A DNA stretch of 61,617 bases. Source: a virus. The notes beneath the pieces were generated by a model, which ran no database searches, was not told the origin of the DNA, and was given only the letters and a program-made list of their open reading frames with translations. Numbering within the stretch: the stretch's first letter is position 1; every line of letters begins with the position of its first letter. The stretch lies in IMG/VR virus record IMGVR_UViG_3300042691_031027, positions 1 through 61,617 of that record, one strand, 5' to 3'. Shown here piece by piece: positions 1-61,617 of this stretch. Made by a program: the position numbers and the translations under genes.

Positions 1-866
1 ACAGGTAATATTCTGTTATAAACAGTTAACGCTGTAGTAGAGAAAACACGTGCGGGATATTTTTCCCGAGCATATACTCTAAATTTTACATATTCATTGT
101 CATAAAATATATTTTTATTATTTGATACAGCTATGTTTAATTCTTCATTTAAAACAGGGAGAGCAGCTGATGACGTGGTAACGGTACTATCATCCCATTT
201 AAATTCCAAACAAGGTGGATAAATTGTGTTAGTATCTCTTGAAAAGAAATTAAATGTATATACATAGTTATTATTAAATTCAAGAGATCCAGATGTTCTA
301 ATAATAAACCCATTATTAGATATAACACTATTCACCCAATTATTTACAATTGATGTGACATTAATATTAATATCTTTAGTAGAAAAATAGTTAAATGATT
401 GACTAACTGAAGATGTATACCAATTGGCTCCACCTAAATTATTACCGTAATATGATGATGTTACTCCACTAGGTAAACTAGTAACAGTCCATGAGTTTGT
501 TTGATTAGCTCCTCTATAAGCCCAACTACATCCATCATCTGTTTCAGGAATATTATTAAAACGTCCTGTACCCATATCCCAACTTTGGTATATAGGATTA
601 ACAACTAAACTAAAATTAGTAGGAATACTATCAACATTAGCGTTGTATAGTTTTAAAGAAGCTGTGAAATTAGCTCCTGATTTAGATACAGCGTCTGCTA
701 TATCATCATTATCAAATTGAATTAATACACGGCTAGTAGATGATGATGGATATAATCTAGATTGATTTTTAGATAGATCTAAAATAGCATCTAAACCAGC
801 GTTAAGAGTATTATAGTCTGTGTAGATAGTTGTATCCTGTGATGGAAATATTTTATAAACACCCAT
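1..866 (-). CDS. Virion structural protein, partial (3' end outside window)
   Basis: An open frame starts at ATG 866 and runs without a stop past position 1, so at least 288 residues are visible and the C-terminus is missing. The protein begins MGVYKIFPSQDTTIYTDYN and continues as beta-rich, Ser/Thr/Asn-rich sequence with repeated short strands. This is the style of phage DNRLRE-like or carbohydrate-binding structural proteins. It lies immediately downstream of the gp6-like wedge gene, so a baseplate or tail-fibre-attachment role is inferred from position. No catalytic motif is seen. The exact family is not recognised. Confidence 0.6.
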   Translation of the reverse strand, partial: MGVYKIFPSQDTTIYTDYNTLNAGLDAILDLSKNQSRLYPSSSTSRVLIQFDNDDIADAVSKSGANFTASLKLYNANVDSIPTNFSLVVNPIYQSWDMGTGRFNNIPETDDGCSWAYRGANQTNSWTVTSLPSGVTSSYYGNNLGGANWYTSSVSQSFNYFSTKDININVTSIVNNWVNSVISNNGFIIRTSGSLEFNNNYVYTFNFFSRDTNTIYPPCLEFKWDDSTVTTSSAALPVLNEELNIAVSNNKNIFYDNEYVKFRVYAREKYPARVFSTTALTVYNRILP

Positions 867-912
867 TTATATTAGTATTAGTCTAGTATAAATATCAGGT
901 AGTTATAAAAAT

Positions 913-2787
913 TTAATAAGTGACTACACGACCATATATATCTGTGTCAGGATATCTCACCTCAAATATACATGGATCTAATGAAGGATATATAACTCCT
1001 TGTTTTGTAGCGGACACTATATCATATGAATATGGTGAATAATTACCTCCAGCTAAATTATCTATTTGTACTTTAAGAACAGATTGAACTCCTCTAATAG
1101 ACCCTATTAAATTATATACATCTGAGTATATTATTGGTTGGTTAATTTGCCATTTATCTGTATTGAAATAGTCTTTTAAGGCGTTAATACAGTTGGTTAA
1201 TACTTCTTGTGAGTTATATGCTGGAAGTATAGATATGTCAAAATTAACTTTTATATTAATATAATACGCATCTTTAATAATAATAGCATCACTCATCATT
1301 TTATGATATGATAAGTATGTTTTTAAATTCTTTTTAACTGTATTAGATGCTCTAATTATTTTATTTTGTAAATTATTGGATAAAACATAAATAGATATAG
1401 CTAATGGATTATTAGTAACAAAATTTTGTTTATCAGTATCCATTGCTACTAAATAATCTTGTGTTACATAAGCTTTACTTATATAACCAAATTTAGCAGG
1501 CATAGATAAAGCACGAATTAAATAGTCAGCCTTAGTTACATTTCTATTTTGAGTTGGAAAGTTAGCTAAAGCTTGTAAACGAATTTGTTCAGTTGTTTCA
1601 CCTGGGCCTCCACCAGATGATGGTAAAGCATTATTAAATCTAACAGATCCAAGAACTATATTAACTATCGTTGAGTCAAGATTATAATTATTAATAATTG
1701 GACTTACATTAACATTTAATCCAATATCATCACTTGGTAAATTTGCTCTAATACCTCCTCCTATTAAATAAGTAACTGTTAATTCTGTATTAGCAGGGGC
1801 AATACCATATTCATTAGTATACATAAAATTTGATGGATCATAAGCCATATTCATTTTACTTATGCCATCTACTAATCCTAAACCTACATTATCTGGATTT
1901 GGAATAATTTCTTCATCAGGTGATGATAGTACTCCACCTCCAAACTCTAGTATCATACTGTCATCATCATCAAAACGAGTGACAAAACGTCTTGGTACTT
2001 TTTTTAATCTTAGTAAAAAACGAGTATCATTCTCATCTTGATAATAGTTAGGCTCATTTACAGGTAAATTAAGTGATTCATCAAACACTGTATCTTGAGC
2101 TAAGTATGGCACTTCATACCAAGTGTTATTATCACTATCAACAATCTCAATTACTTCAATAATATTTTGATCACTGATAGTGACTGTCGGAAATTGAGTT
2201 GGATTACCAAATGTGAAAGTAGTTGTTTGTATTTGACCAGATACTGCTTCCACTTGTTTTTTTAATAAGTAATATTGAGGTGTTGTTGTATTAGAATAAT
2301 ATTGATAAACAGTTATTTCTGTTGGATCAAATGATGATGAAAAAGAAAAATCAACAGAGTCTTGAGTTAAAAAAGTTATATCTGGTTGAGATATAGATTT
2401 TATTGATGAGTTTTTAGGTACTATAGTTGTATATCTATAATCAGGATTATAATTATTAGAAGCATCTGATGGTAATAATTGGTAAACATCTAATACCACT
2501 GATGAAGCTGTTGTTACTTTAGGTCTATATCCTAAAGCATAAGCTAAAGCTATTATATTTTTTCTTTCTTGAGCGTATAACAATAAGGTCTCTTGTAACT
2601 GAGTATCTGTGTAAAATGATAACACATCACCAACATAAGCGGCCATCTCCATAAACATGTTTCCAGGAGCTGATGGACTAAAATCCATATAGCTATTTTG
2701 GAAATATGTCCTAGCATAGTTAACTAAATCTTGTCTTAGTGTATTAAAATCTTTATTAAAATATTTTATATCAGGTTGATTTGCCAT
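913..2787 (-). CDS. Baseplate wedge subunit, T4 gp6-like (baseplate J family)
   Basis: 624 aa, close to the 660 aa of T4 gp6. The N-terminal segment (FNTLRQDLVNYARTYF, then DFSPSAPGNMFMEMAAYVGD and the following YTDTQLQETLL helix) is the signature of gp6-type wedge proteins in the T4 superfamily. The second half contains the conserved stretch around SSGGGPGETTEQIRLQALAN and FPTQNRNVTKADY, typical of baseplate J-like proteins. The family forms the inner ring of the baseplate wedge. It abuts the gp25-like gene (stop and start overlap at 2787), the same functional pairing as in T4. Start ATG at 2787. Confidence 0.93.
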   Translation of the reverse strand: MANQPDIKYFNKDFNTLRQDLVNYARTYFQNSYMDFSPSAPGNMFMEMAAYVGDVLSFYTDTQLQETLLLYAQERKNIIALAYALGYRPKVTTASSVVLDVYQLLPSDASNNYNPDYRYTTIVPKNSSIKSISQPDITFLTQDSVDFSFSSSFDPTEITVYQYYSNTTTPQYYLLKKQVEAVSGQIQTTTFTFGNPTQFPTVTISDQNIIEVIEIVDSDNNTWYEVPYLAQDTVFDESLNLPVNEPNYYQDENDTRFLLRLKKVPRRFVTRFDDDDSMILEFGGGVLSSPDEEIIPNPDNVGLGLVDGISKMNMAYDPSNFMYTNEYGIAPANTELTVTYLIGGGIRANLPSDDIGLNVNVSPIINNYNLDSTIVNIVLGSVRFNNALPSSGGGPGETTEQIRLQALANFPTQNRNVTKADYLIRALSMPAKFGYISKAYVTQDYLVAMDTDKQNFVTNNPLAISIYVLSNNLQNKIIRASNTVKKNLKTYLSYHKMMSDAIIIKDAYYINIKVNFDISILPAYNSQEVLTNCINALKDYFNTDKWQINQPIIYSDVYNLIGSIRGVQSVLKVQIDNLAGGNYSPYSYDIVSATKQGVIYPSLDPCIFEVRYPDTDIYGRVVTY

Positions 2788-3209
2788 TATTGTTGCGTTA
2801 ATTGTGATGTAGATATATTTATTACTAAAACATCTTCTTGACTATATATTGAATAATTTATAGCTATATTTACTGTGTTATTATCTGATTGTTTTTTAAT
2901 GTCAATACTACTTATAAAGATATTAGGTACATAAGCATATATTTCATCTTCTAATTTAGCTGATAAACTATCAAGATCTGAATCTGGTTGGAAAAGTGAG
3001 GCTCTTAAGTCTCCTCCAAATGTTGGGTCAAAGAAACGCTCACCTTTATTAGTTAATATAAAATTAATTAAATTAGATTTAACTTGTTCTTTAGTGGTAG
3101 TTGTAGTGTTAAAAACATTAGTTCCATTATTGTATAAGGCACTAATACCTATACCTCTAGGCTGTCCTACATCTTGTGGAACTATAGGATATGTTTGTCT
3201 TACTAGCAT
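2787..3209 (-). CDS. Baseplate wedge subunit, T4 gp25-like (GPW/gp25 family)
   Basis: 140 aa; T4 gp25 is 132 aa. The core motif LINFILTNKGERFFDPTFGG followed by DLRASLFQP is diagnostic of the gp25/GpW lysozyme-like family, in which it nucleates the baseplate-sheath junction. The C-terminal part holds the expected short strands ending in VLVINISTS. Start and stop codons overlap with both neighbours (2787 and 3209), indicating translational coupling inside the baseplate operon. Confidence 0.92.
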   Translation of the reverse strand: MLVRQTYPIVPQDVGQPRGIGISALYNNGTNVFNTTTTTKEQVKSNLINFILTNKGERFFDPTFGGDLRASLFQPDSDLDSLSAKLEDEIYAYVPNIFISSIDIKKQSDNNTVNIAINYSIYSQEDVLVINISTSQLTQQ

Positions 3210-3658
3210 TATATTTGTCCTTTTTCTTTCATTGTTTTCATAAGACCACTAAAATCAGGTACAGCGTCTATTTGAACATGTGTCACATCTCCAGCTGGTC
3301 TAGCTGATGATAACATTTGGTCAACACTATTAACAACAGTTGGTTCATGATTATTCATAGGGCCAAATCCTTGAGCCATTGATGAGTTCATATTAGCTAC
3401 TGATTTCCAATCACTAGTATGAGCTGTTTCATTTAATATCTCATTTAGGATATTATTATTAGTGAAGTTAGTTGGTTTTGGTGGTTGTTTAGGTTTAATA
3501 GATTCTACCATAGAATTTTTAACAGGAACTTTAGATTCTGTTACTGTTTTTTTAGGTTCTGGTGTTTCTAATAATAGACCTAATTCTTCTCTTACAACTT
3601 GTTGTACTTCTTCACGTATAACTTTACGTAGAAGTTTGATAAATGTATCCGCTTTCAT
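3209..3658 (-). CDS. Hypothetical baseplate-operon protein
   Basis: 149 aa, unrecognised. The N-terminus (FIKLLRKVIREEVQQVVREE) is a strongly amphipathic helix likely to form a coiled coil. It is followed by a Pro/Lys/Asn-rich linker and a short C-terminal segment (VTHVQIDAVPDFSGLMKTMK). The layout of helix plus disordered linker suits an assembly or connector protein. It is translationally coupled to the gp25-like gene (stop overlaps that ATG at 3209). Role inferred from position only. Confidence 0.6.
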   Translation of the reverse strand: MKADTFIKLLRKVIREEVQQVVREELGLLLETPEPKKTVTESKVPVKNSMVESIKPKQPPKPTNFTNNNILNEILNETAHTSDWKSVANMNSSMAQGFGPMNNHEPTVVNSVDQMLSSARPAGDVTHVQIDAVPDFSGLMKTMKEKGQI

Positions 3659-3671
3659 GTTTATAAATATT

Positions 3672-4913
3672 TTACTGTCCTAGTATTTGTTTAAGTTCAT
3701 TAACTAAATCATCAGAAGTCCGAATTTTACTTGGAGCTGTTTGGGTTATTTTCATCATACTAAATTTATCATATGCTACTGCCTGTAAAGATCCGTCTAA
3801 AGTTGTTATAACTTTAATAGTATATTGTTTATCACCATCAAGTATATCAATATTTGTATCACCAACAGGAGCATAAGAATTTAATGAGTTTTGTAAAGAG
3901 AGAGCATCAGGTAATCCACTAATTGTAAAACTTAATGTTTCTATTTTTTGTTTAATATTATCAATCATTTTCTTTAATATCTCCAATATAGTTGATATAA
4001 ATCTAGACATTAACATAAATTGATTTATTTTATCATTTAATGTTTTATTTTTTTCAGTAGCAGCTTCTAAACCAATATCAGTAGTCCATGTAGATGCTAC
4101 AGGTTTAGCTGGACTTGGTGATGACAAATCAGCTGCTGCTGCTGGGGTTAATGAAGCTGTTTTTAATTTTTTAGCTGCTAGTAAAGCTTTAAGCGCGGCT
4201 AAACCTACTCTAATATATTTTAATACACTAGTTAATATATCAACTACTGTTTTAAGTGTGTTAACTACTTTTTTTAATGACTCAACTTTACGATCAAAAT
4301 TTTGTTTATATTTAATATAATTACCTTTATCTTTTGGTGTAAAAGTAATAGCTCCATTTACAACAACAAAACGACCTTTATCTTTTAATTTTTTTCGTGA
4401 CTCATTAATAAGTCTATTAATAAGTAAATTAGCTGATTTTTCAGCATTAATAAATTTAGTTAACATAGGAAAAACAATACTAGCTATAGCATTAGTTACT
4501 TCTCCTGAAGATATTAAAGATTGATTTTTTAAAAAGGTATTTGGATCATTGGCTTTTTTTAAATTATCTAACTTTTTTTTATTATCTCCAATACCTTTTT
4601 CTAATTGCGCTTTAGTGTCTTTAAGTTTATTCTGAACGTTAGCTAAAGCAGCTGTGGCTTGTTGTTTTAGTTGATCTACTGTTAGATTTTGTAATTGGCC
4701 TATAGGTAAGTTATTAAGTGCTTTAACTTGTTGAGGAGTTAAACTTTGAAATTTAGCTTTTTGTTCAGGAGTTAACTGGGCTAATTTAGCTGGGTCTAAA
4801 TTACTTAATGGGTTTTTATTGATATTAGATGTATTAACTACAGGAGGTATACTCTGTTTAGATATATCTAATATAGTATTTATATTTGATTGATTATTTA
4901 GATTGTTTGCCAT
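3672..4913 (-). CDS. Hypothetical helical structural protein
   Basis: 413 aa, not assigned to a family. Residues about 35-75 repeat the pattern LAQLTPEQKAKFQSLTPQQV, a short Thr-Pro-Glu-Gln helical repeat. Then come long Lys-rich coiled-coil segments (NVQNKLKDTKAQLEKGIG), a hydrophobic helix (VLKYIRVGLAALKALLAAKK) and a beta-rich C-terminal domain (DKQYTIKVITTLDGSLQAVA). The size, helical content and position between baseplate genes suggest a tail or baseplate component. It overlaps the next gene upstream by one base at 4913. Confidence 0.6.
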   Translation of the reverse strand: MANNLNNQSNINTILDISKQSIPPVVNTSNINKNPLSNLDPAKLAQLTPEQKAKFQSLTPQQVKALNNLPIGQLQNLTVDQLKQQATAALANVQNKLKDTKAQLEKGIGDNKKKLDNLKKANDPNTFLKNQSLISSGEVTNAIASIVFPMLTKFINAEKSANLLINRLINESRKKLKDKGRFVVVNGAITFTPKDKGNYIKYKQNFDRKVESLKKVVNTLKTVVDILTSVLKYIRVGLAALKALLAAKKLKTASLTPAAAADLSSPSPAKPVASTWTTDIGLEAATEKNKTLNDKINQFMLMSRFISTILEILKKMIDNIKQKIETLSFTISGLPDALSLQNSLNSYAPVGDTNIDILDGDKQYTIKVITTLDGSLQAVAYDKFSMMKITQTAPSKIRTSDDLVNELKQILGQ

Positions 4914-5362
4914 TATATTGTAAATGTTTTTTCTGATTTAAAATTTTCTAAATCAACTTTAATAGCTTGTAATCGACCAGTTAAAAACTGAGTAGCTGGT
5001 GTTAACATTTGAGCCATAAGAGGACCTGGGACAATAGCAGCCGCTTGGACCATAGTGCTATATGTTGATATAGCTTCCATTAATTGGGTTAGAATTGCAT
5101 CTAATTGTTCTCCTTTAACTACAGGTTCAGCTAAACCATATTTATCTAATCCAAATTGTATTTTAGGAGCATTAACTAGAAACATATTTTCCTCATTATC
5201 ACTATCTATTTCACCAACGTCAAAAGTTATTTTATCTCCAGCTGATAAATTGATGTAGCGTTTTGAGTTTATGTAAGTATCATTTTGTCGAGCATTAAAA
5301 ATAAGCCGATTTGATGATAGCACTATTTGTTCTCCACTGTATGTTTTTATATCATTATTCAT
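4913..5362 (-). CDS. Hypothetical baseplate-associated protein
   Basis: 149 aa. The N-terminal half is beta-rich (YSGEQIVLSSNRLIFNARQN, then ISLSAGDKITF-like strands) and the second half is helical (LDAILTQLMEAISTYSTMVQ, then LMAQMLTPATQFLTGRLQAI). It is shared style with structural proteins near the spike of T4-like phages, but no named family is recognised. It sits directly between a baseplate protein and the duplicated lytic module, with four bases separating it from the latter. Confidence 0.6.
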   Translation of the reverse strand: MNNDIKTYSGEQIVLSSNRLIFNARQNDTYINSKRYINLSAGDKITFDVGEIDSDNEENMFLVNAPKIQFGLDKYGLAEPVVKGEQLDAILTQLMEAISTYSTMVQAAAIVPGPLMAQMLTPATQFLTGRLQAIKVDLENFKSEKTFTI

Positions 5363-5365
5363 ATT

Positions 5366-7696
5366 TTAGTCAAATTGTTTTGAAAATGTGATAGATGATC
5401 CGAATGTAAATGTATTGTCATTACCTAAACCATTAGGAGCCCAAATACCTCCATTACAGTTATTTGTATCTCCAATCCAAACATCTGTTCTATTACCAAT
5501 TCGTTTACCCCAAGATTGTCCTATTATTCTTCTATCAAAAGCTAGTTTTCCTCCAGTTGTTGTATCTCCTTTCTTTTTAGCTCCGCTTGTATTGAATTCA
5601 AGAGTATAATAATATCCTATACTTTTTTTAACTCCATTTTTAGTGACTTCTCCTATTCTAGCATAATATATAAATCCAGTATGACCCGCTCCACTTATAC
5701 CTACTGAAAATGCTCCTCCTTTATAAGAAAGAATTTGTTGGAATTTAGCTACACCACTAGCTGTTAAATATATGCCATCAAAATCAACTCCTCTTGAGAA
5801 ACATACTCTATTAGTGAAAGTTTTACCATATTTTGAAACCATGGCTGATGAGTTAGTAGGGGGCCATCCTCCAGTTGGTAATTCTTTTTTATTTAAATCA
5901 GCATTATTAAAAACAATAAAACTTAACCATAAACCTCCACCACAAAAGAGTCTTTTTCCATTTAAACCTGGAGGCCATATAGGTGTTCCACATATATCTC
6001 TCATTCCCATTAAAACAAGATTCCATTCTCCAGGAGAGTTTGGACTTGTTTTATCAATATTATATTTCCATTCTGGTAAGGAAGGATTATAAATAGTTGG
6101 AGCTTTAAATGGGTTCATTCTTAATGCTACTTCAAAAGCATTAGTAGCTCCTACTCTACATGTTAATAAAGCTGCTTGTTCATTAGCAGTAGCTATTCCT
6201 GTTGTTTTTATTTTATTACCATCCGCATTTCCTCCTTTTCCACTTCCATCAGCTCCTCCTGTTCCTCCTGTTCCTCCTGTTCCTCCTGTTCCTCCTGTTC
6301 CTCCACTAGGAGCTGTTTCATTACTAGGAATATTTCCAACTGATGTGACTGTTGCTTGAGGTATCTCATATAGAACTGGAGGATCACCTTCTTCAGATAC
6401 ATCAACTTCATCTATATTCTCATTAATCACAGGATCGTCATCATCAGCGGGTTCTTCTTTAGGTAAAAAATTAGCATCATAAATACCTTCTTGAATATCT
6501 TCTTCATAAGTAGTTATTTTAGATACTTCAACAATCATAGAAGGTGATGGTGTAGGGGGTGGTGGGGACTGAACTGTTATTGAAGGTGATGGAGGTGGAA
6601 CAATGATTTGTTCTTCTCCTTCATTACAATTTTTATAAGCATTAGCTAATATTTTAGCTAAATCAACGTATGTTGTATAGAAAATATCAAGATTTTCAGA
6701 TAAACCTCCTCTAGAGATTGGTAACCATCTAGTTTGTGTTTGTCTTCCTCCAGCGTCTGAAGGATTATCTAATATATATTCATTTCTATCTTTATTTCCT
6801 TGTACAAGAGCTTTATAATATCTTTTATGTTCTGCTTCTAAAGTTTCTAAAAATTTGTCTTTATCTCTATTATATAAAGCTATAATTTTATCATACTCAG
6901 CCACAAATAATGAAGCTCTATATTTGGATGATACAATTTCATTAAATTTAACAATAGTAGATGTTTTTTCTCCTGTTTTTTCATCTCTTAAATAAGCTGA
7001 TCCATTAGCGAAAATTGTATTGGCTGTAGATGATACTTTTGGATCTATTGTTGAATCTATATTTAAAGATTGTTTAACAGTAATACCTAAACTAGGATCT
7101 AATTTATTAGCAGCTACTAATATTCTTGTAAACCAGGCTCCAGCGTTATATGAAAACTGGATAGCCATACTTCTAAGACCTGGTGGAAGATTTTTTATTT
7201 TTTTGGTTTGTTCTGAAGGTTGAGAAGGTTTATTATTATTAGCTTCCCAATAATCTTTTTTATAAGTTTTTTTAGCATCTTCAAATGTTGATCCAGCTCC
7301 ACCATAAGGTCCCCATCCTAAGTATTGATTATCATTTTCCCAATTTAATAAAACCTTAGCAGCTTCATCAAATTCTTCATCACAATTATCAGTTAAAGTT
7401 TTTGTTGTTGTCACAACATTATCTGTTGGTATTTCTAATGATGTAAAATGATTAACAGGAACATTAACAGCTATAGCGTGACTATTCTCATTCATGATAG
7501 CTATAACAGATTGATTATTAGCATTTACATCAACTGTTCCTGTATAGTTTTCTTCAGTTAATTGGTTAATTACATCTTGTTGTTTTTCTCCAAATATAAA
7601 TTTACCATCAGTGGTTAATTTAATACCACCTCCGTCTTCAGATTGATAGAGTATATCTGTATTTTTTATATCAGTATAAAATTTTCTGTTAGACAT
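5366..7696 (-). CDS. Baseplate-associated cell-wall hydrolase, multidomain
   Basis: 776 aa. Domains in order: an N-terminal anchor (about 1-70, core QSEDGGGIKLTTDGKFIFG) shared with the separate 184-aa protein at 8687-9241; a helical lysozyme-like region (about 105-355); a Pro-rich stretch (PPPPTPSPS); an acidic linker; a (GGT)n glycine linker at about 465-480; and a C-terminal cysteine-hydrolase-like domain with LFCGGGLWLSF and GAGHTGFIYYA, which resembles the Cys and His motifs of CHAP/NlpC-type amidases. The C-terminal domain is paralogous to the protein at 7711-8679. Expected role: local peptidoglycan digestion during DNA entry. Catalytic assignments are from motif resemblance only. Confidence 0.72.
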   Translation of the reverse strand: MSNRKFYTDIKNTDILYQSEDGGGIKLTTDGKFIFGEKQQDVINQLTEENYTGTVDVNANNQSVIAIMNENSHAIAVNVPVNHFTSLEIPTDNVVTTTKTLTDNCDEEFDEAAKVLLNWENDNQYLGWGPYGGAGSTFEDAKKTYKKDYWEANNNKPSQPSEQTKKIKNLPPGLRSMAIQFSYNAGAWFTRILVAANKLDPSLGITVKQSLNIDSTIDPKVSSTANTIFANGSAYLRDEKTGEKTSTIVKFNEIVSSKYRASLFVAEYDKIIALYNRDKDKFLETLEAEHKRYYKALVQGNKDRNEYILDNPSDAGGRQTQTRWLPISRGGLSENLDIFYTTYVDLAKILANAYKNCNEGEEQIIVPPPSPSITVQSPPPPTPSPSMIVEVSKITTYEEDIQEGIYDANFLPKEEPADDDDPVINENIDEVDVSEEGDPPVLYEIPQATVTSVGNIPSNETAPSGGTGGTGGTGGTGGTGGADGSGKGGNADGNKIKTTGIATANEQAALLTCRVGATNAFEVALRMNPFKAPTIYNPSLPEWKYNIDKTSPNSPGEWNLVLMGMRDICGTPIWPPGLNGKRLFCGGGLWLSFIVFNNADLNKKELPTGGWPPTNSSAMVSKYGKTFTNRVCFSRGVDFDGIYLTASGVAKFQQILSYKGGAFSVGISGAGHTGFIYYARIGEVTKNGVKKSIGYYYTLEFNTSGAKKKGDTTTGGKLAFDRRIIGQSWGKRIGNRTDVWIGDTNNCNGGIWAPNGLGNDNTFTFGSSITFSKQFD

Positions 7697-7710
7697 TTAT
7701 ATGTAAATAT

Positions 7711-8679
7711 TTAAGGTTCAAAAATCCATTTCCAATTATACCAACTACCTCTTAATAATGGGTATCTATTAAAAGGATCTAATCCAAAAAGATCAAATGT
7801 ATTATCACGTGATGATAAACCTTTAGGAGCCCATACTCCTCCCTTAAATTGATTTGTTGGTGCTACAGTGACATGTTGAACTTCAATAGTTTCTCCTGTA
7901 GCTGGATCACAAAACCATAATCCTCCAATTAACCGGGCTCTATAAGCTAATTTACCTCCTGTTCTTTCATCTCCTTCTTTTTCAGAAGGTTTATAATTTG
8001 GATTTTTGGATTTTTGATCAATTTCATAATAATTAGCGGGTTCTCTTCTTAATGTTTGTATTATAAAATCACTTTTATTTTGTAATTGATTTAATAATTT
8101 ATTAGGTGTACCATTTTTTGTATTATATTCAATAGTATACATCCATGCTCTCCATTTGTTTACAGGTGGACCTACTTTTTCTAATTCAGTAGCCATCACT
8201 ATTCCTATATGTCCTGTTCCATTAGGTTTTCTTACAGAATAAACAGCTCCTTGTAATTTACCTACTTCATTAAATAAATTAATACCTGCTTGAGTTAAAT
8301 ATCCTTGATGTATACTAGATCCAAGTTCATAATGTACACCAGGGGTGAATACAAATTTTTTAGGGAAAAAACTAGCCTCATTATATACTATTTGTGAACT
8401 TGAATCTTTAGGAAAACCTCCACAACCAACCATATCTCCATTACATAATCCAAAAGCAGTAGTCACACCAGCTGAACAGAATAAATCTCCTGGAGTGCCA
8501 GGAACTGTTTTTAAAACAATACCATGACTTATTCCACCTTTATGAAACCATCCATCTAATATTTTTTTATTAGTTCGGAATGGAAAATTAGTTGGATTCA
8601 TTAATATGGCTGAATTGACAGCATTGTCAGCTCGGCATGAATTAATAGTATCTTGCTCTATTTTAGTGAAATTAGGCAT
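7711..8679 (-). CDS. Virion CHAP/NlpC-like peptidoglycan hydrolase
   Basis: 322 aa, paralogous to the C-terminal domain of the 776-aa neighbour. Visible catalytic-type motifs are TPGDLFCSAGVTTAFG (candidate nucleophile Cys) and NGTGHIGIVMATE (candidate His), the order found in CHAP/NlpC-P60 enzymes. Both proteins share a GGKLAxRRIIGxxW-like segment and a C-terminal GGVWAPKGL...DNTF segment, here GGVWAPKGLSSRDNTFDLFG. It lies eight bases after the gene carrying the matching N-terminal anchor, so the two together look like a split version of the fused protein. Confidence 0.68.
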   Translation of the reverse strand: MPNFTKIEQDTINSCRADNAVNSAILMNPTNFPFRTNKKILDGWFHKGGISHGIVLKTVPGTPGDLFCSAGVTTAFGLCNGDMVGCGGFPKDSSSQIVYNEASFFPKKFVFTPGVHYELGSSIHQGYLTQAGINLFNEVGKLQGAVYSVRKPNGTGHIGIVMATELEKVGPPVNKWRAWMYTIEYNTKNGTPNKLLNQLQNKSDFIIQTLRREPANYYEIDQKSKNPNYKPSEKEGDERTGGKLAYRARLIGGLWFCDPATGETIEVQHVTVAPTNQFKGGVWAPKGLSSRDNTFDLFGLDPFNRYPLLRGSWYNWKWIFEP

Positions 8680-8686
8680 TTAAAAT

Positions 8687-9241
8687 TTATTTGTTATAAG
8701 GTCTGCTATCAATATCATCTATTATTTTTTGAATTTCTTCAGGGGTTAAGGTTCCTTCAAATCCTGTTCCATCAATACCCGCTCCTACACTATTGAAAAA
8801 TAAACTTTCCATATATGATACCTCATCACCAGGCAATTCTTCTAATGGAACTATACCATCTTGAGAAGTACCAACTACAGGAGTATCTGTAAGTTTAGAC
8901 ATCATATCTTCTAATTGTGATGTTAAATCTTTATAAGCAGCTATAATCTCTTCAGGTGGATCCATTAAAGAATTAATATTTTCATTAGCTATATTAACAT
9001 CAACAGATTGATCATTATTTATAATAGCCATAAAAGGTTGATCATTAGCACTCACATCAACTGTTGGAGTTAAATTATTTTGATTTATATTTTCTTCATT
9101 TAGTTGGTCAATAGTATTTTGCTGTTTAGCACCAAATATAAATTTACCTTCTGATGTTAGCTTAATACCCCCACCATCTTCAGATTGTTGTACAATATCT
9201 GTATTATTTACATTAACATGAAATTTTTTATCTGATGACAT
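8687..9241 (-). CDS. Baseplate anchor-domain protein (split paralog)
   Basis: 184 aa. Its first 70 residues (KFHVNVNNTDIVQQSEDGGG and IKLTSEGKFIFGAKQQ) are clearly homologous to the N-terminus of the 776-aa protein at 5366-7696, but no catalytic domain follows. The remainder is acidic and helical (EEIIAAYKDLTSQLEDMMSK), ending in LTPEEIQKIIDDIDSRPYNK. With the hydrolase at 7711-8679 it reproduces the ends of the fused protein in two reading frames. Probably a virion attachment component; function inferred. Confidence 0.62.
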   Translation of the reverse strand: MSSDKKFHVNVNNTDIVQQSEDGGGIKLTSEGKFIFGAKQQNTIDQLNEENINQNNLTPTVDVSANDQPFMAIINNDQSVDVNIANENINSLMDPPEEIIAAYKDLTSQLEDMMSKLTDTPVVGTSQDGIVPLEELPGDEVSYMESLFFNSVGAGIDGTGFEGTLTPEEIQKIIDDIDSRPYNK

Positions 9242-9247
9242 ATTTTA

Positions 9248-9712
9248 TTAATTTTTATTTGGAATACCTAATTCAGCTTGTTTTATATTAAGTTTTGTAA
9301 TATTTGATTCTGGTGGGATTTTTATTGCTTCTTTAACAATGATATTATCATTCACAGTTTGTTGAATACCTATAGGATCTAAATAATATGTTGTTTTAGA
9401 ATATTGTCCAGCATTAATATTAACACTAGTATCAGGTCCTCTTAATAAAGGTACAATAGATCCACTTTGGGGTATCACAATTTTATTAGGATAAAGAGGT
9501 TTAGCTGTACCTATTTTAGTTAATCCTAAATTATCTTCAATAATATTATATACTATTTCTTTTGTCACTGGATTAACAGTTACAACATTAGCATATGAAT
9601 AAATTGATTTTGGTAATTTTTGATTTAAATTATAAGAAGAAAAACCAGTACTATTACCTATCAATTTAGATGATATATTAGAGCTAGTTCTTATACTATT
9701 TTCTTTTCCCAT
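9248..9712 (-). CDS. Small spike/hub-like protein (paralog without lytic domain)
   Basis: 154 aa. It is homologous along its length to the first 140 residues of the next upstream protein (9738-10709): both start MGKEN, share VVTVNPVTKEIVYNIIEDN versus VVSVNTSTKAIVYNIIDDV, and share GSIVPLxxGPDT followed by NAGQYSKT. The strand pattern resembles an OB-fold such as that of gp5/VgrG-type spike proteins, an inference without structural support. No catalytic motif. Confidence 0.6.
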   Translation of the reverse strand: MGKENSIRTSSNISSKLIGNSTGFSSYNLNQKLPKSIYSYANVVTVNPVTKEIVYNIIEDNLGLTKIGTAKPLYPNKIVIPQSGSIVPLLRGPDTSVNINAGQYSKTTYYLDPIGIQQTVNDNIIVKEAIKIPPESNITKLNIKQAELGIPNKN

Positions 9713-9737
9713 TTTTAAGTTATTGCGTCTATTTGAG

Positions 9738-10709
9738 TTAAAATTTTGGTGCTAGTGTTGTTATTGCGTCTATTTGAGCTAAAGTTGTTGTATCAGTGAT
9801 AGTGTATCCTTGATATTTAAACCAATTTATAACATTATTAGTATAAACTGTAGGATCATTAATTTTACTTTTAATTAATTTTCCATCTTTTCTTACACAT
9901 GCTGGAGCGTATGTACCTAAAAATTTATATAAGGTATCACTCATAGTGTAATACCTTGATTTTCCATTTTTAATTCTAAGATAGAATTTTTGTTGTTCTT
10001 CTATACCTTCTTTTAAAGTTTTAAAGCCTGTAATTCTACCAACTTGAGTTTCAGTATTTATATTTCCTGGGTTATTTGTTCTATAAGAGACTGATCCTGG
10101 ATAAAATCCTTCCATTTGAGTTTGAGCTGTCATTAATAATTTAAATCCTTTAGATAAACTTAAGTTAGCTGAATCTCTAGTTGGTATGTAAACATCTTTT
10201 ATTGTTTTTGATGGTGCTAGTGGTGATCCTGTGTATCCTCTATATGTTGGTTTACATTCTGAAGGAGTAGCTTCTTTTTCATCTCCTGCTCCTTCATTTG
10301 TACCTGTTGCTCCAGTTCCACCAGTCCCACCAGTCCCACCAGTCCCACTAGTGACATTTCCTCCTATAGGATCACCATAATATATTGTTTTAGAATATTG
10401 TCCTGCATTATTACTAACACCAGTATCAGGTCCTTTTGATAAAGGAACAATACTACCTATAGCAGGAACAACTGTGTTATTTATATTTAAAGGGGAAGCG
10501 TTACCCGTTTTAGTATATCCAGGAACATCATCAATTATATTATAAACTATAGCTTTAGTGCTAGTATTCACAGACACAACTTTACCCCAAACTACAGAAG
10601 ATGAAGGTAATTTTTCAACTAAATTTCTTCCATAAAAATTAGAATGTTTTTGTTTTAATGATGTTTGTGAGACATTAGTACCAATCAATATAACATTTTC
10701 TTTCCCCAT
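9738..10709 (-). CDS. Baseplate spike-like protein with lysozyme-like C-terminal domain
   Basis: 323 aa in three parts. Residues 1-120 match the 154-aa paralog downstream; about 123-137 is a (GGT)n linker; about 165-323 is a globular domain containing MEGFYPGSVSYRTNNPGNIN, the N-N-P-G-N motif found in phage virion peptidoglycan hydrolases, then FKTLKEGIEEQQKFYLRIKN and SDTLYKFLGTYAP. The architecture mimics T4 gp5, in which an OB-fold is joined to lysozyme. Likely a spike-borne muramidase; the catalytic residue cannot be assigned with certainty. Confidence 0.65.
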   Translation of the reverse strand: MGKENVILIGTNVSQTSLKQKHSNFYGRNLVEKLPSSSVVWGKVVSVNTSTKAIVYNIIDDVPGYTKTGNASPLNINNTVVPAIGSIVPLSKGPDTGVSNNAGQYSKTIYYGDPIGGNVTSGTGGTGGTGGTGATGTNEGAGDEKEATPSECKPTYRGYTGSPLAPSKTIKDVYIPTRDSANLSLSKGFKLLMTAQTQMEGFYPGSVSYRTNNPGNINTETQVGRITGFKTLKEGIEEQQKFYLRIKNGKSRYYTMSDTLYKFLGTYAPACVRKDGKLIKSKINDPTVYTNNVINWFKYQGYTITDTTTLAQIDAITTLAPKF

Positions 10710-11056
10710 TATTTATTTTCTATTTGTTTAGTGGCTACATTATTAATTTCTTGGAATAATAATTCTTTATCACGATCACTTAATATACTACCATCACCAC
10801 CTTCACCAGTAGAGCCCATAGCACGTTGGACAATACCTGCCATTTTGATGAGAGCTTCATCATTTTTAATAGCTAGTTCCATATATTCCTTTAATAAAGG
10901 AACAAGCATCATTGCGTCACCTGGCTCCTGTATCATAGGTTTCAGTTGATCGATTAATGCTTTAATTTCCTTTTCTTTACGGTTGGCATTTTTATATATG
11001 TCTTCCAGTAGACTTGAAAAGGTCTTATCCTTAAATAAAACTTGATTAAAATCCAT
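10709..11056 (-). CDS. Hypothetical protein, late region
   Basis: 115 aa, all-helical prediction with a hydrophobic/acidic pattern (FSSLLEDIYKNANRKEKEIK, then MMLVPLLKEYMELAIKNDEA) and a Gly-rich turn (GSTGEGGDGS). Unrecognised. It is the first gene after the sigma-factor gene and is coupled by a one-base overlap to the spike-like gene, so it is probably a small virion or assembly protein. Confidence 0.55.
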   Translation of the reverse strand: MDFNQVLFKDKTFSSLLEDIYKNANRKEKEIKALIDQLKPMIQEPGDAMMLVPLLKEYMELAIKNDEALIKMAGIVQRAMGSTGEGGDGSILSDRDKELLFQEINNVATKQIENK

Positions 11057-11093
11057 ATTAACTATTTGATATAAATATGGAAGGTGGAAAGAG

Positions 11094-11843
11094 TTAATTC
11101 TTAAGACTTATATGACCATGTTCATAAAATTCATTATACTTACGAACATATATTAATTTCAAACGCTTTATAATTTTAGTTATTTGAGGTGTTGAAGCGT
11201 CTGTCATTTCTTTTATATAGATGTATAGGGCCTTTTTATTAAAAATATCTAAATTCTCACTTTTCTTAAATAACTCATTAATAGCGTCTGCTATACGAGC
11301 GTCATTTTGTTTAGGAAATAAAATTGTTAAATTTATATCTACAAAACGAGTAAATTGTTTAAGGAAATTTGAGGTTTTATCTACCTCATTATTCTCATAT
11401 TTATTTACTAAGTCAACTAAAATAGATTTATCTTCATCAATAGCATCAACTGGTGCTTTATCTTTTAGTTTTTTATAGTTAGCGTTATTATATAAAATAA
11501 GATAACGTTTAGCTATAGTACCAAAATAACTAAAAGCTTTACCTTTTGTCTGGTCATATAGATGAAGTTTTTCTAAAAGAAATGCTACTACTTCATGTTG
11601 GAGTTCAGGAATAGTGTCTACTTCTGTGTAGTAAAATTTAAAAGTATGAATGATATTTTCTGTTAGTTTATGAAATGCATAATTAATCCTTTCATTAAAT
11701 ATTTTATTTCGTTTTTTAGGACTTCTAGCTTTTAAATATTCTAAAATAGCATCTTCAGTGTCTTGAGTAAAATAAACATTAGCTTTTTTTGGCTTACGTT
11801 TACGTACAGTTCCTTTTTTAGTTAATAATACTTCTTCAGCCAT
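11094..11843 (-). CDS. RNA polymerase sigma factor for late transcription, T4 gp55-like
   Basis: 249 aa, longer than T4 gp55 (185 aa) because of a basic N-terminal tail (KKGTVRKRKPKK). The core shows the divergent region-2 pattern of gp55-type factors: FNERINYAFHKLTENIIHTF, then ELQHEVVAFLLEKLHLYD and KGKAFSYFGTIAKRYLI. The C-terminal part has a helical recognition-like segment (PQITKIIKRLKLIYVRKY). The family redirects host polymerase to late promoters, in T4 together with the sliding clamp. It lies directly upstream of the baseplate operon. Confidence 0.82.
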   Translation of the reverse strand: MAEEVLLTKKGTVRKRKPKKANVYFTQDTEDAILEYLKARSPKKRNKIFNERINYAFHKLTENIIHTFKFYYTEVDTIPELQHEVVAFLLEKLHLYDQTKGKAFSYFGTIAKRYLILYNNANYKKLKDKAPVDAIDEDKSILVDLVNKYENNEVDKTSNFLKQFTRFVDINLTILFPKQNDARIADAINELFKKSENLDIFNKKALYIYIKEMTDASTPQITKIIKRLKLIYVRKYNEFYEHGHISLKN

Positions 11844-11844
11844 A

Positions 11845-12120
11845 TTAGTTATTCTTAAGGTAGTGGTTTAATGAATCTTGAATATTTTGTAAATTACGGA
11901 AGAAGAAACCTATTTGATCATCTGATTTAAATGCTTCTGTTAATTCAACTTGATTGAGCATTTTATTTGATTCATCAACAATAGCAGAAATGCTATCAAT
12001 AATAATTTTTTGTTGAGATGCTATTTGTTCTAATTTAACTACTTTTTGATTTAAGTTATAAACAATAAATCCTACAATAGTAGCAACCCATAAAATAATT
12101 GCGATAATTCCTAGTATCAT
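11845..12120 (-). CDS. Small membrane-anchored coiled-coil protein
   Basis: 91 aa. An N-terminal transmembrane helix (ILGIIAIILWVATIVGFIVY) is followed by heptad-like sequence (LNQKVVKLEQIASQQKIIID) and a helical tail. One base separates it from the sigma-factor gene and one from the HD gene, so it is part of this operon. Function unknown; the topology suits a membrane-tethered adaptor. Confidence 0.65.
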   Translation of the reverse strand: MILGIIAIILWVATIVGFIVYNLNQKVVKLEQIASQQKIIIDSISAIVDESNKMLNQVELTEAFKSDDQIGFFFRNLQNIQDSLNHYLKNN

Positions 12121-12121
12121 A

Positions 12122-12898
12122 TTATAAATTTTTCATTATGTCCGCTAAAGCGGGGTTAGCTAATTTTTTAAGTGCTTTTTGTTTAACACCGCTATTATTT
12201 TTATTCAAATTAAAATTAGTTGATTTAGGTTTTTCTTCCACTTTTTTTTCACCAAGTAATTTTGGTAGCCATTCTTTCTCAAACTCAATACGAGCAGCTA
12301 ACAAATCAGCCTGATGTAGAACATATATTAATGATGTACGTGGTTTAGTTTCTGGTGTGAAATTAACTAGATAAGGTTTATTTGACTCATCATATAACCC
12401 ATCATGTAATTTAATAGCTAATACTTCATTTTTAGTTGGTATAATACCATTACTATAAAGTAAGTGTAAACCACGATCAGGTACTGACATATATTCTAAA
12501 CGATCATTAAACATATAAGTTTCGTTTAATTTATCTCGTCTCCATTGATCTGTTTGTTCAATGTATGCTTCTTGTTCTTCAGTTCCAAATTTTCCTAAGT
12601 CATGGTTGATAGCTGAGAATACAAGTTCTTCAGTTGTATAAGTATCTATCATTCCAAATGAACGCCATACTTCATCTATTTTAAGAGCGGCTTCAACTAC
12701 TCGATTCACATGATCAATATAACCACCTGGAAAGCAGTTATGATATTGTGGTTTATGTGAAGCTGGCATCATAATGAAGCGTTCCTCATGTTTAGTATAG
12801 AAGGCCCATAATTTATCAGCTCGTTCTTGACTGATATGATGTTTAATATAAAATTCAAACTGTTGCCAGTTTTTTTGAATTTGTTCTGGTGTTAACAT
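12122..12898 (-). CDS. HD-domain phosphohydrolase
   Basis: 258 aa. Metal-binding residues of an HD fold are visible in order: HNCFPGGYIDHVNRVVEAAL, then FSAINHDLGKFG (the HD dyad), then AIKLHDGLYDE and YVLHQADLLAARIEFEKEW. HD enzymes hydrolyse phosphomonoesters or phosphodiesters of nucleotides or nucleic acids; the substrate here cannot be told. The C-terminal 40 residues are Lys/Asn-rich and probably disordered. It might clear signalling nucleotides or salvage dNTPs, but that is inference. Confidence 0.75.
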   Translation of the reverse strand: MLTPEQIQKNWQQFEFYIKHHISQERADKLWAFYTKHEERFIMMPASHKPQYHNCFPGGYIDHVNRVVEAALKIDEVWRSFGMIDTYTTEELVFSAINHDLGKFGTEEQEAYIEQTDQWRRDKLNETYMFNDRLEYMSVPDRGLHLLYSNGIIPTKNEVLAIKLHDGLYDESNKPYLVNFTPETKPRTSLIYVLHQADLLAARIEFEKEWLPKLLGEKKVEEKPKSTNFNLNKNNSGVKQKALKKLANPALADIMKNL

Positions 12899-12916
12899 AA
12901 CTTTTATTTGGTTTGA

Positions 12917-13093
12917 TTAATCTGTTTCTCCGTTAATTAATGTTCGAATTTCTTCAACTTTATCTTTCATAAGTGAAAGCATTTCTTTAGCTTCTAGAAT
13001 ATTGAATTTAGGGTCTGAAAATTTAGCACCAAATCCATTTAGCATATTCTCAAGTTGGTCTAATTTGTTTTGAATCGGTTGTTTATATCTCAT
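12917..13093 (-). CDS. Small helical protein
   Basis: 58 aa (MRYKQPIQNKLDQLENMLNG...), all-helical with heptad spacing. The ATG at 13093 overlaps the TGA of the upstream glutaredoxin-like gene in an ATGA arrangement, supporting real translation. Unrecognised function. Confidence 0.55.
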   Translation of the reverse strand: MRYKQPIQNKLDQLENMLNGFGAKFSDPKFNILEAKEMLSLMKDKVEEIRTLINGETD

Positions 13094-13407
13094 TTTATAT
13101 ATGATTTTATGATACCAATTAATTCTAGTATCGTGTCAAATGTACGTAATGTTTCATTCGTTTCCAAATCTGTTTCACCTACCAGAGCTATAACGTTAGG
13201 TCCTAGGTCTATGAATACCATTGGGTATGACTCAGTTTTAAGTTTATCTTCAATGCTGTCAGCAAAATCAGAGAATATATCAGCATCAATATTAACATAG
13301 GATATTCCTGCTGCATCTAACTCACTTTTCAGCCACTTACAATAATCACAGTCACTCAATGTTACTATCCTAACTCCTACTTCTCCATTCATTCCATCAT
13401 TACTCAT
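13090..13407 (-). CDS. Glutaredoxin-like protein
   Basis: 105 aa. VRIVTLSDCDYCKWLKSEL carries a CxxC redox motif at the end of the first strand, as in glutaredoxins, followed by GISYVNIDAD and the cis-Pro loop SYPMVFIDLG. It probably supplies electrons to ribonucleotide reductase or keeps phage proteins reduced. A second redox protein (thioredoxin) lies at 35496-35753. The first nine residues look like an extension before the fold. Confidence 0.75.
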   Translation of the reverse strand: MSNDGMNGEVGVRIVTLSDCDYCKWLKSELDAAGISYVNIDADIFSDFADSIEDKLKTESYPMVFIDLGPNVIALVGETDLETNETLRTFDTILELIGIIKSYIK

Positions 13408-13555
13408 AAGTAATTAATTTAGTGTTAAATAAAAAATACGGATCTTTCTCTGGGATTCCAAGCTTATCCATAGCGGTCAGCCAAAAAATTACAGCAGCCT
13501 TTACCGGGGATTTAATGGGATATATGCATGGTGTATAAATATATGTGAGGATCAA
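13400..13555 (-). other. Open frame without ATG; possible degraded or non-ATG gene
   Basis: The 160-nt gap between the glutaredoxin-like and T5orf172 genes keeps an open minus-strand frame of about 51 codons whose sense is plausible (KSPVKAAVIFWLTAMDKLGI, then PEKDPYFLFNTKLITYE). Its stop overlaps the ATG of the glutaredoxin-like gene. The only ATG lies 23 codons before the end (13471); a TTG at 13555 would give the full length. It could be a short coupled leader peptide, a TTG-initiated gene or a decayed gene. Confidence 0.3.
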
Positions 13556-13566
13556 ATTTTAGTGGT

Positions 13567-14061
13567 TTAAAGTGGGGATATAATGTATTTAGCGCCAAGT
13601 AATTTCACTGTCTCAATGGCGTCTTTAGAATGTAAATAAAACATTTCACGATTACCTGACACACGAACAGCATCTAAATGTTCATGAATTTCTTGTTCAA
13701 GTTTATGTGAGTTAAAACATTTGAATGAAAAAACAGGAATCCATGGAGTTGGAACACCTGTTGCTCCTGATATTTCTTTTGCTCGTTGATCTACTTCACG
13801 AATTGTCATTCCTATTTTAACCATGTCTGGCATTGACTTATTTACTAGAACATAAACGTATTCTGTAGGAACTAAATTGCCACTTTGATCAATAGGCGAG
13901 TCTTGATAATAAGTCACCAACTCCCAACCCGGTTCAGTCGGGTCAGGAGTTAAGGTGAAGGCTGTGGCTTTATTACAGATTTGGTCTGATGTTAGTTTAT
14001 CTGGATCTAGCACTTTATAGAAATGTGCTTCCTCGAGTGTTATTTTTTTAAGTTGTTTCAT
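13567..14061 (-). CDS. T5orf172/MUG113-type GIY-YIG nuclease-like protein
   Basis: 164 aa. The sequence EYVYVLVNKSMPDMVKIGMT is the first strand pair of the T5orf172 branch of GIY-YIG proteins. REVDQRAKEISGATGVPTPW and KLEQEIHEHLDAVRVSGNRE follow, with the conserved Arg, Glu and His positions, and EMFYL close to the end. The family occurs in many phages as a DNA-binding or nuclease domain. An N-terminal segment of about 45 residues precedes the domain. Catalytic activity is not assured. Confidence 0.78.
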   Translation of the reverse strand: MKQLKKITLEEAHFYKVLDPDKLTSDQICNKATAFTLTPDPTEPGWELVTYYQDSPIDQSGNLVPTEYVYVLVNKSMPDMVKIGMTIREVDQRAKEISGATGVPTPWIPVFSFKCFNSHKLEQEIHEHLDAVRVSGNREMFYLHSKDAIETVKLLGAKYIISPL

Positions 14062-14224
14062 TATTCATGTGTTTTTGCATTATAACATCTGCTATAGCGT
14101 AAAATTGATCATAATCACCTTCACGTATTAGAGGTATAATTGAATTCATTTCTTCTATAAACGCTTCACGTCTATCATTTTCTAATTCAATATCGTCTGC
14201 TAAATTTATAATTTCGTTTTTCAT
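14048..14224 (-). CDS. Small acidic hypothetical protein
   Basis: 58 aa (MKNEIINLADDIELENDRRE...), helical and acidic, start ATG at 14224, stop inside the start region of the T5orf172 gene (14-base overlap). Only two bases separate it from the MoxR-like gene stop, so it is likely co-transcribed. Unrecognised. Confidence 0.5.
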   Translation of the reverse strand: MKNEIINLADDIELENDRREAFIEEMNSIIPLIREGDYDQFYAIADVIMQKHMNNETT

Positions 14225-14226
14225 GA

Positions 14227-15420
14227 TTACTTAGTTATATATTTTACTAATTCTTTATTCAACATCATTAACTTAAATTTACCTGGATTACTATTATAAA
14301 TTGATTTAATCATATTATAACAAACATCTGTAGCAAATATTTTTTCTGTTACAATCTTAGAAACACGATCAATAATATCTTTTTCAATCTTATTATCTTT
14401 AGCATAGAACTCTAAATAGTTAGCAACCCTAGTACCTAATGTTGCGGCAATATCTGCTCTATATTCTTTATCTTTACCAACTAAACTTTTAAGTGTATTC
14501 ATTACATAATGTTCATCTTGTGTCATGATGTTTTCTGGTGAAATCATCTTATCCAATTTATTATTAATGAACATTGTGAATAAAGTACTAAATTCTGGTC
14601 CAACACTTCCTTCTCCAATCATTTGAATTAGTGGTAATTTCTCTTCAAATGATTTAATTGAACTAATACTATTAAAGAACATACTAACACTTCTACTGTT
14701 AATTTCTTTAGTTACTAGTTCTGGATGCATCAATAAGAAGTTAATACAACGACCATCCAACTTATTCTCCTCAGCCCACTTACCCCAACATTTAAGATCA
14801 AATTTCAAGTTAACACTAATAAACCTTGTTTTTTGAGCATTATCAATACTGTTAACCAAATAATCTCCATTATCAGGATTTGATGTTAGAATGATATGCC
14901 AATCTTTAGGCAACTTCCAGCTAATATATTGTTGACGGTCAATTAGCTCCATTACAGCTTGAATGAACCTCATATCAGCACGATTCCAGTCATCCAATAA
15001 TAATATACCACCATTTGTTTTTCCACTAATCCATTCTGGTGGACAATAACTCATACGGTTCAAACCTGTAGATTCAAAACCTTTCTTACGATAATCTTCA
15101 ACATTATTTTCATCTACCCATTCTGTTTTTTTACCTTCTTTCATTTCAAACTGACGAATTGGAAAACCAACTAAATCACCAATTTCTTCAATCTGTGCAA
15201 GATTCAATTTAACAAAATTCAATCCTAACTCATCTGCTAACTGAACAATTGATGATGTTTTACCAATACCTGAATCACCCACAACCTCAGTACTAACCAT
15301 TGGTTTGTTATTTTCTTGTAGGAAGCGATTGTTGTCAATAATGTGTTTAAGAAAATCCTTCAATTCATTAACATTCAATGAAACTGAAGCGTTTGTTTTT
15401 GATGTTGATTTTTTTGCCAT
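14227..15420 (-). CDS. MoxR-type AAA+ ATPase
   Basis: 397 aa. The Walker A motif is GDSGIGKTSS at about residue 50; Walker B is GGILLLDDWNRA; VMELIDRQQYISWKLPKDWH and IILTSNPDNGDY give the sensor 1 region; KTRFISVNLKFD supplies the Arg-finger region. This order matches MoxR/RavA-type ATPases, which act as chaperones that remodel or load metal-dependent partners together with a VWA protein. The next upstream gene encodes exactly such a VWA protein. A conserved phage promoter-like element lies just before it at 15440-15472. Confidence 0.85.
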   Translation of the reverse strand: MAKKSTSKTNASVSLNVNELKDFLKHIIDNNRFLQENNKPMVSTEVVGDSGIGKTSSIVQLADELGLNFVKLNLAQIEEIGDLVGFPIRQFEMKEGKKTEWVDENNVEDYRKKGFESTGLNRMSYCPPEWISGKTNGGILLLDDWNRADMRFIQAVMELIDRQQYISWKLPKDWHIILTSNPDNGDYLVNSIDNAQKTRFISVNLKFDLKCWGKWAEENKLDGRCINFLLMHPELVTKEINSRSVSMFFNSISSIKSFEEKLPLIQMIGEGSVGPEFSTLFTMFINNKLDKMISPENIMTQDEHYVMNTLKSLVGKDKEYRADIAATLGTRVANYLEFYAKDNKIEKDIIDRVSKIVTEKIFATDVCYNMIKSIYNSNPGKFKLMMLNKELVKYITK

Positions 15421-15439
15421 AACCTTATTTGTTTTTTTA

Positions 15440-15472
15440 TTTATTTAAATATATTTTGTTTACCGAGGTCAT
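15440..15472 (-). promoter_or_regulatory. Phage 18-nt-spacer element (ATGACC type)
   Basis: Minus strand reads ATGACC, 18 nt ending ATAT, then TTAAATAAATAA, 20 bases before the MoxR-like ATG. It touches the stop of the upstream VWA gene, giving the ATPase its own expression signal. Confidence 0.5.
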
Positions 15473-16710
15473 TACTTAATCTGAACTTTAGCTCCTGGTA
15501 ACTCATCATTAATACTTCTTCCTGAACAATGAACCCAAAGTGTTGGTTTACATGGTTTAATATTAGTTGAACATTCACCATCAGTTAGATAAATCAAGTT
15601 CTGATACTTGTCTCTATTGTCATGTAAATATTCAAGTACTGGATCATAACTTGTACCTCCACGACCTGTTACTTCTAATGCCTCTTTATTTTTACCTGTA
15701 TATTCATAAACACGACCAATAGTAGCATCACATTCAATTACAGTCACTTGAGTTCCTGTTTTATATATGTGATGTATTTCGCTTAAAAACTCCTTTAAGT
15801 CGTCTTTACTAACTGATCCTGAAGTATCAATAGCAACTAGTGTATTTTTCTTTTGTTTGATTTTAAGGGCTGGGTTGCCATAAAAACGTTTATTTGGTTT
15901 ACGTCTTGTTTTTTTAGTATAGATTTTAGATGCCATACCATTAAAACGTCTCAAATAAGCTCTCCAATCAAGTACTGGTTCTTCACTTACGTATAAACTA
16001 TCAATTAATTCTTTCAACTCACCAGGTATATGTCCTCTCTGTTTTTTAACTTGTTCAGCTGTTTCTTTTAATTGATACTCAATTTGTTTCTCCATTAATT
16101 TCTTTTCAGCATCATCCATTCCTTCAAATTGTTTCCAAAACTCATGACTACCTTTAACAGTGACTTTAGTACCATCACTTAATGTTATTTCTCTCTCTTC
16201 ACCATCACCATTACATCCTTTCATAGCATCTAAGAACTTAGCTAAATCACCATCTGGATTTTGTTCAATTTCTTTTTGTAGTAAGTCATAATACTTTCTA
16301 GTACCTGCTTTTTCTGGTAAATTAAGATCCTTAAACATTTTACCATCAATTTCTAATCCCTCCCAAGTATCATCTTTATATTCCTTATCAATGTATTGAT
16401 TAATCTCCAAATCAGCAGCCACATTTAACAATTCTTTATTTTCATATAGGTCGAACATTTGTAAGTGTTTGAACGCGATATGTAATAATTCATGTTTCAA
16501 AACAGCTACTTTACATTTATCACTTATTGTCTCCCAAAATTTAGGACTAACAACTAATTTAGTATTAATGCCATCTTTGGCTACACAAGCAGTTCCAACA
16601 GCATTACTAATTTCTTTATTCAAACCAATTAGGAACAATCCATAAAATGGTTCTTTGAACATCAATGTTTTTGAGTGTTTGGCGATGTCGCCATGCATAT
16701 CATTTATCAT
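15472..16710 (-). CDS. Metallopeptidase-like/VWA (DUF2201) protein
   Basis: 412 aa. The N-terminal half contains KVAVLKHELLHIAFKHLQMF, an HExxH zinc-binding helix, followed by NVAADLEINQYI. The C-terminal half is a VWA domain with the MIDAS motif LVAIDTSGSVSKDDL, the conserved GRGGTSYDPVLEYL and LIYLTDGECS. This two-part architecture is that of DUF2201 (putative metallopeptidase plus VWA-like), typically genetically paired with a MoxR ATPase, here the next gene downstream. Substrate unknown. The basic linker IYTKKTRRKPNKRFYGNP lies between the halves. Confidence 0.85.
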   Translation of the reverse strand: MINDMHGDIAKHSKTLMFKEPFYGLFLIGLNKEISNAVGTACVAKDGINTKLVVSPKFWETISDKCKVAVLKHELLHIAFKHLQMFDLYENKELLNVAADLEINQYIDKEYKDDTWEGLEIDGKMFKDLNLPEKAGTRKYYDLLQKEIEQNPDGDLAKFLDAMKGCNGDGEEREITLSDGTKVTVKGSHEFWKQFEGMDDAEKKLMEKQIEYQLKETAEQVKKQRGHIPGELKELIDSLYVSEEPVLDWRAYLRRFNGMASKIYTKKTRRKPNKRFYGNPALKIKQKKNTLVAIDTSGSVSKDDLKEFLSEIHHIYKTGTQVTVIECDATIGRVYEYTGKNKEALEVTGRGGTSYDPVLEYLHDNRDKYQNLIYLTDGECSTNIKPCKPTLWVHCSGRSINDELPGAKVQIK

Positions 16711-16720
16711 ATTAATTATT

Positions 16721-17860
16721 TTATACTAAAGATAATTCGTTAACCTCGGTCGTAAAAACAATATCAACTAATGCTTCTGAGGCTGAGTTACTTAATTTAA
16801 ATTCACGGTTGATATTGTCTAGTAAGAATTTCTTAACAATTTCACCTTCCTTACCTTCTTTAAAGTTTAATCTCAACCCAGTACCAAATGTTTTCCAATC
16901 TTTATCCCAATGTATACCTTTTGTCTTAAACACCTTTAATAGACTTTTTAAGTTGGAATTAGACGATGAATAATAACTTGGTCTAAATTTAGTTGTATGA
17001 GTAAGTTCATTTAGTAGAAAAGCTAATGATAGTAATGTTGGCTGGTTAAGAACTAGATTAGACATCATTTCAAATCCTAACTTAACATTAGCATCATCAG
17101 AACTAAATAACATATCTCTGAGTGTTTGAAAATATTCATCATCAAGTTCAATTCCTTCTTTATTCATTTCTATAAAAAACTCCTCATCAAAAATAAACTT
17201 AACTTCACCACTTAGAATACGATTTTTATTATCAACTAACATTCCTAATAAATCAATTAAACGTCTTTCTCTATAAAAATCAATTATAACACCTTTAACT
17301 TTATAAGTGTTATTTTCAAAATTAATTTTTTCAATAGGATGTTTACTAAATATTTTTTTCAAATCATTCTGACTATTTCTAACATAACTTAAAACACTAT
17401 AATCAGTACATGTGTTATAAGTATCTATTAAATTATATCTAGTACCTGTATTAGGACTTAAAATTAGATTTTTGATTTTATCTGTTGTATGATTTTTAGT
17501 ACAAAAAGTATGAGTTTCAAGTTTCAATCCTTTTTTAAATCTATTAAAATATCCTTTATTAATAATAATCACATCAGCATATTTATGTCTTGATGTTTTT
17601 TTCAAGTTATTATCTTTAATAAACTCTTTCAATTTAAAACGAGGTATTTCACTGGCTTTAGAGGCGTATATAGTATCTCCTTTTTTAGGTTTATATGTTG
17701 TTTGTTTTTCAATGTATGTTATTATATTATTAATATCATGACTTTCATTTTCATTCAAGAAATAACATCCATTAATTCCCCAATAATAACTAATTTGCCA
17801 TTCAAATTTATTTGGTTTATTCCATATCTCATTAAATGATACTGGTATTATTTTGTTCAT
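16721..17860 (-). CDS. Unknown partner of the MoxR-VWA pair
   Basis: 379 aa with no recognised domain. The N-terminus (SFNEIWNKPNKFEWQISYYW) is aromatic-rich; a middle segment holds RYNLIDTYNTCTDYSVLSYV and RERRLIDLLGMLVDNKNRIL; the C-terminal third is helical with LREMLFSSDD-like and NQPTLLSLAFLLNELTHT sequence. The gene is ten bases upstream of the VWA gene, making it the best candidate for a substrate, inhibitor or adaptor of that module. Start ATG at 17860 with the common AAAGTTATG context. Confidence 0.6.
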   Translation of the reverse strand: MNKIIPVSFNEIWNKPNKFEWQISYYWGINGCYFLNENESHDINNIITYIEKQTTYKPKKGDTIYASKASEIPRFKLKEFIKDNNLKKTSRHKYADVIIINKGYFNRFKKGLKLETHTFCTKNHTTDKIKNLILSPNTGTRYNLIDTYNTCTDYSVLSYVRNSQNDLKKIFSKHPIEKINFENNTYKVKGVIIDFYRERRLIDLLGMLVDNKNRILSGEVKFIFDEEFFIEMNKEGIELDDEYFQTLRDMLFSSDDANVKLGFEMMSNLVLNQPTLLSLAFLLNELTHTTKFRPSYYSSSNSNLKSLLKVFKTKGIHWDKDWKTFGTGLRLNFKEGKEGEIVKKFLLDNINREFKLSNSASEALVDIVFTTEVNELSLV

Positions 17861-17870
17861 AACTTTATTT

Positions 17871-18092
17871 TTAATTTAAATGAATATAATTTGTTTTTGA
17901 ATCAAATAATGGTACCCACACAACATCATTTCTATCTGGAACTGCGAACACATTATTATTTGTTACACCCGCGTTCAATTCCATTAAAATCAATTCTAGT
18001 TGTTCTTCATCAACCCACTCAGCATCATCAATAACATGACCTACATAATAAAATCCATGTTTACAAACAAAATCTGATTTTTCGAATTTCAT
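17871..18092 (-). CDS. Small hypothetical protein
   Basis: 73 aa, acidic (VIDDAEWVDEEQLELILMEL), first gene of the unit leading into the 379-aa and MoxR-VWA genes. Not recognised. A TTAACC version of the phage element lies just upstream (18100-18133). Confidence 0.55.
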   Translation of the reverse strand: MKFEKSDFVCKHGFYYVGHVIDDAEWVDEEQLELILMELNAGVTNNNVFAVPDRNDVVWVPLFDSKTNYIHLN

Positions 18093-18099
18093 ATTTTTT

Positions 18100-18133
18100 A
18101 TTTTTATTAAAATAATTAATTAATTGAGGTTAA
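18100..18133 (-). promoter_or_regulatory. Phage 18-nt-spacer element (TTAACC type)
   Basis: Minus strand TTAACC, 18 nt, then TAATAAAAATAAA before the ATG at 18092. It overlaps the region just after the stop of the RadA-like gene. Confidence 0.4.
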
Positions 18134-18135
18134 AA

Positions 18136-18951
18136 TTACTCAGCATCTTCATTAACCGCTACTCCATAATAAATGTGATCGTTTTGAAGTTCATATCCGA
18201 ATTTCTGATCAACATTACCATTTCTGTTCTTGATAAAATTAATATAAGTACCACCACCATTTCTATCTGATTCTCTTCTCATTTCCATCATCGCATCAGT
18301 CATGTGTTTCAATTTATTTGAACCTACAAACTCACCTGATTTAGTAACTTGTTGAATCAATAAAAACGATGTGTAAGCGTTTATTTTATTTTCACCTTTA
18401 TTATTCTTAACACACAAATCAACTAACCATGATTCAGCTTGCTTACGATCCCATTTATTATCGTCACGAACACCTTCAATAATCTCAGCGATACTATCAA
18501 TCAAAATCAAATCCCAACCCATATTCATCACACCTTCAATTACATCTTTAGTGTTGTGTTCTAAATAGTCGGACATAAATAATGTTTGAATATTACCAAA
18601 TTGTGGAAAACGTTGTGTGTATTTGAACATTTGTTTCTTACCCATTTCACCTGAAATAAACAAACATTTTCTTCCACGATTCTGAACACCAGATAAAATA
18701 TCTAATAGTACAGTTGTTTTACCAACTCCTGGATCACCTATACACATTATATTAGTTGCACATGGTATACCACCTTCATGTGAAATCAGGTCATCAATCA
18801 TCATTCCACTTTTCATTGTTTCCATCATTCGTGGATCAATATCCAAGTTGTTCAATTTAACAATATCAAAATTGATATTAACTGGAGCTACTGTGAAATT
18901 AGCTACTTGATTTTTTTTACTTGGACGACCTCTTTTTTTACCTGTGTTCAT
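18136..18951 (-). CDS. RadA/Sms-like RecA-fold ATPase with N-terminal AT-hook
   Basis: 271 aa. Walker A is CIGDPGVGKTTVLLD (about residue 88); KCLFISGEMGKKQMFKYTQR corresponds to the GEES-type segment of RadA; MGWDLILIDSIAEI is Walker B; LLIQQVTKSGEFVGSNKLKH gives sensor residues; IKNRNGNVDQKFGY resembles the RadA KNRFG motif. The first residues, MNTGKKRGRPSKK, form an AT-hook. The start is placed at ATG 18951: reading further upstream would begin at the TTG of the TTGACC element. Role inferred as recombination, branch migration or replication loading. Confidence 0.75.
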   Translation of the reverse strand: MNTGKKRGRPSKKNQVANFTVAPVNINFDIVKLNNLDIDPRMMETMKSGMMIDDLISHEGGIPCATNIMCIGDPGVGKTTVLLDILSGVQNRGRKCLFISGEMGKKQMFKYTQRFPQFGNIQTLFMSDYLEHNTKDVIEGVMNMGWDLILIDSIAEIIEGVRDDNKWDRKQAESWLVDLCVKNNKGENKINAYTSFLLIQQVTKSGEFVGSNKLKHMTDAMMEMRRESDRNGGGTYINFIKNRNGNVDQKFGYELQNDHIYYGVAVNEDAE

Positions 18952-18967
18952 ATTTTTTAACTTTTTA

Positions 18968-19002
18968 TTTATACCTAAATTTACTGAAATAGTTGTGGTC
19001 AA
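18968..19002 (-). promoter_or_regulatory. Phage 18-nt-spacer element (TTGACC type)
   Basis: Minus strand TTGACC, 18 nt ending AAAT, then TTAGGTATAAA, located 17 bases before ATG 18951 of the RadA-like gene. Confidence 0.6.
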
Positions 19003-19006
19003 TCAA

Positions 19007-19114
19007 TTATCTTAATATTCGTTTAATTATCAATCCAATTATATCAATAATGTCTTTAATAATACCAAACACATTAACTATAATTACTAATAATATAAAC
19101 AACCAAATAATCAT
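19007..19114 (-). CDS. Membrane micropeptide, 35 aa
   Basis: Starts ATG 19114 and reads MIIWLFILLVIIVNVFGIIK, then DIIDIIGLIIKRILR. One transmembrane helix plus an amphipathic tail. It has its own copy of the phage element at 19130-19164. Function unknown; such peptides may act on the host membrane. Confidence 0.55.
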   Translation of the reverse strand: MIIWLFILLVIIVNVFGIIKDIIDIIGLIIKRILR

Positions 19115-19129
19115 TTTTTCCGCTTTTTC

Positions 19130-19164
19130 TTATATAATAAATTTAACATGATAGTTGTGGTCAA
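19130..19164 (-). promoter_or_regulatory. Phage 18-nt-spacer element (TTGACC type)
   Basis: Minus strand TTGACC, 18 nt ending AAAT, TTATTATATAA; precedes the 35-aa membrane micropeptide gene. Confidence 0.65.
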
Positions 19165-19168
19165 TCAA

Positions 19169-19270
19169 TTATTTAAACCATGTTTCATAAACGGCTTTAA
19201 TAACTACATAACCAATCACGGTTACAAAACTAATAATTAAAAACTCAGCGATTGTAATACTTGTTCCCAT
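19169..19270 (-). CDS. Membrane micropeptide, 33 aa
   Basis: Starts ATG 19270 and reads MGTSITIAEFLIISFVTVIG, then YVVIKAVYETWFK. A single transmembrane helix with a short charged tail. Its own TTGACC-type element is at 19288-19322. Unrecognised. Confidence 0.5.
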   Translation of the reverse strand: MGTSITIAEFLIISFVTVIGYVVIKAVYETWFK

Positions 19271-19287
19271 TTTTTTTTATTTTTTTC

Positions 19288-19322
19288 TTATATAATAAAG
19301 ATAGCAAGGAAGTCCGGGTCAT
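19288..19322 (-). promoter_or_regulatory. Phage 18-nt-spacer element (ATGACC type)
   Basis: Minus strand ATGACC, 18 nt ending ATCT, TTATTATATAA; serves the 33-aa micropeptide gene and overlaps the hairpin at 19303-19341. Confidence 0.6.
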
Positions 19323-19341
19323 TTTCCCGAACTCTCTTGCT
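19303..19341 (-). terminator. Strong hairpin, terminator-like, overlapping a promoter element
   Basis: A 16-bp imperfect inverted repeat (AGCAAGAGAGTTCGGG and CCCGGACTTCCTTGCT, minus strand) with a 7-nt loop follows the stop of the 63-aa gene at 19355. There is no clear U-tract. The ATGACC box falls across its loop and 3' arm. Confidence 0.5.
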
Positions 19342-19354
19342 GGAGTATAAAAAA

Positions 19355-19546
19355 TTATACTATCTTGTACTTATAGTTACTATAATCATACTGCCTAATT
19401 ATATCAATAGCATTCAACATAGCAGTTTTATCATAGTAAGATTGAGATACATTTAACTCACTTACCCATTTTTGATAGTTAGGGTCTAACATAGTTTGTT
19501 CTCTTTCTTTTTCAATTTGTTCAAGACGTTCAATTGATGTATTCAT
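19355..19546 (-). CDS. Small hypothetical protein
   Basis: 63 aa from ATG 19546 (MNTSIERLEQIEKEREQTML...). The longer frame starting at 19657 is rejected because it overlaps the next gene, while 19546 has the recurrent AAAAGTTATG context. Helical; contains LNAIDIIRQYDYSNYKYKIV at the C-terminus. Unrecognised. Confidence 0.55.
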   Translation of the reverse strand: MNTSIERLEQIEKEREQTMLDPNYQKWVSELNVSQSYYDKTAMLNAIDIIRQYDYSNYKYKIV

Positions 19547-19556
19547 AACTTTTATT

Positions 19557-19769
19557 TTATTGATCAAACCAACTTTTTTCTCCTCTTCTAGGTTGCGCTT
19601 TAGGACGTTCTTTAAATTTTGCTTTTCGTCCTCTAGGCTTTTTCCAAGAATCATCATCAGTAAATGTGATCCAATTTTGTCTTTTAATTTGTTCGTAAAA
19701 TATTTCTTTACGCTTTTTCTCCCATTCCGGATTTGGTTTCGGATATACTGGTGGTGGATAGGTACTCAT
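19557..19769 (-). CDS. Basic small hypothetical protein
   Basis: 70 aa from ATG 19769 (MSTYPPPVYPKPNPEWEKKR...); an ATG eight codons earlier (19793) is also possible. Pro-rich N-terminus and basic C-terminus with WKKPRGRKAKFKERPKAQPR, which could bind nucleic acid. Its start lies inside the 3' end of the preceding membrane-protein gene. Confidence 0.5.
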   Translation of the reverse strand: MSTYPPPVYPKPNPEWEKKRKEIFYEQIKRQNWITFTDDDSWKKPRGRKAKFKERPKAQPRRGEKSWFDQ

Positions 19770-19944
19770 CGATTTGTTTTTCAAGTTTATCAAGTGTTTT
19801 TTGAATAATTAATGAATTTAAAATCCAAATAGTGGCAATTATAGGCCATATAACATAATGAAATCCTTCTCCCCAACTAAAGATAATAGATAAAGCTGAG
19901 GCTGATAATCCAATTCCCATAAGGACATACTGTACTTTTTTCAT
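19708..19944 (-). CDS. Two-helix membrane protein
   Basis: 78 aa. Two hydrophobic helices (MKKVQYVLMGIGLSASALSI and HYVIWPIIATIWILNSLII) followed by a charged cytoplasmic tail. Overlaps the next gene by about 60 bases. Function unknown. Confidence 0.55.
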   Translation of the reverse strand: MKKVQYVLMGIGLSASALSIIFSWGEGFHYVIWPIIATIWILNSLIIQKTLDKLEKQIDEYLSTTSISETKSGMGEKA

Positions 19945-19965
19945 AGTTTATATTTATTTTATTGT

Positions 19966-20094
19966 TTACTTATTTATTTGTTCAAGTATTTCAAGGGCTT
20001 CTTCTTTAGTAACCCACCCATTTCCATCTACATCAATCATATCACCAACATAATACATCTCATCATAACACATCAAATCTTCTAATGTCAACAT
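19966..20094 (-). CDS. EF-hand micropeptide, 42 aa
   Basis: Starts ATG 20094. The sequence is MLTLEDLMCYDEMYYVGDMI followed by DVDGNGWVTKEEALEILEQI and NK. DVDGNGWVTKEE is a complete 12-residue EF-hand loop: Asp at 1 and 3, Asn at 5, Gly at 6, hydrophobic at 8, Thr at 9 and Glu at 12, flanked by two helices. A single EF-hand in so short a protein suggests a calcium-dependent dimer or adaptor. The 42-aa length fits one motif exactly. Not a family I can name in phages. Confidence 0.6.
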   Translation of the reverse strand: MLTLEDLMCYDEMYYVGDMIDVDGNGWVTKEEALEILEQINK

Positions 20095-20097
20095 AAA

Positions 20098-20208
20098 TTA
20101 TTTTTTAATTATTAACTCAAAAATTAATCCTATTATTCCTAATGTTATCACACTAACACTAAACCATAATGTTAGAAAGTAAAAAAAGTTTTCTATTTTC
20201 TCTCTCAT
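20098..20208 (-). CDS. Membrane micropeptide, 36 aa
   Basis: Starts ATG 20208: MREKIENFFYFLTLWFSVSV then ITLGIIGLIFELIIKK. One long hydrophobic helix with basic ends. Three bases separate it from the EF-hand gene, so the two are likely co-expressed. Unrecognised. Confidence 0.5.
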   Translation of the reverse strand: MREKIENFFYFLTLWFSVSVITLGIIGLIFELIIKK

Positions 20209-20213
20209 GATTA

Positions 20214-20612
20214 TTATTTTTTAAGTATTGATTGAGTGATCATATTATTGTTAAGTGCCTTATCTAAATCGGCCCAATATCCATTCCCATATTCTCTTAC
20301 TTCCCATCCTTGTTCTGGAGTGAACAGATAAACATATTCTTCAAAATATTCTTTTGTATAGTCAACATATGAACAAGTACGGGCGTGGTTTTTCTTTTCA
20401 CCTCTATCTCTATGATATGCTACACATGTTTCAATAGTATCTTTTAAAATACTGATATCACCTAACTCAATCAATTTACGTACTCTCTCTTCTGTGGTAT
20501 AATATGTATTTAAAAATTTTCCATTGTATTCTAGATAACCATCAAAATGACAATAAATGTAGTTAACGGTTCCGTCTTGATTTAAAATTCCAATGTTTGA
20601 TCTTGTACTCAT
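20214..20612 (-). CDS. Conserved phage hypothetical protein (MSTRSNIG type)
   Basis: 132 aa. MSTRSNIGILNQDGTVNYIY, then CHFDGYLEYNGKFLNTYYTT is a pattern seen in many phage and plasmid proteins of unknown role. Later EQGWEVREYGNGYWADLDKA. Start has the AAAAGTTATG context. No function known to me. Confidence 0.65.
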   Translation of the reverse strand: MSTRSNIGILNQDGTVNYIYCHFDGYLEYNGKFLNTYYTTEERVRKLIELGDISILKDTIETCVAYHRDRGEKKNHARTCSYVDYTKEYFEEYVYLFTPEQGWEVREYGNGYWADLDKALNNNMITQSILKK

Positions 20613-20629
20613 AACTTTTATTTTTATTT

Positions 20630-20773
20630 TTAACTTAATGATAATAAAATAGCGGCTGTATTATATTTTTTTCTCAAACGTTTCAGTTCTTTATTATAAT
20701 CAGACTCTGAAATAATTCCATCTGCTAATTTTTGATATAACTTCTTATAATCCCTAACCATTTGTTTATTCAT
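20630..20773 (-). CDS. Small basic helical protein
   Basis: 47 aa from ATG 20773 (MNKQMVRDYKKLYQKLADGI...). Lys/Arg-rich helix followed by a hydrophobic end (AAILLSLS). It has its own TTGACC-type element upstream. Unrecognised. Confidence 0.5.
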   Translation of the reverse strand: MNKQMVRDYKKLYQKLADGIISESDYNKELKRLRKKYNTAAILLSLS

Positions 20774-20783
20774 AACCTTTTTA

Positions 20784-20819
20784 TTTATATAATAAATTTA
20801 GTGAATTAATCGCGGTCAA
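20784..20819 (-). promoter_or_regulatory. Phage 18-nt-spacer element (TTGACC type)
   Basis: Minus strand TTGACC, 18 nt ending AAAT, TTATTATATAA; eleven bases of A-rich leader precede ATG 20773. Confidence 0.65.
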
Positions 20820-20993
20820 TTACTCAATTTCTGTTTCTACTACCACCGCGTAATCGTATGTATAATCTGTTTCACCATTTTCTATATCCTTAGCGTACGC
20901 TTCGGCTTTAAATTTATCAGTAAATACTTTTATATGAACATCACATAAACCTTCATACTGCCAACCACCCATTACTACATAAACTTTTTTCAT
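20820..20993 (-). CDS. Small conserved phage-type protein
   Basis: 57 aa from ATG 20993: MKKVYVVMGGWQYEGLCDVH, then IKVFTDKFKAEAYAKDIENG. The pattern (VY-V-GGW-YEG, VFTDK-KAEAYA) is a small alpha/beta fold seen in phage accessory regions. Function unknown. Its stop lies on the next TTGACC box downstream. Confidence 0.55.
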   Translation of the reverse strand: MKKVYVVMGGWQYEGLCDVHIKVFTDKFKAEAYAKDIENGETDYTYDYAVVVETEIE

Positions 20994-21004
20994 ATTTTTT
21001 ATTT

Positions 21005-21036
21005 ATATTTAAATATACTTAATTAGTCGCGGTCAA
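21005..21036 (-). promoter_or_regulatory. Phage 18-nt-spacer element inside upstream gene end
   Basis: Minus strand TTGACC, 18 nt ending ATAT, TTAAATATAAA. The TTGACC box is inside the last codons (Ile-Asp-Arg-Asp) of the 49-aa gene at 21023-21172. Confidence 0.6.
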
Positions 21037-21172
21037 TTTTCCATTTACGAGCAGCTGTTTTAGATTGTTGTTTTTTCTTATCTGTAACAACTTTATTCTT
21101 AAAACGACCATCATAAGCTCCTTGGCTGATCATATCTAATCTTTTTCCACTTGTGTAATTCAACTGTTTCAT
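21023..21172 (-). CDS. Small basic protein
   Basis: 49 aa from ATG 21172 (MKQLNYTSGKRLDMISQGAY...), with KKKQQSKTAARKWKIDRD at the end. Basic and possibly nucleic-acid-binding. Its last codons double as the TTGACC box of the next gene. Unrecognised. Confidence 0.5.
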   Translation of the reverse strand: MKQLNYTSGKRLDMISQGAYDGRFKNKVVTDKKKQQSKTAARKWKIDRD

Positions 21173-21184
21173 TTACTTTTTATT

Positions 21185-21218
21185 TATATAATAAATTTAG
21201 TATAAGAGTCGCGGTCAT
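21185..21218 (-). promoter_or_regulatory. Phage 18-nt-spacer element (ATGACC type)
   Basis: Minus strand ATGACC, 18 nt ending AAAT, TTATTATATAA; precedes the 49-aa basic protein gene and directly follows the terminator at 21228-21263. Confidence 0.6.
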
Positions 21219-21227
21219 CCAACATAT

Positions 21228-21263
21228 TAAAAAAATGGCTACTCTCATACGAGAGCAACCATT
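21228..21263 (-). terminator. Rho-independent terminator
   Basis: Minus strand AATGGTTGCTCTC, loop GTAT, GAGAGTAGCCATT, followed by a run of T. A 13-bp stem allowing two G-U pairs. It ends the unit carrying the exported 126-aa protein. Confidence 0.75.
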
Positions 21264-21287
21264 ATTCCGGGTGGCGTGTGGTTTCTT

Positions 21288-21668
21288 TTATTCAGTTTCG
21301 TATTCGTATATTACTCCAGTATCATATCCAATACCAAATACAGTATGGGTAGTTACTTCGGGTCTAAATTTCTTCATCATGAATAAACATTTATCACCAT
21401 TCTTATTTACACATTTCCAAGTAAGTACAACATGATCATCATATGTTGTTTTTTCTGATTCACCATATGTCTTGAACTTATGTGTACCGATAGTCACATT
21501 GTAGCCGTCGAGTATAATAAAATAATCTTCAGGGTATTGTTCTTCTACTTTTACCCACTCACCCTCTTTGTATTCAAGTTTAGCGGAGCGTAGTACTTTA
21601 CTGAAGCTTTGTGAGTAACTAAATAATGTTGTTAGTAGACAAACTACAATGAGTGCGACTTTTTTCAT
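21288..21668 (-). CDS. Exported protein with flavobacterial-type signal peptide
   Basis: 126 aa. MKKVALIVVCLLTTLFSYSQ is a Sec signal peptide of the form common in Bacteroidota. The mature part is beta-rich (VTIGTHKFKTYGESEKTTYD, then VVLTWKCVNKNGDKCLFMMK) with two Cys that could form a disulfide. It is similar in organisation to the exported protein at 29607-29918. A terminator follows it. Role unknown; probably periplasmic. Confidence 0.65.
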   Translation of the reverse strand: MKKVALIVVCLLTTLFSYSQSFSKVLRSAKLEYKEGEWVKVEEQYPEDYFIILDGYNVTIGTHKFKTYGESEKTTYDDHVVLTWKCVNKNGDKCLFMMKKFRPEVTTHTVFGIGYDTGVIYEYETE

Positions 21669-21681
21669 TTTGTTTTTTATT

Positions 21682-22290
21682 TTAATTTTCTGTTTCTGGT
21701 ATTTCTTCGTCTATTCCATCCATTAAAGTATTATCCCATAATGAATTTTCTAACCTACTTAATTCTTCCTTTAATGTTTCGATACTATAACTATTATTAT
21801 ATTTAGTATTTGGATCCAATTCTTTAATATCGTCAATCAAAGATTGTCTATAACCCTTATTATAAAATCTCTCCTCGATAGAGTCGGCTAAGTCTTGCAT
21901 CTGTTCAGTCCCATATACGGATATACGGAGATCATAATCATACCACTTAGTCTTATAATCAGTTATTAAAAACCCTTTAGTGAGTTTCCTAGACAGATTA
22001 TGTAATTTCCAATTCCTCACTCTAACGATTGAGTTATCACTTCCAAATAAGTGTAAAAAACGTAATACCCACCTTGGACACCATTTAGGTTTAGCTTTAT
22101 GATCCATGAAGATCACTAACGGTTCCATTGCTTTGAAGATGTCTCCTTCATCTTTCCAAGGTATACTACCTAAGTACTGATACTTTTCATGAAAGTTCTT
22201 AGGAAAGAACACCGCACGCAAGTCATCTAATGTGATGTCTCTGGTATGTATGTACTTATATTTTTTACCTTTAAATAGTATCATGACCAA
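21682..22290 (-). CDS. Hypothetical protein
   Basis: 202 aa, alpha/beta with Trp- and Lys-rich segments (KPKWCPRWVLRFLHLFGSDN) and a helical acidic C-terminus (SIETLKEELSRLENSLWDNT). No recognised motif. The start may be the second ATG at 22284, since the first overlaps the upstream gene. Confidence 0.55.
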   Translation of the reverse strand: MVMILFKGKKYKYIHTRDITLDDLRAVFFPKNFHEKYQYLGSIPWKDEGDIFKAMEPLVIFMDHKAKPKWCPRWVLRFLHLFGSDNSIVRVRNWKLHNLSRKLTKGFLITDYKTKWYDYDLRISVYGTEQMQDLADSIEERFYNKGYRQSLIDDIKELDPNTKYNNSYSIETLKEELSRLENSLWDNTLMDGIDEEIPETEN

Positions 22291-22486
22291 GATATTTATA
22301 TGCTAATTGAATTAATTCTGTTCTCAGTTCACCAAAAGGTAATTCATCATTACCATCATCCCTAACATCCCAAACTGGAATAAAACACTCATCACCATCT
22401 TCTCTATAGGTGATTTCAAATTCTTCACCATCATGTTCAATTGAAAAAACAGCTGTTCGGTAAGTCTCTACTCTTGTAATTTTCAT
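22271..22486 (-). CDS. Small hypothetical protein
   Basis: 71 aa, a compact beta-rich protein (TRVETYRTAVFSIEHDGEEF, EITYREDGDECFIPVWDVRD). First gene after the phage element at 22503-22537. Unrecognised. Confidence 0.55.
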   Translation of the reverse strand: MKITRVETYRTAVFSIEHDGEEFEITYREDGDECFIPVWDVRDDGNDELPFGELRTELIQLAYKYLGHDTI

Positions 22487-22502
22487 GTTTTTAATATTTA
22501 CT

Positions 22503-22537
22503 TATTTATATAAATATATACTTGATGTTGCGGTTAA
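22503..22537 (-). promoter_or_regulatory. Phage 18-nt-spacer element (TTAACC type)
   Basis: Minus strand TTAACC, 18 nt ending ATAT, TTATATAAATAA; lies between the long tRNA-like gene and the 71-aa gene. Confidence 0.5.
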
Positions 22538-22546
22538 GAAAATTTG

Positions 22547-22674
22547 AAGTCAGAACAGGATTCGAACCTGTATGAGAGTCTGATTGATGGACTAGTATCG
22601 TCTTTACTCCTCTCTAAATGGACGCCCTCAGTATTTGGGTTTTCTCTTAGCGTCTACCATTCCGCCACCTGACT
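22547..22674 (-). tRNA. Irregular tRNA-like gene, about 128 nt, identity unresolved
   Basis: The acceptor arm is AGTCAGG pairing with TCTGACT; the T arm is ACAGG TTCGAAT CCTGT; a D-arm of leucine-tRNA style is present (GCGGAATGGTAGACGC). Between the D and T arms are about 80 nt instead of 25 to 45, with internal complementarity (GACGC with GCGTC, CCC with GGG, GAGAG with CTCTC). No ordinary 5-bp anticodon stem is obvious; ATCAATC within AGTCC-ATCAATC-AGACT is one candidate loop with CAA. It may carry an insertion, have an extreme variable arm or be a tRNA-like RNA with another function. Confidence 0.5.
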
Positions 22675-22679
22675 ATTTT

Positions 22680-22865
22680 TTATTCCTCAATTAATTTTTT
22701 ATAGATATCATCAGTATCTCTGCCCATCATATCGTACTTCTTACCCTGTTCAATCCATTCGGTCTTTATCCAGTTATCATCATGATACCAAGTTTCCCAA
22801 CCATTTTCTCGAAGAATTTTTGCTTTTTCTTCGTAGTTTTCTATTTCATTTTTTTCTTTTAACAT
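22680..22865 (-). CDS. Small acidic hypothetical protein
   Basis: 61 aa (MLKEKNEIENYEEKAKILRE, then NGWETWYHDDNWIKTEWIEQ). Charged, Trp-rich; placed between two tRNA-like genes. Start has AAAGTTATG context. Unrecognised. Confidence 0.5.
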   Translation of the reverse strand: MLKEKNEIENYEEKAKILRENGWETWYHDDNWIKTEWIEQGKKYDMMGRDTDDIYKKLIEE

Positions 22866-22880
22866 AACTTTAGTTTTTAG

Positions 22881-22954
22881 TAGTCAGGACAGGATTCGAA
22901 CCTGAATTGATTTAGCACCAATCGCGACCATGTTACAACTTCCGCTACCTGACT
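22881..22954 (-). tRNA. Irregular tRNA-like gene, 74 nt, identity unresolved
   Basis: The acceptor AGTCAGG/CCTGACT is a perfect 7-bp helix, with discriminator A and T arm CAGG TTCGAAT CCTG. The middle does not fold into a standard anticodon arm; GATTG...CAATT gives five pairs (one G-U) around a 9-nt loop that contains GCT, which would suggest Ser, but no variable arm remains. Same acceptor and T arm as the elements at 22547 and 25154. Confidence 0.5.
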
Positions 22955-22961
22955 ATTATTA

Positions 22962-23156
22962 TTAATTGATAACTGGTTGATCTTTCTGAGTATTGATTTG
23001 TACATTTAAAACCTTAGCCTGGTTTTTAAGAGTGTCTATCCAACACTTAACCTTATGGGCTTGGTGAGGAGCGTCAGCGTGAATGTTGTACCACATTTCG
23101 GCTTCGAGTTCGTAAATCACTTGATTGATTTGACTGAGTTGTTGTTCTGGTTTCAT
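22962..23156 (-). CDS. Small helical protein
   Basis: 64 aa (MKPEQQLSQINQVIYELEAE, then MWYNIHADAPHQAHKVKCWI). All-helical, Gln-rich. AAAAGTTATG start context and a phage element upstream. Unrecognised. Confidence 0.5.
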   Translation of the reverse strand: MKPEQQLSQINQVIYELEAEMWYNIHADAPHQAHKVKCWIDTLKNQAKVLNVQINTQKDQPVIN

Positions 23157-23170
23157 AACTTTTATTTTTT

Positions 23171-23205
23171 ATTATAATTAAATATACGTATATAATTGGG
23201 GTTAA
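23171..23205 (-). promoter_or_regulatory. Phage 18-nt-spacer element (TTAACC type)
   Basis: Minus strand TTAACC, 18 nt ending ATAT, TTAATTATAATAA, before ATG 23156. The remaining sequence up to 23273 holds nothing else recognisable. Confidence 0.5.
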
Positions 23206-23273
23206 CAAAAAATTTTATAACTCTCTCTTTTTTACGGTTTGTGAACGGTTGTGTGAAGGGGTTATTTTGAAAA

Positions 23274-23618
23274 TTACTTAGTACATTTTTCACAAAATTG
23301 TGGAGGTAGATATTCTAAATCTCCTCTGATATACATAAGTTCTTCTTCTGAAAAATCTTTGGCTGTTCTTAGTATCACTCTACAACTAGAACATAACAAC
23401 GCCCCCGCTCCACCATTAAATTTTACAATAGCTTTTTCTTCTGGTTGTTCCCAATATCTACAATAAAAATGTTCACCTAACTCATCTATTAAACTTTGGG
23501 GGTATCCCTGTTCTACTAACCAAACTAGAGAGTCTTGTCTTCTGTCTTCTGGTATTGGTTTTGGAAATCCATACTGCCATCCTGATGGTGGGTCAATCAT
23601 TAGTGCCATAAGTTTCAT
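23274..23618 (-). CDS. Zinc-ribbon-like small protein
   Basis: 114 aa from ATG 23618 (MKLMALMIDPPSGWQYGFPK); the longer frame would overlap the upstream gene too far. Two Cys pairs, ALLCSSCRVILR and QFCEKCTK, suggest one zinc site. The segment MIDPPSGW-YGFPKP is a pattern I associate with phage accessory proteins. Function unknown. Confidence 0.55.
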   Translation of the reverse strand: MKLMALMIDPPSGWQYGFPKPIPEDRRQDSLVWLVEQGYPQSLIDELGEHFYCRYWEQPEEKAIVKFNGGAGALLCSSCRVILRTAKDFSEEELMYIRGDLEYLPPQFCEKCTK

Positions 23619-23799
23619 TATAGTATTTTTCTTTATTTGTACCACCCCAACCATCATACCCATCTGATGAACCTTCTTCAAAAGCATCTAGGATCTGATT
23701 ACGTTCCATTTCTTTGGCTTGTTCAATAATGTAAGATGGTATACCTCTACAAGGTGCTTGTAATTGTTCTATTAAATAGTCTACTGCTGTTTGTTTCAT
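23593..23799 (-). CDS. MKQTAV-family small protein, copy 1
   Basis: 68 aa: MKQTAVDYLIEQLQ, then IIEQAKEMERNQILDAFEEG, ending KEKYYNETYGTND. It shares three blocks with the proteins at 24207-24440 and 24442-24699: MKQ(T/S)AV at the start, (D/E)xAKxMExxQI in the middle and YYNET at the end. Helical; function unknown. Confidence 0.65.
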   Translation of the reverse strand: MKQTAVDYLIEQLQAPCRGIPSYIIEQAKEMERNQILDAFEEGSSDGYDGWGGTNKEKYYNETYGTND

Positions 23800-23800
23800 C

Positions 23801-24205
23801 TTATTTGTTTTTAACTATTTCAATTAATTTTTTAAGGCATTCAAGTTCTGCTTCTTCATATGTAAAGTTATATTTTTCTTCTAATTCAGTATTAATAGAG
23901 ATTTCTGTTATTACATATCCATATTGAAGATAGTCATCCATATATTCAATTTGATAATGCAACCCATACTTCTCTCTAAACCATCTAAATGCTTGTTGGT
24001 ATAGTGGTGCACTACACGCCTTATCTAAAAAATTATTATTCACCCAATCACTCGGACTTTCATTCATACCAAATTCTGTTTCTAAAAAATATTCGGTAAA
24101 ATTACTTGGTATTAGTGTTGACCTAAACCAACCAAAGCAAGGCTCATCAAATCCTAATTCTTTTAAAGCTAATGCTTGTTCGTAAGGTACAAATACTGTT
24201 GTCAT
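23801..24205 (-). CDS. Conserved phage-type hypothetical protein
   Basis: 134 aa: MTTVFVPYEQALALKELGFD, then EPCFGWFRSTLIPSNFTEYF, ending in helix TYEEAELECLKKLIEIVKNK. Aromatic-rich with a repeated Trp-Phe-Arg motif (GWFRS, RWFREK). Interleaved between members of the MKQTAV family. Function unknown. Confidence 0.6.
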   Translation of the reverse strand: MTTVFVPYEQALALKELGFDEPCFGWFRSTLIPSNFTEYFLETEFGMNESPSDWVNNNFLDKACSAPLYQQAFRWFREKYGLHYQIEYMDDYLQYGYVITEISINTELEEKYNFTYEEAELECLKKLIEIVKNK

Positions 24206-24206
24206 G

Positions 24207-24440
24207 TTATTTGGTTTTAAATGTTTCGTTATAGTATTGTTCTGCTTTATTTTCTTTGGTTTTATCCCATTGATGCGTTATAAATCCTTTTTTAAAAGCC
24301 TCAACAATCTGTTCCTTCTCCATTCCTTTGGCTCTATCAATAGCATCAACTAATAATAAACTTTCCATTGGTTGTATTTTAATTTTACTTAAAATCTCGC
24401 TAAACTCTTTTAATAAAAATTCTACTGCTGATTGTTTCAT
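24207..24440 (-). CDS. MKQTAV-family small protein, copy 2
   Basis: 77 aa from ATG 24440 (MKQSAVEFLLKEFSEILSKI); the longer frame from 24476 overlaps copy 3. Middle block VDAIDRAKGMEKEQIVEAFK, C-terminal EQYYNETFKTK. Start context matches copy 1 (TAAGATGAAACA). Function unknown. Confidence 0.62.
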   Translation of the reverse strand: MKQSAVEFLLKEFSEILSKIKIQPMESLLLVDAIDRAKGMEKEQIVEAFKKGFITHQWDKTKENKAEQYYNETFKTK

Positions 24441-24441
24441 C

Positions 24442-24699
24442 TTATTTAAATGTTTCGTTATAATATTCTTCTCCAAAAGTAATAGCTTCTTCTTCTAATG
24501 CAAATTCTTCTAGTTGTTCCAAACTCATTAAATCAAGTTTTCTGTTATGTATAGCTTGTTTGAGAGCACAACTATTCCCAGCATCGATAATCTGTTGCTT
24601 TTCCATTTCTTTGGCTTGTTCAATTAAAGGTAAAATCCAACCATTATTCTCTAATAGATTAGCTTCATTTACTAACCACTCAACTGCTGTTTGTTTCAT
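24442..24699 (-). CDS. MKQTAV-family small protein, copy 3
   Basis: 85 aa: MKQTAVEWLVNEANLLENNG, then PLIEQAKEMEKQQIIDAGNS, ending FGEEYYNETFK. The longest of the three copies because of an insert before the C-terminal block (LDLMSLEQLEEFALEEE). Function unknown. Confidence 0.62.
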   Translation of the reverse strand: MKQTAVEWLVNEANLLENNGWILPLIEQAKEMEKQQIIDAGNSCALKQAIHNRKLDLMSLEQLEEFALEEEAITFGEEYYNETFK

Positions 24700-24779
24700 A
24701 ACTACTATTTATTATATATAAGTATATATGCGTCGATGTAGCTTTACGTTTACGATCTAAAAATACATCACCCCCCTTT

Positions 24780-24891
24780 CACGGTCAACCTCTTCCGTCG
24801 ATGGACCTCTATTGTCGGGGATCCTCTAACATGTCGACCTCTAAAACTTCGCGACCTCTAACATCCACGAAATTAATCTTCGACCTCTAAC
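24780..24891. repeat. Degenerate direct repeats of TTAGAGGTCG
   Basis: On the minus strand the 10-mer TTAGAGGTCG or close variants occurs about six times (near 24785, 24803, 24820, 24835, 24852 and 24881), spaced 15 to 29 bases. The last copy encodes the C-terminus of the 82-aa protein; the others lie downstream in a 170-nt stretch without another gene. An inverted copy (TTTAGAGGTCACG, plus strand) is at about 24987 inside that gene. Confidence 0.6.
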
Positions 24892-25121
24892 GTGTCGTTA
24901 TCTATATCCAACCAACCTGCGTTATCGTATATTCCACTATCTAGATCACCAATTAGTGTTTCTAGTTCGACTAGTGCTGATTCGAGTTTAGAGGTCACGT
25001 TATGGTAGCTATCGTCTATTAGGTCCTGGTTATCTGTATTACGTATCTCGTTATCCAGATCCTCATATAGTTCTTGTAGTTCTACCTTCATTTCATTTAG
25101 GTACTGTGTAAGTTGATTCAT
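24873..25121 (-). CDS. Acidic coiled-coil protein
   Basis: 82 aa from ATG 25121 (MNQLTQYLNEMKVELQELYE); the longer frame from 25208 runs through a tRNA-like gene and is rejected. Acidic heptads (SKLESALVELETLIGDLDSG) suggest a dimeric coiled coil. The C-terminus, DNDTLEVED, is encoded by a copy of the TTAGAGGTCG repeat. Base use is richer in CG than neighbouring genes. Confidence 0.55.
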   Translation of the reverse strand: MNQLTQYLNEMKVELQELYEDLDNEIRNTDNQDLIDDSYHNVTSKLESALVELETLIGDLDSGIYDNAGWLDIDNDTLEVED

Positions 25122-25153
25122 TTGTTTTTTATTTATACGTATTGTTAATTTAG

Positions 25154-25222
25154 TAATCAGGACAGGAATCGAACCTGTTATCGTCCTTTTGATCAGCCGT
25201 GTCTCCAATACGCCACCTGACT
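25154..25222 (-). tRNA. Irregular tRNA-like gene, 69 nt, identity unresolved
   Basis: Acceptor AGTCAGG with CCTGATT and discriminator A; T arm ACAGG TTCGATT CCTGT; a D arm CGT-ATTGGAGAC-ACG. The segment between D and T arms is only 19 nt (GCTGATCAAAAGGACGATA). It contains ATCAAAA, which looks like a Leu(CAA) anticodon loop, but its flanks do not pair. Third member of the AGTCAGG group. Confidence 0.5.
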
Positions 25223-25231
25223 TTATGATTT

Positions 25232-25277
25232 AGAAATGGCTCCCGTTACGTGTATACGTGTCAACGGGAGCGTTTCT
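25232..25277 (-). terminator. Long hairpin after the AT-hook gene
   Basis: GCTCCCGTT and AACGGGAGC form nine perfect pairs, extended by AGAAA and TTTCT outside; the loop contains the palindrome ACGTGTATACACGT-like sequence. No clear U-tract on the minus strand. Probably terminates the gene at 25286-25561 or separates it from the tRNA-like RNA. Confidence 0.5.
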
Positions 25278-25285
25278 ATTATATA

Positions 25286-25561
25286 TTACTTGCTACTATC
25301 AGTTACGTTGGCGACAAAGTCTTCCATTGTAATTACAGCTACGTTTTTAGTTACCTCACGTGCTACTAGCTTCTTACCCTTAGCAGGCATTTCAACTACT
25401 ACTTCTGTTTTCTTAGTTCCGGCTGGACGACCACGTTTGATTTCAATACCTTGAGCGCGTTTTGCTTCACGCATGGCTAATACTGCTTGGCGTTTAGAAC
25501 CTGCTACTACTGGACGACCACGCTTAACTGTTTCTGTTGTGTTTGTTGTTTTGCTACTCAT
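25286..25561 (-). CDS. AT-hook DNA-binding protein
   Basis: 91 aa with two AT-hook cores: VKRGRPVVAGSKR (about residue 13) and IKRGRPAGTKK (about 42), in a basic, Ala/Val-rich protein. Such proteins bind the minor groove of A/T-rich DNA. Its own TTGACC-type element precedes it and a long hairpin follows. Could be a chromatin-like or regulatory protein for this A/T-rich genome. Confidence 0.7.
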   Translation of the reverse strand: MSSKTTNTTETVKRGRPVVAGSKRQAVLAMREAKRAQGIEIKRGRPAGTKKTEVVVEMPAKGKKLVAREVTKNVAVITMEDFVANVTDSSK

Positions 25562-25588
25562 AACCTTAATTTTTGTTTTTATTATTTA

Positions 25589-25624
25589 TTTATATATTAA
25601 ATTTAGTGAACTGAACCGGGTCAA
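25589..25624 (-). promoter_or_regulatory. Phage 18-nt-spacer element (TTGACC type)
   Basis: Minus strand TTGACC, 18 nt ending AAAT, TTAATATATAA; precedes the AT-hook gene. Confidence 0.62.
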
Positions 25625-25629
25625 ACTAA

Positions 25630-25890
25630 TTAGTCAACATGTGCTTCATGATATGGTACAAAACTTAATGCTGTTGTTACCTCACATTCTAATTTACGGA
25701 ACGCCATTTCATCAAATGCTCCAACGATAATATCCTTAACTACATCCTTACGGATCATACCGTCCTTAGTAAACGTATGGTACTTAAAAGCATCCATCAT
25801 CATATCAGCGCACTCGCCATAACCCATACTTGTTAACCAACCGCATACTTCGTTTAAGTTCATTCTTTCGTCTTTGTAACCGTTCATCAT
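25630..25890 (-). CDS. Hypothetical protein
   Basis: 86 aa (MMNGYKDERMNLNEVCGWLT, then SMGYGECADMMMDAFKYHTF). Met-rich, helical, no recognised motif. A second in-frame ATG at residue 10 is an alternative start. Own TTGACC element upstream. Confidence 0.55.
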   Translation of the reverse strand: MMNGYKDERMNLNEVCGWLTSMGYGECADMMMDAFKYHTFTKDGMIRKDVVKDIIVGAFDEMAFRKLECEVTTALSFVPYHEAHVD

Positions 25891-25903
25891 GTTTTTATTT
25901 TTT

Positions 25904-25939
25904 ATTATATAATAAAGATACGTAGCCAGTCCCGGTCAA
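25904..25939 (-). promoter_or_regulatory. Phage 18-nt-spacer element (TTGACC type)
   Basis: Minus strand TTGACC, 18 nt ending ATCT, TTATTATATAA; precedes the 86-aa gene and follows the hairpin at 25951-25979. Confidence 0.65.
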
Positions 25940-25950
25940 TCAAGCACAGG

Positions 25951-25979
25951 AGCGACCCCCATATAGTATGGGAGCCGCT
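25951..25979 (-). terminator. Terminator-like hairpin
   Basis: Minus strand AGCGGCTCCCAT, loop ACTAT, ATGGGGGTCGCT: a 12-bp stem with G-U pairs directly after the HTH gene. No U-tract follows; the next TTGACC element begins 12 bases later. Confidence 0.5.
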
Positions 25980-26004
25980 AATCCATGGCAGTTGAACACT
26001 AAAA

Positions 26005-26238
26005 TTAAGCAGCGAACTCTTCGTTCTTCATCCGGCGACGAGCGATCATGTACATCGCGTTTGCAAGTGGTTGAGCCACTTTGCGTGAGCCGTTGATTAC
26101 TTGATAAATGTGGCCTGTAGAATAGCCAGTTTCGTCAGACAGACGTTGTACATCACCAGTACGCTTACGGTGAGTGTAGAAGGACAATTTCGCAGTGCGG
26201 TTAAGGTAGTTCGCACGAACCTTAGTTTGATAACTCAT
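26005..26238 (-). CDS. Small HTH DNA-binding protein
   Basis: 77 aa from ATG 26238 (MSYQTKVRANYLNRTAKLSF). The C-terminal half, VQRLSDETGYSTGHIYQVIN then GSRKVAQPLANAMYMIARRR, fits a helix-turn-helix with recognition helix TGHIYQVINGSRKV, Cro/C1 style. The longer frame from 26310 crosses the TTGACC element and is rejected. Likely a transcriptional regulator. Confidence 0.65.
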   Translation of the reverse strand: MSYQTKVRANYLNRTAKLSFYTHRKRTGDVQRLSDETGYSTGHIYQVINGSRKVAQPLANAMYMIARRRMKNEEFAA

Positions 26239-26266
26239 AACTGTTTGTTTTTGTTTTTTAAACTTT

Positions 26267-26301
26267 TTATATAATAAATATAACTTATAACTTTCGGTCA
26301 A
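26267..26301 (-). promoter_or_regulatory. Phage 18-nt-spacer element (TTGACC type)
   Basis: Minus strand TTGACC, 18 nt ending ATAT, TTATTATATAA; precedes the HTH gene. Confidence 0.65.
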
Positions 26302-26383
26302 ACAAATCAAGATATATACTTATATAAGGTCCCTATAAGGGAAGGCTTGGAGTGCCCACAAAGGGGGGGAACGTACCCGACAC

Positions 26384-26500
26384 ATGTCACACCACATACC
26401 CTATACACGTGTCACATACCCATACGCCATTTACTTGTCCTATACGTTACTATAAAACGTTTTACCCAACGGTCTGTCACCCACCATACCTACTTGTCAC
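26384..26500. repeat. Cluster of GTGACA motifs in a gene-poor stretch
   Basis: GTGACA (minus strand; TGTCAC on plus) appears near 26386, 26408, 26475 and 26494, and again just before the starts at 26710 and 27094. This 238-nt stretch (26239-26476) otherwise holds the TTGACC element and a small TCCCT-TAT-AGGGA hairpin near 26325; no convincing gene. Confidence 0.4.
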
Positions 26501-26710
26501 CCGTTTAGCTATTCGCCTACTCGCCAAATATTGATTTAGAGCCGGCGCTATATATCCATCACCACCTACCCACATCCGTATCTTCCTACTCACCCGTCCA
26601 CGCATCTCATATATTTTATGTAACGACGCGTGTGTATGTTTCTTATATGGCCATTTCGTCCGCATCGCTTTATCACATAGTTCTTTATGAGTGTCGTTAG
26701 TATATGTCAT
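26477..26710 (-). CDS. Small basic protein, MT(Y/H)T start group
   Basis: 77 aa (MTYTNDTHKELCDKAMRTKW...), strongly basic (SLHKIYEMRGRVSRKIRMWV, ASRRIAKRVTSRYGG). Its start region GGTGACACATGACATATACTAA is nearly identical to that of the gene at 26924-27094. Possibly nucleic-acid-binding. Unrecognised. Confidence 0.45.
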   Translation of the reverse strand: MTYTNDTHKELCDKAMRTKWPYKKHTHASLHKIYEMRGRVSRKIRMWVGGDGYIAPALNQYLASRRIAKRVTSRYGG

Positions 26711-26748
26711 GTGTCACCGTTTGTTCGTTTTATTTATTTGCTGGGTTT

Positions 26749-26943
26749 TTATTGTTTTATTTTTCTATCACGTATCGTTCTATTTCTCTTATACCGTACT
26801 CGTTCGCCGTTGTATTTTATGGTTAATAATCGTCTTACTTGTCCTCGTCGCCTATAGTTCAGTATAAATTTGTTACAGTTGTTAATTACAGTTATTGAGC
26901 TTATGTAGTATTTTTTAAATACTTTATTGTATTTGTATACCAT
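26749..26943 (-). CDS. Small highly basic protein
   Basis: 64 aa (MVYKYNKVFKKYYISSITVI, ending YKRNRTIRDRKIKQ). Arg/Lys/Asn/Tyr-rich. Starts inside the 3' end of the next upstream gene. Possibly real because it continues a run of basic genes with coupled ends; function unknown. Confidence 0.4.
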   Translation of the reverse strand: MVYKYNKVFKKYYISSITVINNCNKFILNYRRRGQVRRLLTIKYNGERVRYKRNRTIRDRKIKQ

Positions 26944-27094
26944 ATGCTTTTCTTAATTTGACTTGTAACGCGTGTTGGCGTTGTTGTTTTCTTAAACGTC
27001 TAAATATAGAATATGACATCCATACTATCTTACTTTCTCTATTATCACAACCTCTTAATTTATATTTTTGTTTAAACACCTTAGTATGTGTCAT
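26924..27094 (-). CDS. Small highly basic protein, MT(Y/H)T start group
   Basis: 56 aa from ATG 27094: MTHTKVFKQKYKLRGCDNRE, then SYSIFRRLRKQQRQHALQVK. The ATG overlaps the TGA of the upstream 93-aa gene (ATGA), and the GTGACATATGACACATACTA start region resembles that at 26710. Basic, probably nucleic-acid-binding; unrecognised. Confidence 0.45.
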   Translation of the reverse strand: MTHTKVFKQKYKLRGCDNRESKIVWMSYSIFRRLRKQQRQHALQVKLRKAYGIQIQ

Positions 27095-27372
27095 ATGTCA
27101 CCTGTTTTCTTATTTAGAAAATCCATGTTACGTTTAGCACCTTTAGGTATTTTATTTACTACCCCATCTAATCGCTCTACATCCCATCCATTACCATTCA
27201 TTGGATTGTCATATACTCTTATATCATCTGAATACAGATGTTTAATTATTCCGCCTTTAAATCTAACTACCCATACTGTATTTACATTGACTCCATAGTC
27301 AATTATGAATAATGCTTCACCATCACCTAGTGGTGTGTGAACGTCTATTGTTGGATTTAATTGATGTATCAT
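27091..27372 (-). CDS. Conserved phage-type hypothetical protein
   Basis: 93 aa: MIHQLNPTIDVHTPLGDGEA, then LFIIDYGVNVNTVWVVRFKG, GIIKHLYSDDIRVYDNPMNG. A compact SH3-like beta barrel is suggested by alternating strands; this sequence pattern is common in phage accessory regions. No known function. Confidence 0.65.
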   Translation of the reverse strand: MIHQLNPTIDVHTPLGDGEALFIIDYGVNVNTVWVVRFKGGIIKHLYSDDIRVYDNPMNGNGWDVERLDGVVNKIPKGAKRNMDFLNKKTGDI

Positions 27373-27443
27373 ATCTTTTCTTTATAGCTGCTTCTATTAG
27401 TCGTCCTTTTCTTCTTTTTTTACCTCTGTTAAAATATGAGCGT

Positions 27444-27569
27444 CTAAAAAAAACAAATCGTTTTTATACTACCTAAGAACACATTATTTCTTCTACGTTC
27501 ACTGCCTCGTTTTAAGTATGTACGTGTAAATACATAACGCTTATGCATTATGTGATTTTGACTTAGCAT
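27444..27569 (-). CDS. Small basic protein, possible frameshifted C-terminus
   Basis: 41 aa from ATG 27569 (MLSQNHIMHKRYVFTRTYLK...), ending KTICFF at a run of eight T (plus-strand A, near 27447-27454). One base less would extend the frame to 27323 as a long basic tail (RRSYFNRGKKRRKGRLIEAA, IKKRYDTS...). The frame is open further upstream to 27692, but that part overlaps the 74-aa gene. A sequencing or replication indel, or frameshifting, may hide the true C-terminus. Confidence 0.35.
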   Translation of the reverse strand: MLSQNHIMHKRYVFTRTYLKRGSERRRNNVFLGSIKTICFF

Positions 27570-27592
27570 TCTATTTAATTTTCTTATACCAA

Positions 27593-27817
27593 TCAAAAGT
27601 ATGTGTTTACTCGTTCTGTTTGTTTCTTTATTTCCTCTGGTGTTTGTTTTACAAACCATGTTTGACTGTCCATTGTTGTTAACATTGTACATACTTCGTC
27701 TTTATCATTTTTGGCATAACTCAATGTTACTATCATCATTGGATTGATATATATATCCGTATTAGGAAGCGTATCTGTGCCCCACGCTTGAGTTAATTTA
27801 ATTAGATTTGATTTCAT
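27593..27817 (-). CDS. FlbD-like small protein
   Basis: 74 aa: MKSNLIKLTQAWGTDTLPNT, then DIYINPMMIVTLSYAKNDKD, TWFVKQTPEEIKKQTERV. The order IKLT, YINPxMI, threonine strand, VKxTPEEI matches the FlbD-like fold found in flagellar operons and many phages. Function in phages unknown. Confidence 0.6.
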   Translation of the reverse strand: MKSNLIKLTQAWGTDTLPNTDIYINPMMIVTLSYAKNDKDEVCTMLTTMDSQTWFVKQTPEEIKKQTERVNTYF

Positions 27818-27828
27818 ATTATTTTATT

Positions 27829-28161
27829 TTACCACACTTGTGACCATGTGTAATCATTTAATATAACACTATAATGTCTAGATATGAATAAATTCATATG
27901 GTGTTCTTTCATTTTACTATTGAGTATAATGTCTCTAGCCATTTGTATGTCTGTATCTGTTTTTGATTCTAGCATTTGAATAACAGTATTAAACATATCA
28001 TCATCCATAACATGAATGTAACGGCCTGGTGCTTGAATTGATCGGAGTTGTTTGCTTAGTTTTTTACGTTGTTTTTTTATACTCCAATTCATGTATTCAA
28101 TTTCTTTCTTTTCCTCATCATTCTGTCTACCGTATTGCCATACACAATGTGATTTCTTCAT
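27829..28161 (-). CDS. Hypothetical protein
   Basis: 110 aa, basic in the middle (NWSIKKQRKKLSKQLRSIQA) and helical thereafter (DMFNTVIQMLESKTDTDIQM). No recognised motif. Close upstream spacing to the 122-aa gene suggests co-transcription. Confidence 0.55.
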   Translation of the reverse strand: MKKSHCVWQYGRQNDEEKKEIEYMNWSIKKQRKKLSKQLRSIQAPGRYIHVMDDDMFNTVIQMLESKTDTDIQMARDIILNSKMKEHHMNLFISRHYSVILNDYTWSQVW

Positions 28162-28164
28162 AAT

Positions 28165-28533
28165 TTATTTTAAATTATTTTTAAGTACTTCTTTACCTTT
28201 CTCACTAGCACTATATAATATGTCTCCATTCTCATCAATACTAACATCTAATAAGTCTTTATCAACCATTTCATTAATTATATTTTGAATGTAGTTAGTT
28301 TTAGCTACCTCAAACATGGTTGTCATCTCAACTTCATCAAACAAATATGAGTCACGATTACCCATAATATAATCAGCATACGTTTGATCAGCATTATGTT
28401 TAATTTCATCAAACCAACACTCCAATAATGTTGGACTCATTTGTTCTTCAGGTGGTAAAGAATTTTCAGTGTTTTGAATATTGTCAATTAGAACTTGAGC
28501 GTAATCAGCTCCAGATGTAATGTTTTCCATCAT
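28165..28533 (-). CDS. Hypothetical acidic protein
   Basis: 122 aa from ATG 28533 (MMENITSGADYAQVLIDNIQ). Acidic and helical with a possible winged-helix C-terminus (NEMVDKDLLDVSIDENGDIL, YSASEKGKEVLKNNLK), the pattern of a small wHTH with a beta wing. The longer frame from 28587 crosses the phage element and is rejected. Confidence 0.5.
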   Translation of the reverse strand: MMENITSGADYAQVLIDNIQNTENSLPPEEQMSPTLLECWFDEIKHNADQTYADYIMGNRDSYLFDEVEMTTMFEVAKTNYIQNIINEMVDKDLLDVSIDENGDILYSASEKGKEVLKNNLK

Positions 28534-28536
28534 AAT

Positions 28537-28571
28537 TTTTATTTTAAATATAATTGAAATACTTGGGTTAA
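28537..28571 (-). promoter_or_regulatory. Phage 18-nt-spacer element (TTAACC type)
   Basis: Minus strand TTAACC, 18 nt ending ATAT, TTAAAATAAAAA, then ATGATGGAA. The box overlaps the stop codon region of the NlpC/P60 gene. Confidence 0.5.
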
Positions 28572-28993
28572 AGCCTTCCAACACCAATAAGTGTTTTTAG
28601 ATAATGTCCTTCTAAACAACTTATTTTAACACCTTCTCTATAATTAGCAGCATGAATAAACTCATCGTTGCCTATGTAAACACCAACATGTCTTCCACTT
28701 GGGCTAGTTCTACTATTAAAAAATAACACATCACCTATTCGCAATAGACTGATATTAATTAAAGTGAAATATTTTAGTTGTGTTTTAGTTGTACGTGGTA
28801 TGATTATGTTGTAAACATCTTTATATAGTCGTTTAACAAATGCTGAACAGTCAATACCTTTCTCACTATTACCTCCATAACGATATGGTTTACCTACCCA
28901 TTTAGTTATGAACTGAGTTAATGTTGTAGTGTCCTGTCCATTAGCTATTGTAGTAGCAATTGATAATAATAGTATGGTGATTAATTTTCTCAC
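28568..28993 (-). CDS. Secreted NlpC/P60 peptidoglycan endopeptidase
   Basis: 141 aa. Signal peptide MRKLITILLLSIATTIANGQ, then the NlpC/P60 domain: YRYGGNSEKGIDCSAFVKRL (catalytic Cys), RIGDVLFFNSRTSPSGRHVG (catalytic His), VYIGNDEFIHAAN (third position). Complete and of standard length. Cleaves stem peptides in the periplasm; could assist lysis or weaken the wall. Overlaps the thyX stop by four bases. Confidence 0.82.
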   Translation of the reverse strand: MRKLITILLLSIATTIANGQDTTTLTQFITKWVGKPYRYGGNSEKGIDCSAFVKRLYKDVYNIIIPRTTKTQLKYFTLINISLLRIGDVLFFNSRTSPSGRHVGVYIGNDEFIHAANYREGVKISCLEGHYLKTLIGVGRL

Positions 28994-29607
28994 AATTCAA
29001 ATGCTTCAATTGTTTGTTTGAATGGATTACCTTCTATATTCTTAACTATATCTAACATTTGTTGAGCTAATTCTCTAACTTCAACCTGAGCATGTTCACT
29101 GTTCCTTAATTTTTGGAAATGATAAAATGATCTCCAATTAAACATAACATCCATTGTTATTTGACTATTAAATGTTTTAAAGAAACGAGCTGATTCTTTA
29201 GCACGTTTACGTCCTAATATTGGAGTTAATTCTTCTAATACTTCATGATATAGGTTATTACTTAATTTAGTATGTTGGAGTAATTTCATACCCAATGATA
29301 CTGGCCAATCTTGAGGTATATATGTTTTGTCTTCTTTTAATTCCTTATAACGAGCTGATTCACCATTAATACTAACACCTATTCTATGCTTAAGTAAATG
29401 AATGTGAGTTGCTTGATCTACTGTTACTAGAAAATGTAGTGATGACTTTTCAAAGGGTGTGTGGTGTCCTTCACTTGCTAACATTTTAAGCAATTTACCT
29501 ACTCGATTTAGTTTTTCGTCTGTTAAATCTCTAGATGTTGATGTCCAAGCTGATTGAGCGTGGATTAGATCTGAGCCATAATGCCCTATTAATTCTACTG
29601 TATTCAT
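28990..29607 (-). CDS. thyX: Flavin-dependent thymidylate synthase
   Basis: 205 aa. The ThyX signature is HRIGVSINGESARY, a variant of RHRxxSxNxxSxRY. Also ASEGHHTPFEKSSLHFLV and NWRSFYHFQKLRNSEHAQVE followed by VRELAQQM, all family landmarks. The enzyme makes dTMP from dUMP with methylene-THF, FAD and NADPH, supporting A/T-rich phage DNA synthesis. Tight overlaps with both neighbours. Confidence 0.92.
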   Translation of the reverse strand: MNTVELIGHYGSDLIHAQSAWTSTSRDLTDEKLNRVGKLLKMLASEGHHTPFEKSSLHFLVTVDQATHIHLLKHRIGVSINGESARYKELKEDKTYIPQDWPVSLGMKLLQHTKLSNNLYHEVLEELTPILGRKRAKESARFFKTFNSQITMDVMFNWRSFYHFQKLRNSEHAQVEVRELAQQMLDIVKNIEGNPFKQTIEAFEL

Positions 29608-29918
29608 TATTGTTTAGTTTTTTTAGGAAGAATAATATAGTTCATACATACTACTTTTTCTTCTGTTTCTCCTGTTTTTGATTTATAAAATACAATAATT
29701 GTTTCATTCATACCCTCACCATCATGATTAAGAGTAACTGTTTTAGTATAACCAAACGCTGTTGGTATTTTATATTTCGCCTTAATTATTTCTAATTCAA
29801 GAGCATAACGACTAGATGTAGTTGGATCATTGATAGTTTCTCTATAATAAATTTGTGAAAAAGCAACAATAGAGCCTACTACTAATAATACTGATAAAAT
29901 CAATTTTTTCATTTTCAT
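29607..29918 (-). CDS. Exported small protein
   Basis: 103 aa. Signal peptide MKMKKLILSVLLVVGSIVAF SQ (flavobacterial style, cleavage near AFSQ). The mature part is beta-rich (YTKTVTLNHDGEGMNETIIV, EKVVCMNYIILPKK). Similar organisation to the exported protein at 21288-21668. Function unknown. Confidence 0.6.
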   Translation of the reverse strand: MKMKKLILSVLLVVGSIVAFSQIYYRETINDPTTSSRYALELEIIKAKYKIPTAFGYTKTVTLNHDGEGMNETIIVFYKSKTGETEEKVVCMNYIILPKKTKQ

Positions 29919-30166
29919 TTTATTTTTTTATTTTTTATTTTTTTCATTTGCCTATCAGTCCGACGATCATCCTTTGCTTGTTTCTGCATTTTATTCCAAT
30001 TCTTAGGTTTATCAAGACCATTTTTATAAGTGATTATTGTTTCAACAGGACCATTTTTAGTTTTTTTAGAATCATACTTCCATATTTCAGTACAATCATC
30101 ATATTCAAATTTACGTTCCCACTTTTGTGGTTTAGGTTCAATTGGTATTTCTTTTGGGCGTGCCAT
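29915..30166 (-). CDS. Basic hypothetical protein
   Basis: 83 aa (MARPKEIPIEPKPQKWERKF...). Lys-rich, ends in DRRTDRQMKKIKNKKIK. Four-base overlap with the exported protein gene. Unrecognised; could bind nucleic acid. Confidence 0.5.
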   Translation of the reverse strand: MARPKEIPIEPKPQKWERKFEYDDCTEIWKYDSKKTKNGPVETIITYKNGLDKPKNWNKMQKQAKDDRRTDRQMKKIKNKKIK

Positions 30167-30285
30167 TATAAAAATAAATTTTGAATTATAATTGCTAATA
30201 TTGTTATCGCTATACCTACTATAGCGAACGTTATTATACCTTCACTATCTTCAATTTGTTGATTTCGTTTACCTTGATTATCCAT
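30166..30285 (-). CDS. Membrane micropeptide, 39 aa
   Basis: Starts ATG 30285: MDNQGKRNQQIEDSEGIITF, then AIVGIAITILAIIIQNLFL. A polar N-terminus and a C-terminal transmembrane helix (tail-anchored). The stop overlaps the next ATG (TAATG). Confidence 0.5.
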   Translation of the reverse strand: MDNQGKRNQQIEDSEGIITFAIVGIAITILAIIIQNLFL

Positions 30286-30288
30286 AAT

Positions 30289-31032
30289 TTATATTTTATT
30301 AAATTTGATTCCATCATCTTCAATAATCATATATTGACCACTAGTACCTAAACAGTCAATAAAATAATATCTATTTCCAGTAGCCATCCCATCTGTATCA
30401 ATTTCTCTTACTTGAGTATGACCAGCTACTTGAATTACTTGAGTACGTAACGTGTCACGATTTGCCCTCATTAATGATCTTGGTCTAATCCATATTGGTG
30501 ATTGTTCTTCATTATCACCTGTTGGATCCATATAACTCATTTTATTTGAGCTAATAGCCATTCCAAACTCAAATGTTTTAGGTTTGTGTTTAAACATCTC
30601 ATTCAAATCATTTTCTATAGTGTCTACTGTCCATCCTCCCTTACCAAATACACTATCCATAAATTTACTACTTACACCAGCATGAGTAAATAAAAACTCA
30701 TCCATTTTATAAGCCATTTGTAAATGATGTCTATTCTCACCTATAACATATTGAATTGATGGAGCAAATAAATGTTGATAACCACTTGTACCTGTATCTC
30801 CCACTTCTGGAAAGTAATGATGGTCATGATTACCAATTAATAGAATAGTTTCACATACACCTTTTTCTTTAAAGGCAATTATGTCTTGAAAATTACTTAA
30901 TTGATCTGCTCCTTTAATATCAAATGAATCAAAATAATCACCTATAAAAATAACCCTATCTGGTTTCTCTATTTCATATATTAATTTCCAAACTGATCGA
31001 CCATGTATGTCACCTATAATAACTGTTTTCAT
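30289..31032 (-). CDS. Calcineurin-like metallophosphoesterase
   Basis: 247 aa. All metal-binding blocks are visible: VIIGDIHGRSVW, RVIFIGDYFDSFD, ILLIGNHDHHYFPE, FTHAGVSSKFM and VAGHTQVREI. The size and pattern match bacterial/phage serine-threonine or nucleotide phosphoesterases. Substrate unknown; may dephosphorylate host proteins or nucleotides. Confidence 0.85.
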   Translation of the reverse strand: MKTVIIGDIHGRSVWKLIYEIEKPDRVIFIGDYFDSFDIKGADQLSNFQDIIAFKEKGVCETILLIGNHDHHYFPEVGDTGTSGYQHLFAPSIQYVIGENRHHLQMAYKMDEFLFTHAGVSSKFMDSVFGKGGWTVDTIENDLNEMFKHKPKTFEFGMAISSNKMSYMDPTGDNEEQSPIWIRPRSLMRANRDTLRTQVIQVAGHTQVREIDTDGMATGNRYYFIDCLGTSGQYMIIEDDGIKFNKI

Positions 31033-31292
31033 TTTTCTAATTTTAAACCATAATTTAAATCAAACATAGCCATTTGTCTTTCAGCATAATATTTGACTAA
31101 ACCTTTTTGTTTTTTAAGGTATTTAATACCCCATTCTCTCCATTCTTTATTTTGTTCTTCAGTCATAGTCCATTGTTGATACCAATTATCAGTTCTGCCT
31201 TTAATGTCTTCAAATGTAACATTATGACCAGCCACCTCAAACATTTTATTGATTAATGTTTCAACAATAATTTCATCTTTATTTTTCTTCAT
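31029..31292 (-). CDS. Hypothetical protein
   Basis: 87 aa, helical (VETLINKMFEVAGHNVTFED, then WREWGIKYLKKQKGLVKYYA). Coupled by a four-base overlap to the phosphoesterase gene. Unrecognised. Confidence 0.55.
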   Translation of the reverse strand: MKKNKDEIIVETLINKMFEVAGHNVTFEDIKGRTDNWYQQWTMTEEQNKEWREWGIKYLKKQKGLVKYYAERQMAMFDLNYGLKLEK

Positions 31293-31494
31293 TTACTTCA
31301 ATTTCAAATAATTCAATTACTTCTTGTTTAGGTTCAAGTGCCTTAATACCATTTTTCTTAATAAGTTCAAACCATTTTCTAGCCTCATCTTCTTTAAGTG
31401 ATAGTGAATTACTCACAAAATAACCATTAGCTTTAGTGTAATAAACTGTTGTGTCATTGTCAGGTCTTGTTTCTTTGATAAATTCAATTTTCAT
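31279..31494 (-). CDS. Small hypothetical protein
   Basis: 71 aa (MKIEFIKETRPDNDTTVYYT, then KANGYFVSNSLSLKEDEARK). The beta strands followed by EEARKWFELIKKNG-like helix form a small alpha/beta domain. AAAAGTTATG start context and a phage element upstream. Unrecognised. Confidence 0.52.
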   Translation of the reverse strand: MKIEFIKETRPDNDTTVYYTKANGYFVSNSLSLKEDEARKWFELIKKNGIKALEPKQEVIELFEIEVNEEK

Positions 31495-31502
31495 AACTTT
31501 TA

Positions 31503-31537
31503 TTTTATTTTAAATATAATTAATTTATTTGGGTTAA
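31503..31537 (-). promoter_or_regulatory. Phage 18-nt-spacer element (TTAACC type)
   Basis: Minus strand TTAACC, 18 nt ending ATAT, TTAAAATAAAATAAAAG, then ATG 31494. Confidence 0.5.
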
Positions 31538-31539
31538 GC

Positions 31540-32406
31540 TTATCCTACATATGAGTTATAACGCTCATCAACACGTTGTTTTTCTTGTTCTGCTCTTTGA
31601 GTTTCCCATTCACAAACATCTTCAATAAATGACTCAAATTTCTTCTCTAACACATCAAATACTCTTCCATTATTCCAGTGCTCACTATATATCTCAACCT
31701 TATATTTATTTCCTTTTTTACCCAATACTTTAAAACCTTGAACCCAAACATTATCATATTGTGAACGACCTGTTTGTAATTTTATTGAACGTTTATCTGT
31801 CTCAATACTATATGTTCTTTCACCAGAATTATAAATATATTTCCAATCCAATTTATATTTAGGTTTGAATGACTTAATTTCAAAACCAATCTGTTTCATT
31901 GAAGAAGCAGTGTCTTGTTTAATTTCATTTTGGAGATTATCCAATGCTTCTTTTAGATCTTTATGCTCTTTCCAAGCCTGGGTGTGTTTATTTTCAATAT
32001 CAAGATAAGTTGGATACCACTCAGTTAAATACTTATTAGAAATCTTATCAAAATTAGCATACACTTTATTTAATAATTCTAGATAATTTTTTTTATCATT
32101 ATCATTAATATTATAACTACCACCATTCCATTCTATTTGGACATGTTTGGATTCATCTCTCCATGTATTAGGAATCATTATATCAATTCTATCACTCCAG
32201 TTTGAGCTTATTTCTAAACGAATATTAGAACCAGTAAAGTCAAACATTTTGAAAATACCTATATTGTGTTCAAAATATTCTAGTATTGTAGTTTTTAAAT
32301 TGTCTGAAGCTGGATTGTAAACTTCATTTGTGTATTTTTCAGCTTCAATTTTTTTGGCTTCTAACTGAGTAGTAAGCGCGTTGTATAAAACCTGTTTTGT
32401 GTTCAT
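31540..32406 (-). CDS. Hypothetical protein
   Basis: 288 aa, with a long helical N-terminus (LTTQLEAKKIEAEKYTNEVY), a beta-rich middle (NIRLEISSNWSDRIDIMIPN, YSIETDKRSIKLQTGRSQYD) and a helical C-terminus (EDVCEWETQRAEQEKQRVDE). Probably coiled-coil. Not recognised. AAAAGTTATG start context. Confidence 0.55.
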   Translation of the reverse strand: MNTKQVLYNALTTQLEAKKIEAEKYTNEVYNPASDNLKTTILEYFEHNIGIFKMFDFTGSNIRLEISSNWSDRIDIMIPNTWRDESKHVQIEWNGGSYNINDNDKKNYLELLNKVYANFDKISNKYLTEWYPTYLDIENKHTQAWKEHKDLKEALDNLQNEIKQDTASSMKQIGFEIKSFKPKYKLDWKYIYNSGERTYSIETDKRSIKLQTGRSQYDNVWVQGFKVLGKKGNKYKVEIYSEHWNNGRVFDVLEKKFESFIEDVCEWETQRAEQEKQRVDERYNSYVG

Positions 32407-32421
32407 AACTTTTATTTTTGA

Positions 32422-32703
32422 TTATATTACTTCAATATCATTAACATGGCTTTTAGATTCTTCATCCCATTTAACTAATGGACAAGAGGCAATTTTTGAA
32501 GCCACATAATTTTTAGACCATGTTCTTTTAAATGTTCTTGATTCAAGATTAGTTACAATACATTTTTCACCATCATCTTCAATAACAATATAAAAATCAT
32601 CAACCCAAGCATTTCTACTTGTCATAGTCATACCTTGATATGAATCATTGTACTTAAAACCTTTCAAATTCATTTTCATTAACTCATCAAATTTCAACGT
32701 CAT
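32422..32703 (-). CDS. Hypothetical protein
   Basis: 93 aa, beta-rich (NAWVDDFYIVIEDDGEKCIV, TNLESRTFKRTWSKNYVASK). Own phage element upstream at 32719-32752. Unrecognised. Confidence 0.55.
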   Translation of the reverse strand: MTLKFDELMKMNLKGFKYNDSYQGMTMTSRNAWVDDFYIVIEDDGEKCIVTNLESRTFKRTWSKNYVASKIASCPLVKWDEESKSHVNDIEVI

Positions 32704-32718
32704 ATTTTCTTAATTTTC

Positions 32719-32752
32719 TTATATAATAAAGATAGTAAGATAATTGAGGTCA
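32719..32752 (-). promoter_or_regulatory. Phage 18-nt-spacer element (CTGACC type)
   Basis: Minus strand CTGACC, 18 nt ending ATCT, TTATTATATAA; the box sits at the stop of the gene at 32754-33110. Confidence 0.62.
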
Positions 32753-32753
32753 G

Positions 32754-33110
32754 TCAAGAGCAGTTATATTTGGATAGTATATTTTTTAATACTTTAATGT
32801 CTTCCTGGGTATATATCTTTTCGTTAATACGTTTACCTATATTAGCAGTTATTTTAATATCCCGCTCTATATTGATTATGTGATTTGAATAATCACCATT
32901 CTTTTTAGATAACCAAAAATGTAATTTTTCACTTAAACAAACCTTAGCAGTACCTATTAGGCGTCTATAACCGTCATATTGTATTTCATCATTATTAATA
33001 CCACCTCCAAATACCCCATTTAAATCAATGTTGTATTTTTTGAGTTCCTCCCCTTTATCTTTTCTATGGAGTAACTTATCAGCAAGTTTTTCAAATGGAT
33101 TTTTAGGCAT
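32754..33110 (-). CDS. Hypothetical basic protein
   Basis: 118 aa (MPKNPFEKLADKLLHRKDKG, then YNIDLNGVFGGGINNDEIQY). Basic; no recognised domain. It follows the terminator at 33166-33200 and is therefore probably driven by a separate signal in the A/T-rich 33111-33165 stretch. Confidence 0.5.
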   Translation of the reverse strand: MPKNPFEKLADKLLHRKDKGEELKKYNIDLNGVFGGGINNDEIQYDGYRRLIGTAKVCLSEKLHFWLSKKNGDYSNHIINIERDIKITANIGKRINEKIYTQEDIKVLKNILSKYNCS

Positions 33111-33165
33111 CGGTCACTCATGGGGGTTTATTTAATTAACAATATTATATCTAATATAAATATTA

Positions 33166-33200
33166 AAGAAAAAAAGCCCCTGAAGTAGAAACAACGGGGC
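33166..33200 (-). terminator. Rho-independent terminator
   Basis: Minus strand GCCCC, 15-nt loop, GGGGC followed by TTTTTTTC. It lies downstream of the HExxH gene (stop 33233). The neighbouring 33111-33165 holds only A/T-rich sequence with an ATATTTATATTAGATATAAT stretch. Confidence 0.75.
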
Positions 33201-33232
33201 GAAGTATAAATAAAAATTAAAAAGTATGCTCG

Positions 33233-33622
33233 TTAAATATCTTTCATCATTTCATTAGGTGAGAAAATCTCATAATAACACATCCATTTATATTTTCGTT
33301 CTGTTCTATTTGCTTCTCTCTCAAGCGGATGGTTTTTATAACTATAAATTTTATCTAGTTTTTGATATTGGCGTTTAATACTTTGATGGTAATGAGTATA
33401 TTCATGTATTACTGTTCCTATAAATCCCATAAATGTTCTATGCTTACCTTTGAATACATGTATCTCATTCTTCCATGGATCATAATAACCCGCTACATCT
33501 TTTTTCTTTCTATGGAATACTAATTTAGGATATGAACCATTAACTGAACTAAGACCAAAGGTTTTTTTACACCAATCAAAGATCTTAACAGCGTTTTTTC
33601 TAGTTATATCATTTGTATTCAT
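33233..33622 (-). CDS. HExxH zinc metallopeptidase-like protein (SprT-like)
   Basis: 129 aa. TVIHEYTHYHQSIKRQYQKL contains HExxH, and LEREANRTERKYKW supplies a downstream Glu typical of the third ligand in SprT-like or similar phage peptidases. Short, lacking an accessory zinc ribbon. It may process a protein or act in DNA metabolism like SprT; substrate unknown. Confidence 0.72.
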   Translation of the reverse strand: MNTNDITRKNAVKIFDWCKKTFGLSSVNGSYPKLVFHRKKKDVAGYYDPWKNEIHVFKGKHRTFMGFIGTVIHEYTHYHQSIKRQYQKLDKIYSYKNHPLEREANRTERKYKWMCYYEIFSPNEMMKDI

Positions 33623-33633
33623 AGGTATTCATT

Positions 33634-33918
33634 TTATAATTCTTTTAACATTTTTTGTATTTCAATACACTCCTCAAACATGTCATGTTCAGCGAATGTG
33701 TTCATACAAGTATTTAAAGATGTTGACCATTGACTACGTTCAAGTATAAAATCAATTTCTTCACCCTTAATAATAACAGTGAACGCTGTTACTTTTTTTC
33801 TATGAACTTTACTGTAAAATGCTTTCTTAATTTGGTTGTATATCTCAGTTGACATAGCCAAATCTTTCTCTTCAATTCTGTTTTTGAATTCCTGTATGGA
33901 GCTAAATTCAAACATCAT
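33634..33918 (-). CDS. Hypothetical protein, paralog of 37763-38083
   Basis: 94 aa. The C-terminal half, IDFILERSQWSTSLNTCMNT then FEECIEIQKMLKEL, matches the last half of the 106-aa protein at 37763-38083 (FYIEINKSEWRQALQTCIDK, YELCIGIKELMDKIK). The shared pattern is a strand, S-x-W, a helix with T-C, then C-I-x-I. Function unknown. Confidence 0.55.
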   Translation of the reverse strand: MMFEFSSIQEFKNRIEEKDLAMSTEIYNQIKKAFYSKVHRKKVTAFTVIIKGEEIDFILERSQWSTSLNTCMNTFAEHDMFEECIEIQKMLKEL

Positions 33919-33953
33919 AAGCTAGCGTTTACAATAAATATTGAATAGTTTTG

Positions 33954-34027
33954 TGGACCCAACTGGAGTTGAACCAGTGACCCTCTGATTATGAGTCAGA
34001 TGCTCTAACCAACTGAGCTATAGGTCC
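33954..34027 (-). tRNA. tRNA-Met (CAT anticodon; Ile2 possible)
   Basis: A complete cloverleaf, 74 nt: acceptor GGACCTA/TGGGTCC, D arm GCTC...GAGC, anticodon arm TCTGA CTCATAA TCAGA, T arm ACTGG TTCAACT CCAGT, discriminator A; CCA not encoded. A CAU anticodon can be elongator Met or, after lysidine modification, Ile; sequence alone does not decide. Confidence 0.93.
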
Positions 34028-34046
34028 AATTTTAGGGCCGGGAGTA

Positions 34047-34832
34047 CTATTTAACGTACTCCTCAGCCAGTTCCCATAACTGTTCATTCAATTTCAAATC
34101 CTGGTTGAAGTTCTTAATAGCTCTAGCTTTACGAAGCTTAGCTCCCATTTTATAACTAAATTTACCAGTCACTAACTTTTCTTGAACTCGATTAAACACA
34201 GCCCATAAACTATCACCTGCGTCTTCATTACGTTCAACTGCTAATAACTCAGTAACATCTATTTTCATATCACTACCGAATCTAATTTCAGCAGCTTTTC
34301 TAGCAAATTCTTTAACTTGTTTACTATCCAATTCAACGTTTTGAAACTCATTAATTTTCTCTACTAGTCCTGGAAATGACTCAACTGCTTCATTTATTTT
34401 TGTTTGTAGATCAGCAAATGTATAACCCATGTGGCGTAATTTAAAATCACCATAACTAGTATCCATAACAACCAATCCATTTGAACATACTAATCTAAAC
34501 AAACCAATTTGGAATTTGAATGAACTCAAACCATCATGACTATTTGTTAATAGAATTTGTGGAAATACATTATCACCATTATTACCTTCAATTGTGATAT
34601 CAGGATTGAAAAACTTAATCATGTGACGTTGGTAACCCATTGTCTTTTTCTTACGGGCTTTAACTTCCACTGCTTGACATGGTTTCCAACCCAATGAAAT
34701 CATATCATTAATAACCTTATCAGTTGGAATATGAACGTAATGTTCACTCAGGTTAGCCTTTTGTTTTGTTTGGAAAATTGATGGAGCTGAGTTTTTAATG
34801 TCCTCCATTGACATTTCTTTGAATGGATTCAT
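34047..34832 (-). CDS. DUF932-family protein
   Basis: 261 aa. The family pattern is visible in YVHIPTDKVINDMISLGWKP, RHMIKFFNPDITIEG, ILLTNSHDGLSSFKFQIGLF then RLVCSNGLVV, and the late AVFNRVQEKLVTGKF. DUF932 proteins are common in phages and plasmids; function unknown. AAAAGTTATG start, own TTGACC element, and tRNA-Met immediately downstream. Confidence 0.82.
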   Translation of the reverse strand: MNPFKEMSMEDIKNSAPSIFQTKQKANLSEHYVHIPTDKVINDMISLGWKPCQAVEVKARKKKTMGYQRHMIKFFNPDITIEGNNGDNVFPQILLTNSHDGLSSFKFQIGLFRLVCSNGLVVMDTSYGDFKLRHMGYTFADLQTKINEAVESFPGLVEKINEFQNVELDSKQVKEFARKAAEIRFGSDMKIDVTELLAVERNEDAGDSLWAVFNRVQEKLVTGKFSYKMGAKLRKARAIKNFNQDLKLNEQLWELAEEYVK

Positions 34833-34852
34833 AACTTTTATTTTATTTTTAT

Positions 34853-34886
34853 TTATACTTAAATTTACTAATTCTATTCAGGTCAA
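34853..34886 (-). promoter_or_regulatory. Phage 18-nt-spacer element (TTGACC type)
   Basis: Minus strand TTGACC, 18 nt ending AAAT, TTAAGTATAAA; precedes the DUF932 gene. Confidence 0.6.
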
Positions 34887-34888
34887 CC

Positions 34889-35128
34889 TTATTTAGGTCT
34901 GTGATGACTATAGTAAGTGACTTTTTTCTTAGGTGTGTTAGCTTCAAGCTCTTTTTTCTTTTTAATCTCAGCCACCATTCTTTTTTCTAATTCAAACTGT
35001 TCAGCTAATGTTAATGTAGCTGGATCTCGGTCTTCAAGTCTTTGATGACGTTTAGCATTTCGATTAATTTTGTCAGCTTTGTTCAACCAACGATCTTGTT
35101 CATCTGCGTAATTGACGTGTCGTCCCAT
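34889..35128 (-). CDS. Small basic hypothetical protein
   Basis: 79 aa (MGRHVNYADEQDRWLNKADK...), basic and helical with RDPATLTLAEQFELEKRMVA. No recognised domain. Own TTGACC element upstream. Confidence 0.52.
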   Translation of the reverse strand: MGRHVNYADEQDRWLNKADKINRNAKRHQRLEDRDPATLTLAEQFELEKRMVAEIKKKKELEANTPKKKVTYYSHHRPK

Positions 35129-35146
35129 GTGTTTTTAATTTTTATT

Positions 35147-35180
35147 TATATAATAAATTTAGTGAAAGAATCGGGGTCAA
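35147..35180 (-). promoter_or_regulatory. Phage 18-nt-spacer element (TTGACC type)
   Basis: Minus strand TTGACC, 18 nt ending AAAT, TTATTATATAA; the box abuts the stop of the 87-aa gene. Confidence 0.65.
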
Positions 35181-35444
35181 TTATATATCCCATTGACTTA
35201 ATAGATTCATTTGTCCTTCTTGTTCTTTTATGAAATCTATTTCCATCTGAGTATACATGTCATCTTTTGATTGTGGTTGTTTATTATACCACTCACATAA
35301 CAATTCACACTCATATGAGTTAAGATTATCAATCATATTATTCAAATCATTAACTAACTCTTCCTGAGCCCAATCAAATTTGTCAATTTGTTTATTGATT
35401 TCAAGTTGTAATTTAATTGCTCTGTTTACATTTTCTGTGTACAT
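35181..35444 (-). CDS. Helical hypothetical protein
   Basis: 87 aa (MYTENVNRAIKLQLEINKQI, then YECELLCEWYNKQPQSKDDM). Acidic, helical. Unrecognised. Own phage element upstream at 35460-35494. Confidence 0.52.
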   Translation of the reverse strand: MYTENVNRAIKLQLEINKQIDKFDWAQEELVNDLNNMIDNLNSYECELLCEWYNKQPQSKDDMYTQMEIDFIKEQEGQMNLLSQWDI

Positions 35445-35459
35445 ACTTTCTTATTTTTC

Positions 35460-35494
35460 TTATATAATAAAGATAATAAGATAGTCGAGGTCAA
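35460..35494 (-). promoter_or_regulatory. Phage 18-nt-spacer element (TTGACC type)
   Basis: Minus strand TTGACC, 18 nt ending ATCT, TTATTATATAA; just after the thioredoxin gene stop. Confidence 0.65.
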
Positions 35495-35495
35495 T

Positions 35496-35753
35496 CTAGG
35501 AGAATTGCTGTATAGTTTTTTCTAATTGAGGACGTGACATAACACCTGTATGACGATGAACTATATTACCATTTTTTTCAAATACTAGAGTAGGAACACC
35601 TGATATATTATATTGAGTAGCTAATTCCTTACTTTGCTCAGCGTCAATTTTTTGATAATTAATTCCTGTTTCTGATACTACTTGGTCAAAAATAGGAGCA
35701 AACATTTTGCACGGTCCACACCATGTTGTGGAGAAGTATTTAATTGTTAACAT
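35496..35753 (-). CDS. Thioredoxin
   Basis: 85 aa. FSTTWCGPCKMFAPIFDQVV has the canonical WCGPC active site; IDAEQSKELATQYNISGVPT has the cis-Pro loop; LVFEKNGNIVHRHTGVMSRP completes the fold. Slightly shorter than typical thioredoxin (about 105 aa) at the N-terminus. Likely reductant for nucleotide reduction. Confidence 0.92.
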   Translation of the reverse strand: MLTIKYFSTTWCGPCKMFAPIFDQVVSETGINYQKIDAEQSKELATQYNISGVPTLVFEKNGNIVHRHTGVMSRPQLEKTIQQFS

Positions 35754-35754
35754 A

Positions 35755-35967
35755 TTAAAATATTTTTTCGTTATCTTCTTTTTTAATTTCTTGTCTTAAT
35801 TTTTCAATCCACTTAGTTTTTGTTCTTCTAACAGCAGCATCAGCTGAAGCTAACCCAAAATTAAATACATCAGCCGGGTCTGGATGTTTCTGTTTGTTGA
35901 TTTCTTCAATACATTCCTCAGTGAATGTTTCAATCAATAGTCGGATAATTCTGCTTTCAATATTCAT
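35755..35967 (-). CDS. Small hypothetical protein
   Basis: 70 aa (MNIESRIIRLLIETFTEECI, then FNFGLASADAAVRRTKTKWI). Helical; one base before the thioredoxin start, so co-transcribed. Unrecognised. Confidence 0.52.
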   Translation of the reverse strand: MNIESRIIRLLIETFTEECIEEINKQKHPDPADVFNFGLASADAAVRRTKTKWIEKLRQEIKKEDNEKIF

Positions 35968-35980
35968 TTTTATTTATTTT

Positions 35981-36268
35981 TTAACGCCAAAATTGATACC
36001 ATCTTTTTTTCTTAGGTGGAAGACACTGACTAAATGGATTATCACCAAATGATACTTTGCCATAATATTTAGATGATAACATATTTAAAAATACCTCATG
36101 ATATTTTTCAGGTATTTTACTAAAATCAGCTGTTATTTTAATATTCAATATAGTTGAAGTATGTTTATCATCAATCAATGTTAATGTATCTTGTAACTCA
36201 ACTACTTTAAGTGTTTGTATGTTAATATACTCTCCACCAATAAACACTTCAGTTGTATTATTTTCCAT
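35981..36268 (-). CDS. Hypothetical protein
   Basis: 95 aa (EVFIGGEYINIQTLKVVELQ, then ILNIKITADFSKIPEKYHEV). Beta-rich with a basic, aromatic tail (PPKKKRWYQFWR). Unrecognised. Confidence 0.52.
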   Translation of the reverse strand: MENNTTEVFIGGEYINIQTLKVVELQDTLTLIDDKHTSTILNIKITADFSKIPEKYHEVFLNMLSSKYYGKVSFGDNPFSQCLPPKKKRWYQFWR

Positions 36269-36674
36269 TTTTTTCTTTTAATACTTTAACATGTTTACAA
36301 TTACCTTTTGATCTCCAAAATCCCATACAAGTACACTTATATGTTTTTTTATTTGGATCATAAGTTGTTTTATACTCACCCATGCTACCTTGCACTTTCT
36401 CAATTACCTTCTTTTCTTTAGGTTTAATCCATTTAATATCATCAAATGTTGTTTGGGGATGAACTTCCGTCCACATTGGTATTATATATTTTTTACCATC
36501 ATCAGCAGTATGTAAAGTGGGGTGATATGGATATTCAATCTCATATTTGTGAACTCTAGTCATACTAGATACAACTTTCTCTTTCTCAAGATTGATCACA
36601 TATGGGGATTCTGAATAAACTATTTCATTAGTTTCTGTTCCATCTTGGAATCGTTTTTGAACTGACCACAACAT
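36258..36674 (-). CDS. SWIM zinc-finger protein
   Basis: 138 aa from ATG 36674 (MLWSVQKRFQDGTETNEIVY). The C-terminal KKTYKCTCMGFWRSKGNCKH matches the SWIM pattern CxCx(n)CxH, implicated in DNA or protein binding. The longer frame from 36722 begins at the TTG of the TTGACC element and is rejected. Overlaps the next gene by 11 bases. Confidence 0.68.
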   Translation of the reverse strand: MLWSVQKRFQDGTETNEIVYSESPYVINLEKEKVVSSMTRVHKYEIEYPYHPTLHTADDGKKYIIPMWTEVHPQTTFDDIKWIKPKEKKVIEKVQGSMGEYKTTYDPNKKTYKCTCMGFWRSKGNCKHVKVLKEKNGK

Positions 36675-36687
36675 AACTTTTATTTTT

Positions 36688-36722
36688 ATTATAATTAAAT
36701 ATAAATCAATTATTGAGGTCAA
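36688..36722 (-). promoter_or_regulatory. Phage 18-nt-spacer element (TTGACC type)
   Basis: Minus strand TTGACC, 18 nt ending ATAT, TTAATTATAATAA. The box overlaps the stop codon of the HNH-like gene. Confidence 0.6.
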
Positions 36723-37348
36723 ACTTTAGAGATAAATTCTGAACCTGGCTCATCTTTATCATTTATGAGCCCTAAATTTGTGAAATGATCTTTATAGTAG
36801 TCATCTAATTCCCAATCAGATTTACTTTCAAATGTTGATGGGTTGTAGTCTTCAATATGCTGAATTTGTTTATCAGTGAATATATTACCAACATATAAAA
36901 AGTAATGGTTGTAACATAATAACTCTAAATTATCTAATGTCCAATTCTTTTTATTACCATCTTTAAAGTTAAGTATTAATGGTACTTTATAGTCAAGTAC
37001 TCTACGTTCTGCAAATTGACATTTAGAACAACATTCTTGTAAATAACTTTCTTGTATTAACCTATTCTTTAATTTTTCAGGTGTGTATGAATCAATAGGT
37101 ACTCTACCTTCTATAACATCCATTAGAGCAGGTTCTTTACCTTTATTAGGTAAGAATTTACTTATACCTTTACCTGATTGATTTTTATGTTTATCAAATA
37201 ATGTTATACCATTTTCATCGGTGTAATTTTTAGCGTAGCGTTTATAATGAATATATGAACAATGGAGGTAACGACTCGCAGCACGATTCGATTTAGTCAT
37301 AGCCATTGCCCTCTCAATATCACTCTTTAATAGTGGTTTTGGACGCAT
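36719..37348 (-). CDS. HNH-like protein lacking the usual catalytic His
   Basis: 209 aa. The segment QECCSKCQFAERR, then VPLILNFKDGNKKNWTLDNL and ELLCYNHYFLYVG, has the layout of a phage HNH domain (Cys pair, DGN loop, N-L-x-LLC). The His-His or Asp-His before IDG is replaced by Asn-Phe, and the final CxxCH by CYNHY. The N-terminus (RAMAMTKSNRAASRYLHCSY) resembles a homeodomain-like HTH. May be a catalytically altered DNA-binding protein. Confidence 0.6.
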   Translation of the reverse strand: MRPKPLLKSDIERAMAMTKSNRAASRYLHCSYIHYKRYAKNYTDENGITLFDKHKNQSGKGISKFLPNKGKEPALMDVIEGRVPIDSYTPEKLKNRLIQESYLQECCSKCQFAERRVLDYKVPLILNFKDGNKKNWTLDNLELLCYNHYFLYVGNIFTDKQIQHIEDYNPSTFESKSDWELDDYYKDHFTNLGLINDKDEPGSEFISKV

Positions 37349-37350
37349 AA

Positions 37351-37761
37351 CTATTTTTCATTATCATTCTTTAATTTCATTAGTATGTTCCAAATATCTT
37401 CAGCTGTTGTAGATGGAATCATATTTTCATCCTCATCAAATAATTCATTCACTGACCCATCTGGATTAAATTTTTCATATAAATAAAAACTAATCACTTC
37501 ATAACCTTCTTTTCCAAAATGTAAAAGTAAAAGTGAATCTATTATCTGTAGAAACATCTCATCATAACTACTAAAATCAATTTTTAATTCTGTTTGGGTC
37601 AGAATTGTCCTAGTTTGAAGCGCCTGTAAGGCTATTATTGTATTAATAAATAAATCCTTTTGTTTATCAATGTACGCTTTTTTCTTTCGCTTAACTGTTG
37701 AATTTATTTTAAGTAATGAATCAACAGCTTTCCTAATATCATCATAACTATTTTCTTTCAT
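37351..37761 (-). CDS. Hypothetical helical protein
   Basis: 136 aa (YDDIRKAVDSLLKINSTVKR, then IDSLLLLHFGKEGYEVISFY), acidic C-terminus. Two bases separate it from both neighbours. Unrecognised. Confidence 0.55.
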   Translation of the reverse strand: MKENSYDDIRKAVDSLLKINSTVKRKKKAYIDKQKDLFINTIIALQALQTRTILTQTELKIDFSSYDEMFLQIIDSLLLLHFGKEGYEVISFYLYEKFNPDGSVNELFDEDENMIPSTTAEDIWNILMKLKNDNEK

Positions 37762-37762
37762 A

Positions 37763-38083
37763 TTATTTTATTTTATCCATTAACTCTTTTATCCCAATGC
37801 ATAACTCATAATCTTCAGTCTCAATAAGCTTATCAATACATGTTTGTAAAGCTTGTCTCCACTCAGATTTATTTATCTCAATATAAAATTCACTTTTTTC
37901 TAATTCAAATAAAACAGCTGACTTGGCATTAGTTTTAATAGCATCTTTAATTCCAGCTATAGCTTCTTTATAAACAGCCCCAGCAAAGGTTTTATTGTTA
38001 CAAAGTGAGTCTACATCAGCGGGACCATCACCTTTAACAGTTACAACCATTGAAGGGATTTTTCTGGTTGATTTCTTAGCCAT
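37763..38083 (-). CDS. Hypothetical protein, paralog of 33634-33918
   Basis: 106 aa. Starts with the basic MAKKSTRKIPSMVVTVKGDG and has a helical middle (YKEAIAGIKDAIKTNAKSAV). The C-terminal half (FELEKSEFYIEINKSEWRQA, LQTCIDK, YELCIGIKELM) matches the protein at 33634-33918. Function unknown. Confidence 0.58.
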   Translation of the reverse strand: MAKKSTRKIPSMVVTVKGDGPADVDSLCNNKTFAGAVYKEAIAGIKDAIKTNAKSAVLFELEKSEFYIEINKSEWRQALQTCIDKLIETEDYELCIGIKELMDKIK

Positions 38084-38088
38084 ATTGT

Positions 38089-39267
38089 TTATTTATTATA
38101 AATATGAATAAGTTCATGTTCATGTGTTTCCATGTTTACTATACTCACGTTAAATATATCTAATTCAAATTCACCCTCTTCGCCTGATTGTGTTATTATA
38201 TCTGGGAATTGAGTTAAAGTAAAAAATGATTCTTGATTTAATTTAGTAGCATCAAATTCAATTACTATATCATTATCTGGAATATCTTTATCTATTGATT
38301 TAATTTTACTTTCAAGTTTAATTAAAGTATGTTTTTGTTCTAAATCTAAGTAATTAGATTCTAAAACACCCATTTCATCTTTAATATAAATTGTATTACA
38401 CCATGGTTCCAAAACAGCCAAAGCGTCTAAATTACAATTATGTACTATAAAACCAATATCATATTTGTGTGGTATAATTGGTTTCATAAAATGATCATGT
38501 TTAACAAAATGTCCCCACTTACGAATAAAATTTCTAGCGTTTTTATTTGTTGTGTAAAGCCATTCTTCACTATTCTTACCTGCTCCACCTCCAGCATGTT
38601 TATTAAATCTACTTCCTCTACTAGTGAAGTGATATACTAAACCATCCCATGATTGAACTACATAATATCCTTTTAAAATAAAACGATTAAATAGATCACT
38701 ATCTTCTTTTGATTGTGGAGCAAATAATTCATCATGTCCTCCTATAGCTAAATAATCTGATTTATACATACACCAAGGTGCAAATATACCTTCAGTCATT
38801 TTATCTTGTTTTAACCCTTCACTTTCATTGTACCATTTTTCAAAATTAAACTGTTCAGCTTCAACTCCAAAATCATAAATTATTTTTTCAGGCCCTGGAG
38901 GATGAAGTGGTGGTTCAACTCTAGTAGCACTTACTACTGTACCTGGTTTAAGATATTTTAAAATATTTTTATCTAAGTCTTTGCTAGCAACCATATCAGC
39001 ATGAAAAGCAAATATAATTTCTGTTCTAGCCATTTCAATACCCTTATCAAACATTCCTACTATACCAATACGTTCTGGGCCTGGATTATGATATGTAATT
39101 AAATCTTCATCATTAAGTGACTTAATCCATTCTTGAGTACCATCTATACTAGCATCATCTAAAACTAATATTTCATGTTTAGTTTCTAAATCACGAATTG
39201 ATTTATATGCTAATTGTAAAAACTCTAAATTATTTCTACTTGGTAATACAAATGTTATTTTATTCAT
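38089..39267 (-). CDS. Glycosyltransferase family 2 (GT-A)
   Basis: 392 aa. KITFVLPSRNNLEFLQLAYK, then HEILVLDDASIDGTQEWIKS are the GT2 nucleotide-sugar binding start; FAFHADMVAS supplies an HAD variant of the DxD; FAPQSKEDSDLFNRFILKGY is the acceptor-site ED region. About 130 extra residues at the C-terminus (YDIGFIVHNCNLDALAVLEP) look like a second small domain. First downstream gene of a ten-gene glycan locus. Confidence 0.85.
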   Translation of the reverse strand: MNKITFVLPSRNNLEFLQLAYKSIRDLETKHEILVLDDASIDGTQEWIKSLNDEDLITYHNPGPERIGIVGMFDKGIEMARTEIIFAFHADMVASKDLDKNILKYLKPGTVVSATRVEPPLHPPGPEKIIYDFGVEAEQFNFEKWYNESEGLKQDKMTEGIFAPWCMYKSDYLAIGGHDELFAPQSKEDSDLFNRFILKGYYVVQSWDGLVYHFTSRGSRFNKHAGGGAGKNSEEWLYTTNKNARNFIRKWGHFVKHDHFMKPIIPHKYDIGFIVHNCNLDALAVLEPWCNTIYIKDEMGVLESNYLDLEQKHTLIKLESKIKSIDKDIPDNDIVIEFDATKLNQESFFTLTQFPDIITQSGEEGEFELDIFNVSIVNMETHEHELIHIYNK

Positions 39268-39269
39268 TT

Positions 39270-39908
39270 TTATTTTTTAAGTTCAATTACAAAGAAAAAT
39301 ACCCAACAATTATCTAAATCAAATGTTATATCAGTACCCCATTGATTATTAGGTAACCTATGTTCTACTAATCCCATTCCTTGTATTTCTGATTCAGGAA
39401 AATTTCTTGACAATATATTAATCATTTCATTTTTATCATATTCATATAAATGTGTTCCTCCATTATACTCCCAAGTAGGTGTTTTACGTTTTGGTGTTGT
39501 TATAATAATAGTTTCTGAGGTACAATATTTTATACTTTGTAAGTATTCATCTATACGCTCTGGAGGTAAATGTTCAAATGTTTCAATTGATGTACAAACT
39601 TGAAATTCATTTTCTTTAAAATGTTCTTTTAAATTAAAAATATCTGATATTAAGTAAGTACAATTAGGACTAGACATTCTATTATTAGCTTCATTTATAC
39701 CCTCTTCATCAATATCAATTCCAACTACACTTTTAGCTCCTAAACTTAACAATAATCCAGCTCCATATCCTTTTCCTGTAGCAGCATCTAAAACTGTTTT
39801 ATCTTTTGTCCAGTGGTTAGCAAAAATGTATCTATCAATTGATGTAGATGATGCTGGATATACTAATCTATCTAGTTCCCAGATTAAAGTATTTTGACTA
39901 TCTTTCAT
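39270..39908 (-). CDS. SAM-dependent methyltransferase
   Basis: 212 aa. Motif I is TVLDAATGKGYGAGLLLSLG, followed by VVGIDIDEEGINEANNR and CTSIETFEHLPPERIDEYLQ, TIIITTPKR. Class I methyltransferase of the type found in glycan clusters. Substrate could be a sugar or a protein. It overlaps the epimerase gene. Confidence 0.85.
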   Translation of the reverse strand: MKDSQNTLIWELDRLVYPASSTSIDRYIFANHWTKDKTVLDAATGKGYGAGLLLSLGAKSVVGIDIDEEGINEANNRMSSPNCTYLISDIFNLKEHFKENEFQVCTSIETFEHLPPERIDEYLQSIKYCTSETIIITTPKRKTPTWEYNGGTHLYEYDKNEMINILSRNFPESEIQGMGLVEHRLPNNQWGTDITFDLDNCWVFFFVIELKK

Positions 39909-40746
39909 TCAAGTAATTTTTTATATAATCTTCAATATTATGTTTTGGTTCCCATCCTAGTATTTCTTTAGCTAAAGTATCAATACATAATGTTATAAAT
40001 GCTTCTCCTGGTTTATTTTCTTTATATTCAATTTCTTTGCCAAACATATCTGCTATTTCTTTAATAGAATAATTTTTTCCTTTACCTAATTCAAATATAT
40101 AATTCCAAGCTTGCTTTTCCAAAATTAATTTTAAACCATCAATTATATCATCAACATGAGTAAAATCTCTACGTTTTGTTCCATCACCATATATAATTAA
40201 TGATTTATTTTCCTCAATTCTTTTTTCCCAAGCGCCAATTAAAGTTGTATAACCACCTTCTTTTAAATGGTATGGACCATAAACATTATAAAATCTAACT
40301 ATAGTTGATTTTAAACCATAATGATGTCTAAATAAATGAATTATCTCTTCACCTATATCTTTGCTAAATGTATATGGATTTTGAAATTTACCTGAGTGGT
40401 GAGAACTACTTCCAGCGTAAATTAATGGTATATCATTTTTAGAGCAATATCTAGATATTTTTAAAGTAGCATTAGCATTAGTTGTAAAATAATCTTCTGG
40501 TTTTTCAAATGATGGTTGTATTCTAGCTATAGCTGCTAAATGATAAACAACATCAAAATTACCCCATGCTGAATAATCATCTATATTTCTAATATCAAAC
40601 TCAACATACTGAGCACCTTCTTGATGATTTGATTTTAAACCAGTACTATAATTATCAATTGATACTATTTGATGTCCTTCTTTTAGGAGACTTTTAATTA
40701 AATTTGTACCTACAAATCCAGCTCCACCTGTAACTAATATTTTCAT
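39898..40746 (-). CDS. NAD-dependent sugar epimerase/dehydratase (SDR)
   Basis: 282 aa. MKILVTGGAGFVGTNLIKSL carries the GxxGxxG NAD motif; the catalytic region is YAGSSSHHSGKFQNPYTFSK (Ser and YxxxK); FYNVYGPYHLKEGG and RRDFTHVDDIIDGLKLIL are substrate-side family motifs of UDP-glucose 4-epimerase relatives. Probably makes an activated sugar for the neighbouring transferases. Confidence 0.9.
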   Translation of the reverse strand: MKILVTGGAGFVGTNLIKSLLKEGHQIVSIDNYSTGLKSNHQEGAQYVEFDIRNIDDYSAWGNFDVVYHLAAIARIQPSFEKPEDYFTTNANATLKISRYCSKNDIPLIYAGSSSHHSGKFQNPYTFSKDIGEEIIHLFRHHYGLKSTIVRFYNVYGPYHLKEGGYTTLIGAWEKRIEENKSLIIYGDGTKRRDFTHVDDIIDGLKLILEKQAWNYIFELGKGKNYSIKEIADMFGKEIEYKENKPGEAFITLCIDTLAKEILGWEPKHNIEDYIKNYLNER

Positions 40747-41636
40747 AAATCTATATTAAAATATTTTTTAGCATATTGTTTTCTTACTTCAGGATAGAAA
40801 TCTAAATCTTCCATAGCTCGAGCCCAAACTCTTCCATCCTTTCCTAATAGTATTCCTGGTTGTGATAAGGCTCTAGGATCAACTTGTCTCCATTTATTAT
40901 GATGAAATTCAACTCCAGTCATATTATTTCCTCTATCTATTGATCCATCACTATTGTTTCTACTGCCAGCATCATCTTCTTGTCCTGTGATAGTTGATTT
41001 ACCTATTATTTTATACTTTGAATAAGGTGAGTTACAATAATATGTGAAATTATCTTCTTTATCAAATAAATCTTTTTTAGCGTCAACATAAGGTTTGATA
41101 GTATCAATATATTCTTTAGGAAAAGGTATATGCTCAGCCCATGTTCCATAAGGTGAATAACCTAATTCTTCTACTGTTCTTAGATACCAATCATCATCTT
41201 CCATACTTGGATAATAACGATAACGCTCATCCCACCATCCTAATCTAACTATTGTTTTTTTATGAAACACCATAGCGTTCCAAGCGTTAAGATGTATTTG
41301 TTCTAAGTGTGGTTTTTCATCTAATATTTGATTTAACACATCAAACCAATCCTCATCAAATAGCATATCATCAGCACAAGATAAAACCCAATCTGTATCA
41401 CTTAATATAAAACCTTGATTACATGCTTTAGTATATCCAACATTTTCTTGGCTATATACTATTTTAACATGTGGAAAATCTTTCTCTATTTGTTTTATTT
41501 TTTCTAATTCTTCACCAGTGGTATTATTATCCCAAACTATAATATTAGGTAATAAATGTAATGTTTCAATACATTTACGCAAACGATTAGCTCTATAATA
41601 ACTAACTATTACAGCTGTTATCTCTGATGGTTTCAT
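40743..41636 (-). CDS. Glycosyltransferase family 2
   Basis: 297 aa. ITAVIVSYYRANRLRKCIET, then PNIIVWDNNTTGEELEKIKQ, YTKACNQGFILSDTDWVLSC and ADDMLFDEDW (DDM as DxD). A C-terminal tail after about residue 200 is longer than the core GT-A fold. Four-base overlap with the epimerase. Confidence 0.85.
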   Translation of the reverse strand: MKPSEITAVIVSYYRANRLRKCIETLHLLPNIIVWDNNTTGEELEKIKQIEKDFPHVKIVYSQENVGYTKACNQGFILSDTDWVLSCADDMLFDEDWFDVLNQILDEKPHLEQIHLNAWNAMVFHKKTIVRLGWWDERYRYYPSMEDDDWYLRTVEELGYSPYGTWAEHIPFPKEYIDTIKPYVDAKKDLFDKEDNFTYYCNSPYSKYKIIGKSTITGQEDDAGSRNNSDGSIDRGNNMTGVEFHHNKWRQVDPRALSQPGILLGKDGRVWARAMEDLDFYPEVRKQYAKKYFNIDL

Positions 41637-42217
41637 TTTTTAAATATTGATAATGATGGAAATTGAGGATTAACAACTTTATAATTAACTTCATCCTTAA
41701 TAGAATTAATAGGAGTAGCTTTATATTTTACCATCCACTCTACATTATCTCTCTCCTCACTTCCTCCTTCAAATATAACAATACTTCCTTCTGGTAATGC
41801 GTTATATGCTTTTAAAATAGTATCACCAGTGTTAGATATATCAAGATGCATTAGATCAAATGGTTCTGGATTATTTACCCAATCATTAAAATCCATTTTA
41901 GTGAATGTCACATAGTCTTGTACCTCATACCTGGCTACATTAGATATTGTTTGTTGAATAGTTGAATGTTTATATTTATAATCTTCCCATAAATCATAAC
42001 ATACTAAATGTCCTCTACCTAGTTGTTTTAAAGCTAAACCTATAGCTACTGTTGAGTAGCCATATAGACATCCAAATTCAATTACTTTATTTGGTTTTAA
42101 TTCCAAAACAGTATCAAATATAGTCTTACCTATATTATTTTCTTTATATGAAGATTCAATATCTGTGATATTAAAGATTCCTTCCATCTTGTAGTCTTTT
42201 AAATTTAAATCCATCAC
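41633..42217 (-). CDS. Class I methyltransferase-like protein
   Basis: 194 aa (start could be the ATG at 42187, MEGIFNITDIESSYKENNIG). KVIEFGCLYGYSTVAIGLAL is motif I; HLVCYDLWEDYKYKHS, FDLMHLDISNTGDTILKAYN and GSIVIFEGGSEERDNVEW follow as in FkbM- or cephalosporin-hydroxylase-like methyltransferases. Likely decorates the phage-specified glycan. Confidence 0.75.
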   Translation of the reverse strand: MMDLNLKDYKMEGIFNITDIESSYKENNIGKTIFDTVLELKPNKVIEFGCLYGYSTVAIGLALKQLGRGHLVCYDLWEDYKYKHSTIQQTISNVARYEVQDYVTFTKMDFNDWVNNPEPFDLMHLDISNTGDTILKAYNALPEGSIVIFEGGSEERDNVEWMVKYKATPINSIKDEVNYKVVNPQFPSLSIFKK

Positions 42218-42914
42218 TATAACATTTTAATTTATAACCAGCTTCAACAAATATATGAGTAAAACTCACCTCAACTCCTTCTCCTCCATATCCTCCTTCA
42301 GTTAGAATTGATTCACCATTATGATTAATATTAGGAGTATTAAGATAATGAGGAAATTTATTAACTACATCTTTAATTACTTTAGTTGATGTGACTCCAA
42401 CTCCTCCATGAGCATGAGGATTATGTCCTCCAGTTCTTATAATATAATCATTTTCATCAAATATAAAATGATGTGCTGGGGCATCTGTGAATTGTAAAGC
42501 AGCTACAAATCCAACTTTATCATCTGTTTGTAATATATCAACCATATCAATCATAAAATTATTAGTCATAGGTAATATATCATCTTCATTAAAAAACCAA
42601 TAGTCATATTCATCTTGGAATTTATAAAAAGCATATTTATATGATCCAAAACTCATATCATGATTAATCATAGGTCGATGTAATACTTTTACAACTCCAT
42701 TCTTTAATTGAGTACCATCTATTGTATCTAAAAATTTATAAGCATCATGTGATTGTATATCATGATTAACAATCAATAAATCACTATCACATCCTGTATC
42801 TAAGGTTTGTAATGTATCAATTTGTTTGTTAATTATTATTTTAACATTATCAGCATTAAAAGGATATGTTCTCCTTTTTCCAAAAAATGTAGCTAAAACC
42901 TGTACTGTTTTCAT
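42171..42914 (-). CDS. Putative glycosyltransferase-like protein
   Basis: 247 aa. Not a clear family member, but YDYWFFNEDDILPMTNNFMI has an acidic DxD-like stretch, and GGVGVTSTKVIKDVVNKFPH and GGEGVEVSFTHIFVEAGYKL resemble acceptor-site parts of GT-A enzymes. Its place between a methyltransferase and an acetyltransferase in the glycan locus supports this. Confidence 0.55.
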   Translation of the reverse strand: MKTVQVLATFFGKRRTYPFNADNVKIIINKQIDTLQTLDTGCDSDLLIVNHDIQSHDAYKFLDTIDGTQLKNGVVKVLHRPMINHDMSFGSYKYAFYKFQDEYDYWFFNEDDILPMTNNFMIDMVDILQTDDKVGFVAALQFTDAPAHHFIFDENDYIIRTGGHNPHAHGGVGVTSTKVIKDVVNKFPHYLNTPNINHNGESILTEGGYGGEGVEVSFTHIFVEAGYKLKCYSDGFKFKRLQDGRNL

Positions 42915-43397
42915 TTATAAAGATTTATACATAAACACACTATCTATTTTTCCATTTTGAGTTATAATAGCATCAGGTATTATTCCAATAGGTAAAAATC
43001 CTAATTTTCTATATAATTTATAAGCATTGGTATTTATAATTTGTACTTTTAAATATGCTGTTTGATAACCTTGTATTTTAGCCCATTCCATGAATGTTTG
43101 ATAGGATTGATAAGCATAACCATATCCTCTAAAATCAGGATGAAGATCTAATCCAACATATAAACTTTTATTTGTTTCATCATAATTAGATGTTCTAATA
43201 TAACCAATTAATTTATTTTTAATATCAATAGCATACCATTTAGGCTTTTGATTTAAAAACCAAGTACAAGTTTCTTCATATGAATAAGATATTTGTGTAT
43301 CCAAATATGGTAAACAATAATCTCTAATTTCTTTAACTTGTTTAAGATCATTAAATTCAAGATCTCGTATTGTTAAAGTTTGAAGTTCAATTCTCAT
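42915..43397 (-). CDS. GNAT N-acetyltransferase
   Basis: 160 aa from ATG 43397 (MRIELQTLTIRDLEFNDLKQ), which overlaps the aminotransferase stop as TAATG. GLDLHPDFRGYGYAYQSYQT is the acetyl-CoA site (R/Q-x-x-G-x-G/A variant), and TAYLKVQIINTNAYKLYRKL then GFLPIG is the family C-terminal motif. Beside an aminotransferase it would acetylate the new sugar amine. Confidence 0.85.
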   Translation of the reverse strand: MRIELQTLTIRDLEFNDLKQVKEIRDYCLPYLDTQISYSYEETCTWFLNQKPKWYAIDIKNKLIGYIRTSNYDETNKSLYVGLDLHPDFRGYGYAYQSYQTFMEWAKIQGYQTAYLKVQIINTNAYKLYRKLGFLPIGIIPDAIITQNGKIDSVFMYKSL

Positions 43398-44581
43398 TAC
43401 CAACCTTTTTTAATACAATCAACAATATATTCTCTATCTTCTTTAGTCACCCACCATCCAACTGGAAGTGAAGATAATTTTTTAACTGTTCTATCTAGAT
43501 TAGGTAATATAGATTTATAATCTTTGACACAGCTATGAATATCATTACGTTCATGTACTTGTGAACATGCTATTCCTTTCTCAGCCATATAACGTTGAAA
43601 ATCATCTTTACGATCTACTAAAATACTATAAATCCAAAATGCTGATTCTCTATCATCATGACGTTTGAGTAATGTTAGTCCAGGTACATTTTTTAATTCT
43701 TTATCATAATAAGCAGCATTTTCTTTATGTTTAGAGATTATACTGTCAATACATTTAAAATTTTCTAAACCAATAGCTGCGTTAATATCATTCATATGAA
43801 ATTTAAATCCCCACTCTGGAATATCAGCTTCACACCTAAAATCTTTACGGTTACCTTCTCTATCAATACCATACCATCTTAATAACTTTCCTCTTTTGTA
43901 TAGATCGTTATGTGGAACAAATAATAAACCTCCATCACCTGATGTTACGTGTTTAATAGCTTGTAAACTAAAAGTACAAATATTACCATGAGTACCAATT
44001 AATTTACCTTTATACTTACTACCCATAGCGTGGGCACAATCTTCAATTATTGCTGGTTTAAATCCATATAACCGAGAAGCATGAGTTTGAATTTCAACTA
44101 ACCTATCTAAATCAACTGGATAACCACCCCAATGTACTACAAATATTGCTTTTGTTTTAGGAGTAATTTTTCTAGCTAAATCATCTAAATCCATATTCAA
44201 TGTTTCAGGATCAATATCAACCCATTTAATTTTAAAATTATTAGCTAGTATAGGCCAATTAGTGGCGGTACATGTTAAAGCTGTAGTTAATATTTCATCT
44301 CCATCTTCTAAACCAGGCCATTTAGATTCAAATACAGCATATCCATCAACTCCAACAACATGGGTAGATGGTTTTTTAAGCATATGTAACGCTAAATGCT
44401 CTGCTGATGTAGCTGAATTTAATGTTAGTATTTTATCATGCCTAAAATATTTTCTTAGGTGTTCTTCAAATTCCTCAACTACTGGACCTTGTCCAATAAA
44501 ACCACTTTTAAGTACTTGAGTTACTTTCTCAGTGACTGTATCAGCCATATGTACTTTAAATAAAGGTATATTTTTATTCAT
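43397..44581 (-). CDS. DegT/DnrJ/EryC1-type PLP sugar aminotransferase
   Basis: 394 aa from ATG 44581 (MNKNIPLFKVHMADTVTEKV). LTLNSATSAEHLALHMLK is the cofactor-phosphate loop; KPAIIEDCAHAMGSKYKGKL then IGTHGNICTFSLQAIKHVTS, GDGGLLF contains the PLP lysine (Lys in QAIKH); VVHWGGYPVDLD is a family segment. Converts a keto-sugar nucleotide to an amino-sugar. The upstream extension to 44626 overlaps a neighbouring gene. Confidence 0.92.
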   Translation of the reverse strand: MNKNIPLFKVHMADTVTEKVTQVLKSGFIGQGPVVEEFEEHLRKYFRHDKILTLNSATSAEHLALHMLKKPSTHVVGVDGYAVFESKWPGLEDGDEILTTALTCTATNWPILANNFKIKWVDIDPETLNMDLDDLARKITPKTKAIFVVHWGGYPVDLDRLVEIQTHASRLYGFKPAIIEDCAHAMGSKYKGKLIGTHGNICTFSLQAIKHVTSGDGGLLFVPHNDLYKRGKLLRWYGIDREGNRKDFRCEADIPEWGFKFHMNDINAAIGLENFKCIDSIISKHKENAAYYDKELKNVPGLTLLKRHDDRESAFWIYSILVDRKDDFQRYMAEKGIACSQVHERNDIHSCVKDYKSILPNLDRTVKKLSSLPVGWWVTKEDREYIVDCIKKGW

Positions 44582-44582
44582 A

Positions 44583-45215
44583 TTATAATGTGTTATAAAA
44601 TTGATTTTGTTTTTCTTGACGTTCAATTGTTTTAGAATGAATTAAATCATATCCTTCAGGTAAATTAGCTATTGTTTTCCATCCTGACAAACGCTCATGT
44701 ACTTTATTTATCCACTGTATTTCAGGTTTGTTAACACAAATTCGAGTTTGATAGTCAGGATAATTAACCCATCCATTTTCATCTACAAACCACTTCCATT
44801 TATCAATATGTTCTCTAGTCAACCCTTCTACAGTGTTAATTCTAGGTACAGCTATAACATCCACTATTCCTTTATTAATATTAAGTAACTCATGAATATT
44901 ATCTATTAAACCTTCACTTAAATACTCATCAGCATCTATATACATAATCCATTCTTTAGTACAATATAATTTAATATTATTTTTAAACGTAGCAAAGTCT
45001 TTATTTAAAGAAGCTGAAATATGGTTATAATGTTTGAGAGGAAATTTATTTTTAAAGCTATTAATCACATCAATAACTTCCTGAGTTACTTTGTCTGTAT
45101 CTGTTTGAACTATAACTTCATCTTCTGTGTTTATTGATTGTGATAATTGTTCTAGTAATTGTTTTAATTCAATATGTTCATTGCAAGCGGTGATAGCCCA
45201 TGATATTGTAGCCAT
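44583..45215 (-). CDS. Glycosyltransferase family 2, short
   Basis: 210 aa. ISWAITACNEHIELKQLLEQ, then DEVIVQTDTDKVTQEVIDVI and EWIMYIDADEYLSEGLIDNI (DAD as DxD) define the GT-A domain. Similar to short WaaE/KdtX-like transferases. One base from the aminotransferase start. Confidence 0.82.
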   Translation of the reverse strand: MATISWAITACNEHIELKQLLEQLSQSINTEDEVIVQTDTDKVTQEVIDVINSFKNKFPLKHYNHISASLNKDFATFKNNIKLYCTKEWIMYIDADEYLSEGLIDNIHELLNINKGIVDVIAVPRINTVEGLTREHIDKWKWFVDENGWVNYPDYQTRICVNKPEIQWINKVHERLSGWKTIANLPEGYDLIHSKTIERQEKQNQFYNTL

Positions 45216-45225
45216 AATATTAATT

Positions 45226-45654
45226 TTAAATTAATCCAATGTAATGACACGCCTCATCAAAAGCAGTCTTATCAAATGTTTTTAATGTTTTAGGATCTGA
45301 TTTATGGGTAGCTCCTTTTAGTTTTTCTTTTTCCTCATCATTAGTCTCTGTAACTTTAATACCTGCCCATCCCCAATTATCTTTATCAGTGCCATTAACA
45401 AAAACTGTACCTTTATCTTGAATATTAATTACTGTTGGGTACCATACTTTTTTCTCATCATCAATAAATTTAATATCTTTATAAAGTTCAGGCATTACTT
45501 CTTCTGTCTCAGTTACTAATTGACTTTCCTCAACCATTAATTCATTAGTTGTGAAACCACAACTTAGACAACTCCATATTAATATTCCTTGTTGTTTATG
45601 TTCATAACAAGCATCACTTCCACAATGTTTACATGTCACTAATTTATCTTCCAT
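45226..45654 (-). CDS. Zinc-ribbon protein of unknown function
   Basis: 142 aa. TCKHCGSDACYEHKQQGILI, then WSCLSCGFTTNELM forms a two-CxxC zinc ribbon. The rest (WYPTVINIQDKGTVFVNGTD, FDKTAFDEACHYIGLI) is a compact alpha/beta domain. The KDNWGWAGIKV segment is reminiscent of phage conserved proteins. Placed inside the glycan locus but not obviously part of it. Confidence 0.62.
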   Translation of the reverse strand: MEDKLVTCKHCGSDACYEHKQQGILIWSCLSCGFTTNELMVEESQLVTETEEVMPELYKDIKFIDDEKKVWYPTVINIQDKGTVFVNGTDKDNWGWAGIKVTETNDEEKEKLKGATHKSDPKTLKTFDKTAFDEACHYIGLI

Positions 45655-45778
45655 TTTCTTCTATTTTAACTTGTTTTAATATTTCTTTTAATTCTTCAAA
45701 TGCGCTTGGAGTTAAATTATAATGATTTGAAGCCGTTATAAAACCTCTAAGCCATATAACAAATTCTCTGGATGTCAT
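45644..45778 (-). CDS. Small conserved phage-type protein, 44 aa
   Basis: MTSREFVIWLRGFITASNHY then NLTPSAFEELKEILKQVKIE. The EFVIWLRGF start, followed by a helix after LTP, is a pattern common in small phage proteins. Start overlaps the preceding stop (TAATG) and the stop overlaps the next gene start. Function unknown. Confidence 0.6.
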   Translation of the reverse strand: MTSREFVIWLRGFITASNHYNLTPSAFEELKEILKQVKIEENGR

Positions 45779-47085
45779 TACTCTGATTTTTTAAGTTTAG
45801 GTAATTCTACTTTTTTAAGTGTAGGTAGCTTTAATTCTACTTGTTTAGGCACTTTATTTTCTAATATATTATCTAATAACTCAGCCATTTTATCAAATGA
45901 GAAATTTGTTTTAGAGTGATGAGCTTGACGTTTAGATTTTTCTAAATATTTAGTATAATATTCATAAACTTGTCTATAAGCATTAGCTACTTCTCCATCA
46001 TTAGGAGTGAACCACTGTGATTCTGGTAAAATCATATTTTGAACAACAGTTGATGGATGAACATTAGTTAAGGTACCATTGATTAATATATTATAATCTG
46101 GATGTAAGAAATCTAAATGACCACTCCAGTTGCTAACTATAATAGGTTTTTTAGATAAACTAAACTCTAGTAATGGTCTTCCAAATCCTTCTCCTTTAGT
46201 TAATGATACCATTGCCTTTACTTTACCGTGGTTATATAAGTCATTAATGTCTTTATCTTCTAAATCACCATGTAACAAATAAACATTAGGTAAATCACCT
46301 TTTACTGTTTGCCTAATAGCATCTATCCTTTTTAAAATTTCATCTCTGTCTATTATTGAATTAGATATTTGAGCTGTTTTAAGAATTAAAGCGGGTTTGT
46401 TTCCTTTTTTATTCTTAAATGTTTCTAAAAAGGATTTGATAGTGTAACCTGTGTTTTTTCTATCTTCACCTATTTGACCTTGTAACCAATGGCCTACATA
46501 TAAGAAACAAAAATCTTCTTTAATTTCATCTAATGATTGAACCAATTCAGTTCCCTCTAAATCTTCATCAGGTATATGAAAATATTTATTTAAATCAACT
46601 CCTTCAAACAATACTTCAACTGGCTTTTCTAATTTAATATTTCCAACAAATTGATTTGTATTTTTATCCCGTTTTTCAAATGATGATTGTTCAAATACTC
46701 GTTTAGCATGTTCTGAAGATACTAATGTTAGATTCATTCTGTTAATTCCCTCTATCCAGCTTGGATCACATAATGTAGTTTCAATTCCAGCTGTTATACC
46801 AATATTATATTTTCCTATTGGTTGAAATTCATTTGGAACTGTGATTTGAATCCAAATATCTGGTTGTTGAGGAAGTTGAGGTTGTTTCCATATTGTATTT
46901 AGTAATTTTTGATCTTCAGGATCATTTGGATCTAAAGCATTCCATGCTGTATTACCCCAACGTTGTGATATTACCTTAACATCATATTTATCATATTTTA
47001 AAAGTGCTTTGATAATATCTCTTGATCTAGCACCATAACCTGACATTGTCTCTATAGGACAACTTATAACTAATAATGGTTTCAT
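45778..47085 (-). CDS. Glycosyltransferase, GT-B (group 1/GT4-like)
   Basis: 435 aa. The donor-site motif is VKAMVSLTKGEGFGRPLLEF then SLSKKPIIVSNWSGHLDFLH (E-x7-E equivalent), and the N-terminal Rossmann half starts LLVISCPIETMSGYGARSRD. Typical retaining GT-B size. Followed by a Lys/Pro-rich tail (KVPKQVELKLPTLKKVELPK). Confidence 0.85.
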   Translation of the reverse strand: MKPLLVISCPIETMSGYGARSRDIIKALLKYDKYDVKVISQRWGNTAWNALDPNDPEDQKLLNTIWKQPQLPQQPDIWIQITVPNEFQPIGKYNIGITAGIETTLCDPSWIEGINRMNLTLVSSEHAKRVFEQSSFEKRDKNTNQFVGNIKLEKPVEVLFEGVDLNKYFHIPDEDLEGTELVQSLDEIKEDFCFLYVGHWLQGQIGEDRKNTGYTIKSFLETFKNKKGNKPALILKTAQISNSIIDRDEILKRIDAIRQTVKGDLPNVYLLHGDLEDKDINDLYNHGKVKAMVSLTKGEGFGRPLLEFSLSKKPIIVSNWSGHLDFLHPDYNILINGTLTNVHPSTVVQNMILPESQWFTPNDGEVANAYRQVYEYYTKYLEKSKRQAHHSKTNFSFDKMAELLDNILENKVPKQVELKLPTLKKVELPKLKKSE

Positions 47086-47090
47086 AACTA

Positions 47091-48527
47091 TTAATAAACT
47101 AATTTGTGACGAATATGTTTTCTTTTAAGTGGTTCTGTTTTTATTAATTCAAATTTAGGTTTTGGTTTCCAGTTTTCCAAAACTTTATCAATATGCTTTA
47201 TAACATTTTTACTCATATTTTCAGCAGTCATCATGGATTCCTCTGATGTTACCCACTCATAAGCTAATCTACCTCTACGGTTTCTTTCTGATTTTCCTAA
47301 TTCATATACTTTCATAATAGCATCAGCTGCATCTCTAAAATCAACTCGATCATCAAAAATATAAGGTGTAGGAACTGAACCTTGTAAACTCATATTGCTT
47401 GGAAATACTGGTATAGCCCATTCACCACATTTTTTGTATTTGCCAAAATGGTTTGAGCAAAAATCTTTATCAAAATTAATCCAATTGCCATTTTCATCTT
47501 CAAAACGCATTTGATCTTGCATACCCCCACTTACATTACCTATAATCATTTTACCACACATCATACCTTCAGTAAGTGATAATCCCCATCCTTCATTTGA
47601 ACTTAACAATATAACCGCGTCTGATAGATTATATAATAAATTCATGCTATTAGCAGGTAATCTTTGGTCTGAGAAATATATTTGGCTACATTGGTTATCA
47701 TCAAATAACATATCCCTAACAGCATATAAATCAGTACCATGTTCATCCACAGGTTGAGTGTGTAACAAAAATGCACATTTATCAGCTTCTTCTTTAGGTA
47801 ATTTATCTAAAAACAATTTAAAAGCAGCTAATGTATCTGGAATTGATTTTCTTCTAATATTTCTAGAATTAAACATCAAAACAAAGTCATAATCTTTATC
47901 TCCAAAAATAGTCTTTTTAGCTTCTAATAATTCTTTATTATTTTTTTCTATAGGATAAAAAAACTTATTATTAATACCATGAGGTACATAGTCTAATATT
48001 TTGTTTTTTACTTTATCTCCTAATACTAATTTATTTATATTAAGAGTTTGTTTTGATATAGCCATTAACCCATCACATGAGTCATAATAAGATTCATTGT
48101 ATAATGGAGCTGGATAGTCATCCCAAATGTTAAGATACACAATAGGCATTTTTCTTCGAATCTCATTTTCCATTTGGAATAACCAAACCCAATATCTTGG
48201 ATCAGTAAAAATCATTAATACATCTGGTTTTTCAAAATCTATTAATTGTCTTACCAATATTGGATCACCATACCCACTAATAGGATATAATATAACACTA
48301 GCATCATCAATCCCAGCCTGAGTATTAGTATCGGCATTAAGATCAAATCGTTTACCTTGTTCAGGGTGATTAACAGCTCCACCTAAATTTGCCCAATTAT
48401 AATGATGGGCTGTACCTAATACTATCTCTCTAGCTATAGTAGCTATACCAGAAGTAAAACGAATGTCATCACATAACAAAAGTATTTTCTTTCGTTCTGA
48501 TTGTTTAATGTAACCTTCTTCTTTCAT
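47091..48527 (-). CDS. Glycosyltransferase, GT-B (group 1/GT4-like)
   Basis: 478 aa. KKILLLCDDIRFTSGIATIA opens the acceptor domain; LSDAVILLSSNEGWGLSLTE then GMMCGKMIIGNVSGGMQDQM is the donor site; LAYEWVTSEESMMTAENMSK closes the GT-B fold. First gene of the glycan operon in transcription order. Confidence 0.85.
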   Translation of the reverse strand: MKEEGYIKQSERKKILLLCDDIRFTSGIATIAREIVLGTAHHYNWANLGGAVNHPEQGKRFDLNADTNTQAGIDDASVILYPISGYGDPILVRQLIDFEKPDVLMIFTDPRYWVWLFQMENEIRRKMPIVYLNIWDDYPAPLYNESYYDSCDGLMAISKQTLNINKLVLGDKVKNKILDYVPHGINNKFFYPIEKNNKELLEAKKTIFGDKDYDFVLMFNSRNIRRKSIPDTLAAFKLFLDKLPKEEADKCAFLLHTQPVDEHGTDLYAVRDMLFDDNQCSQIYFSDQRLPANSMNLLYNLSDAVILLSSNEGWGLSLTEGMMCGKMIIGNVSGGMQDQMRFEDENGNWINFDKDFCSNHFGKYKKCGEWAIPVFPSNMSLQGSVPTPYIFDDRVDFRDAADAIMKVYELGKSERNRRGRLAYEWVTSEESMMTAENMSKNVIKHIDKVLENWKPKPKFELIKTEPLKRKHIRHKLVY

Positions 48528-48545
48528 AACGTATTTTAAAATTTT

Positions 48546-48743
48546 TTAAGATTGTTGACTACCAGATAATGATAAGTTTGTGTGGTTGTGAATTTGTTTC
48601 CTAAAATCATCATTTGTTAAATACAGATGAATACTTCTGTCTACTAATTTTTGTAAACTAAATTTTGTTCTAACACATAATACTTTAAACTCATCAAATA
48701 AAGTATCATTTACTTTTACACTTGTTAATTTGTTATCTCCCAT
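48546..48743 (-). CDS. Ribbon-helix-helix-like small protein
   Basis: 65 aa. LTSVKVNDTLFDEFKVLCVR then TKFSLQKLVDRSIHLYLTND has the strand-helix-turn-helix order of MetJ/Arc-type DNA-binding proteins. It could regulate the glycan operon beginning 19 bases downstream, an inference from position. Confidence 0.65.
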   Translation of the reverse strand: MGDNKLTSVKVNDTLFDEFKVLCVRTKFSLQKLVDRSIHLYLTNDDFRKQIHNHTNLSLSGSQQS

Positions 48744-48779
48744 AATATATTGTTTTATGTATATAAATATATACAGAGA

Positions 48780-49721
48780 TCATAAAACAACATTCTTATT
48801 ACAAAGCTCTTTATTATTATTAAATGGACAATAAGTACAAGATGATTTATCTACTATTTTAGTATATTCTTTATCTATTATTTTTCCTTCACTATCAAAA
48901 CATTCATTTAAAAACATACTAAACGCTTCAGCTGCTTGTTTTCTTTTTGTCTTACCAGCAGCTGGTTTAAATTCTTGTATACGTGGTATTACAAAATCTG
49001 GACTGTCCCATATTTTTCTCTTGATTATAAAGAACTCAACTTCTATTTTATCAACGTCAATATTATATTGTTTAGAGAAATATTCTTTATAGAGTAATAG
49101 CTGAGATATTTTAATACTATCTTTTTTATCCTTGTCCATCCATCCTGATCTAGATGTTTTGATATCATAGATATAAACTTTATCTAAATCCTTATCATAC
49201 AAAACAAAATCAATATAACCTTTTAAAAATAAATTTTTAGATAGACCTACCATTAAAGGCATTTCAATACCTAATAAAACAACATTACGTGTTGAAAAAT
49301 ATTTACTACGATTCTTTTTAAAATATTCTAATATAGTAACTCCATCATCATGAAACTCAGCCATTTCATCTGGTGTTGAAAAATGTTGTTTAGTTCTATT
49401 AAATTCTTCTTTATATAATGTTTTGAATTTCTCTTTAAATATAGCTACTATGTCTTCTCTATCAGCAGCCGCTCCACTCTCAGCATACATTACTTTTAAA
49501 TAATGTTGAATTGCTTCATGAATTGAAGTACCAAATATAGTATGAATTGATTGAGAATACTCTATTAATCCTTTACCATAATTTAAATACCATTGATGAG
49601 GACATTTTCTCCATATTGAATATTGAGAATAAGATACTGTGGTCTGATATCTATAGTCTATTTCTTTAGGAGCAGTAGTCTTAATTTTTAATTCAATCTC
49701 TGTTAATTTACTTTTTGCCAT
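48780..49721 (-). CDS. Cas4/RecB-like PD-(D/E)XK exonuclease
   Basis: 313 aa. YSQYSIWRKCPHQWYLNYGK then FGTSIHEAIQHYLKV is the N-terminal Cys/His part; FLKGYIDFVLYDKDLDKVYI then YDIKTSRSGWMD has the D...DxK catalytic core; DKSSCTYCPFNNNKELCNKN gives three further Cys. The four Cys suggest an iron-sulfur cluster like Cas4/AddB. Probably a DNA end-processing exonuclease for replication or recombination. Confidence 0.82.
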   Translation of the reverse strand: MAKSKLTEIELKIKTTAPKEIDYRYQTTVSYSQYSIWRKCPHQWYLNYGKGLIEYSQSIHTIFGTSIHEAIQHYLKVMYAESGAAADREDIVAIFKEKFKTLYKEEFNRTKQHFSTPDEMAEFHDDGVTILEYFKKNRSKYFSTRNVVLLGIEMPLMVGLSKNLFLKGYIDFVLYDKDLDKVYIYDIKTSRSGWMDKDKKDSIKISQLLLYKEYFSKQYNIDVDKIEVEFFIIKRKIWDSPDFVIPRIQEFKPAAGKTKRKQAAEAFSMFLNECFDSEGKIIDKEYTKIVDKSSCTYCPFNNNKELCNKNVVL

Positions 49722-49995
49722 ATTTTGCTCTTATTGCTTTACCTAACTCAGTATCATTAGGAAATTGTTTAACTAGATCTTGAATTGTATTTAATGTAGT
49801 TATTTCTTTTTTCAAATATTGAGCTAAATCAAGTGCCTCCTCATAAGCATGTTGAAGCATATTTTGATGATCATTTTCTTCTAATGTTGTATTATATTTT
49901 TTAAGACCACGTTCAGCTCTAGAAGCTAAATCATCAATAACAGACACAGTCACTCTGTCTTTAATATCATAAGTCATTGTTGTTGTCCATTCCAT
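49708..49995 (-). CDS. MazG-like (all-alpha NTP pyrophosphatase) small protein
   Basis: 95 aa. SRAERGLKKYNTTLEENDHQ then NMLQHAYEEALDLAQYLKKE contains the E-E-x-x-D-like metal helix (YEEALDLAQYL) of all-alpha NTP pyrophosphatases. Would remove unwanted NTPs or dUTP-like substrates. Short, single-domain. Overlaps the Cas4-like gene by 14 bases. Confidence 0.62.
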   Translation of the reverse strand: MEWTTTMTYDIKDRVTVSVIDDLASRAERGLKKYNTTLEENDHQNMLQHAYEEALDLAQYLKKEITTLNTIQDLVKQFPNDTELGKAIRAKYGKK

Positions 49996-50050
49996 TTTGT
50001 AAAATTTTTATAATTAAATATAGTTAACTTAATCAAGGCAACCAAGTGGG

Positions 50051-50365
50051 TTAATTATTATAATCTATTGAATTATCCAGTCTATTTTTTTTCGTAACAT
50101 AATCACGTTCAATATGATTAACCAACTTATCAAGTCGTGAATCAGTATATGAAAATGATGAGTCAATACGGTTATTTAATTCAATTCCAGTTCCGTTTAA
50201 TTCACGTTCAATTGAATCACAACGGTGTTGAATTTCTAACCATAACTTTTGTACTTCTTCTTTTGTCTGCTTAACCTGTTTATTCATTCTGATGACAGAC
50301 ATAACAAGCCAAACAATAACCCCAACTGCTATAGCAGCTAAAGCACCTAGTATAAATGTAATCAT
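50051..50365 (-). CDS. Membrane-anchored coiled-coil protein
   Basis: 104 aa. The N-terminal helix ITFILGALAAIAVGVIVWLV crosses the membrane; MSVIRMNKQVKQTKEEVQKL then a heptad-like polar part lead to YVTKKNRLDNS. Overlaps the gp62-like gene by four bases. Function unknown. Confidence 0.6.
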   Translation of the reverse strand: MITFILGALAAIAVGVIVWLVMSVIRMNKQVKQTKEEVQKLWLEIQHRCDSIERELNGTGIELNNRIDSSFSYTDSRLDKLVNHIERDYVTKKNRLDNSIDYNN

Positions 50366-50769
50366 GATTTTTTTCTCCTTTTTTTATTTGTACTTGGTTG
50401 CCCTAAATTAAGTTCTTTTTTTGTTTGTTCAGCATCCATAATTGCCAAATATTCCTTAATCTCTCTAGTACTACATTCAAAACGTTTAGCTAATTCATTG
50501 ATTAACTCAGTATCATGTTTTATAGATGATTTTATGTATCTAAAGAATGATTTCTTTTTAGGCAAAATATCACAATAGTATTTGTATATTTTTTTCTTTG
50601 GACAATTAGGATATTGTTGGATTAAATGGACAACATCAATATAGTCTGAGTTCATACTAATGAAACGATGAATCATAAATGTATTAAATTCATCTTTGTC
50701 TTCACTAGTAAAACTATCCCATGGACGTTTACTGTATGTTATCTCATTTATCCAATCAAATAAATTCAT
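50362..50769 (-). CDS. Clamp-loader small subunit, T4 gp62-like
   Basis: 135 aa; T4 gp62 is 187 aa. MNLFDWINEITYSKRPWDSF, then FMIHRFISMNSDYIDVVHLI, PKKKSFFRYIKSSIKHDTEL follow the helical pattern of gp62 in T4-like phages of diverse hosts. It is two genes downstream of gp44 and ends in a basic tail. gp62 with gp44 loads the sliding clamp. Confidence 0.72.
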   Translation of the reverse strand: MNLFDWINEITYSKRPWDSFTSEDKDEFNTFMIHRFISMNSDYIDVVHLIQQYPNCPKKKIYKYYCDILPKKKSFFRYIKSSIKHDTELINELAKRFECSTREIKEYLAIMDAEQTKKELNLGQPSTNKKRRKKS

Positions 50770-51002
50770 TACTCACCTTTATTTTGTAATGGTTCAGGTA
50801 AAAATGTTTCATTAACATGACCACATTTAGAGCAACTGAATACAGGTAGTGGTATAAGGGCATCTTGGGCAGTACCTGTTAAAAATTTACTTGCTTTACG
50901 GAGCATAAGACCTTCTTGAAATACATTGTGACCACACTCATCACAAGTAATTTCTTGTGTTTTGTCTAAACTAATGTTTAATTTAATTTGTTCTTGTTCC
51001 AT
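50769..51002 (-). CDS. Zinc-ribbon protein near clamp loader
   Basis: 77 aa. ITCDECGHNVFQEGLMLRKA, then PVFSCSKCGHVNETFLPEPL form a CxxC...CxxC ribbon. Conserved position between clamp-loader genes suggests a replication or late-transcription accessory role. Stop overlaps the next start. Confidence 0.6.
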   Translation of the reverse strand: MEQEQIKLNISLDKTQEITCDECGHNVFQEGLMLRKASKFLTGTAQDALIPLPVFSCSKCGHVNETFLPEPLQNKGE

Positions 51003-51008
51003 TGTTTT

Positions 51009-51698
51009 TTATTTAATATATATGTTTAAAGTTAAATTATTATTTTCATCTATATTGTATCCAATAATAGATACTTTTTTATTATGATGATAATCAAAAA
51101 AATCTTTTACCATTTTTGAGTTTGTATTGTTTATTTTAAAACATAGTTCTGTTAAAATTTCTTTACATTCACTAACATCTACAAATGAAATTATATGATG
51201 AAATGTATTATCATTTTTAGTGAAACCATAAGGCTGTAATAAATCAAATATATTTAAATTAAATTTTTCAACTATATAATCTGATAATATTTTATTATGA
51301 GAACTATCAAATAAATTATATTGGCTAATCGTATCAGTGTTTTCATCATATGAGTATATCCATGTACTTGTGATATATTTTTCTTCTTCAGGTGTGTCAA
51401 GAGGAACTAATTCAAAATAAAGTTCCTTATCACCATCTAAAAATCCAATATATTGGTTAATTATAACATTCTCATAAGTACTATAAACATGATCTATAAA
51501 ATCACAAGTCTTATCTGGATTATCAAATAAATTGGTGACTAACTTTTTAAGTGTATCTTTATCAGTTATAAATTTAATATTGATTTTATCATTAGTACAT
51601 TTCTCATTAGATATTTTTAAGCCATATTCAAGACTGTACTCTAAATCATTAATAGTTTTATCAAACTCTTTTATAAAGTCATTAATATTTGTAATCAT
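51009..51698 (-). CDS. Hypothetical protein
   Basis: 229 aa from ATG 51698 (MITNINDFIKEFDKTINDLE), whose ATG overlaps the gp44 TGA (ATGA). Acidic, Asp/Asn-rich alpha/beta protein without recognised motif (YITSTWIYSYDENTDTISQY, FHHIISFVDVSECKEILTEL). Confidence 0.55.
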   Translation of the reverse strand: MITNINDFIKEFDKTINDLEYSLEYGLKISNEKCTNDKINIKFITDKDTLKKLVTNLFDNPDKTCDFIDHVYSTYENVIINQYIGFLDGDKELYFELVPLDTPEEEKYITSTWIYSYDENTDTISQYNLFDSSHNKILSDYIVEKFNLNIFDLLQPYGFTKNDNTFHHIISFVDVSECKEILTELCFKINNTNSKMVKDFFDYHHNKKVSIIGYNIDENNNLTLNIYIK

Positions 51699-52594
51699 AT
51701 GTTTAAAAGTTTTGAAATACAAGCCATAAAACAGATCTCTTTATCACTTATGGTAGTTGAGTGAAATAAATATTCTTCTATTATTATTGTTGCTTCTGGT
51801 GATGAATATTCATTATGAAGTTCTTTATATAGACCAGTGAAGTCATTTATGTTGTTATCAGCTATAATTTGTCTAATATTATTAAATGCTGTTTTCTTTT
51901 TTGATTTAACTTCTGTTATAATTTGTTCTATATAATTAGAACTAGTGACATTCTTAACTATTAATTTACGTTTACCATCTCCATTAACAGATAAACCTTG
52001 AAGTAAATTTAATGCTCGTCTAATATCAGGATATGTTTTCTTTACTATTTCAACTACATCCTTAATATCATACTCTACTTGTTCTATATCAAGTACTTCC
52101 TTTAAACGTTTAGCTATAGTTTTTGCTTCTGGAGTATTTAAAGCAAATATAGTTAATCTTGATTGTAGTGGATCAATAATACGTTCTACAAAATTACAAG
52201 TGAATATGAACCTAGTAGTTAAACTAAATGACTCAATAACATTTCTAAGTGCTGCTTGAGCATTTATAGTTAAAAAATCAGCTTCATCTAATATAACAAC
52301 TTTAAGTGGTTTAAATGTAGCGCCTGAAGCAAATTGTTTCACTTTATCTCTAATAGTGTCAATACCATTTTCATCACTACAATTTAAATATAAGTGATCA
52401 CAATTAATATTTTTAACTACTAACTTAGCAGCGGTTGTTTTACCAGTACCTGGAGGTCCATAAAGTAATAAATTGGGAAAATCATTTTTACTGATCCATG
52501 TTTCTAGGCTAGATATAAAATCTTCATTACCTAGATAACCTTCTAAAGTATCAGGACGATACTTTTCAACCCATAACGTGTGTTTATTTATCAT
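51695..52594 (-). CDS. Clamp-loader large subunit, T4 gp44-like AAA+ ATPase
   Basis: 299 aa; T4 gp44 is 319 aa. WVEKYRPDTLEGYLGNEDFI, then NLLLYGPPGTGKTTAAKLVV (Walker A), KVVILDEADFLTINAQAALR (Walker B DEAD and sensor region), RFIFTCNFVERIIDPLQSRL (SRC-type Arg motif) are all present. Loads the sliding clamp onto DNA for replication and, in T4, late transcription with gp55. Confidence 0.93.
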   Translation of the reverse strand: MINKHTLWVEKYRPDTLEGYLGNEDFISSLETWISKNDFPNLLLYGPPGTGKTTAAKLVVKNINCDHLYLNCSDENGIDTIRDKVKQFASGATFKPLKVVILDEADFLTINAQAALRNVIESFSLTTRFIFTCNFVERIIDPLQSRLTIFALNTPEAKTIAKRLKEVLDIEQVEYDIKDVVEIVKKTYPDIRRALNLLQGLSVNGDGKRKLIVKNVTSSNYIEQIITEVKSKKKTAFNNIRQIIADNNINDFTGLYKELHNEYSSPEATIIIEEYLFHSTTISDKEICFMACISKLLNI

Positions 52595-52600
52595 AACTTA

Positions 52601-52813
52601 TTAAATATAATCTAAAATTAACTCTTCTCCAAAGTGAAGATATTGGAGTGTTTTAAATTTGGACTCATTATCAAGCGGTTTTGCTTCTTTATAATCTGAG
52701 TCCCAAATACATTGTCCACCATAAGCTAATCCACAAAAATATTCTAGTTTAGAGTTCATAACAATAAACCATTTCCTATTTTTAGCTTCTTCTTTTTGTT
52801 TCTTTCCCTTCAT
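52601..52813 (-). CDS. Small hypothetical protein
   Basis: 70 aa (MKGKKQKEEAKNRKWFIVMN, then SKLEYFCGLAYGGQCIWDSD). The element at 52809-52842 ends in this ATG. Unrecognised. Confidence 0.55.
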   Translation of the reverse strand: MKGKKQKEEAKNRKWFIVMNSKLEYFCGLAYGGQCIWDSDYKEAKPLDNESKFKTLQYLHFGEELILDYI

Positions 52814-52842
52814 ATATTAAATATATGATAGAAAGTTAGGTC
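52809..52842 (-). promoter_or_regulatory. Phage 18-nt-spacer element that ends in the start codon
   Basis: Minus strand ATGACC, 18 nt ending ATAT, TTAATATATG; the final ATG is the start at 52813. If this were a standard promoter the transcript would begin after the ATG, so here it may serve another gene or function. Confidence 0.4.
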
Positions 52843-52844
52843 AT

Positions 52845-54830
52845 TTATCTCCTAAATGTTATACTTCTACCATACGTTGCTGCTATATAAACAATCCCAG
52901 ACTGTAAAGAGTTTACATTAATAAAAAAACCATTAGCATTATAGTTAGTAACTTGTGAAATTGAGCCAAGCTCATTTGTGATTACCATTGTACCAGCCAC
53001 ATTACATTTAATGTATATTCGTCTGTTTGTAGAGCTATAATAGAAACTAGATATTATAATAGGACTTGTACAAGTTCGTCGAATACTATCTGTGGGTGGA
53101 GAACCTAAACACCCTGATGGGGAGGAAGTATATGATCTTGTTTGTTGACTAGATGTATTACATACTGACCATGATCCATAAGTGAAGGTACATGGTATAG
53201 TTGTGGGGGTTTGTTGATATAATCCAATAGATGTATTTCCAGTTATAATATTACCAGCTAAATCTTTTAATAATCCAGTTGATACTCCGTTTGCTACGGC
53301 ATAGCTCGTATCTAATAAACGCATATCCCAATTTTCAGGATTATTATTTATTGTGTCTTTAAAAATAGCAGTATTAATTATTCTTTCACCAGCTCCTAAA
53401 GTTACCCCATTAGGTCCAAGTTTTGTAGGATAAAAATCTGTTCCTAAAATATGATATATATTGTTTCTTCTCTTTGTATTCACATAAGTACTAGGGGGTA
53501 ATACTTGTACACCTGCTGTTACCCAAAATATATTATTTCTTACATCATAAAGTGTATCTGTGGGTACCCCAGTATCTGTGCCATATTTTAAAGCATATCC
53601 TCCATTATATTCTCCTAAATTACGAGATTTACTATATGGATATGAATTAGGTAAAATACCAGTTCCGTTTCCCCAAGAAGGAAATTGAGTAAATGATTGT
53701 CCATCTCCATAGATATCTGTTCCAAATCTTGGTCCACCTCCCATTCTACTAAATTGATTGAATACATAAACATTATTCCATACTCTTATTTTTCTGTATA
53801 TACCATACCCAAATGCTCCTACCCTAGTCGGGACATACATCCAGGTACCTATGTTTATAAATTTATTATAAGCAAATGTATCCTCTATAGCCCCAAGTGA
53901 TGTATTACCTGTTAAATTTCCAAATTCAACACCCCCATCACAATCTATAATTGTATTGTATCCAACAAAAGAACTATCAAACGGAGCTATAACTTCTATT
54001 CCTGATCCATTTAATCCCTGACCAGATGCTGTAGCACCTGTAAAAGCCCAACCTCCTTTTATGTAATTATTAGTAATTCTATTATATCTACCTGTTATTA
54101 TAATTGGTATAGCACCCACATCATATTGACCAGTAGTATCACCTGAATTTTTAAGATTAGTTATCTTATTATTATCGATAATAAGTCTATTACCAGAAGC
54201 AGATATACCGTACGCTATATTATTAAAATAACAGTTTTTAATAGTAATGTTATATGTTTTAGACAAAGTAGTATTAGTAATATCTATACCATAAGAGGTA
54301 AGTGCAGTACCTACTTTATCAGTTGCTGAGAATCTATAATCGTTGAATTGTAAACCATCTATGACTATATCATGTACATCTTGAAATCCAAATACACCTC
54401 GATTAGTAGCATCAGTTTGAGCTGCAGGGGTTGGATAAAGCATATTTGGTAATGGTAAATTAACATCACCATAATTAGTGAAAACAATAGGAGCATTAGC
54501 AGTACCACTAGGAGCTCTATAATATCCAGTAGTTCCATCATTCCACCATAATACACTACGGAACCAAGATGTTGAATTGAGTCCATTAGCAAATACATCT
54601 CCTCTTTTAAAAGCTAATGTATCTCCTGGTTGGAATAATGTACCTAAATTACCACTCCTTGCTATTACATAATAACTTATTTTACTTAATGTGGCCCAAG
54701 GAGTTGATGGATTTTGAGCTTGGATTGATGTATATGAATCATTTCCTGTTGAGCTACTAAAATAAAATTTTCTAGCTTGAGCTGTAAATATTATAAATAA
54801 TAATATGAACAACAAAATTAGTTGTTTCAT
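52845..54830 (-). CDS. Exported parallel beta-helix protein with TSP1-like and T9SS-like tail
   Basis: 661 aa. Signal peptide MKQLILLFILLFIIFTAQA; then a right-handed beta-helix of about 400 residues (repeated N-x-x-I strands, e.g. YNITIKNCYFNNIAYGISAS, then RLIIDNNKITNLKNSGD); a short Cys-rich TSP1-like segment, CTFTYGSWSVCNTSSQQTR, with later SGCLGS and RRTCTSP; and a C-terminal 65-residue beta-domain ending INVNSLQSGIVYIAATYGRS, which resembles type A T9SS sorting tails. It could be a tail-spike-like hydrolase, but the signal peptide indicates export from the infected cell. No active-site residues assigned. Confidence 0.68.
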   Translation of the reverse strand: MKQLILLFILLFIIFTAQARKFYFSSSTGNDSYTSIQAQNPSTPWATLSKISYYVIARSGNLGTLFQPGDTLAFKRGDVFANGLNSTSWFRSVLWWNDGTTGYYRAPSGTANAPIVFTNYGDVNLPLPNMLYPTPAAQTDATNRGVFGFQDVHDIVIDGLQFNDYRFSATDKVGTALTSYGIDITNTTLSKTYNITIKNCYFNNIAYGISASGNRLIIDNNKITNLKNSGDTTGQYDVGAIPIIITGRYNRITNNYIKGGWAFTGATASGQGLNGSGIEVIAPFDSSFVGYNTIIDCDGGVEFGNLTGNTSLGAIEDTFAYNKFINIGTWMYVPTRVGAFGYGIYRKIRVWNNVYVFNQFSRMGGGPRFGTDIYGDGQSFTQFPSWGNGTGILPNSYPYSKSRNLGEYNGGYALKYGTDTGVPTDTLYDVRNNIFWVTAGVQVLPPSTYVNTKRRNNIYHILGTDFYPTKLGPNGVTLGAGERIINTAIFKDTINNNPENWDMRLLDTSYAVANGVSTGLLKDLAGNIITGNTSIGLYQQTPTTIPCTFTYGSWSVCNTSSQQTRSYTSSPSGCLGSPPTDSIRRTCTSPIIISSFYYSSTNRRIYIKCNVAGTMVITNELGSISQVTNYNANGFFINVNSLQSGIVYIAATYGRSITFRR

Positions 54831-54855
54831 AATTTTAATTTTAGTTAAATAAATA

Positions 54856-55152
54856 TTAACTTATATTACAAAGATTAGCAACAGTGAGGTTGATAATAAG
54901 TGAGATAAAAAATACAGCCCAGTTTTGATTAATATATGGTTTGGTATAGTTATTGTCTATATTACCAATATATTTTGGCCTGTCTCTGAATCCAGATAAG
55001 CCAAATAGTATTGCTGTACCTACAAAAGCATTAAAATAACTAAGTGGGGTAAATAATAATGTATGGCCCATGTCTAATAACTGAGTTGAAATTATTATTT
55101 GTGGAAACCCTATTATTAAAACAAGTGAGAGAAAAATTTTTACTATTTTCAT
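54856..55152 (-). CDS. Small multi-pass membrane protein
   Basis: 98 aa with three hydrophobic helices (MKIVKIFLSLVLIIGFPQII, SYFNAFVGTAILFGLSGFRD, AVFFISLIINLTVANLCNIS). Coupled by overlap to the next membrane protein gene. Might belong with lysis or envelope functions; unrecognised. Confidence 0.55.
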   Translation of the reverse strand: MKIVKIFLSLVLIIGFPQIIISTQLLDMGHTLLFTPLSYFNAFVGTAILFGLSGFRDRPKYIGNIDNNYTKPYINQNWAVFFISLIINLTVANLCNIS

Positions 55153-55382
55153 AAATGTGAAATTAATACAGGTATTGCTCCTGCTATTGTGAATAATAAA
55201 TCTTTATAATCTGGTGTTCCTGTTTCTGAGAATAAGTCGTATGCTTCTTTGATAGCACCTATTATTGTTACTATTAAAAATGCTTGTAGAGCAGAAACAA
55301 ATAAAATAGCTAAACTACATATAATAGTTCCAGCTATAAAATGATTTGCTTTATCTATTTCAGAAATAGGTAATTTTGTCAT
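55149..55382 (-). CDS. Small membrane protein (DUF2279/VanZ-like start)
   Basis: 77 aa. Starts with IDKANHFIAGTIICSLAILF, where D-K-x-x-H resembles DUF2279/YfiM-like proteins, then GAIKEAYDLFSETGTPDYKD and LLFTIAGAIPVLISHL. Two to three helices. Function unknown. Confidence 0.55.
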   Translation of the reverse strand: MTKLPISEIDKANHFIAGTIICSLAILFVSALQAFLIVTIIGAIKEAYDLFSETGTPDYKDLLFTIAGAIPVLISHL

Positions 55383-55398
55383 ATCATATATAAATATG

Positions 55399-55668
55399 TT
55401 ACTCTACCTGACTCAATACTTCATTTAGTGTTTTTTTACAGTCTGGAGACAGCTCTGTTTCAAGATTATCCATAATTACTTCATACCTACCTACTTGAAT
55501 TTCTTGTGTGAAAATTTCTCCTTTCAATGAATCACATTCATTTTTAAGAGAGTCATATTGAGTAGTTTTCATTTTTAAATCATTTATCTGACCACGTTGT
55601 GACCATATAATATATAATAAACCAATCGCTGTTGCTACTCTTAGAGCGGGAGTGATGAATTTTTTCAT
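55399..55668 (-). CDS. Membrane-anchored coiled-coil protein (spanin-like)
   Basis: 89 aa. N-terminal anchor MKKFITPALRVATAIGLLYI then heptads QINDLKMKTTQYDSLKNECD. The form matches inner-membrane spanins, but there is a better placed candidate at 58771-59070. The two Cys (NECDS and PDCKKT) flank the coiled coil. Confidence 0.52.
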   Translation of the reverse strand: MKKFITPALRVATAIGLLYIIWSQRGQINDLKMKTTQYDSLKNECDSLKGEIFTQEIQVGRYEVIMDNLETELSPDCKKTLNEVLSQVE

Positions 55669-55679
55669 TTTATTTATTT

Positions 55680-56465
55680 TTAAAGTGTTATATGATTTAT
55701 TTCAAATACTTTTTTAAAAAAATCTTCCATATTTATTTCTCTTCTACTTATCAACTCTTTAATACGTTGTAATTTTTCTTTATTATCAGATATAGCATAA
55801 TTATGTTCATATACTCTCATATTCATTTTAGATATAGCTCTTAAATTGGTGTAATATGATTTAGCATCATCCATAAACGCTTTCATTTTTTCCCAATATT
55901 TGTATGTTGTAGTTCCCCTAATATCTAAAGCATATCTCATTCTATAACTTAAAGTTATACTTGGATGAACTAATCTAACTGGAAACTCATCATAATAAAC
56001 TGTTATTATATCTCGTGGGCGGATAATTTCATCATTAAAAATATCTAATTTAAAAAACATGGGTCTGTTTATATCTGGATTGTCAGTTGATTCTTCCCAT
56101 CGTTTAGAAAATTGCCATAAATGGGCGTTCTCATCAAATTTAAATGGAGTACTAGAAACATCTCTATAACTGCTATCATTTATATTATCATGTAAATTAA
56201 AAAAACTTTTAAGATTATGATAATCTTCTTCAGTGAATTTATTTGTTAATGCTAGATCAAAATCACCTACTTCATCTATGGGTTCAAAACCTAATAATTT
56301 TAGAGATAAACTACCTGTTAACAAGAATTTATCATTCATAGCTAACATTGGTAAAATGTACTTTTCAAAAATTTCTTTTTTATCACCTAAAGGTACTAGT
56401 AAATCTTTTTTGAATTTCAATTTCATTTCTCCTGTGTCGGAGTTGATGTCATATATTATATTCAT
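55680..56465 (-). CDS. Nucleotidyltransferase-like protein (AbiEii-type core)
   Basis: 261 aa. KFLLTGSLSLKLLGFEPIDE then VGDFDLALTNKFTEEDYHNL has the G-S-x and D-F-D-L catalytic pattern of a minimal nucleotidyltransferase fold, and MFFKLDIFNDE provides a third acidic position. AbiEii and related toxins share this core; here no toxin partner gene is seen. It might be an anti-defence or RNA-modifying enzyme. Own element upstream. Confidence 0.62.
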   Translation of the reverse strand: MNIIYDINSDTGEMKLKFKKDLLVPLGDKKEIFEKYILPMLAMNDKFLLTGSLSLKLLGFEPIDEVGDFDLALTNKFTEEDYHNLKSFFNLHDNINDSSYRDVSSTPFKFDENAHLWQFSKRWEESTDNPDINRPMFFKLDIFNDEIIRPRDIITVYYDEFPVRLVHPSITLSYRMRYALDIRGTTTYKYWEKMKAFMDDAKSYYTNLRAISKMNMRVYEHNYAISDNKEKLQRIKELISRREINMEDFFKKVFEINHITL

Positions 56466-56496
56466 AACCTTAATTTAAATTTATTATTAGGGTCAA
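56465..56496 (-). promoter_or_regulatory. Phage 18-nt-spacer element running into the start codon
   Basis: Minus strand TTGACC, 18 nt ending AAAT, TAAGGTTATG; the ATG is the start at 56465. As at 52813 there is no room for a leader. Confidence 0.4.
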
Positions 56497-56648
56497 AATT
56501 CTCCTTCAGTGTGATTTTTATCTTCATCCCAACCTAGAAAATCTTCTCCCTTATAGTCAGGATGATTTCTGTGCATATAATCAATTCCATTAGTCAATAA
56601 TATCCCTAATATAACTGATATTATAGCTGCTATAATTAGTCCCACCAT
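56493..56648 (-). CDS. Tail-anchored-like small membrane protein
   Basis: 51 aa from ATG 56648: MVGLIIAAIISVILGILLTN, then GIDYMHRNHPDYKGEDFLGW. One N-terminal transmembrane helix and an acidic soluble tail. Overlaps the next gene by 13 bases. Unrecognised. Confidence 0.55.
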   Translation of the reverse strand: MVGLIIAAIISVILGILLTNGIDYMHRNHPDYKGEDFLGWDEDKNHTEGEF

Positions 56649-57223
56649 CTGTTTGAGTATTTTTCAAGTATGTTAAATAATAATTTTCTAGATCGTTCTT
56701 GGTTGTATTTACTCACATAAAACGCTATTTTTTCTTTGTCTGTGAATTCAATTTTTTTATTAGCTTTTAAAACTCTTCTAACAGCTCCTTTATATTTAGT
56801 TAAATAATTATCAAGTTGTTCTGATTTTATAATTCTTTTCATTTCATAGCAATCACTTTTATGTTTGGATAAATGAAATTTTACTTCTAAATTCATATAA
56901 TCATAATGCTCTAAACCATAATATTCTTCCTTCTCACGCTCAATTAAATTAAGGGCTACAGTCATCCAAAAGTTATCCTCATCAACTCTCATATGACGGT
57001 TATGTTTGACTAAATACTTTCTTTGATGTTCAATTTTTTTCTGTAACATCTTAAGAATGAACGAATCATCCCAATCACGATCATGATATAAAGTTGGCAT
57101 CCACCTTATAATATTGTGGATGCCATCTATAAAATACTTTATTTTCCAATGAATATATCTACGCCATGTTTTTCTTTCCCAGGCTGTATCTTTAGGTAAT
57201 TTTAACTTATGATATATTTTCAT
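56636..57223 (-). CDS. Hypothetical phage protein
   Basis: 195 aa, very rich in Trp, Tyr, Lys and His (WERKTWRRYIHWKIKYFIDG, then ALNLIEREKEEYYGLEHYDY). Helical throughout. Unrecognised, although the general pattern appears in T4-like phages. Confidence 0.55.
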   Translation of the reverse strand: MKIYHKLKLPKDTAWERKTWRRYIHWKIKYFIDGIHNIIRWMPTLYHDRDWDDSFILKMLQKKIEHQRKYLVKHNRHMRVDEDNFWMTVALNLIEREKEEYYGLEHYDYMNLEVKFHLSKHKSDCYEMKRIIKSEQLDNYLTKYKGAVRRVLKANKKIEFTDKEKIAFYVSKYNQERSRKLLFNILEKYSNRWWD

Positions 57224-57259
57224 ATCATAAATTTATAAAGATAAATCTAGGTTACCAAA

Positions 57260-58081
57260 TTAAGCTAATAGTGAATAATATTCTTTGAAATGTTTAAGAC
57301 GATCAGGTAAACCAATTGTACCTCCATTAACACATTTAGTTACTGAAGTGACAGCAGCATCTGAAGCATCTGTACATCTGCCTAAACAGTTCTTATGGAA
57401 GAACCAAGCAGCTGATAATAATGGATATTTTGTTGAAACTAAATCAGGATTAGCTATAATATCATCATCAACAAATTTATCAAACTGTGAGTAGTTATCC
57501 TTACCAGTTAATTGAATATAACCACGTCCACGGAATTTGTATCCATCACCTGATGATTCAGGACCATTACCCATACGATTACCATAAACTAAGTTAGCTA
57601 TTTTTTCTGGTTTACGCTCATATAATTCAGCTTTAGTACCATCAGGAAAATATTTCTTAAATATACCTAATAATCCTTTAGCGCTATAGTTTAAATTTTC
57701 TTGTGTTAGTTTGAATCCACCTGATTCATGTCCACATTGAGCTAAGAAGTGAGCTAATTTGACAGCTGTATCAATTTTGAATTTAGTCATTACTTCTGGT
57801 ATCTGAGCTATAACAGCATCAGGTATGTGTCCTTTTAATTTACTTAAATTAACACCACCTACGCTAGCTACAGGTGCAGCAGCAGGAGCTGGTTGGCTAC
57901 CGCCAAACATTTTTCCCCAAGTACCATCACCAACAATACCATCAGCTGTTAATCCATTTTCAGTTTGGAATTTTTTTACTGCAGCTTCTGTACCTGCTCC
58001 GAAGATACCATCAGCTGTTAATCCTAATTTTGATTGGAGTTTTTTTACATCTTCTCCAGTTGATCCTTTTTTTAGTAACAT
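57260..58081 (-). CDS. Endolysin: PG-binding domain plus GH19 lysozyme
   Basis: 273 aa. N-terminal PG_binding_1 domain (GEDVKKLQSKLGLTADGIFG, then AVKKFQTENGLTADGIVGDG). The GH19 catalytic domain follows after an Ala/Pro linker: VKLAHFLAQCGHESGGFKLT with catalytic Glu, YKFRGRGYIQLTGKDNY and AAWFFHKN. Complete. It lacks a signal peptide, so it needs the holin to reach the wall. Confidence 0.92.
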   Translation of the reverse strand: MLLKKGSTGEDVKKLQSKLGLTADGIFGAGTEAAVKKFQTENGLTADGIVGDGTWGKMFGGSQPAPAAAPVASVGGVNLSKLKGHIPDAVIAQIPEVMTKFKIDTAVKLAHFLAQCGHESGGFKLTQENLNYSAKGLLGIFKKYFPDGTKAELYERKPEKIANLVYGNRMGNGPESSGDGYKFRGRGYIQLTGKDNYSQFDKFVDDDIIANPDLVSTKYPLLSAAWFFHKNCLGRCTDASDAAVTSVTKCVNGGTIGLPDRLKHFKEYYSLLA

Positions 58082-58086
58082 AGTTT

Positions 58087-58383
58087 TTATTTTTTATTTT
58101 TAGTTCCGAAATAATAACTGAATATCATTAATATTAATGTCTTAATTAAATCAAATAATTGTCCATCTTGCTGTTCAGATAATAATTTTACTTTGAAGGC
58201 TATTGTTTTATCTACTACCCATACTGATACTAATGCTGTAAATATGAGCAATATAAAACGCACAAGTACTTCTTGTGCGTTATTAGCAAATAATTTATAT
58301 ACAAAGAAAAGAGATCCGCATATGAAAAGCATAGCTAATAATATGCCGAATATCATTATCGCAACTGATGATGAACTAAACAT
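58087..58383 (-). CDS. Putative holin (three membrane helices)
   Basis: 98 aa, three hydrophobic helices (AIMIFGILLAMLFICGSLFF, VRFILLIFTALVSVWVVDKT, DLIKTLILMIFSYYFGTKNK) with a basic C-terminus. Directly before the endolysin in transcription order and coupled to the lipoprotein gene, typical of a class I-like holin. Confidence 0.65.
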   Translation of the reverse strand: MFSSSSVAIMIFGILLAMLFICGSLFFVYKLFANNAQEVLVRFILLIFTALVSVWVVDKTIAFKVKLLSEQQDGQLFDLIKTLILMIFSYYFGTKNKK

Positions 58384-58769
58384 TATTCATTTATTGTTGA
58401 ATCAGCTGTTTCTACTACTGAACTATCTGAAATTGCTCTTGTTGTTGTTTTTTCTCTACCCCAAAAGTTTTTTTTCTTTTCAATGTATATAGTATCATGT
58501 ATAACAACTTGTTTTACCTCTTTAACAACTTTAACTTTCACTTGTGTTTGTGTTTTGTATGTTTCGACTAACTGTGTTAGTTTTTCAACATTTGAAGTTA
58601 CTTTTTCAGCTGTTTCGTTTGTAATACTATCTAGATTTTTAACTGATTGTTGAGATTTTATAATCACACTATCTGTTGCTTCTGGAACTGTTGTTTCTGG
58701 AACTGGGGTTGTTTCTTTTGAGTTACAACTTAATAAAAACAACGAAACTAATACAATAATTTTTTTCAT
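58383..58769 (-). CDS. Lipoprotein, outer-membrane spanin candidate
   Basis: 128 aa. The lipobox VSLFLLSCNSKE gives a lipidated Cys near residue 15. Next are a Thr/Pro/Glu linker, a coiled-coil part (AEKVTSNVEKLTQLVETYKT) and a basic beta-like end (IYIEKKKNFWGREKTTTRAI). Placed next to an anchored coiled-coil protein, it fits a two-component spanin pair. Confidence 0.62.
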   Translation of the reverse strand: MKKIIVLVSLFLLSCNSKETTPVPETTVPEATDSVIIKSQQSVKNLDSITNETAEKVTSNVEKLTQLVETYKTQTQVKVKVVKEVKQVVIHDTIYIEKKKNFWGREKTTTRAISDSSVVETADSTINE

Positions 58770-58770
58770 A

Positions 58771-59070
58771 TTATTTAATTTGACCTAATTCTTGTAATAC
58801 TTTAATTTTAGAAGCAGCAGCTGATAATGTACTATCTGATTTTCTTAATTGTTCAGTTAGTTGTTCTACTTTTGTTTCTAGTTTTTCAATTTTAGCATTT
58901 TGAGTTGATTGTATGCTATTATTTGACATTTTAATATCAACATATAAATAACCAACAGCAATAATACATATAAACATTAAACCTTTTACAGGATCTTTTG
59001 AAAACTCCTTAAATGATATAGGAGGTTTCACAGCGCCTGCTACTGTTTCAGCAGTTGATTTTTTAGCCAT
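58771..59070 (-). CDS. Inner-membrane spanin candidate
   Basis: 99 aa. A cytoplasmic N-terminus of about 30 residues, a transmembrane helix (GLMFICIIAVGYLYVDIK) and a periplasmic coiled coil (NAKIEKLETKVEQLTEQLRK). One base from the lipoprotein gene, i.e. the i-spanin/o-spanin arrangement. Confidence 0.62.
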   Translation of the reverse strand: MAKKSTAETVAGAVKPPISFKEFSKDPVKGLMFICIIAVGYLYVDIKMSNNSIQSTQNAKIEKLETKVEQLTEQLRKSDSTLSAAASKIKVLQELGQIK

Positions 59071-59072
59071 TA

Positions 59073-59342
59073 TTATTCTTCGATTTTAGGTTCTTCAGAT
59101 TTAGGTTCTTCTGGTTTTCTCTTTGAAAACTTATCTAAACTGTCAGCCCCTAATCCAATCGCTGTAATGATCATTACTGCGTCTACTAAACTATCAGCTG
59201 GTTTAAAATCTTCATGAGAAAAAGAATTGGCAGTCATTGTGCCGCATAAAAATAAAGTACCAATAAAGGCTACTACTGGTTTGATTGAGGTTGATCCTCG
59301 CTCATCTTTGAAGAGATCAATGATCCATTGTTGGAAAGTCAT
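59073..59342 (-). CDS. Two-helix membrane protein, second holin candidate
   Basis: 89 aa. Two hydrophobic helices (PVVAFIGTLFLCGTMTANSF, SLVDAVMIITAIGLGADSLD), charged N-terminus and an acidic Glu/Pro tail (EEPKSEEPKIEE). First gene of the lysis cassette in transcription order. Could be a holin or antiholin. Confidence 0.55.
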   Translation of the reverse strand: MTFQQWIIDLFKDERGSTSIKPVVAFIGTLFLCGTMTANSFSHEDFKPADSLVDAVMIITAIGLGADSLDKFSKRKPEEPKSEEPKIEE

Positions 59343-59408
59343 GTCTTTGTTATTTTAAAGGTTTAACAAAACTGTTTTCACAACGTTTTAATCATGGATA
59401 AATATATA

Positions 59409-59438
59409 GAAAAATAGCAACTCAATAAAGAGTTGCTA
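59409..59438 (-). terminator. Rho-independent terminator after tmRNA
   Basis: Minus strand TAGCAACTC, loop TTTATT, GAGTTGCTA, followed by TTTTTC. A perfect 9-bp stem located ten bases after the tmRNA 3' end. Confidence 0.88.
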
Positions 59439-59447
59439 ATTTCGCTG

Positions 59448-59818
59448 TGGAGATGGCGGGAATCGAACCCGCGTCTCCAAAAGTAAAAATAACATTAGCG
59501 TATCACATGCTTAGTACTACTTGCGTTGCACCGTAATTAGGGAACTAACCAGTAATTAGTTAGAACGCTCCACCACCTAGTTTTGAGAAAATTAGGAAAA
59601 CAAATGCTGTTCTGTTGCAAGGTTCTCAGCTACCCCGGTCGATTAAGCCGCTACTGCGTACTCATCCGCTCCTACGAAAGACATCATGTCTTCGAAGGTC
59701 CAAGTAGAAAGTTCTACGTTGTCGTTTATTGGTTTGTTCAGATATTAAAGTGGATTAGAACCATACCACTGCATGTAATGTTACCTTTCTCATCTGGATC
59801 AAGTCCATGTCATCCCCT
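59448..59818 (-). ncRNA. ssrA: Transfer-messenger RNA (tmRNA), tag ADEYAVAA
   Basis: 371 nt. The 5' end GGGGATGACATGGACTTGAT pairs with the 3' CATCTCC; the T arm is GCGGG TTCGATT CCCGC and the discriminator is A; CCA not encoded. The tag frame (59643-59669 with stop) reads GCG GAT GAG TAC GCA GTA GCG GCT TAA, giving ADEYAVAA, preceded by TAGGA, as expected for the resume-codon context. The tag ends in AVAA, matching the -ALAA/-AVAA ends recognised by ClpXP-type proteases. The remaining nucleotides form the pseudoknot-rich body. Rescues stalled ribosomes with host SmpB. Confidence 0.93.
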
Positions 59819-59820
59819 AA

Positions 59821-60012
59821 TTACTTAACTGTGTATTTAAGTGCTTCTTCTGTTGTGATTGTATCTACTTTAGTAGAATCACATTTAATAGAGTCACACT
59901 TAGTTGAATCACATTTAACAGATGTTGAATCAGTTTTAGTTGTTTCTGTAGTTGTACTTCCACCACATGATACGAGAGCTACAAGAGCTACAAGAGCAAA
60001 AAATTGTTTCAT
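59821..60012 (-). CDS. Short repeat lipoprotein
   Basis: 63 aa. Lipobox FFALVALVALVSCGGS followed by Thr/Ser/Lys-rich sequence and three five-residue Cys-containing repeats (KCDST KCDSI KCDST), encoded by a 15-nt tandem repeat. It ends three bases before the tmRNA 5' end, so both could be on one transcript. Function unknown. Confidence 0.62.
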   Translation of the reverse strand: MKQFFALVALVALVSCGGSTTTETTKTDSTSVKCDSTKCDSIKCDSTKVDTITTEEALKYTVK

Positions 60013-60033
60013 TTGTTTTTCTATTTTTGGTTT

Positions 60034-60357
60034 TTAATTACTAAATTTTATAATAGCTATAAAGCTTGAAATCATAAGTCCTAAAATCAATAATCCTGAT
60101 CTAATATTTGATCTTCTATGATACTGACGATATCTAGTTATATATTGTTCAGTACTATTTAATCGTCTTATCACTGAATCTTTTTGATTTTCAGATCTGT
60201 CATACATATTCAAATAAGTATAAGATGATAAAGTATATAAAGATAATTGATACTTTAATGAATCAAGATACTTTTTTCTAACAGTTGTGTCATATTTTAC
60301 TTGGCTATATGATGTTGATAATACAAATATCAATAACCATGTCATTATGAATTTCAT
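60034..60357 (-). CDS. Exported protein with C-terminal membrane helix
   Basis: 107 aa from ATG 60357; the longer frame overlaps tRNA-Leu and is rejected. MKFIMTWLLIFVLSTSYSQ is a flavobacterial-style signal peptide. Then a Tyr/Ser/Arg-rich segment (SLYTLSSYTYLNMYDRSENQ) and SGLLILGLMISSFIAIIKFS as a membrane anchor. Function unknown. Confidence 0.6.
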   Translation of the reverse strand: MKFIMTWLLIFVLSTSYSQVKYDTTVRKKYLDSLKYQLSLYTLSSYTYLNMYDRSENQKDSVIRRLNSTEQYITRYRQYHRRSNIRSGLLILGLMISSFIAIIKFSN

Positions 60358-60360
60358 GTG

Positions 60361-60446
60361 TACCTTAGGACGGGGTCGAACCGTCACGGCCGTTTCGGGC
60401 CACAGGATTTTAAGTCCTGCGTGTCTACCTATTCCACCACCAAGGC
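60361..60446 (-). tRNA. tRNA-Leu (TAA anticodon)
   Basis: 86 nt: acceptor GCCTTGG with CTAAGGT (two G-U pairs), anticodon arm CAGGA CTTAAAA TCCTG, long variable arm (GGCC...GGCC), T arm GACGG TTCGACC CCGTC, discriminator A. UUA is a favoured codon in an A/T-rich genome. Confidence 0.92.
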
Positions 60447-60478
60447 ATAATAAGAACTAATTTTATTTTCTTAATTTC

Positions 60479-60513
60479 TTATATAGTAAATATATAAAAA
60501 AACTTTAGGTCAA
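60479..60513 (-). promoter_or_regulatory. Phage 18-nt-spacer element (TTGACC type)
   Basis: Minus strand TTGACC, 18 nt ending ATAT, TTACTATATAAG; about 33 bases before the 5' end of tRNA-Leu, probably driving the tRNA, the exported protein, the lipoprotein and tmRNA. Confidence 0.62.
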
Positions 60514-60618
60514 AAAATAAAAAGGAAAGTAAAAGATGGGTGTGTGGACAATTACTTTTATGATTGGCATTTCTAACCTAATTCCCAATCAACCTTTTAT
60601 TTATGCACCGTCTTCAGG

Positions 60619-60690
60619 TACCACTGACGGGAATCGAACCCGTGATTCGTCCGTGAAAGGGACGCGTCTTAACCCCTTGACCACAGCGGC
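60619..60690 (-). tRNA. tRNA-Glu (TTC anticodon)
   Basis: 72 nt: acceptor GCCGCTG with CAGTGGT, D arm GTC...GAC, anticodon arm CGTCC CTTTCAC GGACG, T arm ACGGG TTCGATT CCCGT, discriminator A. Separate from the tRNA-Leu unit; nothing recognised from 60514 to 60618 or from 60691 to 60826. Confidence 0.92.
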
Positions 60691-60826
60691 AGCGCTGCTA
60701 GCTTATTTGAGCCACCGTCTGTCTAAAGCCAGCTAAAAACTGTTACGGTACTCCCTTTGTTGTTTGTTAATACAGAACACCCCACAACTCTGGATTAACA
60801 TGAGTGTCTGTTACGTAAATTTAAAT

Positions 60827-61617
60827 TTAGAATCCCATTCCTGGATCACCAAACCCTTCCTCTTTTTTATCTTTTGTTGGTTCATCATGAACAACAGTTT
60901 CTGTAGTTAATATAGTACCGGCTACAGCAGCTGCATTTTCAACGGCTAAACGAGTTACTTTAGTTGGATCTAAAATACCAGCGTCAAGCATATCAACAAA
61001 AGTTTCTGTTTTTAAATCGTAACCTTTCCAATTATCTAAATTACCTTCACCTAATTCATACAAATACCTTTCTGGTGTTTCATAACCAGCATTTTTAAGA
61101 ATTTGAGTGAATGGTGATGATAATGCTTTATGAACAATTTTCTTACCTGTTTTAATATCATCACTTTCATCTTCTCCATATGTAATAGCTTCTCTAGCAT
61201 ATAATAAAGCAGCTCCACCTCCAGGTAATACTCCTTCTTCTACAGCAGCGCGAGTGGCGAATAAAGCATCTTCAACTCTATCTTTATACTCTTTCAACTC
61301 AATTTCATTATTACCACCTACATTGACAATAGCTACTCCACCAACTAATTTACCTAAACGTTCTTGTAGTTTTTCTTTTTCAAACATTGATTGAGCAGTG
61401 TCAATTTGAGCCTTAATTTCTTCAGCTCTAGCAGTAATAGCTTCTTCAGTTCCTTTACCATCAACAACAGTTGTTTTATCTTTAGTCACATTAACTGTTC
61501 TTGCTTTACCTAAGTAAGCTGATAATTGAGCTACTGTTAATTTGTCTAGTTTTAATCCTTTTTCTTTACTAATAACTTGACCACCAGTGACAATAGCTAA
61601 ATCTTCTAATAACAATG
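60827..61617 (-). CDS. groEL: GroEL-like 60-kDa chaperonin, partial (5' end outside window)
   Basis: At least 263 residues, corresponding to about residues 285-end of E. coli GroEL. IVTGGQVISKEKGLKLDKLT, EKEKLQERLGKLVGGVAIVN, VEDALFATRAAVEEGVLPGG (with the ATPase Asp), and VTRLAVENAAAVAGTILTTE are all present. It ends GFGDPGMGF without the long GGM tail of cellular GroEL. The apparent start near 61615 is an internal TTG; the frame is open to the window end. Folds phage or host proteins during infection. Confidence 0.93.
   Translation of the reverse strand, partial: LLLEDLAIVTGGQVISKEKGLKLDKLTVAQLSAYLGKARTVNVTKDKTTVVDGKGTEEAITARAEEIKAQIDTAQSMFEKEKLQERLGKLVGGVAIVNVGGNNEIELKEYKDRVEDALFATRAAVEEGVLPGGGAALLYAREAITYGEDESDDIKTGKKIVHKALSSPFTQILKNAGYETPERYLYELGEGNLDNWKGYDLKTETFVDMLDAGILDPTKVTRLAVENAAAVAGTILTTETVVHDEPTKDKKEEGFGDPGMGF

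Follow-up and report, generated by a model that had tools for sequence, protein, structure and literature searches.

In one family of uncultured, T4-like bacterial viruses, three genes are always found as neighbours; they encode a MoxR-like AAA+ ATPase, a VWA protein with a zincin motif and a protein without known family, here termed X. The data suggest that X is a hitherto unrecognised third component of a machine for molecular remodelling. In phages the MoxR-VWA pair is already known, as gp24/gp25 of N4, as PHROG 1297/1314 and in the group 2.2 jumbo phages, and such pairs occur widely, in bacterial, archaeal and phage genomes alike, with the choice of client mostly not understood. X invariably accompanies the pair throughout one large clade of uncultured phages, which makes it a tangible candidate for the missing factor behind client specificity. 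It takes one orphan family out of phage dark matter, its structure can be predicted, and it has a few invariant residues that could be mutated.

The window, that is, the whole stretch of 61,617 bases analysed here, has the appearance of a fragment of a T4-like myovirus and contains a baseplate wedge gene (phrog_219, 4e-17) and a clamp loader gene (phrog_168, 2e-78), together with an endolysin gene, a tmRNA and three tRNAs. Five open reading frames on the minus strand encode, in order of reading, a RadA-like protein (18136-19002), a 73-residue protein (17871-18092), the 379-residue X protein, X379 (16721..17860), a 412-residue DUF2201 zincin-VWA protein of the N4 gp25 type (15472..16710) and a 397-residue MoxR-like AAA+ ATPase (14227..15420), with intergenic gaps of 43, 10, 10 and 51 bp. 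No terminator-like sites were found across the region of the array. The MoxR protein matched AAA_5 in Pfam (1.1e-5) and phrog_1297 (2.1e-35), and the 412-residue protein matched DUF2201 (1.4e-18), DUF2201_N (3.2e-15) and phrog_1314 (3.5e-67), while for X Pfam gave no family at E ≤ 1, and PHROGs, NCBIfam and PADLOC gave nothing above noise. The preliminary description of this DNA was thus correct in placing these reading frames, in recognising a MoxR AAA+ protein beside a DUF2201 HExxH/VWA protein and in regarding the 379-residue protein as one without known family. It had also placed the three genes in an operon with the 73-residue protein, downstream of the RadA-like gene; the array is as it described, but neither of the two additional genes proved to be a conserved part of the module. 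Homologues of the 73-residue protein turned up in fewer than half of the close relatives and outside their clade not at all, and the RadA-like gene lies beside the module in many, though not all, close relatives and at one other surveyed locus (L075).

The motifs expected of the pair are intact. In MoxR, the Walker A sequence GDSGIGKTS (residues 48-56; 15253..15279, minus strand) and the Walker B sequence LLLDD (residues 140-144; 14989..15003, minus strand) are preserved, and MoxR identity among distant clades of the module family is about 66-72%, as against about 22-26% to the MoxR proteins of other phages where tblastn detects one. Conservation in the VWA protein was assessed across 29 sequences from the module clade, N4-like phages, AR9 and RaK2. 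The HExxH motif (HELLH, residues 73-77; 16480..16494, minus strand) is invariant in this set, with zincin residues H73, E74 and H77 joined by H82 and D100, and the same is true of the MIDAS residues D295, S297 and S299, which lie in the sequence DTSGS (residues 295-299; 15814..15828, minus strand), and of T353 and D377. The VWA protein carries no C-terminal effector, the DUF2201 match extending to residue 397 of 412 with no additional domain. The label 'HNH endonuclease' attached to phrog_1314 is contradicted by the DUF2201_N and DUF2201 matches of this protein, suggesting that the label is a misnomer.

The linkage of X to the pair was examined from both sides. With X as the query, 35 viral loci were recovered, and in each of them X was followed by VWA and MoxR genes. 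Because a test of this kind is biased toward loci that bear X, the search was redone from MoxR. A first MoxR-directed scan gave 80 loci, at identities down to 68%, and an iterated X profile located X in 72 of these; in the other eight the edge of the contig was reached before X could appear. A second scan, with a distant member as the query, added 40 loci bearing X and three lacking it, the latter being read as contig-edge cuts; several of the second-scan loci overlap contigs from the earlier scan, and duplicate MoxR sequences were removed before counting. All three genes are present, always on one strand, for 86 distinct MoxR proteins, and four gene orders occur among them (VMX in 44, XVM in 29, MXV in 11 and VXM in two, where V is VWA and M is MoxR), for which the MoxR tree requires at least three changes of order. 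In each of eleven phage records, 100-180 kb long, a single full-length X gene and a single VWA gene were present, close together. Neither MoxR-directed scan yielded a viral MoxR of the module clade without X where the contig was long enough, and no member of the X family lacked MoxR-VWA neighbours in the loci examined. The array is far beyond what chance would give, being retained in every examined relative that is not interrupted by a contig end. That the three genes stay together despite changes of order is strong evidence for a joint function, though not proof of a complex. The preliminary proposal hinged on co-occurrence of the 379-residue family with MoxR-VWA pairs and on conservation of the HExxH and MIDAS residues among relatives; the former holds in the loci examined, from the X side and from the MoxR side, the latter holds in all 29 proteins, and linkage and motif conservation together support its core claim of a phage-borne MoxR and DUF2201 pair with an undescribed third partner.

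Beyond the module clade, X was not detected in the phages and genomes searched. A tblastn search of INPHARED with three divergent X proteins detected none, and comparison of the X profile by hhalign with the proteins encoded near the pairs or VWA genes of Va1, MTATph1, EcP1, AR9, Pra-JY27, RaK2, AD45 and S-TIM54 gave a best probability of 1.9%, in a search whose sensitivity is limited by single target sequences. Pattern scans of bacterial and archaeal genomes, which reach close relatives only, found neither X nor a MoxR of the module clade, and both X and the VWA gene are missing from immuto and Mel-JY01, two related phages in culture. MoxR-VWA pairs without detected X include those of the sampled N4-like phages, of jumbo phages and of the cyanophage S-TIM54, in which the VWA gene adjoins the MoxR gene. 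Within the module clade X diverges fastest of the three proteins: between the same pairs of loci, identity is ~0.7 for MoxR, 0.47 for VWA and 0.20 for X. This fast divergence comes partly from a variable N terminus and an insertion, and the helical half of X is 80% identical within the close clade. Four residues of X (D225, D240, E264 and N268) nevertheless do not vary among 72 sequences.

The structure of X was predicted with AlphaFold2 from 72 diverse homologues, giving a model with a pLDDT of 90.6 and a pTM of 0.83; residues 54-237 modelled alone reached a pLDDT of 90.5. When the full model was compared with known structures by VIA, residues 58-235 aligned with BRCT domains and residues 236-321 with repeats of the ARM/HEAT type. 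For residues 54-237 alone nearly all 50 rows were BRCT proteins, among them Sir4, Rad4, DnlJ, Dbf4, PARP, XRCC1, RFC and BRCA1, with a best Z of 7.3 and every Z below 8; SMARCC1 and some other rows presumably contain a BRCT domain too, although their titles are silent on it. Foldseek gave no match at E ≤ 0.001 for this domain and, with the whole of X against the PDB, no confident solved relative, which is not proof of a new fold; the X profile likewise had no match among sequences of solved structures. The BRCT profile PF00533 matched one of the 72 X members (E 0.0043), which was not that of the window, and the signature Trp of BRCT helix 3 is absent, with no Trp among the residues conserved in at least 80% of the 72 sequences. 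For these two reasons the domain is named BRCT-like and X is kept out of the BRCT family. The consistency of the VIA list is nevertheless persuasive, despite the low Z scores, that residues 58-236 are predicted to form a BRCT-like domain with a variable insertion (17153..17689, minus strand). Residues 237-372 form the predicted ARM/HEAT-like helical part (16745..17152, minus strand), which holds D240, E264 and N268 and is the most conserved half of X in the close clade; its VIA scores of Z ~6 to beta-catenin, importin alpha and designed ARM proteins are of a kind common for helical models. Predicted structures in BFVD (A0A8S5QMV2, A0A8S5TL70 and A0A8S5TKB2) suggest that distant relatives of X may exist in crAss-like and podoviral contigs.

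Among known systems, the closest to the pair are those of other phages. The pair in the window shares with N4 gp24/gp25, the Schitoviridae representatives of phrog_1297 and phrog_1314, a MoxR-type ATPase with intact Walker A and B motifs, an adjacent gene for a DUF2201 zincin-VWA fusion and identical HExxH and MIDAS residues, but no X-family gene was found near the sampled N4-type pairs. Metallopeptidase-fused MoxR-vWA pairs are also described for group 2.2 jumbo phages, with a proposed role in virion assembly with proteolysis; the accessible text of that account (Iyer et al. 2021, PMC7824862) presents the two protein kinds common to the module and names no third component, whereas X is always present here. 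No third partner for a phage MoxR-VWA pair is named in the open-access papers found. Bacterial MoxR-vWA ternary conflict systems do have a dedicated third protein, of VMAP or iSTAND type (Kaur et al. 2020, PMC7159879), and the phage module resembles them in joining MoxR and vWA to a dedicated, linked third protein; VMAP, like X, combines a helical region with a domain bearing conserved polar residues (PMC7159879). They differ in both the vWA and the third protein: in the Kaur systems effectors sit at the C terminus of the vWA protein and VMAP, iSTAND or one of the other listed types serves as third component, whereas the phage vWA is fused to a zincin and effector-free and X is predicted to be BRCT-like and helical. 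No VMAP, iSTAND or other listed third-component family rose above noise among the matches of X in the family database searches. NorQ-NorD, CbbQ-CbbO and RavA-ViaA are alike in pairing an AAA+ MoxR protein with a VWA co-chaperone, but in the portions of the literature available they are two-component systems for which neither a zincin HExxH motif nor an X-like protein is described.

The genes around the module differ between clades. After the module, members of the VMX clade have genes for a DUF6884 protein, a thymidylate kinase, a T4-type terminase and a gp20-type portal, whereas in the clade of the window it precedes genes for a glutaredoxin, an HD-like protein and a weakly sigma-like protein, with a baseplate gene farther on; a relative of the sigma-like protein at locus L068 matches sigma-70 region 2 (E 8e-4). 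The thymidylate kinase, terminase and portal genes near the module in the large VMX clade speak for the reading favoured below, but because the neighbours vary in this way, context does not settle the choice of client. Among cultured phages the nearest terminases belong to Flavobacterium phages, which makes hosts among the Bacteroidota probable. A gene for an FAD oxidoreductase adjoins the module at numerous loci of the VMX and MXV orders and is present in all eleven large genomes, though far from the module in several. It was rejected as an obligate fourth member since Campylobacter phages carry it too and, as MoxR, VWA and X all went undetected in the one such phage checked, it is probably a clade marker.

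In MoxR-VWA systems generally, the hexameric MoxR ATPase exerts a pull or twist on its VWA co-chaperone, which in turn touches the client through MIDAS and the N-terminal domain. By analogy we rather favour a reading in which X379, the zincin-VWA protein and MoxR act as a ternary, ATP-driven, chaperone-like remodelling module with X as the adaptor and a phage-encoded virion or packaging assembly as the client. X would then most likely be a dedicated adaptor or client-recognition subunit of a physical complex. Its BRCT-like domain would bind a partner or some ligand, and docking on the VWA protein or MoxR would fall to the conserved helical-repeat half or to one of the invariant acidic residues (such as D225, D240 or E264). 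A phage-encoded virion or packaging complex would be the likeliest single choice of client, possibly processed by the metallopeptidase. An adaptor role for X is proposed on the precedents, as far as the accessible texts present them, of NorQ-NorD (PMC13036017), the Kaur systems (PMC7159879) and the phage pairs (PMC7824862). A purely virion-assembly role calls for caution because transcription of N4 gp24/gp25 falls in the middle rather than the late phase (PMC4193335). The X-less pairs of other phages, the modest BRCT scores and the shifting neighbours also count against the favoured reading. A more specific version is doubtful. In it X would be an essential adaptor of BRCT-like/helical-repeat type, the ligand it recognises would be phosphorylated or a DNA end, and X would deliver a phage complex to an AAA+ motor equipped with a zinc peptidase; if true, an adaptor-fed AAA+ motor with a built-in zinc peptidase would be a type of remodelling machine undescribed in cells or viruses.

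The client may instead belong to the host: a host complex or a defence protein would be remodelled or inactivated by MoxR-VWA, with X as the recognition arm, evolving fast in an arms race. The much faster divergence of X than of MoxR and VWA, the conflict roles of the bacterial ternary systems (PMC7159879) and the middle expression of the N4 genes (PMC4193335) would all fit, but counter-defence genes are patchy, whereas this single-copy module is retained through a broad clade with no loss. Moreover, MoxR, VWA and X are all without a match in PADLOC, and the divergence lies partly in the variable N terminus and insertion while the helical half is well conserved. On balance a host target appears unlikely.

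That the module is an activase, inserting metal into or otherwise activating a phage or host enzyme with X as the enzyme-specific adaptor, is quite improbable. It would follow NorQ-NorD, in which, according to the part of the account available (PMC13036017), force reaches the client through the VWA protein docked in the MoxR ring, with MIDAS a likely client contact; the frequent adjacency of the FAD oxidoreductase gene and its presence in every large genome also speak for it. However, a Campylobacter phage with no detected module gene has it too, in several genomes a long distance separates it from the module, and no metalloenzyme is a constant neighbour. The X-less pairs of N4-like phages, S-TIM54 and jumbo phages could be taken to mean that X is a functionally unrelated gene travelling with an ordinary MoxR-VWA pair, yet X is never lost in uncut loci and its linkage survives at least three order changes while other neighbouring genes change freely, which makes this explanation very improbable.

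Two smaller observations were made during the locus surveys. The human-gut scaffold MT838754.1 carries a VWA-MoxR pair and no X, and its truA-like and Rnf-like neighbouring genes made it look like bacterial DNA. At some loci, short reading frames of 100-130 amino acids adjoining MoxR carry the X helical motif (approximately residues 238-270).

The helical motif 'lD..i..L.dMl.S.d..N..lA.eii.N' of X379, the 379-aa orphan protein encoded beside the MoxR and VWA genes (window 16721-17860 (-)), was also found in ORFs of 100-130 aa that adjoin MoxR in related viral loci (L013 3276-3626, L015 5424-5783, L006 8608-8949 and L074 5669-5971), and stretches resembling it were present at other places in the large genomes, the phage records of 100-180 kb. 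At the level of predicted structure, X379 appeared similar to the BFVD models A0A8S5QMV2, A0A8S5TL70 and A0A8S5TKB2 (E 1.7e-10 to 2.8e-5), which come from one crAss-like and one podoviral contig (two paralogues).

For the neighboring VWA protein (window 15472-16710 (-)), the PHROG label of its family, phrog_1314, is 'HNH endonuclease', which is contradicted by its DUF2201_N/DUF2201 content. Many phage annotations bear this label. A T5orf172/MUG113 gene of the GIY-YIG type (window 13567-14061 (-)) varies in position among relatives, some of which have it downstream of MoxR and others immediately upstream of X379; it is likely to be a mobile homing element.

Most of the large genomes that carry the module have an FAD oxidoreductase gene (L102 3354-4682 and relatives) and the portal gene separated by a few kb; the oxidoreductase gene was found in Campylobacter phages too. 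The conserved 249-aa protein encoded at window 11094-11843 (-) is possibly a gp55-like late sigma factor, its L068 relative giving a weak match to sigma-70 region 2 (E 8e-4). At least three glycosyltransferase genes are located in the phage stretch at window 38089-48527 (-). The phage also carries a full-length tmRNA gene (window 59445-59817 (-); Rfam RF00023, 84 bits) with the tag ADEYAVAA, and tRNA-Leu and tRNA-Glu were detected nearby.

Follow-up and report, generated by a model that had tools for sequence, protein, structure and literature searches.

A phage-encoded beta-helix protein with a predicted leader and a C-terminal tail related to type IX secretion sorting domains

Lyases on phage tails are known, and the tailspikes of HK620, Sf6 and CBA120 are virion proteins assembled in the cytoplasm. 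SprA is the translocon of the type IX secretion system (T9SS). T9SS type A sorting domains on phage proteins were described for Cryophage, a 76-kb Bacteroidetes phage, with an endoglucanase, a GH39 protein and a PA14 protein as cargo (Bellas et al. 2020, PMC7468147). That paper presents the occurrence as unique, proposes hijacking of the host system and suggests that such proteins serve in competition or in superinfection exclusion. It was the only report of phage-encoded T9SS cargo in the literature searched, preprints and most subscription papers being outside the scope of the search. A further paper, PMC10013915, concerns a bacterial T9SS.

Here, a 661-aa protein encoded by a phage was analyzed. 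With a probability of about 60%, we consider it to be phage-encoded cargo of a putative host T9SS, with surface or matrix glycan as its probable target.

The beta-helix gene and its family

The window, the whole stretch of DNA that was analyzed, comprises positions 1 to 61,617 (61.6 kb) of IMG/VR virus record IMGVR_UViG_3300042691_031027. An intact ORF of 661 codons with an ATG start is located on the minus strand, running from 54830 to 52845 (52845..54830), and encodes the predicted exported beta-helix protein with its T9SS-like tail. The plus strand across 52845-54830 contains stops throughout. Phage identity is marked by a T4-type DNA polymerase clamp loader (51695..52594, minus strand; phrog_168, E 2.3e-78), whose closest phage matches are T4-like. 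A 70-aa neighbour protein (52601..52813, minus strand) has a 66% homologue about 5 kb from the beta-helix gene of the related phage G007. An endolysin is encoded in the same region (57260..58081, minus strand; phrog_181, E 1e-65), as is an exonuclease near the beta-helix gene.

Elsewhere in the window, a tmRNA with the tag ADEYAVAA was predicted by ARAGORN at 59447-59817 (minus strand), close to tRNA-Leu and tRNA-Glu genes; the two listed plus-strand ORFs that overlap it are probably spurious. The C-terminal part of a GroEL-like chaperonin, recognized by eye, lies at the window edge (60827-61615, minus strand) and has a 54% homologue in G007. At 28568-28993 (minus strand), a 141-aa protein with a leader by heuristic is NlpC/P60 peptidase-like by eye.

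Searches with the window protein alone returned little. No PHROG family was matched at E<=0.01, and when the whole protein was compared by tblastn with 50,697 phage records, a single weak match was obtained (34% identity over 16%). By sequence, no convincing match was obtained in PDB. The sole weak NCBIfam match, to FabI (E 0.0042-0.014), aligned the tail to the interior of the enoyl reductase and was taken as chance.

A pattern scan with the single window protein identified one relative. Scans with family alignments identified 20, then 26 viral loci (overlapping sets), together with three loci in bacterial genomes. Nineteen distinct phage proteins have complete ends (P0001, L001, L005, L007-L014, L016, L018, L023, L117, L118, L122, L136 and L137). 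Left out of alignments A2 and A4 were L006, which lies on the same contig as L001, the identical copies L015, L019, L020 and L022, the truncated L017 and L021, and L003, L004 and L024, in which similarity is confined to the N-terminus. Both alignments were made without L117, L118, L122, L136 and L137, which were found later. Ten virus records were scanned in full for leader peptides. Of 18 virus records, several of which are fragments, 4 contain a terminase (PF03237); for the others, phage identity was taken from the IMG/VR classification and shared genes.

In phages, the beta-helix gene has been expanded and duplicated. Between L013 and L136, identity amounts to 92% in the helix, 74% in the Cys module and 47% in the tail. 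The dN/dS of this pair is 0.09 over 624 codons, which points to strong purifying selection on the helix. The faster evolution of the tail relative to the helix fits swapping and, equally, relaxed constraint.

Architecture of the window protein

The window protein begins with MKQLILLFILLFIIFTAQA, followed by RKFYFS. By simple hydropathy and the AxA site, this is a classical Sec/SPase I leader (residues 1-19; 54774..54830, minus strand), with predicted cleavage after TAQA and before RKFYFS; a Sec signal peptide as found on T9SS type A cargo is thus indicated by this heuristic, and the strong signal peptide claimed in the first-pass annotation was upheld. A helix was predicted at residues 2-17 in the AlphaFold2 model. 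Directly after the leader, RKFYFSSSTGND forms the first turn of the beta-helix. The boundary between leader and RKFYFS is also kept in relatives, and a leader peptide is present in 19/19 distinct phage homologues with complete ends (14 by heuristic, 5 read by eye).

About residues 20-537 (53220..54773, minus strand) form a right-handed parallel beta-helix according to the AlphaFold2 model, PDB matches and invariant polar residues. The full-length model was moderate (pLDDT 69.2) and good in the helix region. Matches in PDB reached Z 20-25 over about 270-350 residues, bearing out the long parallel beta-helix that had been read from the sequence at first pass. Among them were alginate lyase 6kfn (Z 25.3 over 270 residues), which we take to be a PL31 enzyme, as well as mannuronan epimerases, RbmB and phage tailspikes. 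Helix identity across the family is about 40-50%, with many invariant polar residues, including D158, D164, R166, D171, K172 and D372.

With Foldseek, the top match of the beta-helix was GH136 lacto-N-biosidase LnbX (E 1.7e-9). At the sequence level, support for GH136 membership was confined to the N-terminal ~80 residues of the helix of one relative, which the LnbX model matched, and the likeness of the beta-helix to GH136 appears to be one of fold only. No glycan-enzyme model among Pfam and NCBIfam matched the window protein, the single listed rows being at chance level. For GH136, PL6 and PL31 alike, structural fold similarity was seen and a sequence family match was not. PL31 6kfn, PL6 and GH136 LnbX have the right-handed parallel beta-helix in common with the window protein; it differs from them in lacking sequence-level family membership and an identified catalytic site.

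Between helix and tail lies a four-Cys module, CxxxYxxWxxC...RxC (residues 547-587; 53070..53192, minus strand), which is repeated in relatives; nine copies were aligned. It corresponds to the 'WSxC' segment CTFTYGSWSVCNTSSQQTRSYTSSPSGCLGSPPTDSIRRTC that was labelled TSP1-like at first pass. The Cys segment is real and the label is unsupported: TSP1 Pfam models gave no matches at E<=0.1 in 15 family members, the Cys-repeat profile gave none in PDB at E<=10, and identity with a thrombospondin type 1 repeat was rejected.

The C-terminal tail and its occurrence

Residues 590-661, the extreme C-terminus of the 661-residue protein, form an Ig-like domain (52848..53063, minus strand) that, by profile comparison, is homologous to type A sorting domains of the T9SS but divergent from them. 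The INVNSLQSGIVYI pattern lies at the very C-terminus, inside this compact seven-stranded domain. Modelled alone, the tail was predicted as a seven-stranded sandwich with pLDDT 97.1. It is alignable to the T9SS-bound sorting domains of RemA and FspA (8gl6 and 8glj; Z 7.9 and 7.8), scored higher against DUF3244 (Z 9.9) and matched many FN3/Ig domains at Z 7.6-8.3. Since FN3/Ig and T9SS domains are tied, the Ig-like beta-sandwich is compatible with a sorting domain and does not discriminate.

The first-pass annotation had called the tail T9SS-like, to be checked against TIGR04183/TIGR04131. Against these models and PF18962, the window protein gave no match, an outcome that the annotation had named as refuting. 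With an HMM of 26 bacterial sorting domains the window tail scored 5.6 bits; 37/5000 shuffles were equal or better, a weak excess over its own shuffles. Tails homologous to the window tail, at 32-68% identity with it, behaved differently. In an NCBIfam scan (18,950 models), 8/9 tails matched TIGR04183 with E 5.6e-6 to 0.027, the window tail being the miss; the single tail above the curated cut-off was that of a PL6 protein (26.3 vs 23 bits). Comparison of the tail profile with the 26 bacterial sorting domains gave hhalign probabilities of 92.7 (6 tails), 93.9 (9 tails) and 90.3 (8 tails, the closest one, L007, being left out). The 8-tail score was 32.6; the maximum in 300 column-shuffled alignments was 19.3 (0/300 reach the score). 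The alignment spans YY/NP through the end of the LxxGxY strand.

Given the TIGR04183 matches of 8/9 homologous tails and the clear result of the profile comparison, the label 'T9SS-like' is correct as far as homology goes. That the tail is homologous to type A sorting domains is well supported from sequence via the family, not via the window protein alone, which has no match of its own. Type A domains (TIGR04183/PF18962) and the tail are both C-terminal Ig-like sandwiches of ~70 residues, and the pattern IxI...G...ITN..G...INV..L.SG.Y is common to both. The tail differs in the loss of PNP, a motif that stands at the domain start in 25/26 bacterial domains and is replaced by YYSSTNR in the window protein. 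The window copy, moreover, has one inserted residue (GIVYIAAT) and falls below detection by type A models, and the tails of most relatives stay under the 23-bit cut-off.

Regions after the helix vary in the family, consisting of four-Cys modules, SprB-like repeats, FN3-like repeats or almost nothing. PF13573 (SprB-like) was matched in 5/15 sequences scanned, and further SprB-like assignments were made by eye. A tail of the window type is found at the C-terminus of 7/19 proteins (P0001, L005, L013, L018, L117, L118 and L136) and a SprB-like domain at that of 6/19 (L007, L008, L009, L012, L122 and L137); the remaining 6/19 (L001, L010, L011, L014, L016 and L023) have short or other ends. In L007, the tail-like domain is internal and about 80 residues follow it, with the SprB-like end. 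As 12/19 proteins are without a terminal tail, either those are exported by another route or the tail does not define export.

The tail-less members L001, L014, L016, L011, L023 and L010 carry a short basic-aromatic C-terminal stretch (SRLKFKN, RKRFVNKN, KRRYVQKP). When ORFs from ten records and the window were scanned for such ends by pattern, two family members and one unrelated sequence matched.

G007, which contains locus L013, has homologues for 27 of 103 filtered window ORFs, the highest number in ten records. A second G007 protein, unrelated to the beta-helix protein, ends in a tail of the window type (E 4.1e-21). It is PL6 lyase-like (PF14592, 202.6 bits), matches solved PL6 alginate lyases at E 1e-50 and has kept the ExEIxxNKS and LTxRxG stretches, presumably the calcium ligands and catalytic base of PL6. 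Judged from these sequences, the tail is a module carried on beta-helix and PL6 alginate-lyase-like proteins.

Sorting domains recognized by the curated models are encoded near the beta-helix gene in related phages. In G007, within the cluster that also holds the PL6 gene, a 194-aa type B protein is encoded 3-4 kb upstream of the beta-helix gene (PF13585, 46.7 bits, cut-off 27; a further score of the type B sorting domain was 45.1, cut-off 35). Genes further downstream in the same cluster encode L,D-transpeptidase and PD40-OmpA domain proteins that bear leaders. In the 170-kb G026 (locus L136), the order is similar to that in G007: a type B protein, a PKD-like protein, the beta-helix protein and a 335-aa exported protein, with the type B domain ~1.1 kb upstream of the beta-helix gene (45.8 bits, cut-off 35). 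In G008, a canonical type A domain (32.5 bits, cut-off 23) is carried by a 567-aa protein whose gene lies ~1 kb from the beta-helix gene. Type B cargo (TIGR04131/PF13585, CHU_C domain) was not found in the window record. Using tblastn against the phage collection, no match was obtained for the PL6 protein or the G008 type A protein, and two megaphage records were matched by the type B protein.

Several observations concern these neighbourhoods and phages. An exported PD40-OmpA protein is phage-encoded at L013:14482-15828; this architecture we take to be that of the T9SS component PorE. Upstream of the type B protein of G026, L136:1673-3217 encodes a lipoprotein-like, exported protein with Ig-like repeats and, by eye, a papain-like peptidase end. 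The uncultured phages LR745206.1 and LR756502.1 (635 and 642 kb; L150, L151, L152-L158) have four and three TIGR04131 matches, of which 3/4 and 3/3, respectively, are above the cut-off.

Relatives were also found in bacteria. In L002, from a Bacteroidota MAG, the family beta-helix is followed by SprB-like repeats and then by a canonical PNP tail. This MAG (G001) contains at least three copies of the beta-helix gene: a second, leader-bearing one lies on the contig of L002 and a third on another contig. SprA was found in 3/3 bacterial genomes with relatives and was not found in four phage records (that of the window, G003, G007 and G026). The cargo is thus carried by phages, and the machine would have to come from the host. 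In a search of 395 Bacteroidota genomes at E<=1e-20, no member of the beta-helix family was among the candidates listed, at most 3 per genome. The same query matched the MAG holding L002; since the search missed the one genome of the set with a known distant relative, it is weak evidence of rarity.

Proposed role and comparison with known systems

As phage-encoded T9SS cargo, the window protein would be exported by Sec, and signal peptidase I would cut off its first 19 residues. The host T9SS translocon may then take the Ig-like tail, the homology of which is described above, across the outer membrane. Once outside the infected cell, the beta-helix would most likely target its capsule, exopolysaccharide or biofilm matrix, serving as a lyase or hydrolase or else as a glycan-binding coat; such a role is suggested by its fold and by the presence of this tail on a PL6 lyase of a related phage. 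Easier release of progeny and spread through the matrix, or receptor masking, would be the likely gain. The phage would supply the cargo only, the machine being that of the host. Export through the T9SS, glycan cleavage and exclusion of other phages, all put forward at first pass, are roles that we infer. In favour of T9SS cargo are the leaders in 19/19 homologues, the tail profile, the TIGR04183 matches of 8/9 tails, the tail of the PL6 protein, the nearby type A and B domains, L002, SprA, the alignable fold of the tail, dN/dS and the Cryophage precedent.

An unmatched window tail, the lost PNP motif, a terminal tail in 7/19 homologues and an internal one in L007 count against T9SS cargo. The same features, with loss or replacement of the tail in 12/19, would be expected if the protein were exported by Sec only, remaining in the periplasm or being freed at lysis, with the tail retained from T9SS cargo as a stalk or glycan-binding domain that has lost its signal. 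We regard this as unlikely, as TIGR04183 is still matched by 8/9 tails, the tail is kept at the extreme C-terminus of two unrelated enzymes, and bona fide type A and type B domains are encoded nearby in related phages. Still less probable is a component of the virion tail spike or fibre, acting as a particle depolymerase with the leader as a hydrophobic anchor or as part of an export step before attachment. Tailspikes are among the fold matches, and in G010 the gene has a tail-fibre-like gene on either side, both with PHROG tail fibre/tail spike hits. The upstream gene in G005 and G013 encodes a long repetitive fibre-like protein with its own leader, and a leader-bearing neighbour in G008 has a match to the C-terminal end of virion structural PHROGs. 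With such leader-bearing fibre-like proteins in related phages, a virion role stays a rival. A protein that is only a virion spike is disfavoured by the clean signal peptide that leads directly into the first coil of the helix in 19/19 homologues. The homologues, moreover, have no virion-adaptor domain, and the window gene has the clamp loader and small membrane proteins, rather than tail genes, for neighbours. Signal-peptide-bearing fibre-like proteins adjoin the beta-helix gene at L111:155-3337 (G013), L107:10630-14415 (G005) and L078:6114-6635 (G008).

A passenger gene, recombined from a host surface-protein gene into phages and kept without benefit, would account for the copies in Bacteroidota MAG G001 and for the scatter over phages that share few other window genes (homologues for 3 to 12 of 103 ORFs in G003, G004, G006, G008 and G010). 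The dN/dS of 0.09 over 624 codons, the cluster conserved in G007 and G026, and expansion and duplication in phages make this highly improbable. We retain T9SS cargo as the preferred reading. Beyond it, we offer tentatively, and with the balance tilted against it, that large T4-like Bacteroidota phages might run a T9SS-borne surface programme by which the cell surface or matrix is dissolved or recoated before lysis. Such a programme might combine the leader-gene cluster and its exchangeable beta-helix and PL6 cargo with type B proteins and with type A domains of a clade that evolved in phages and that standard models would miss.

The window beta-helix shares its fold class with the phage tailspike depolymerases of HK620, Sf6 and CBA120, and differs from them in its leader peptide and sorting-domain-like end. 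A phage that made its host secrete lyases, instead of bearing them on its tail, would follow another strategy, and neighbours and biofilm would be affected by it. As the tail has diverged enough for model-based annotation to miss it, the frequency of such proteins in phages is probably underestimated. Both Cryophage and the window phage encode proteins with type A or type A-related sorting domains. The Cryophage domains are recognizable as type A, whereas the tail of the window family is a diverged clade; the family occurs in large T4-like and other phages, with beta-helix and PL6 cargo and with type B domains as well. What is new relative to Cryophage is a diverged, modular tail clade common to beta-helix and PL6 cargo, a type B partner as a second cargo class, and occurrence in large T4-like phages.

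Follow-up and report, generated by a model that had tools for sequence, protein, structure and literature searches.

The window analysed here, a stretch of 61,617 nucleotides, belongs to a viral record with baseplate wedge, endolysin and surface-sugar genes. On its minus strand, at 59447–59817, it carries a complete one-piece tmRNA (ssrA) gene, on which ARAGORN and Rfam agree. The RF00023 covariance model aligned over its complete length (positions 1–374) with 84.1 bits (E 3.6e-31), the gathering threshold being 47 bits, and it is virtually certain that the tmRNA is real. A preliminary description of this DNA had proposed a phage-encoded tmRNA and had named the Infernal model as its check. The proposal holds, the record being viral, and both of the ends it read are present, one base away from the 59448–59818 it gave.

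The 5′ acceptor strand GGGGAUG (59811–59817) pairs with CAUCUCC (59449–59455), G3-U included. The discriminator A lies at 59448, and CCA is not encoded. A G3-U pair in the acceptor stem specifies alanine. The tRNA-like domain, in which ACUAAGCAUGU is present, has an intact T arm both in the sequence and in the model alignment, as had been read earlier, and is without an anticodon arm. Pseudoknot 1 (PK1) occupies 59736–59770 (stem 1 AGUGG/CCACU, stem 2 GUUC/GAAC). Seven different sequences of stem 1 were found among relatives, all perfectly paired and at the same position, so that the stem covaries. The middle part of the molecule, containing PK2–PK4, aligned weakly to RF00023, with a mean accuracy of 0.59 and many broken pairs.

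The neighbouring features are also on the minus strand. The tmRNA is followed by an intrinsic terminator (59415–59438), a 9-bp hairpin with a T run. Upstream, a 63-aa lipoprotein-like ORF (59821–60012), with a signal containing LVSCGG and no Pfam match, ends 3 nt before the tmRNA. It is preceded by tRNA-Leu (UAA) at 60360–60446 (ARAGORN, Rfam); the terminator and these two neighbours had been recognised correctly before. A tRNA-Glu is also located upstream, and the C-terminal half of a GroEL/Cpn60 gene (60827–61615), cut by the window edge, lies upstream of the tRNA/tmRNA cluster. Elsewhere in the window, ARAGORN called a 'tRNA-???' with a two-base anticodon (25153–25222, minus strand), which has no Rfam support and is probably spurious.

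Flavobacterium phage immuto and Microcystis phage Mel-JY01 are the named phages nearest in baseplate, each with an identity of about 45%. Immuto, the closest named isolate from a Bacteroidota host by baseplate and endolysin, has no tmRNA and no ClpP. A Shine-Dalgarno-like sequence is present at 5 of the 82 gene starts in the window, and, like those of Bacteroidota, the starts are rich in A and poor in G. From these starts the virus, a large phage, is judged probably to have a Bacteroidota host. A flavobacterial promoter motif was not above shuffles in the window.

Resume site and reading frame of the tag

In E. coli tmRNA, translation resumes 12 nt past pseudoknot 1, at a codon whose frame is determined by A86, located four nt before it (PMC2481249). 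By this rule the resume codon in the window is GAC (59723–59721) in the sequence AAUAAAC-GAC, 12 nt downstream of PK1, with the conserved A at −4 in the context UAAAC (59724–59728), which is the same in relatives. From GAC, a frame of 26 codons encoding DNVELSTWTFEDMMSFVGADEYAVAA runs to UAA (59643–59723). Judged by PK1 spacing and by relatives, this 26-aa peptide is almost surely the tag, translation resuming at GAC 59723.

The alternative is a short tag, ADEYAVAA (59643–59669 with its stop), resuming at GCG 59669. It is called by ARAGORN and was given in the preliminary description, with TAGGA-GCG as the resume context, and UAGGA-GCG is indeed similar to UAGUC-GCA. However, GCG 59669 lies 66 nt past PK1 instead of 12, relatives keep the preceding codons at the peptide level along with the resume context at the PK1-proximal site, and ARAGORN itself picks the long tag in L115, L136, L218 and others. 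ADEYAVAA thus comprises the last 8 codons of the 26-codon frame, and as a full tag, rejected on PK1 spacing and on the peptide-level conservation upstream, it is hardly credible. In L039, L133, L220 and the window, ARAGORN gives the C-terminal end only of long tags (AEEAPVVA, ATSTVAVA, ADYAVAA and ADEYAVAA, respectively); annotated viral tags may therefore be systematically truncated.

A run of 18 open codons, as in the disputed part, is expected by chance in about 4 of 10 cases. As the open frame is unremarkable alone, it was tested by conservation in relatives, which were gathered among viral contigs through the neighbouring endolysin gene, independently of the tag, and then scanned for tmRNA. 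A tmRNA over the cut-off was present in 12 of the 50 endolysin-relative records, and the tags found include DNTELSDWTFDDMMSFIGADYAVAA (L115/L138), DAKSTMTFDDLMAFVGADYAVAA (L136) and DEMSTMTFDDLMAFVGADYE (L140). Between the window and the relative L128, 15 base changes fall in the 18 disputed codons and 14 of the 18 residues are kept, against 8.7 ± 1.4 expected with the same changes placed randomly (P 2.5e-4). Two of the synonymous changes, CTT/TTA and TCT/AGT, require two steps each, and one whole codon is deleted in-frame in the C-terminal part of the L128 tag. Over 12 core codons, pN/pS was 0.18 in the tag frame, whereas the two other frames gave 1.8 and 2.5, as calculated on the small unbiased set of four tag-independent tmRNAs. 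These comparisons argue that the tag core, TFEDMMSFVGAD, is in all likelihood selected as a peptide.

Conservation of the core for RNA structure or for efficient tag translation, and not for the peptide, would be suggested by a hairpin, GAAGACA/UGUCUUU, seen by inspection in the tag region of the window. In L128 the register of this hairpin is lost and synonymous codons are swapped, so that it was ruled out as a conserved object. The low pN/pS confined to the tag frame likewise opposes this reading, which we consider very improbable.

Distribution of long tags and comparison with known tmRNAs

The degenerate core pattern TF[DE]D[LM]M[AS]F[VI]GAD was searched in viral contigs and prokaryote genomes. 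Matches were obtained in 52 viral contigs and in none of the 84,980 bacterial and archaeal genomes. They consist of a short frame behind a similar resume context, with a tag-like C-terminus at the end. RF00023 matched 41 of the 48 core-pattern records re-scanned (39 over the cut-off), and several of those lacking a match end at a contig edge. In most core-tag relatives examined, tRNA-Leu (UAA) precedes the tmRNA, as in the window. The C-termini vary (YAVAA, YALAA, DYALAA, EYAYAA, EATFA, YE), the majority of relatives retaining YAVAA or YALAA. To some extent this contrast of a constant core with a variable end follows from the method, since the large tag set was collected by a pattern that fixes the core residues; only the four tag-independent tmRNAs show it free of this bias. 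The tag of one contig (G035; L140/L204) has the full core and ends GADYE, with no ssrA-like degron, and could stem from an error in sequencing or from decay of the gene.

A second long-tag type, GN[VTI][LYF]xKMxxxGL... (as GNVLxKMxxxGL...), of 20–22 aa, occurs in at least about 119 viral contigs. Among the second-type viral matches listed, 92 passed a simple check of the tmRNA 3′ domain, and nearly all of the listed matches failing it show the same short tags. The pattern was also met on 16 bacterial contigs, where the matches are not tmRNAs, and no bacterial tmRNA with the second type was found. A shared M-x-x-x-G, seen by eye, only suggests that the core tag and the second type may be homologous.

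The tags of 67 sampled Bacteroidota tmRNAs have a median length of 9 aa, with 66 of them at 8–12 aa. The sole long one, a 19-aa tag (ANNTPVYAMNSVPVYSLAA), was called in a cellular tmRNA of a Bacteroidota genome (L415). Bacteroidota ssrA (RF00023) resembles the window tmRNA in being one-piece and in its G3-U acceptor, PK1, resume rule and C-terminal YAxAA. Its tag is about 9 aa, whereas that of the window is 26 aa with an extra conserved core, and the RF00023 score is 84 bits for the window versus about 131–205 in the Bacteroidota genes compared. Against the form of a short Bacteroidota tag (8–12 aa, with a hydrophobic residue followed by AA at the end), the ending alone fits: the final YAVAA resembles the YALAA of Bacteroidota, and the main difference is the added core. 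The tag had earlier been held to be unlike those of Bacteroidota; this is true to a greater degree than was claimed, owing to the core, but the sequence then given was the C-terminal third only.

The tag could have been inherited from a host lineage having the same long tag, one without a genome in the collection. With no core pattern among the prokaryote genomes, second-type matches in genomes that are not tmRNAs, and short tags in the sampled Bacteroidota, the chance of such an origin is small indeed.

Phage-encoded tmRNAs are known in actinobacteriophages of Mycobacterium and Streptomyces (PMC4131195). As in the window, the tmRNA is carried by the phage in actinobacteriophages and in Bacillus phage G; their annotated tags are about 9–13 aa (e.g. 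ANSNFALAA, AADVAADYAAVGA), and no core in common with the window was seen. Ribosome-rescue genes for tmRNA and SmpB are also known in huge phages, and the passages of that account which deal with them assign the tmRNAs with ARAGORN and do not discuss the tags (PMC7162821). Huge-phage records hold endolysin or baseplate relatives and three carry a tmRNA, of which two have short tags and one a 36-aa frame. In a 484-kb phage (LR756508; L237), the PK1-proximal frame gives a 36-aa tag, GVNNADYESAGFTAEDFAQMDGESLYHGSERKPAAV, where ARAGORN gives GRRKPLSW. Permuted-type tmRNA calls in other viral contigs (L009, L027) have a 26-aa tag, GATIYDEMINGLQVATSERVSGLVMA.

A tblastn search of named phages with the window tag, insensitive with a 25-aa query, gave no match, and no tag strings were found in papers. 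No report of conserved long virus-only tags was found in a literature search that covered a minority of subscription journals, and such tags appear to be unreported so far.

Clp and SmpB genes and the role of the tag

ClpP was found in 17 of 46 phage records, SmpB in one (G027, 430 kb) and the SspB adaptor in none. The ClpP of core-tag phages is diverged and in several is encoded about 3.5–4.5 kb upstream of the tmRNA; in the copy examined, Ser and His are conserved and Glu is at the Asp position. Bacterial-like ClpP is present in five second-type or jumbo phages and a ClpC-like unfoldase in six. In three second-type phages, the tmRNA is preceded at about 2.3 kb by the gene of a ClpC-like unfoldase without the N-domain (minus strand; L454 3337–5361, L455 3410–5452, L456 3355–5403). 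ClpP is located elsewhere in most of the second-type phages having ClpC near the tmRNA. The ClpC-like copy of G013, a protein of 674 aa, combines two AAA domains with a UVR motif and with a VGF loop, which we take to be ClpP-docking. About 2.3 kb separate its gene from the downstream tmRNA, and two genes on the opposite strand lie in that interval. The protein is below the curated NCBIfam cut-offs for ClpA/ClpB, and 'ClpC-like' is therefore a reading of domain order. A 440-aa AAA protein of a core-tag phage (G006) was considered as a ClpX-like unfoldase and proved to be MoxR/CbbQ-like instead.

The jumbo phage G027 (L210, L141/L462, L461, L212) carries a tmRNA-like gene, SmpB, a ClpC-like unfoldase and ClpP. 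Its tmRNA match is weaker, at 38 bits not reaching the cut-off, and the tag can be read as GKNNVWESINAFGTPVAKTELAIAA; by gene content, this would be a nearly complete set for trans-translation and degradation. In the window, a 61,617-nt fragment ending inside the GroEL gene, ClpP is absent, and tblastn detected neither SmpB nor a complete Clp unfoldase. Linkage of a protease to the tmRNA is limited to some relatives, and these are all fragments.

A conserved cluster surrounds the diverged ClpP and the tmRNA in L217 (2172–2711 and 5516–5842), and its order is kept in L218–L223: diverged ClpP, a protein of about 100 aa, others, tRNA-Leu (in most), a paralogue of that small protein, and the tmRNA immediately after it. 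The small protein bears a conserved EEYELCAEIKK end; neither it nor the protein of about 105 aa that directly precedes the tmRNA of ClpP-type phages matches Pfam at the default cut-off. In L223 (G067), 24 tRNA genes lie between the ClpP gene and the core-tag tmRNA, with a single dense array accounting for 23.

Taken as a whole, the best explanation, and a likely one, is a working phage tmRNA whose tag combines the usual degron with a virus-specific recognition element. Host SmpB and alanyl-tRNA synthetase would bring the phage tmRNA into stalled ribosomes, translation would resume at GAC 59723 as predicted from the conserved signals, and Ala followed by DNVELSTWTFEDMMSFVGADEYAVAA would be appended to the stalled product. 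The terminal YAVAA would act as a host ssrA-like degron for ClpXP, and the core TFEDMMSFVGAD, on which selection is shown, may serve as the second, virus-specific element. Most likely it would dock tagged products to a particular protease or to an adaptor, encoded by either host or phage, giving the phage control of stalled-product turnover during infection. Docking is preferred, as a tentative reading, on two grounds: the core precedes the terminal degron, in the place where the adaptor SspB binds its tag in E. coli, and Clp subunits are encoded by related phages. The different fate that the preliminary description had suggested for tagged products, through changed proximal residues, would have in the core a concrete candidate element.

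The main rival to docking on a Clp machine takes the long tag for an extended degron of Lon (or FtsH). The Mycoplasma tag is 26 aa long and has Asp as its first residue. Like that of the window, it extends well past about 10 residues; the Mycoplasma tags end in AFA, are without the ALAA degron and have been switched to Lon (PMC3985003). The core is hydrophobic and aromatic, and an ATFA end is found on some phage tags, in few relatives. Yet the window tag retains a Clp-like YAVAA end in place of AFA and has no sequence in common with that of Mycoplasma, and ClpP and ClpC occur in related phages. Bacteroidota, moreover, have ClpXP. A Lon or FtsH degron is thus unlikely.

A role other than degradation, in which the core would act as a targeting or otherwise functional peptide and the C-terminal degron would be optional, is favoured only because of copies such as the one ending GADYE, to which the EATFA endings of other relatives may be added. 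Since most core-tag relatives keep YAVAA or YALAA, and the GADYE ending belongs to a single, possibly erroneous or decaying contig, such a role is improbable.

Docking of the core could go further. Large phages might run a private tagging–degradation pathway, in which the virus-specific core is read by a phage Clp machine (ClpP, joined by ClpC in the second type and by SmpB in one phage) distinct from host ssrA/ClpXP. This possibility is a doubtful one; if true, the virus would control stalled proteins apart from the host route.

The virus-only tmRNA tag families described here are conserved and are 2–3 times longer than the tags of the likely hosts. They have been partly hidden, as the standard tool gives the C-terminal end only. 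Should the core prove to be a docking signal, protein-degradation tools would gain a new degron, and whether phages rewrite the fate of ribosome-rescue products is a question that can now be tested.
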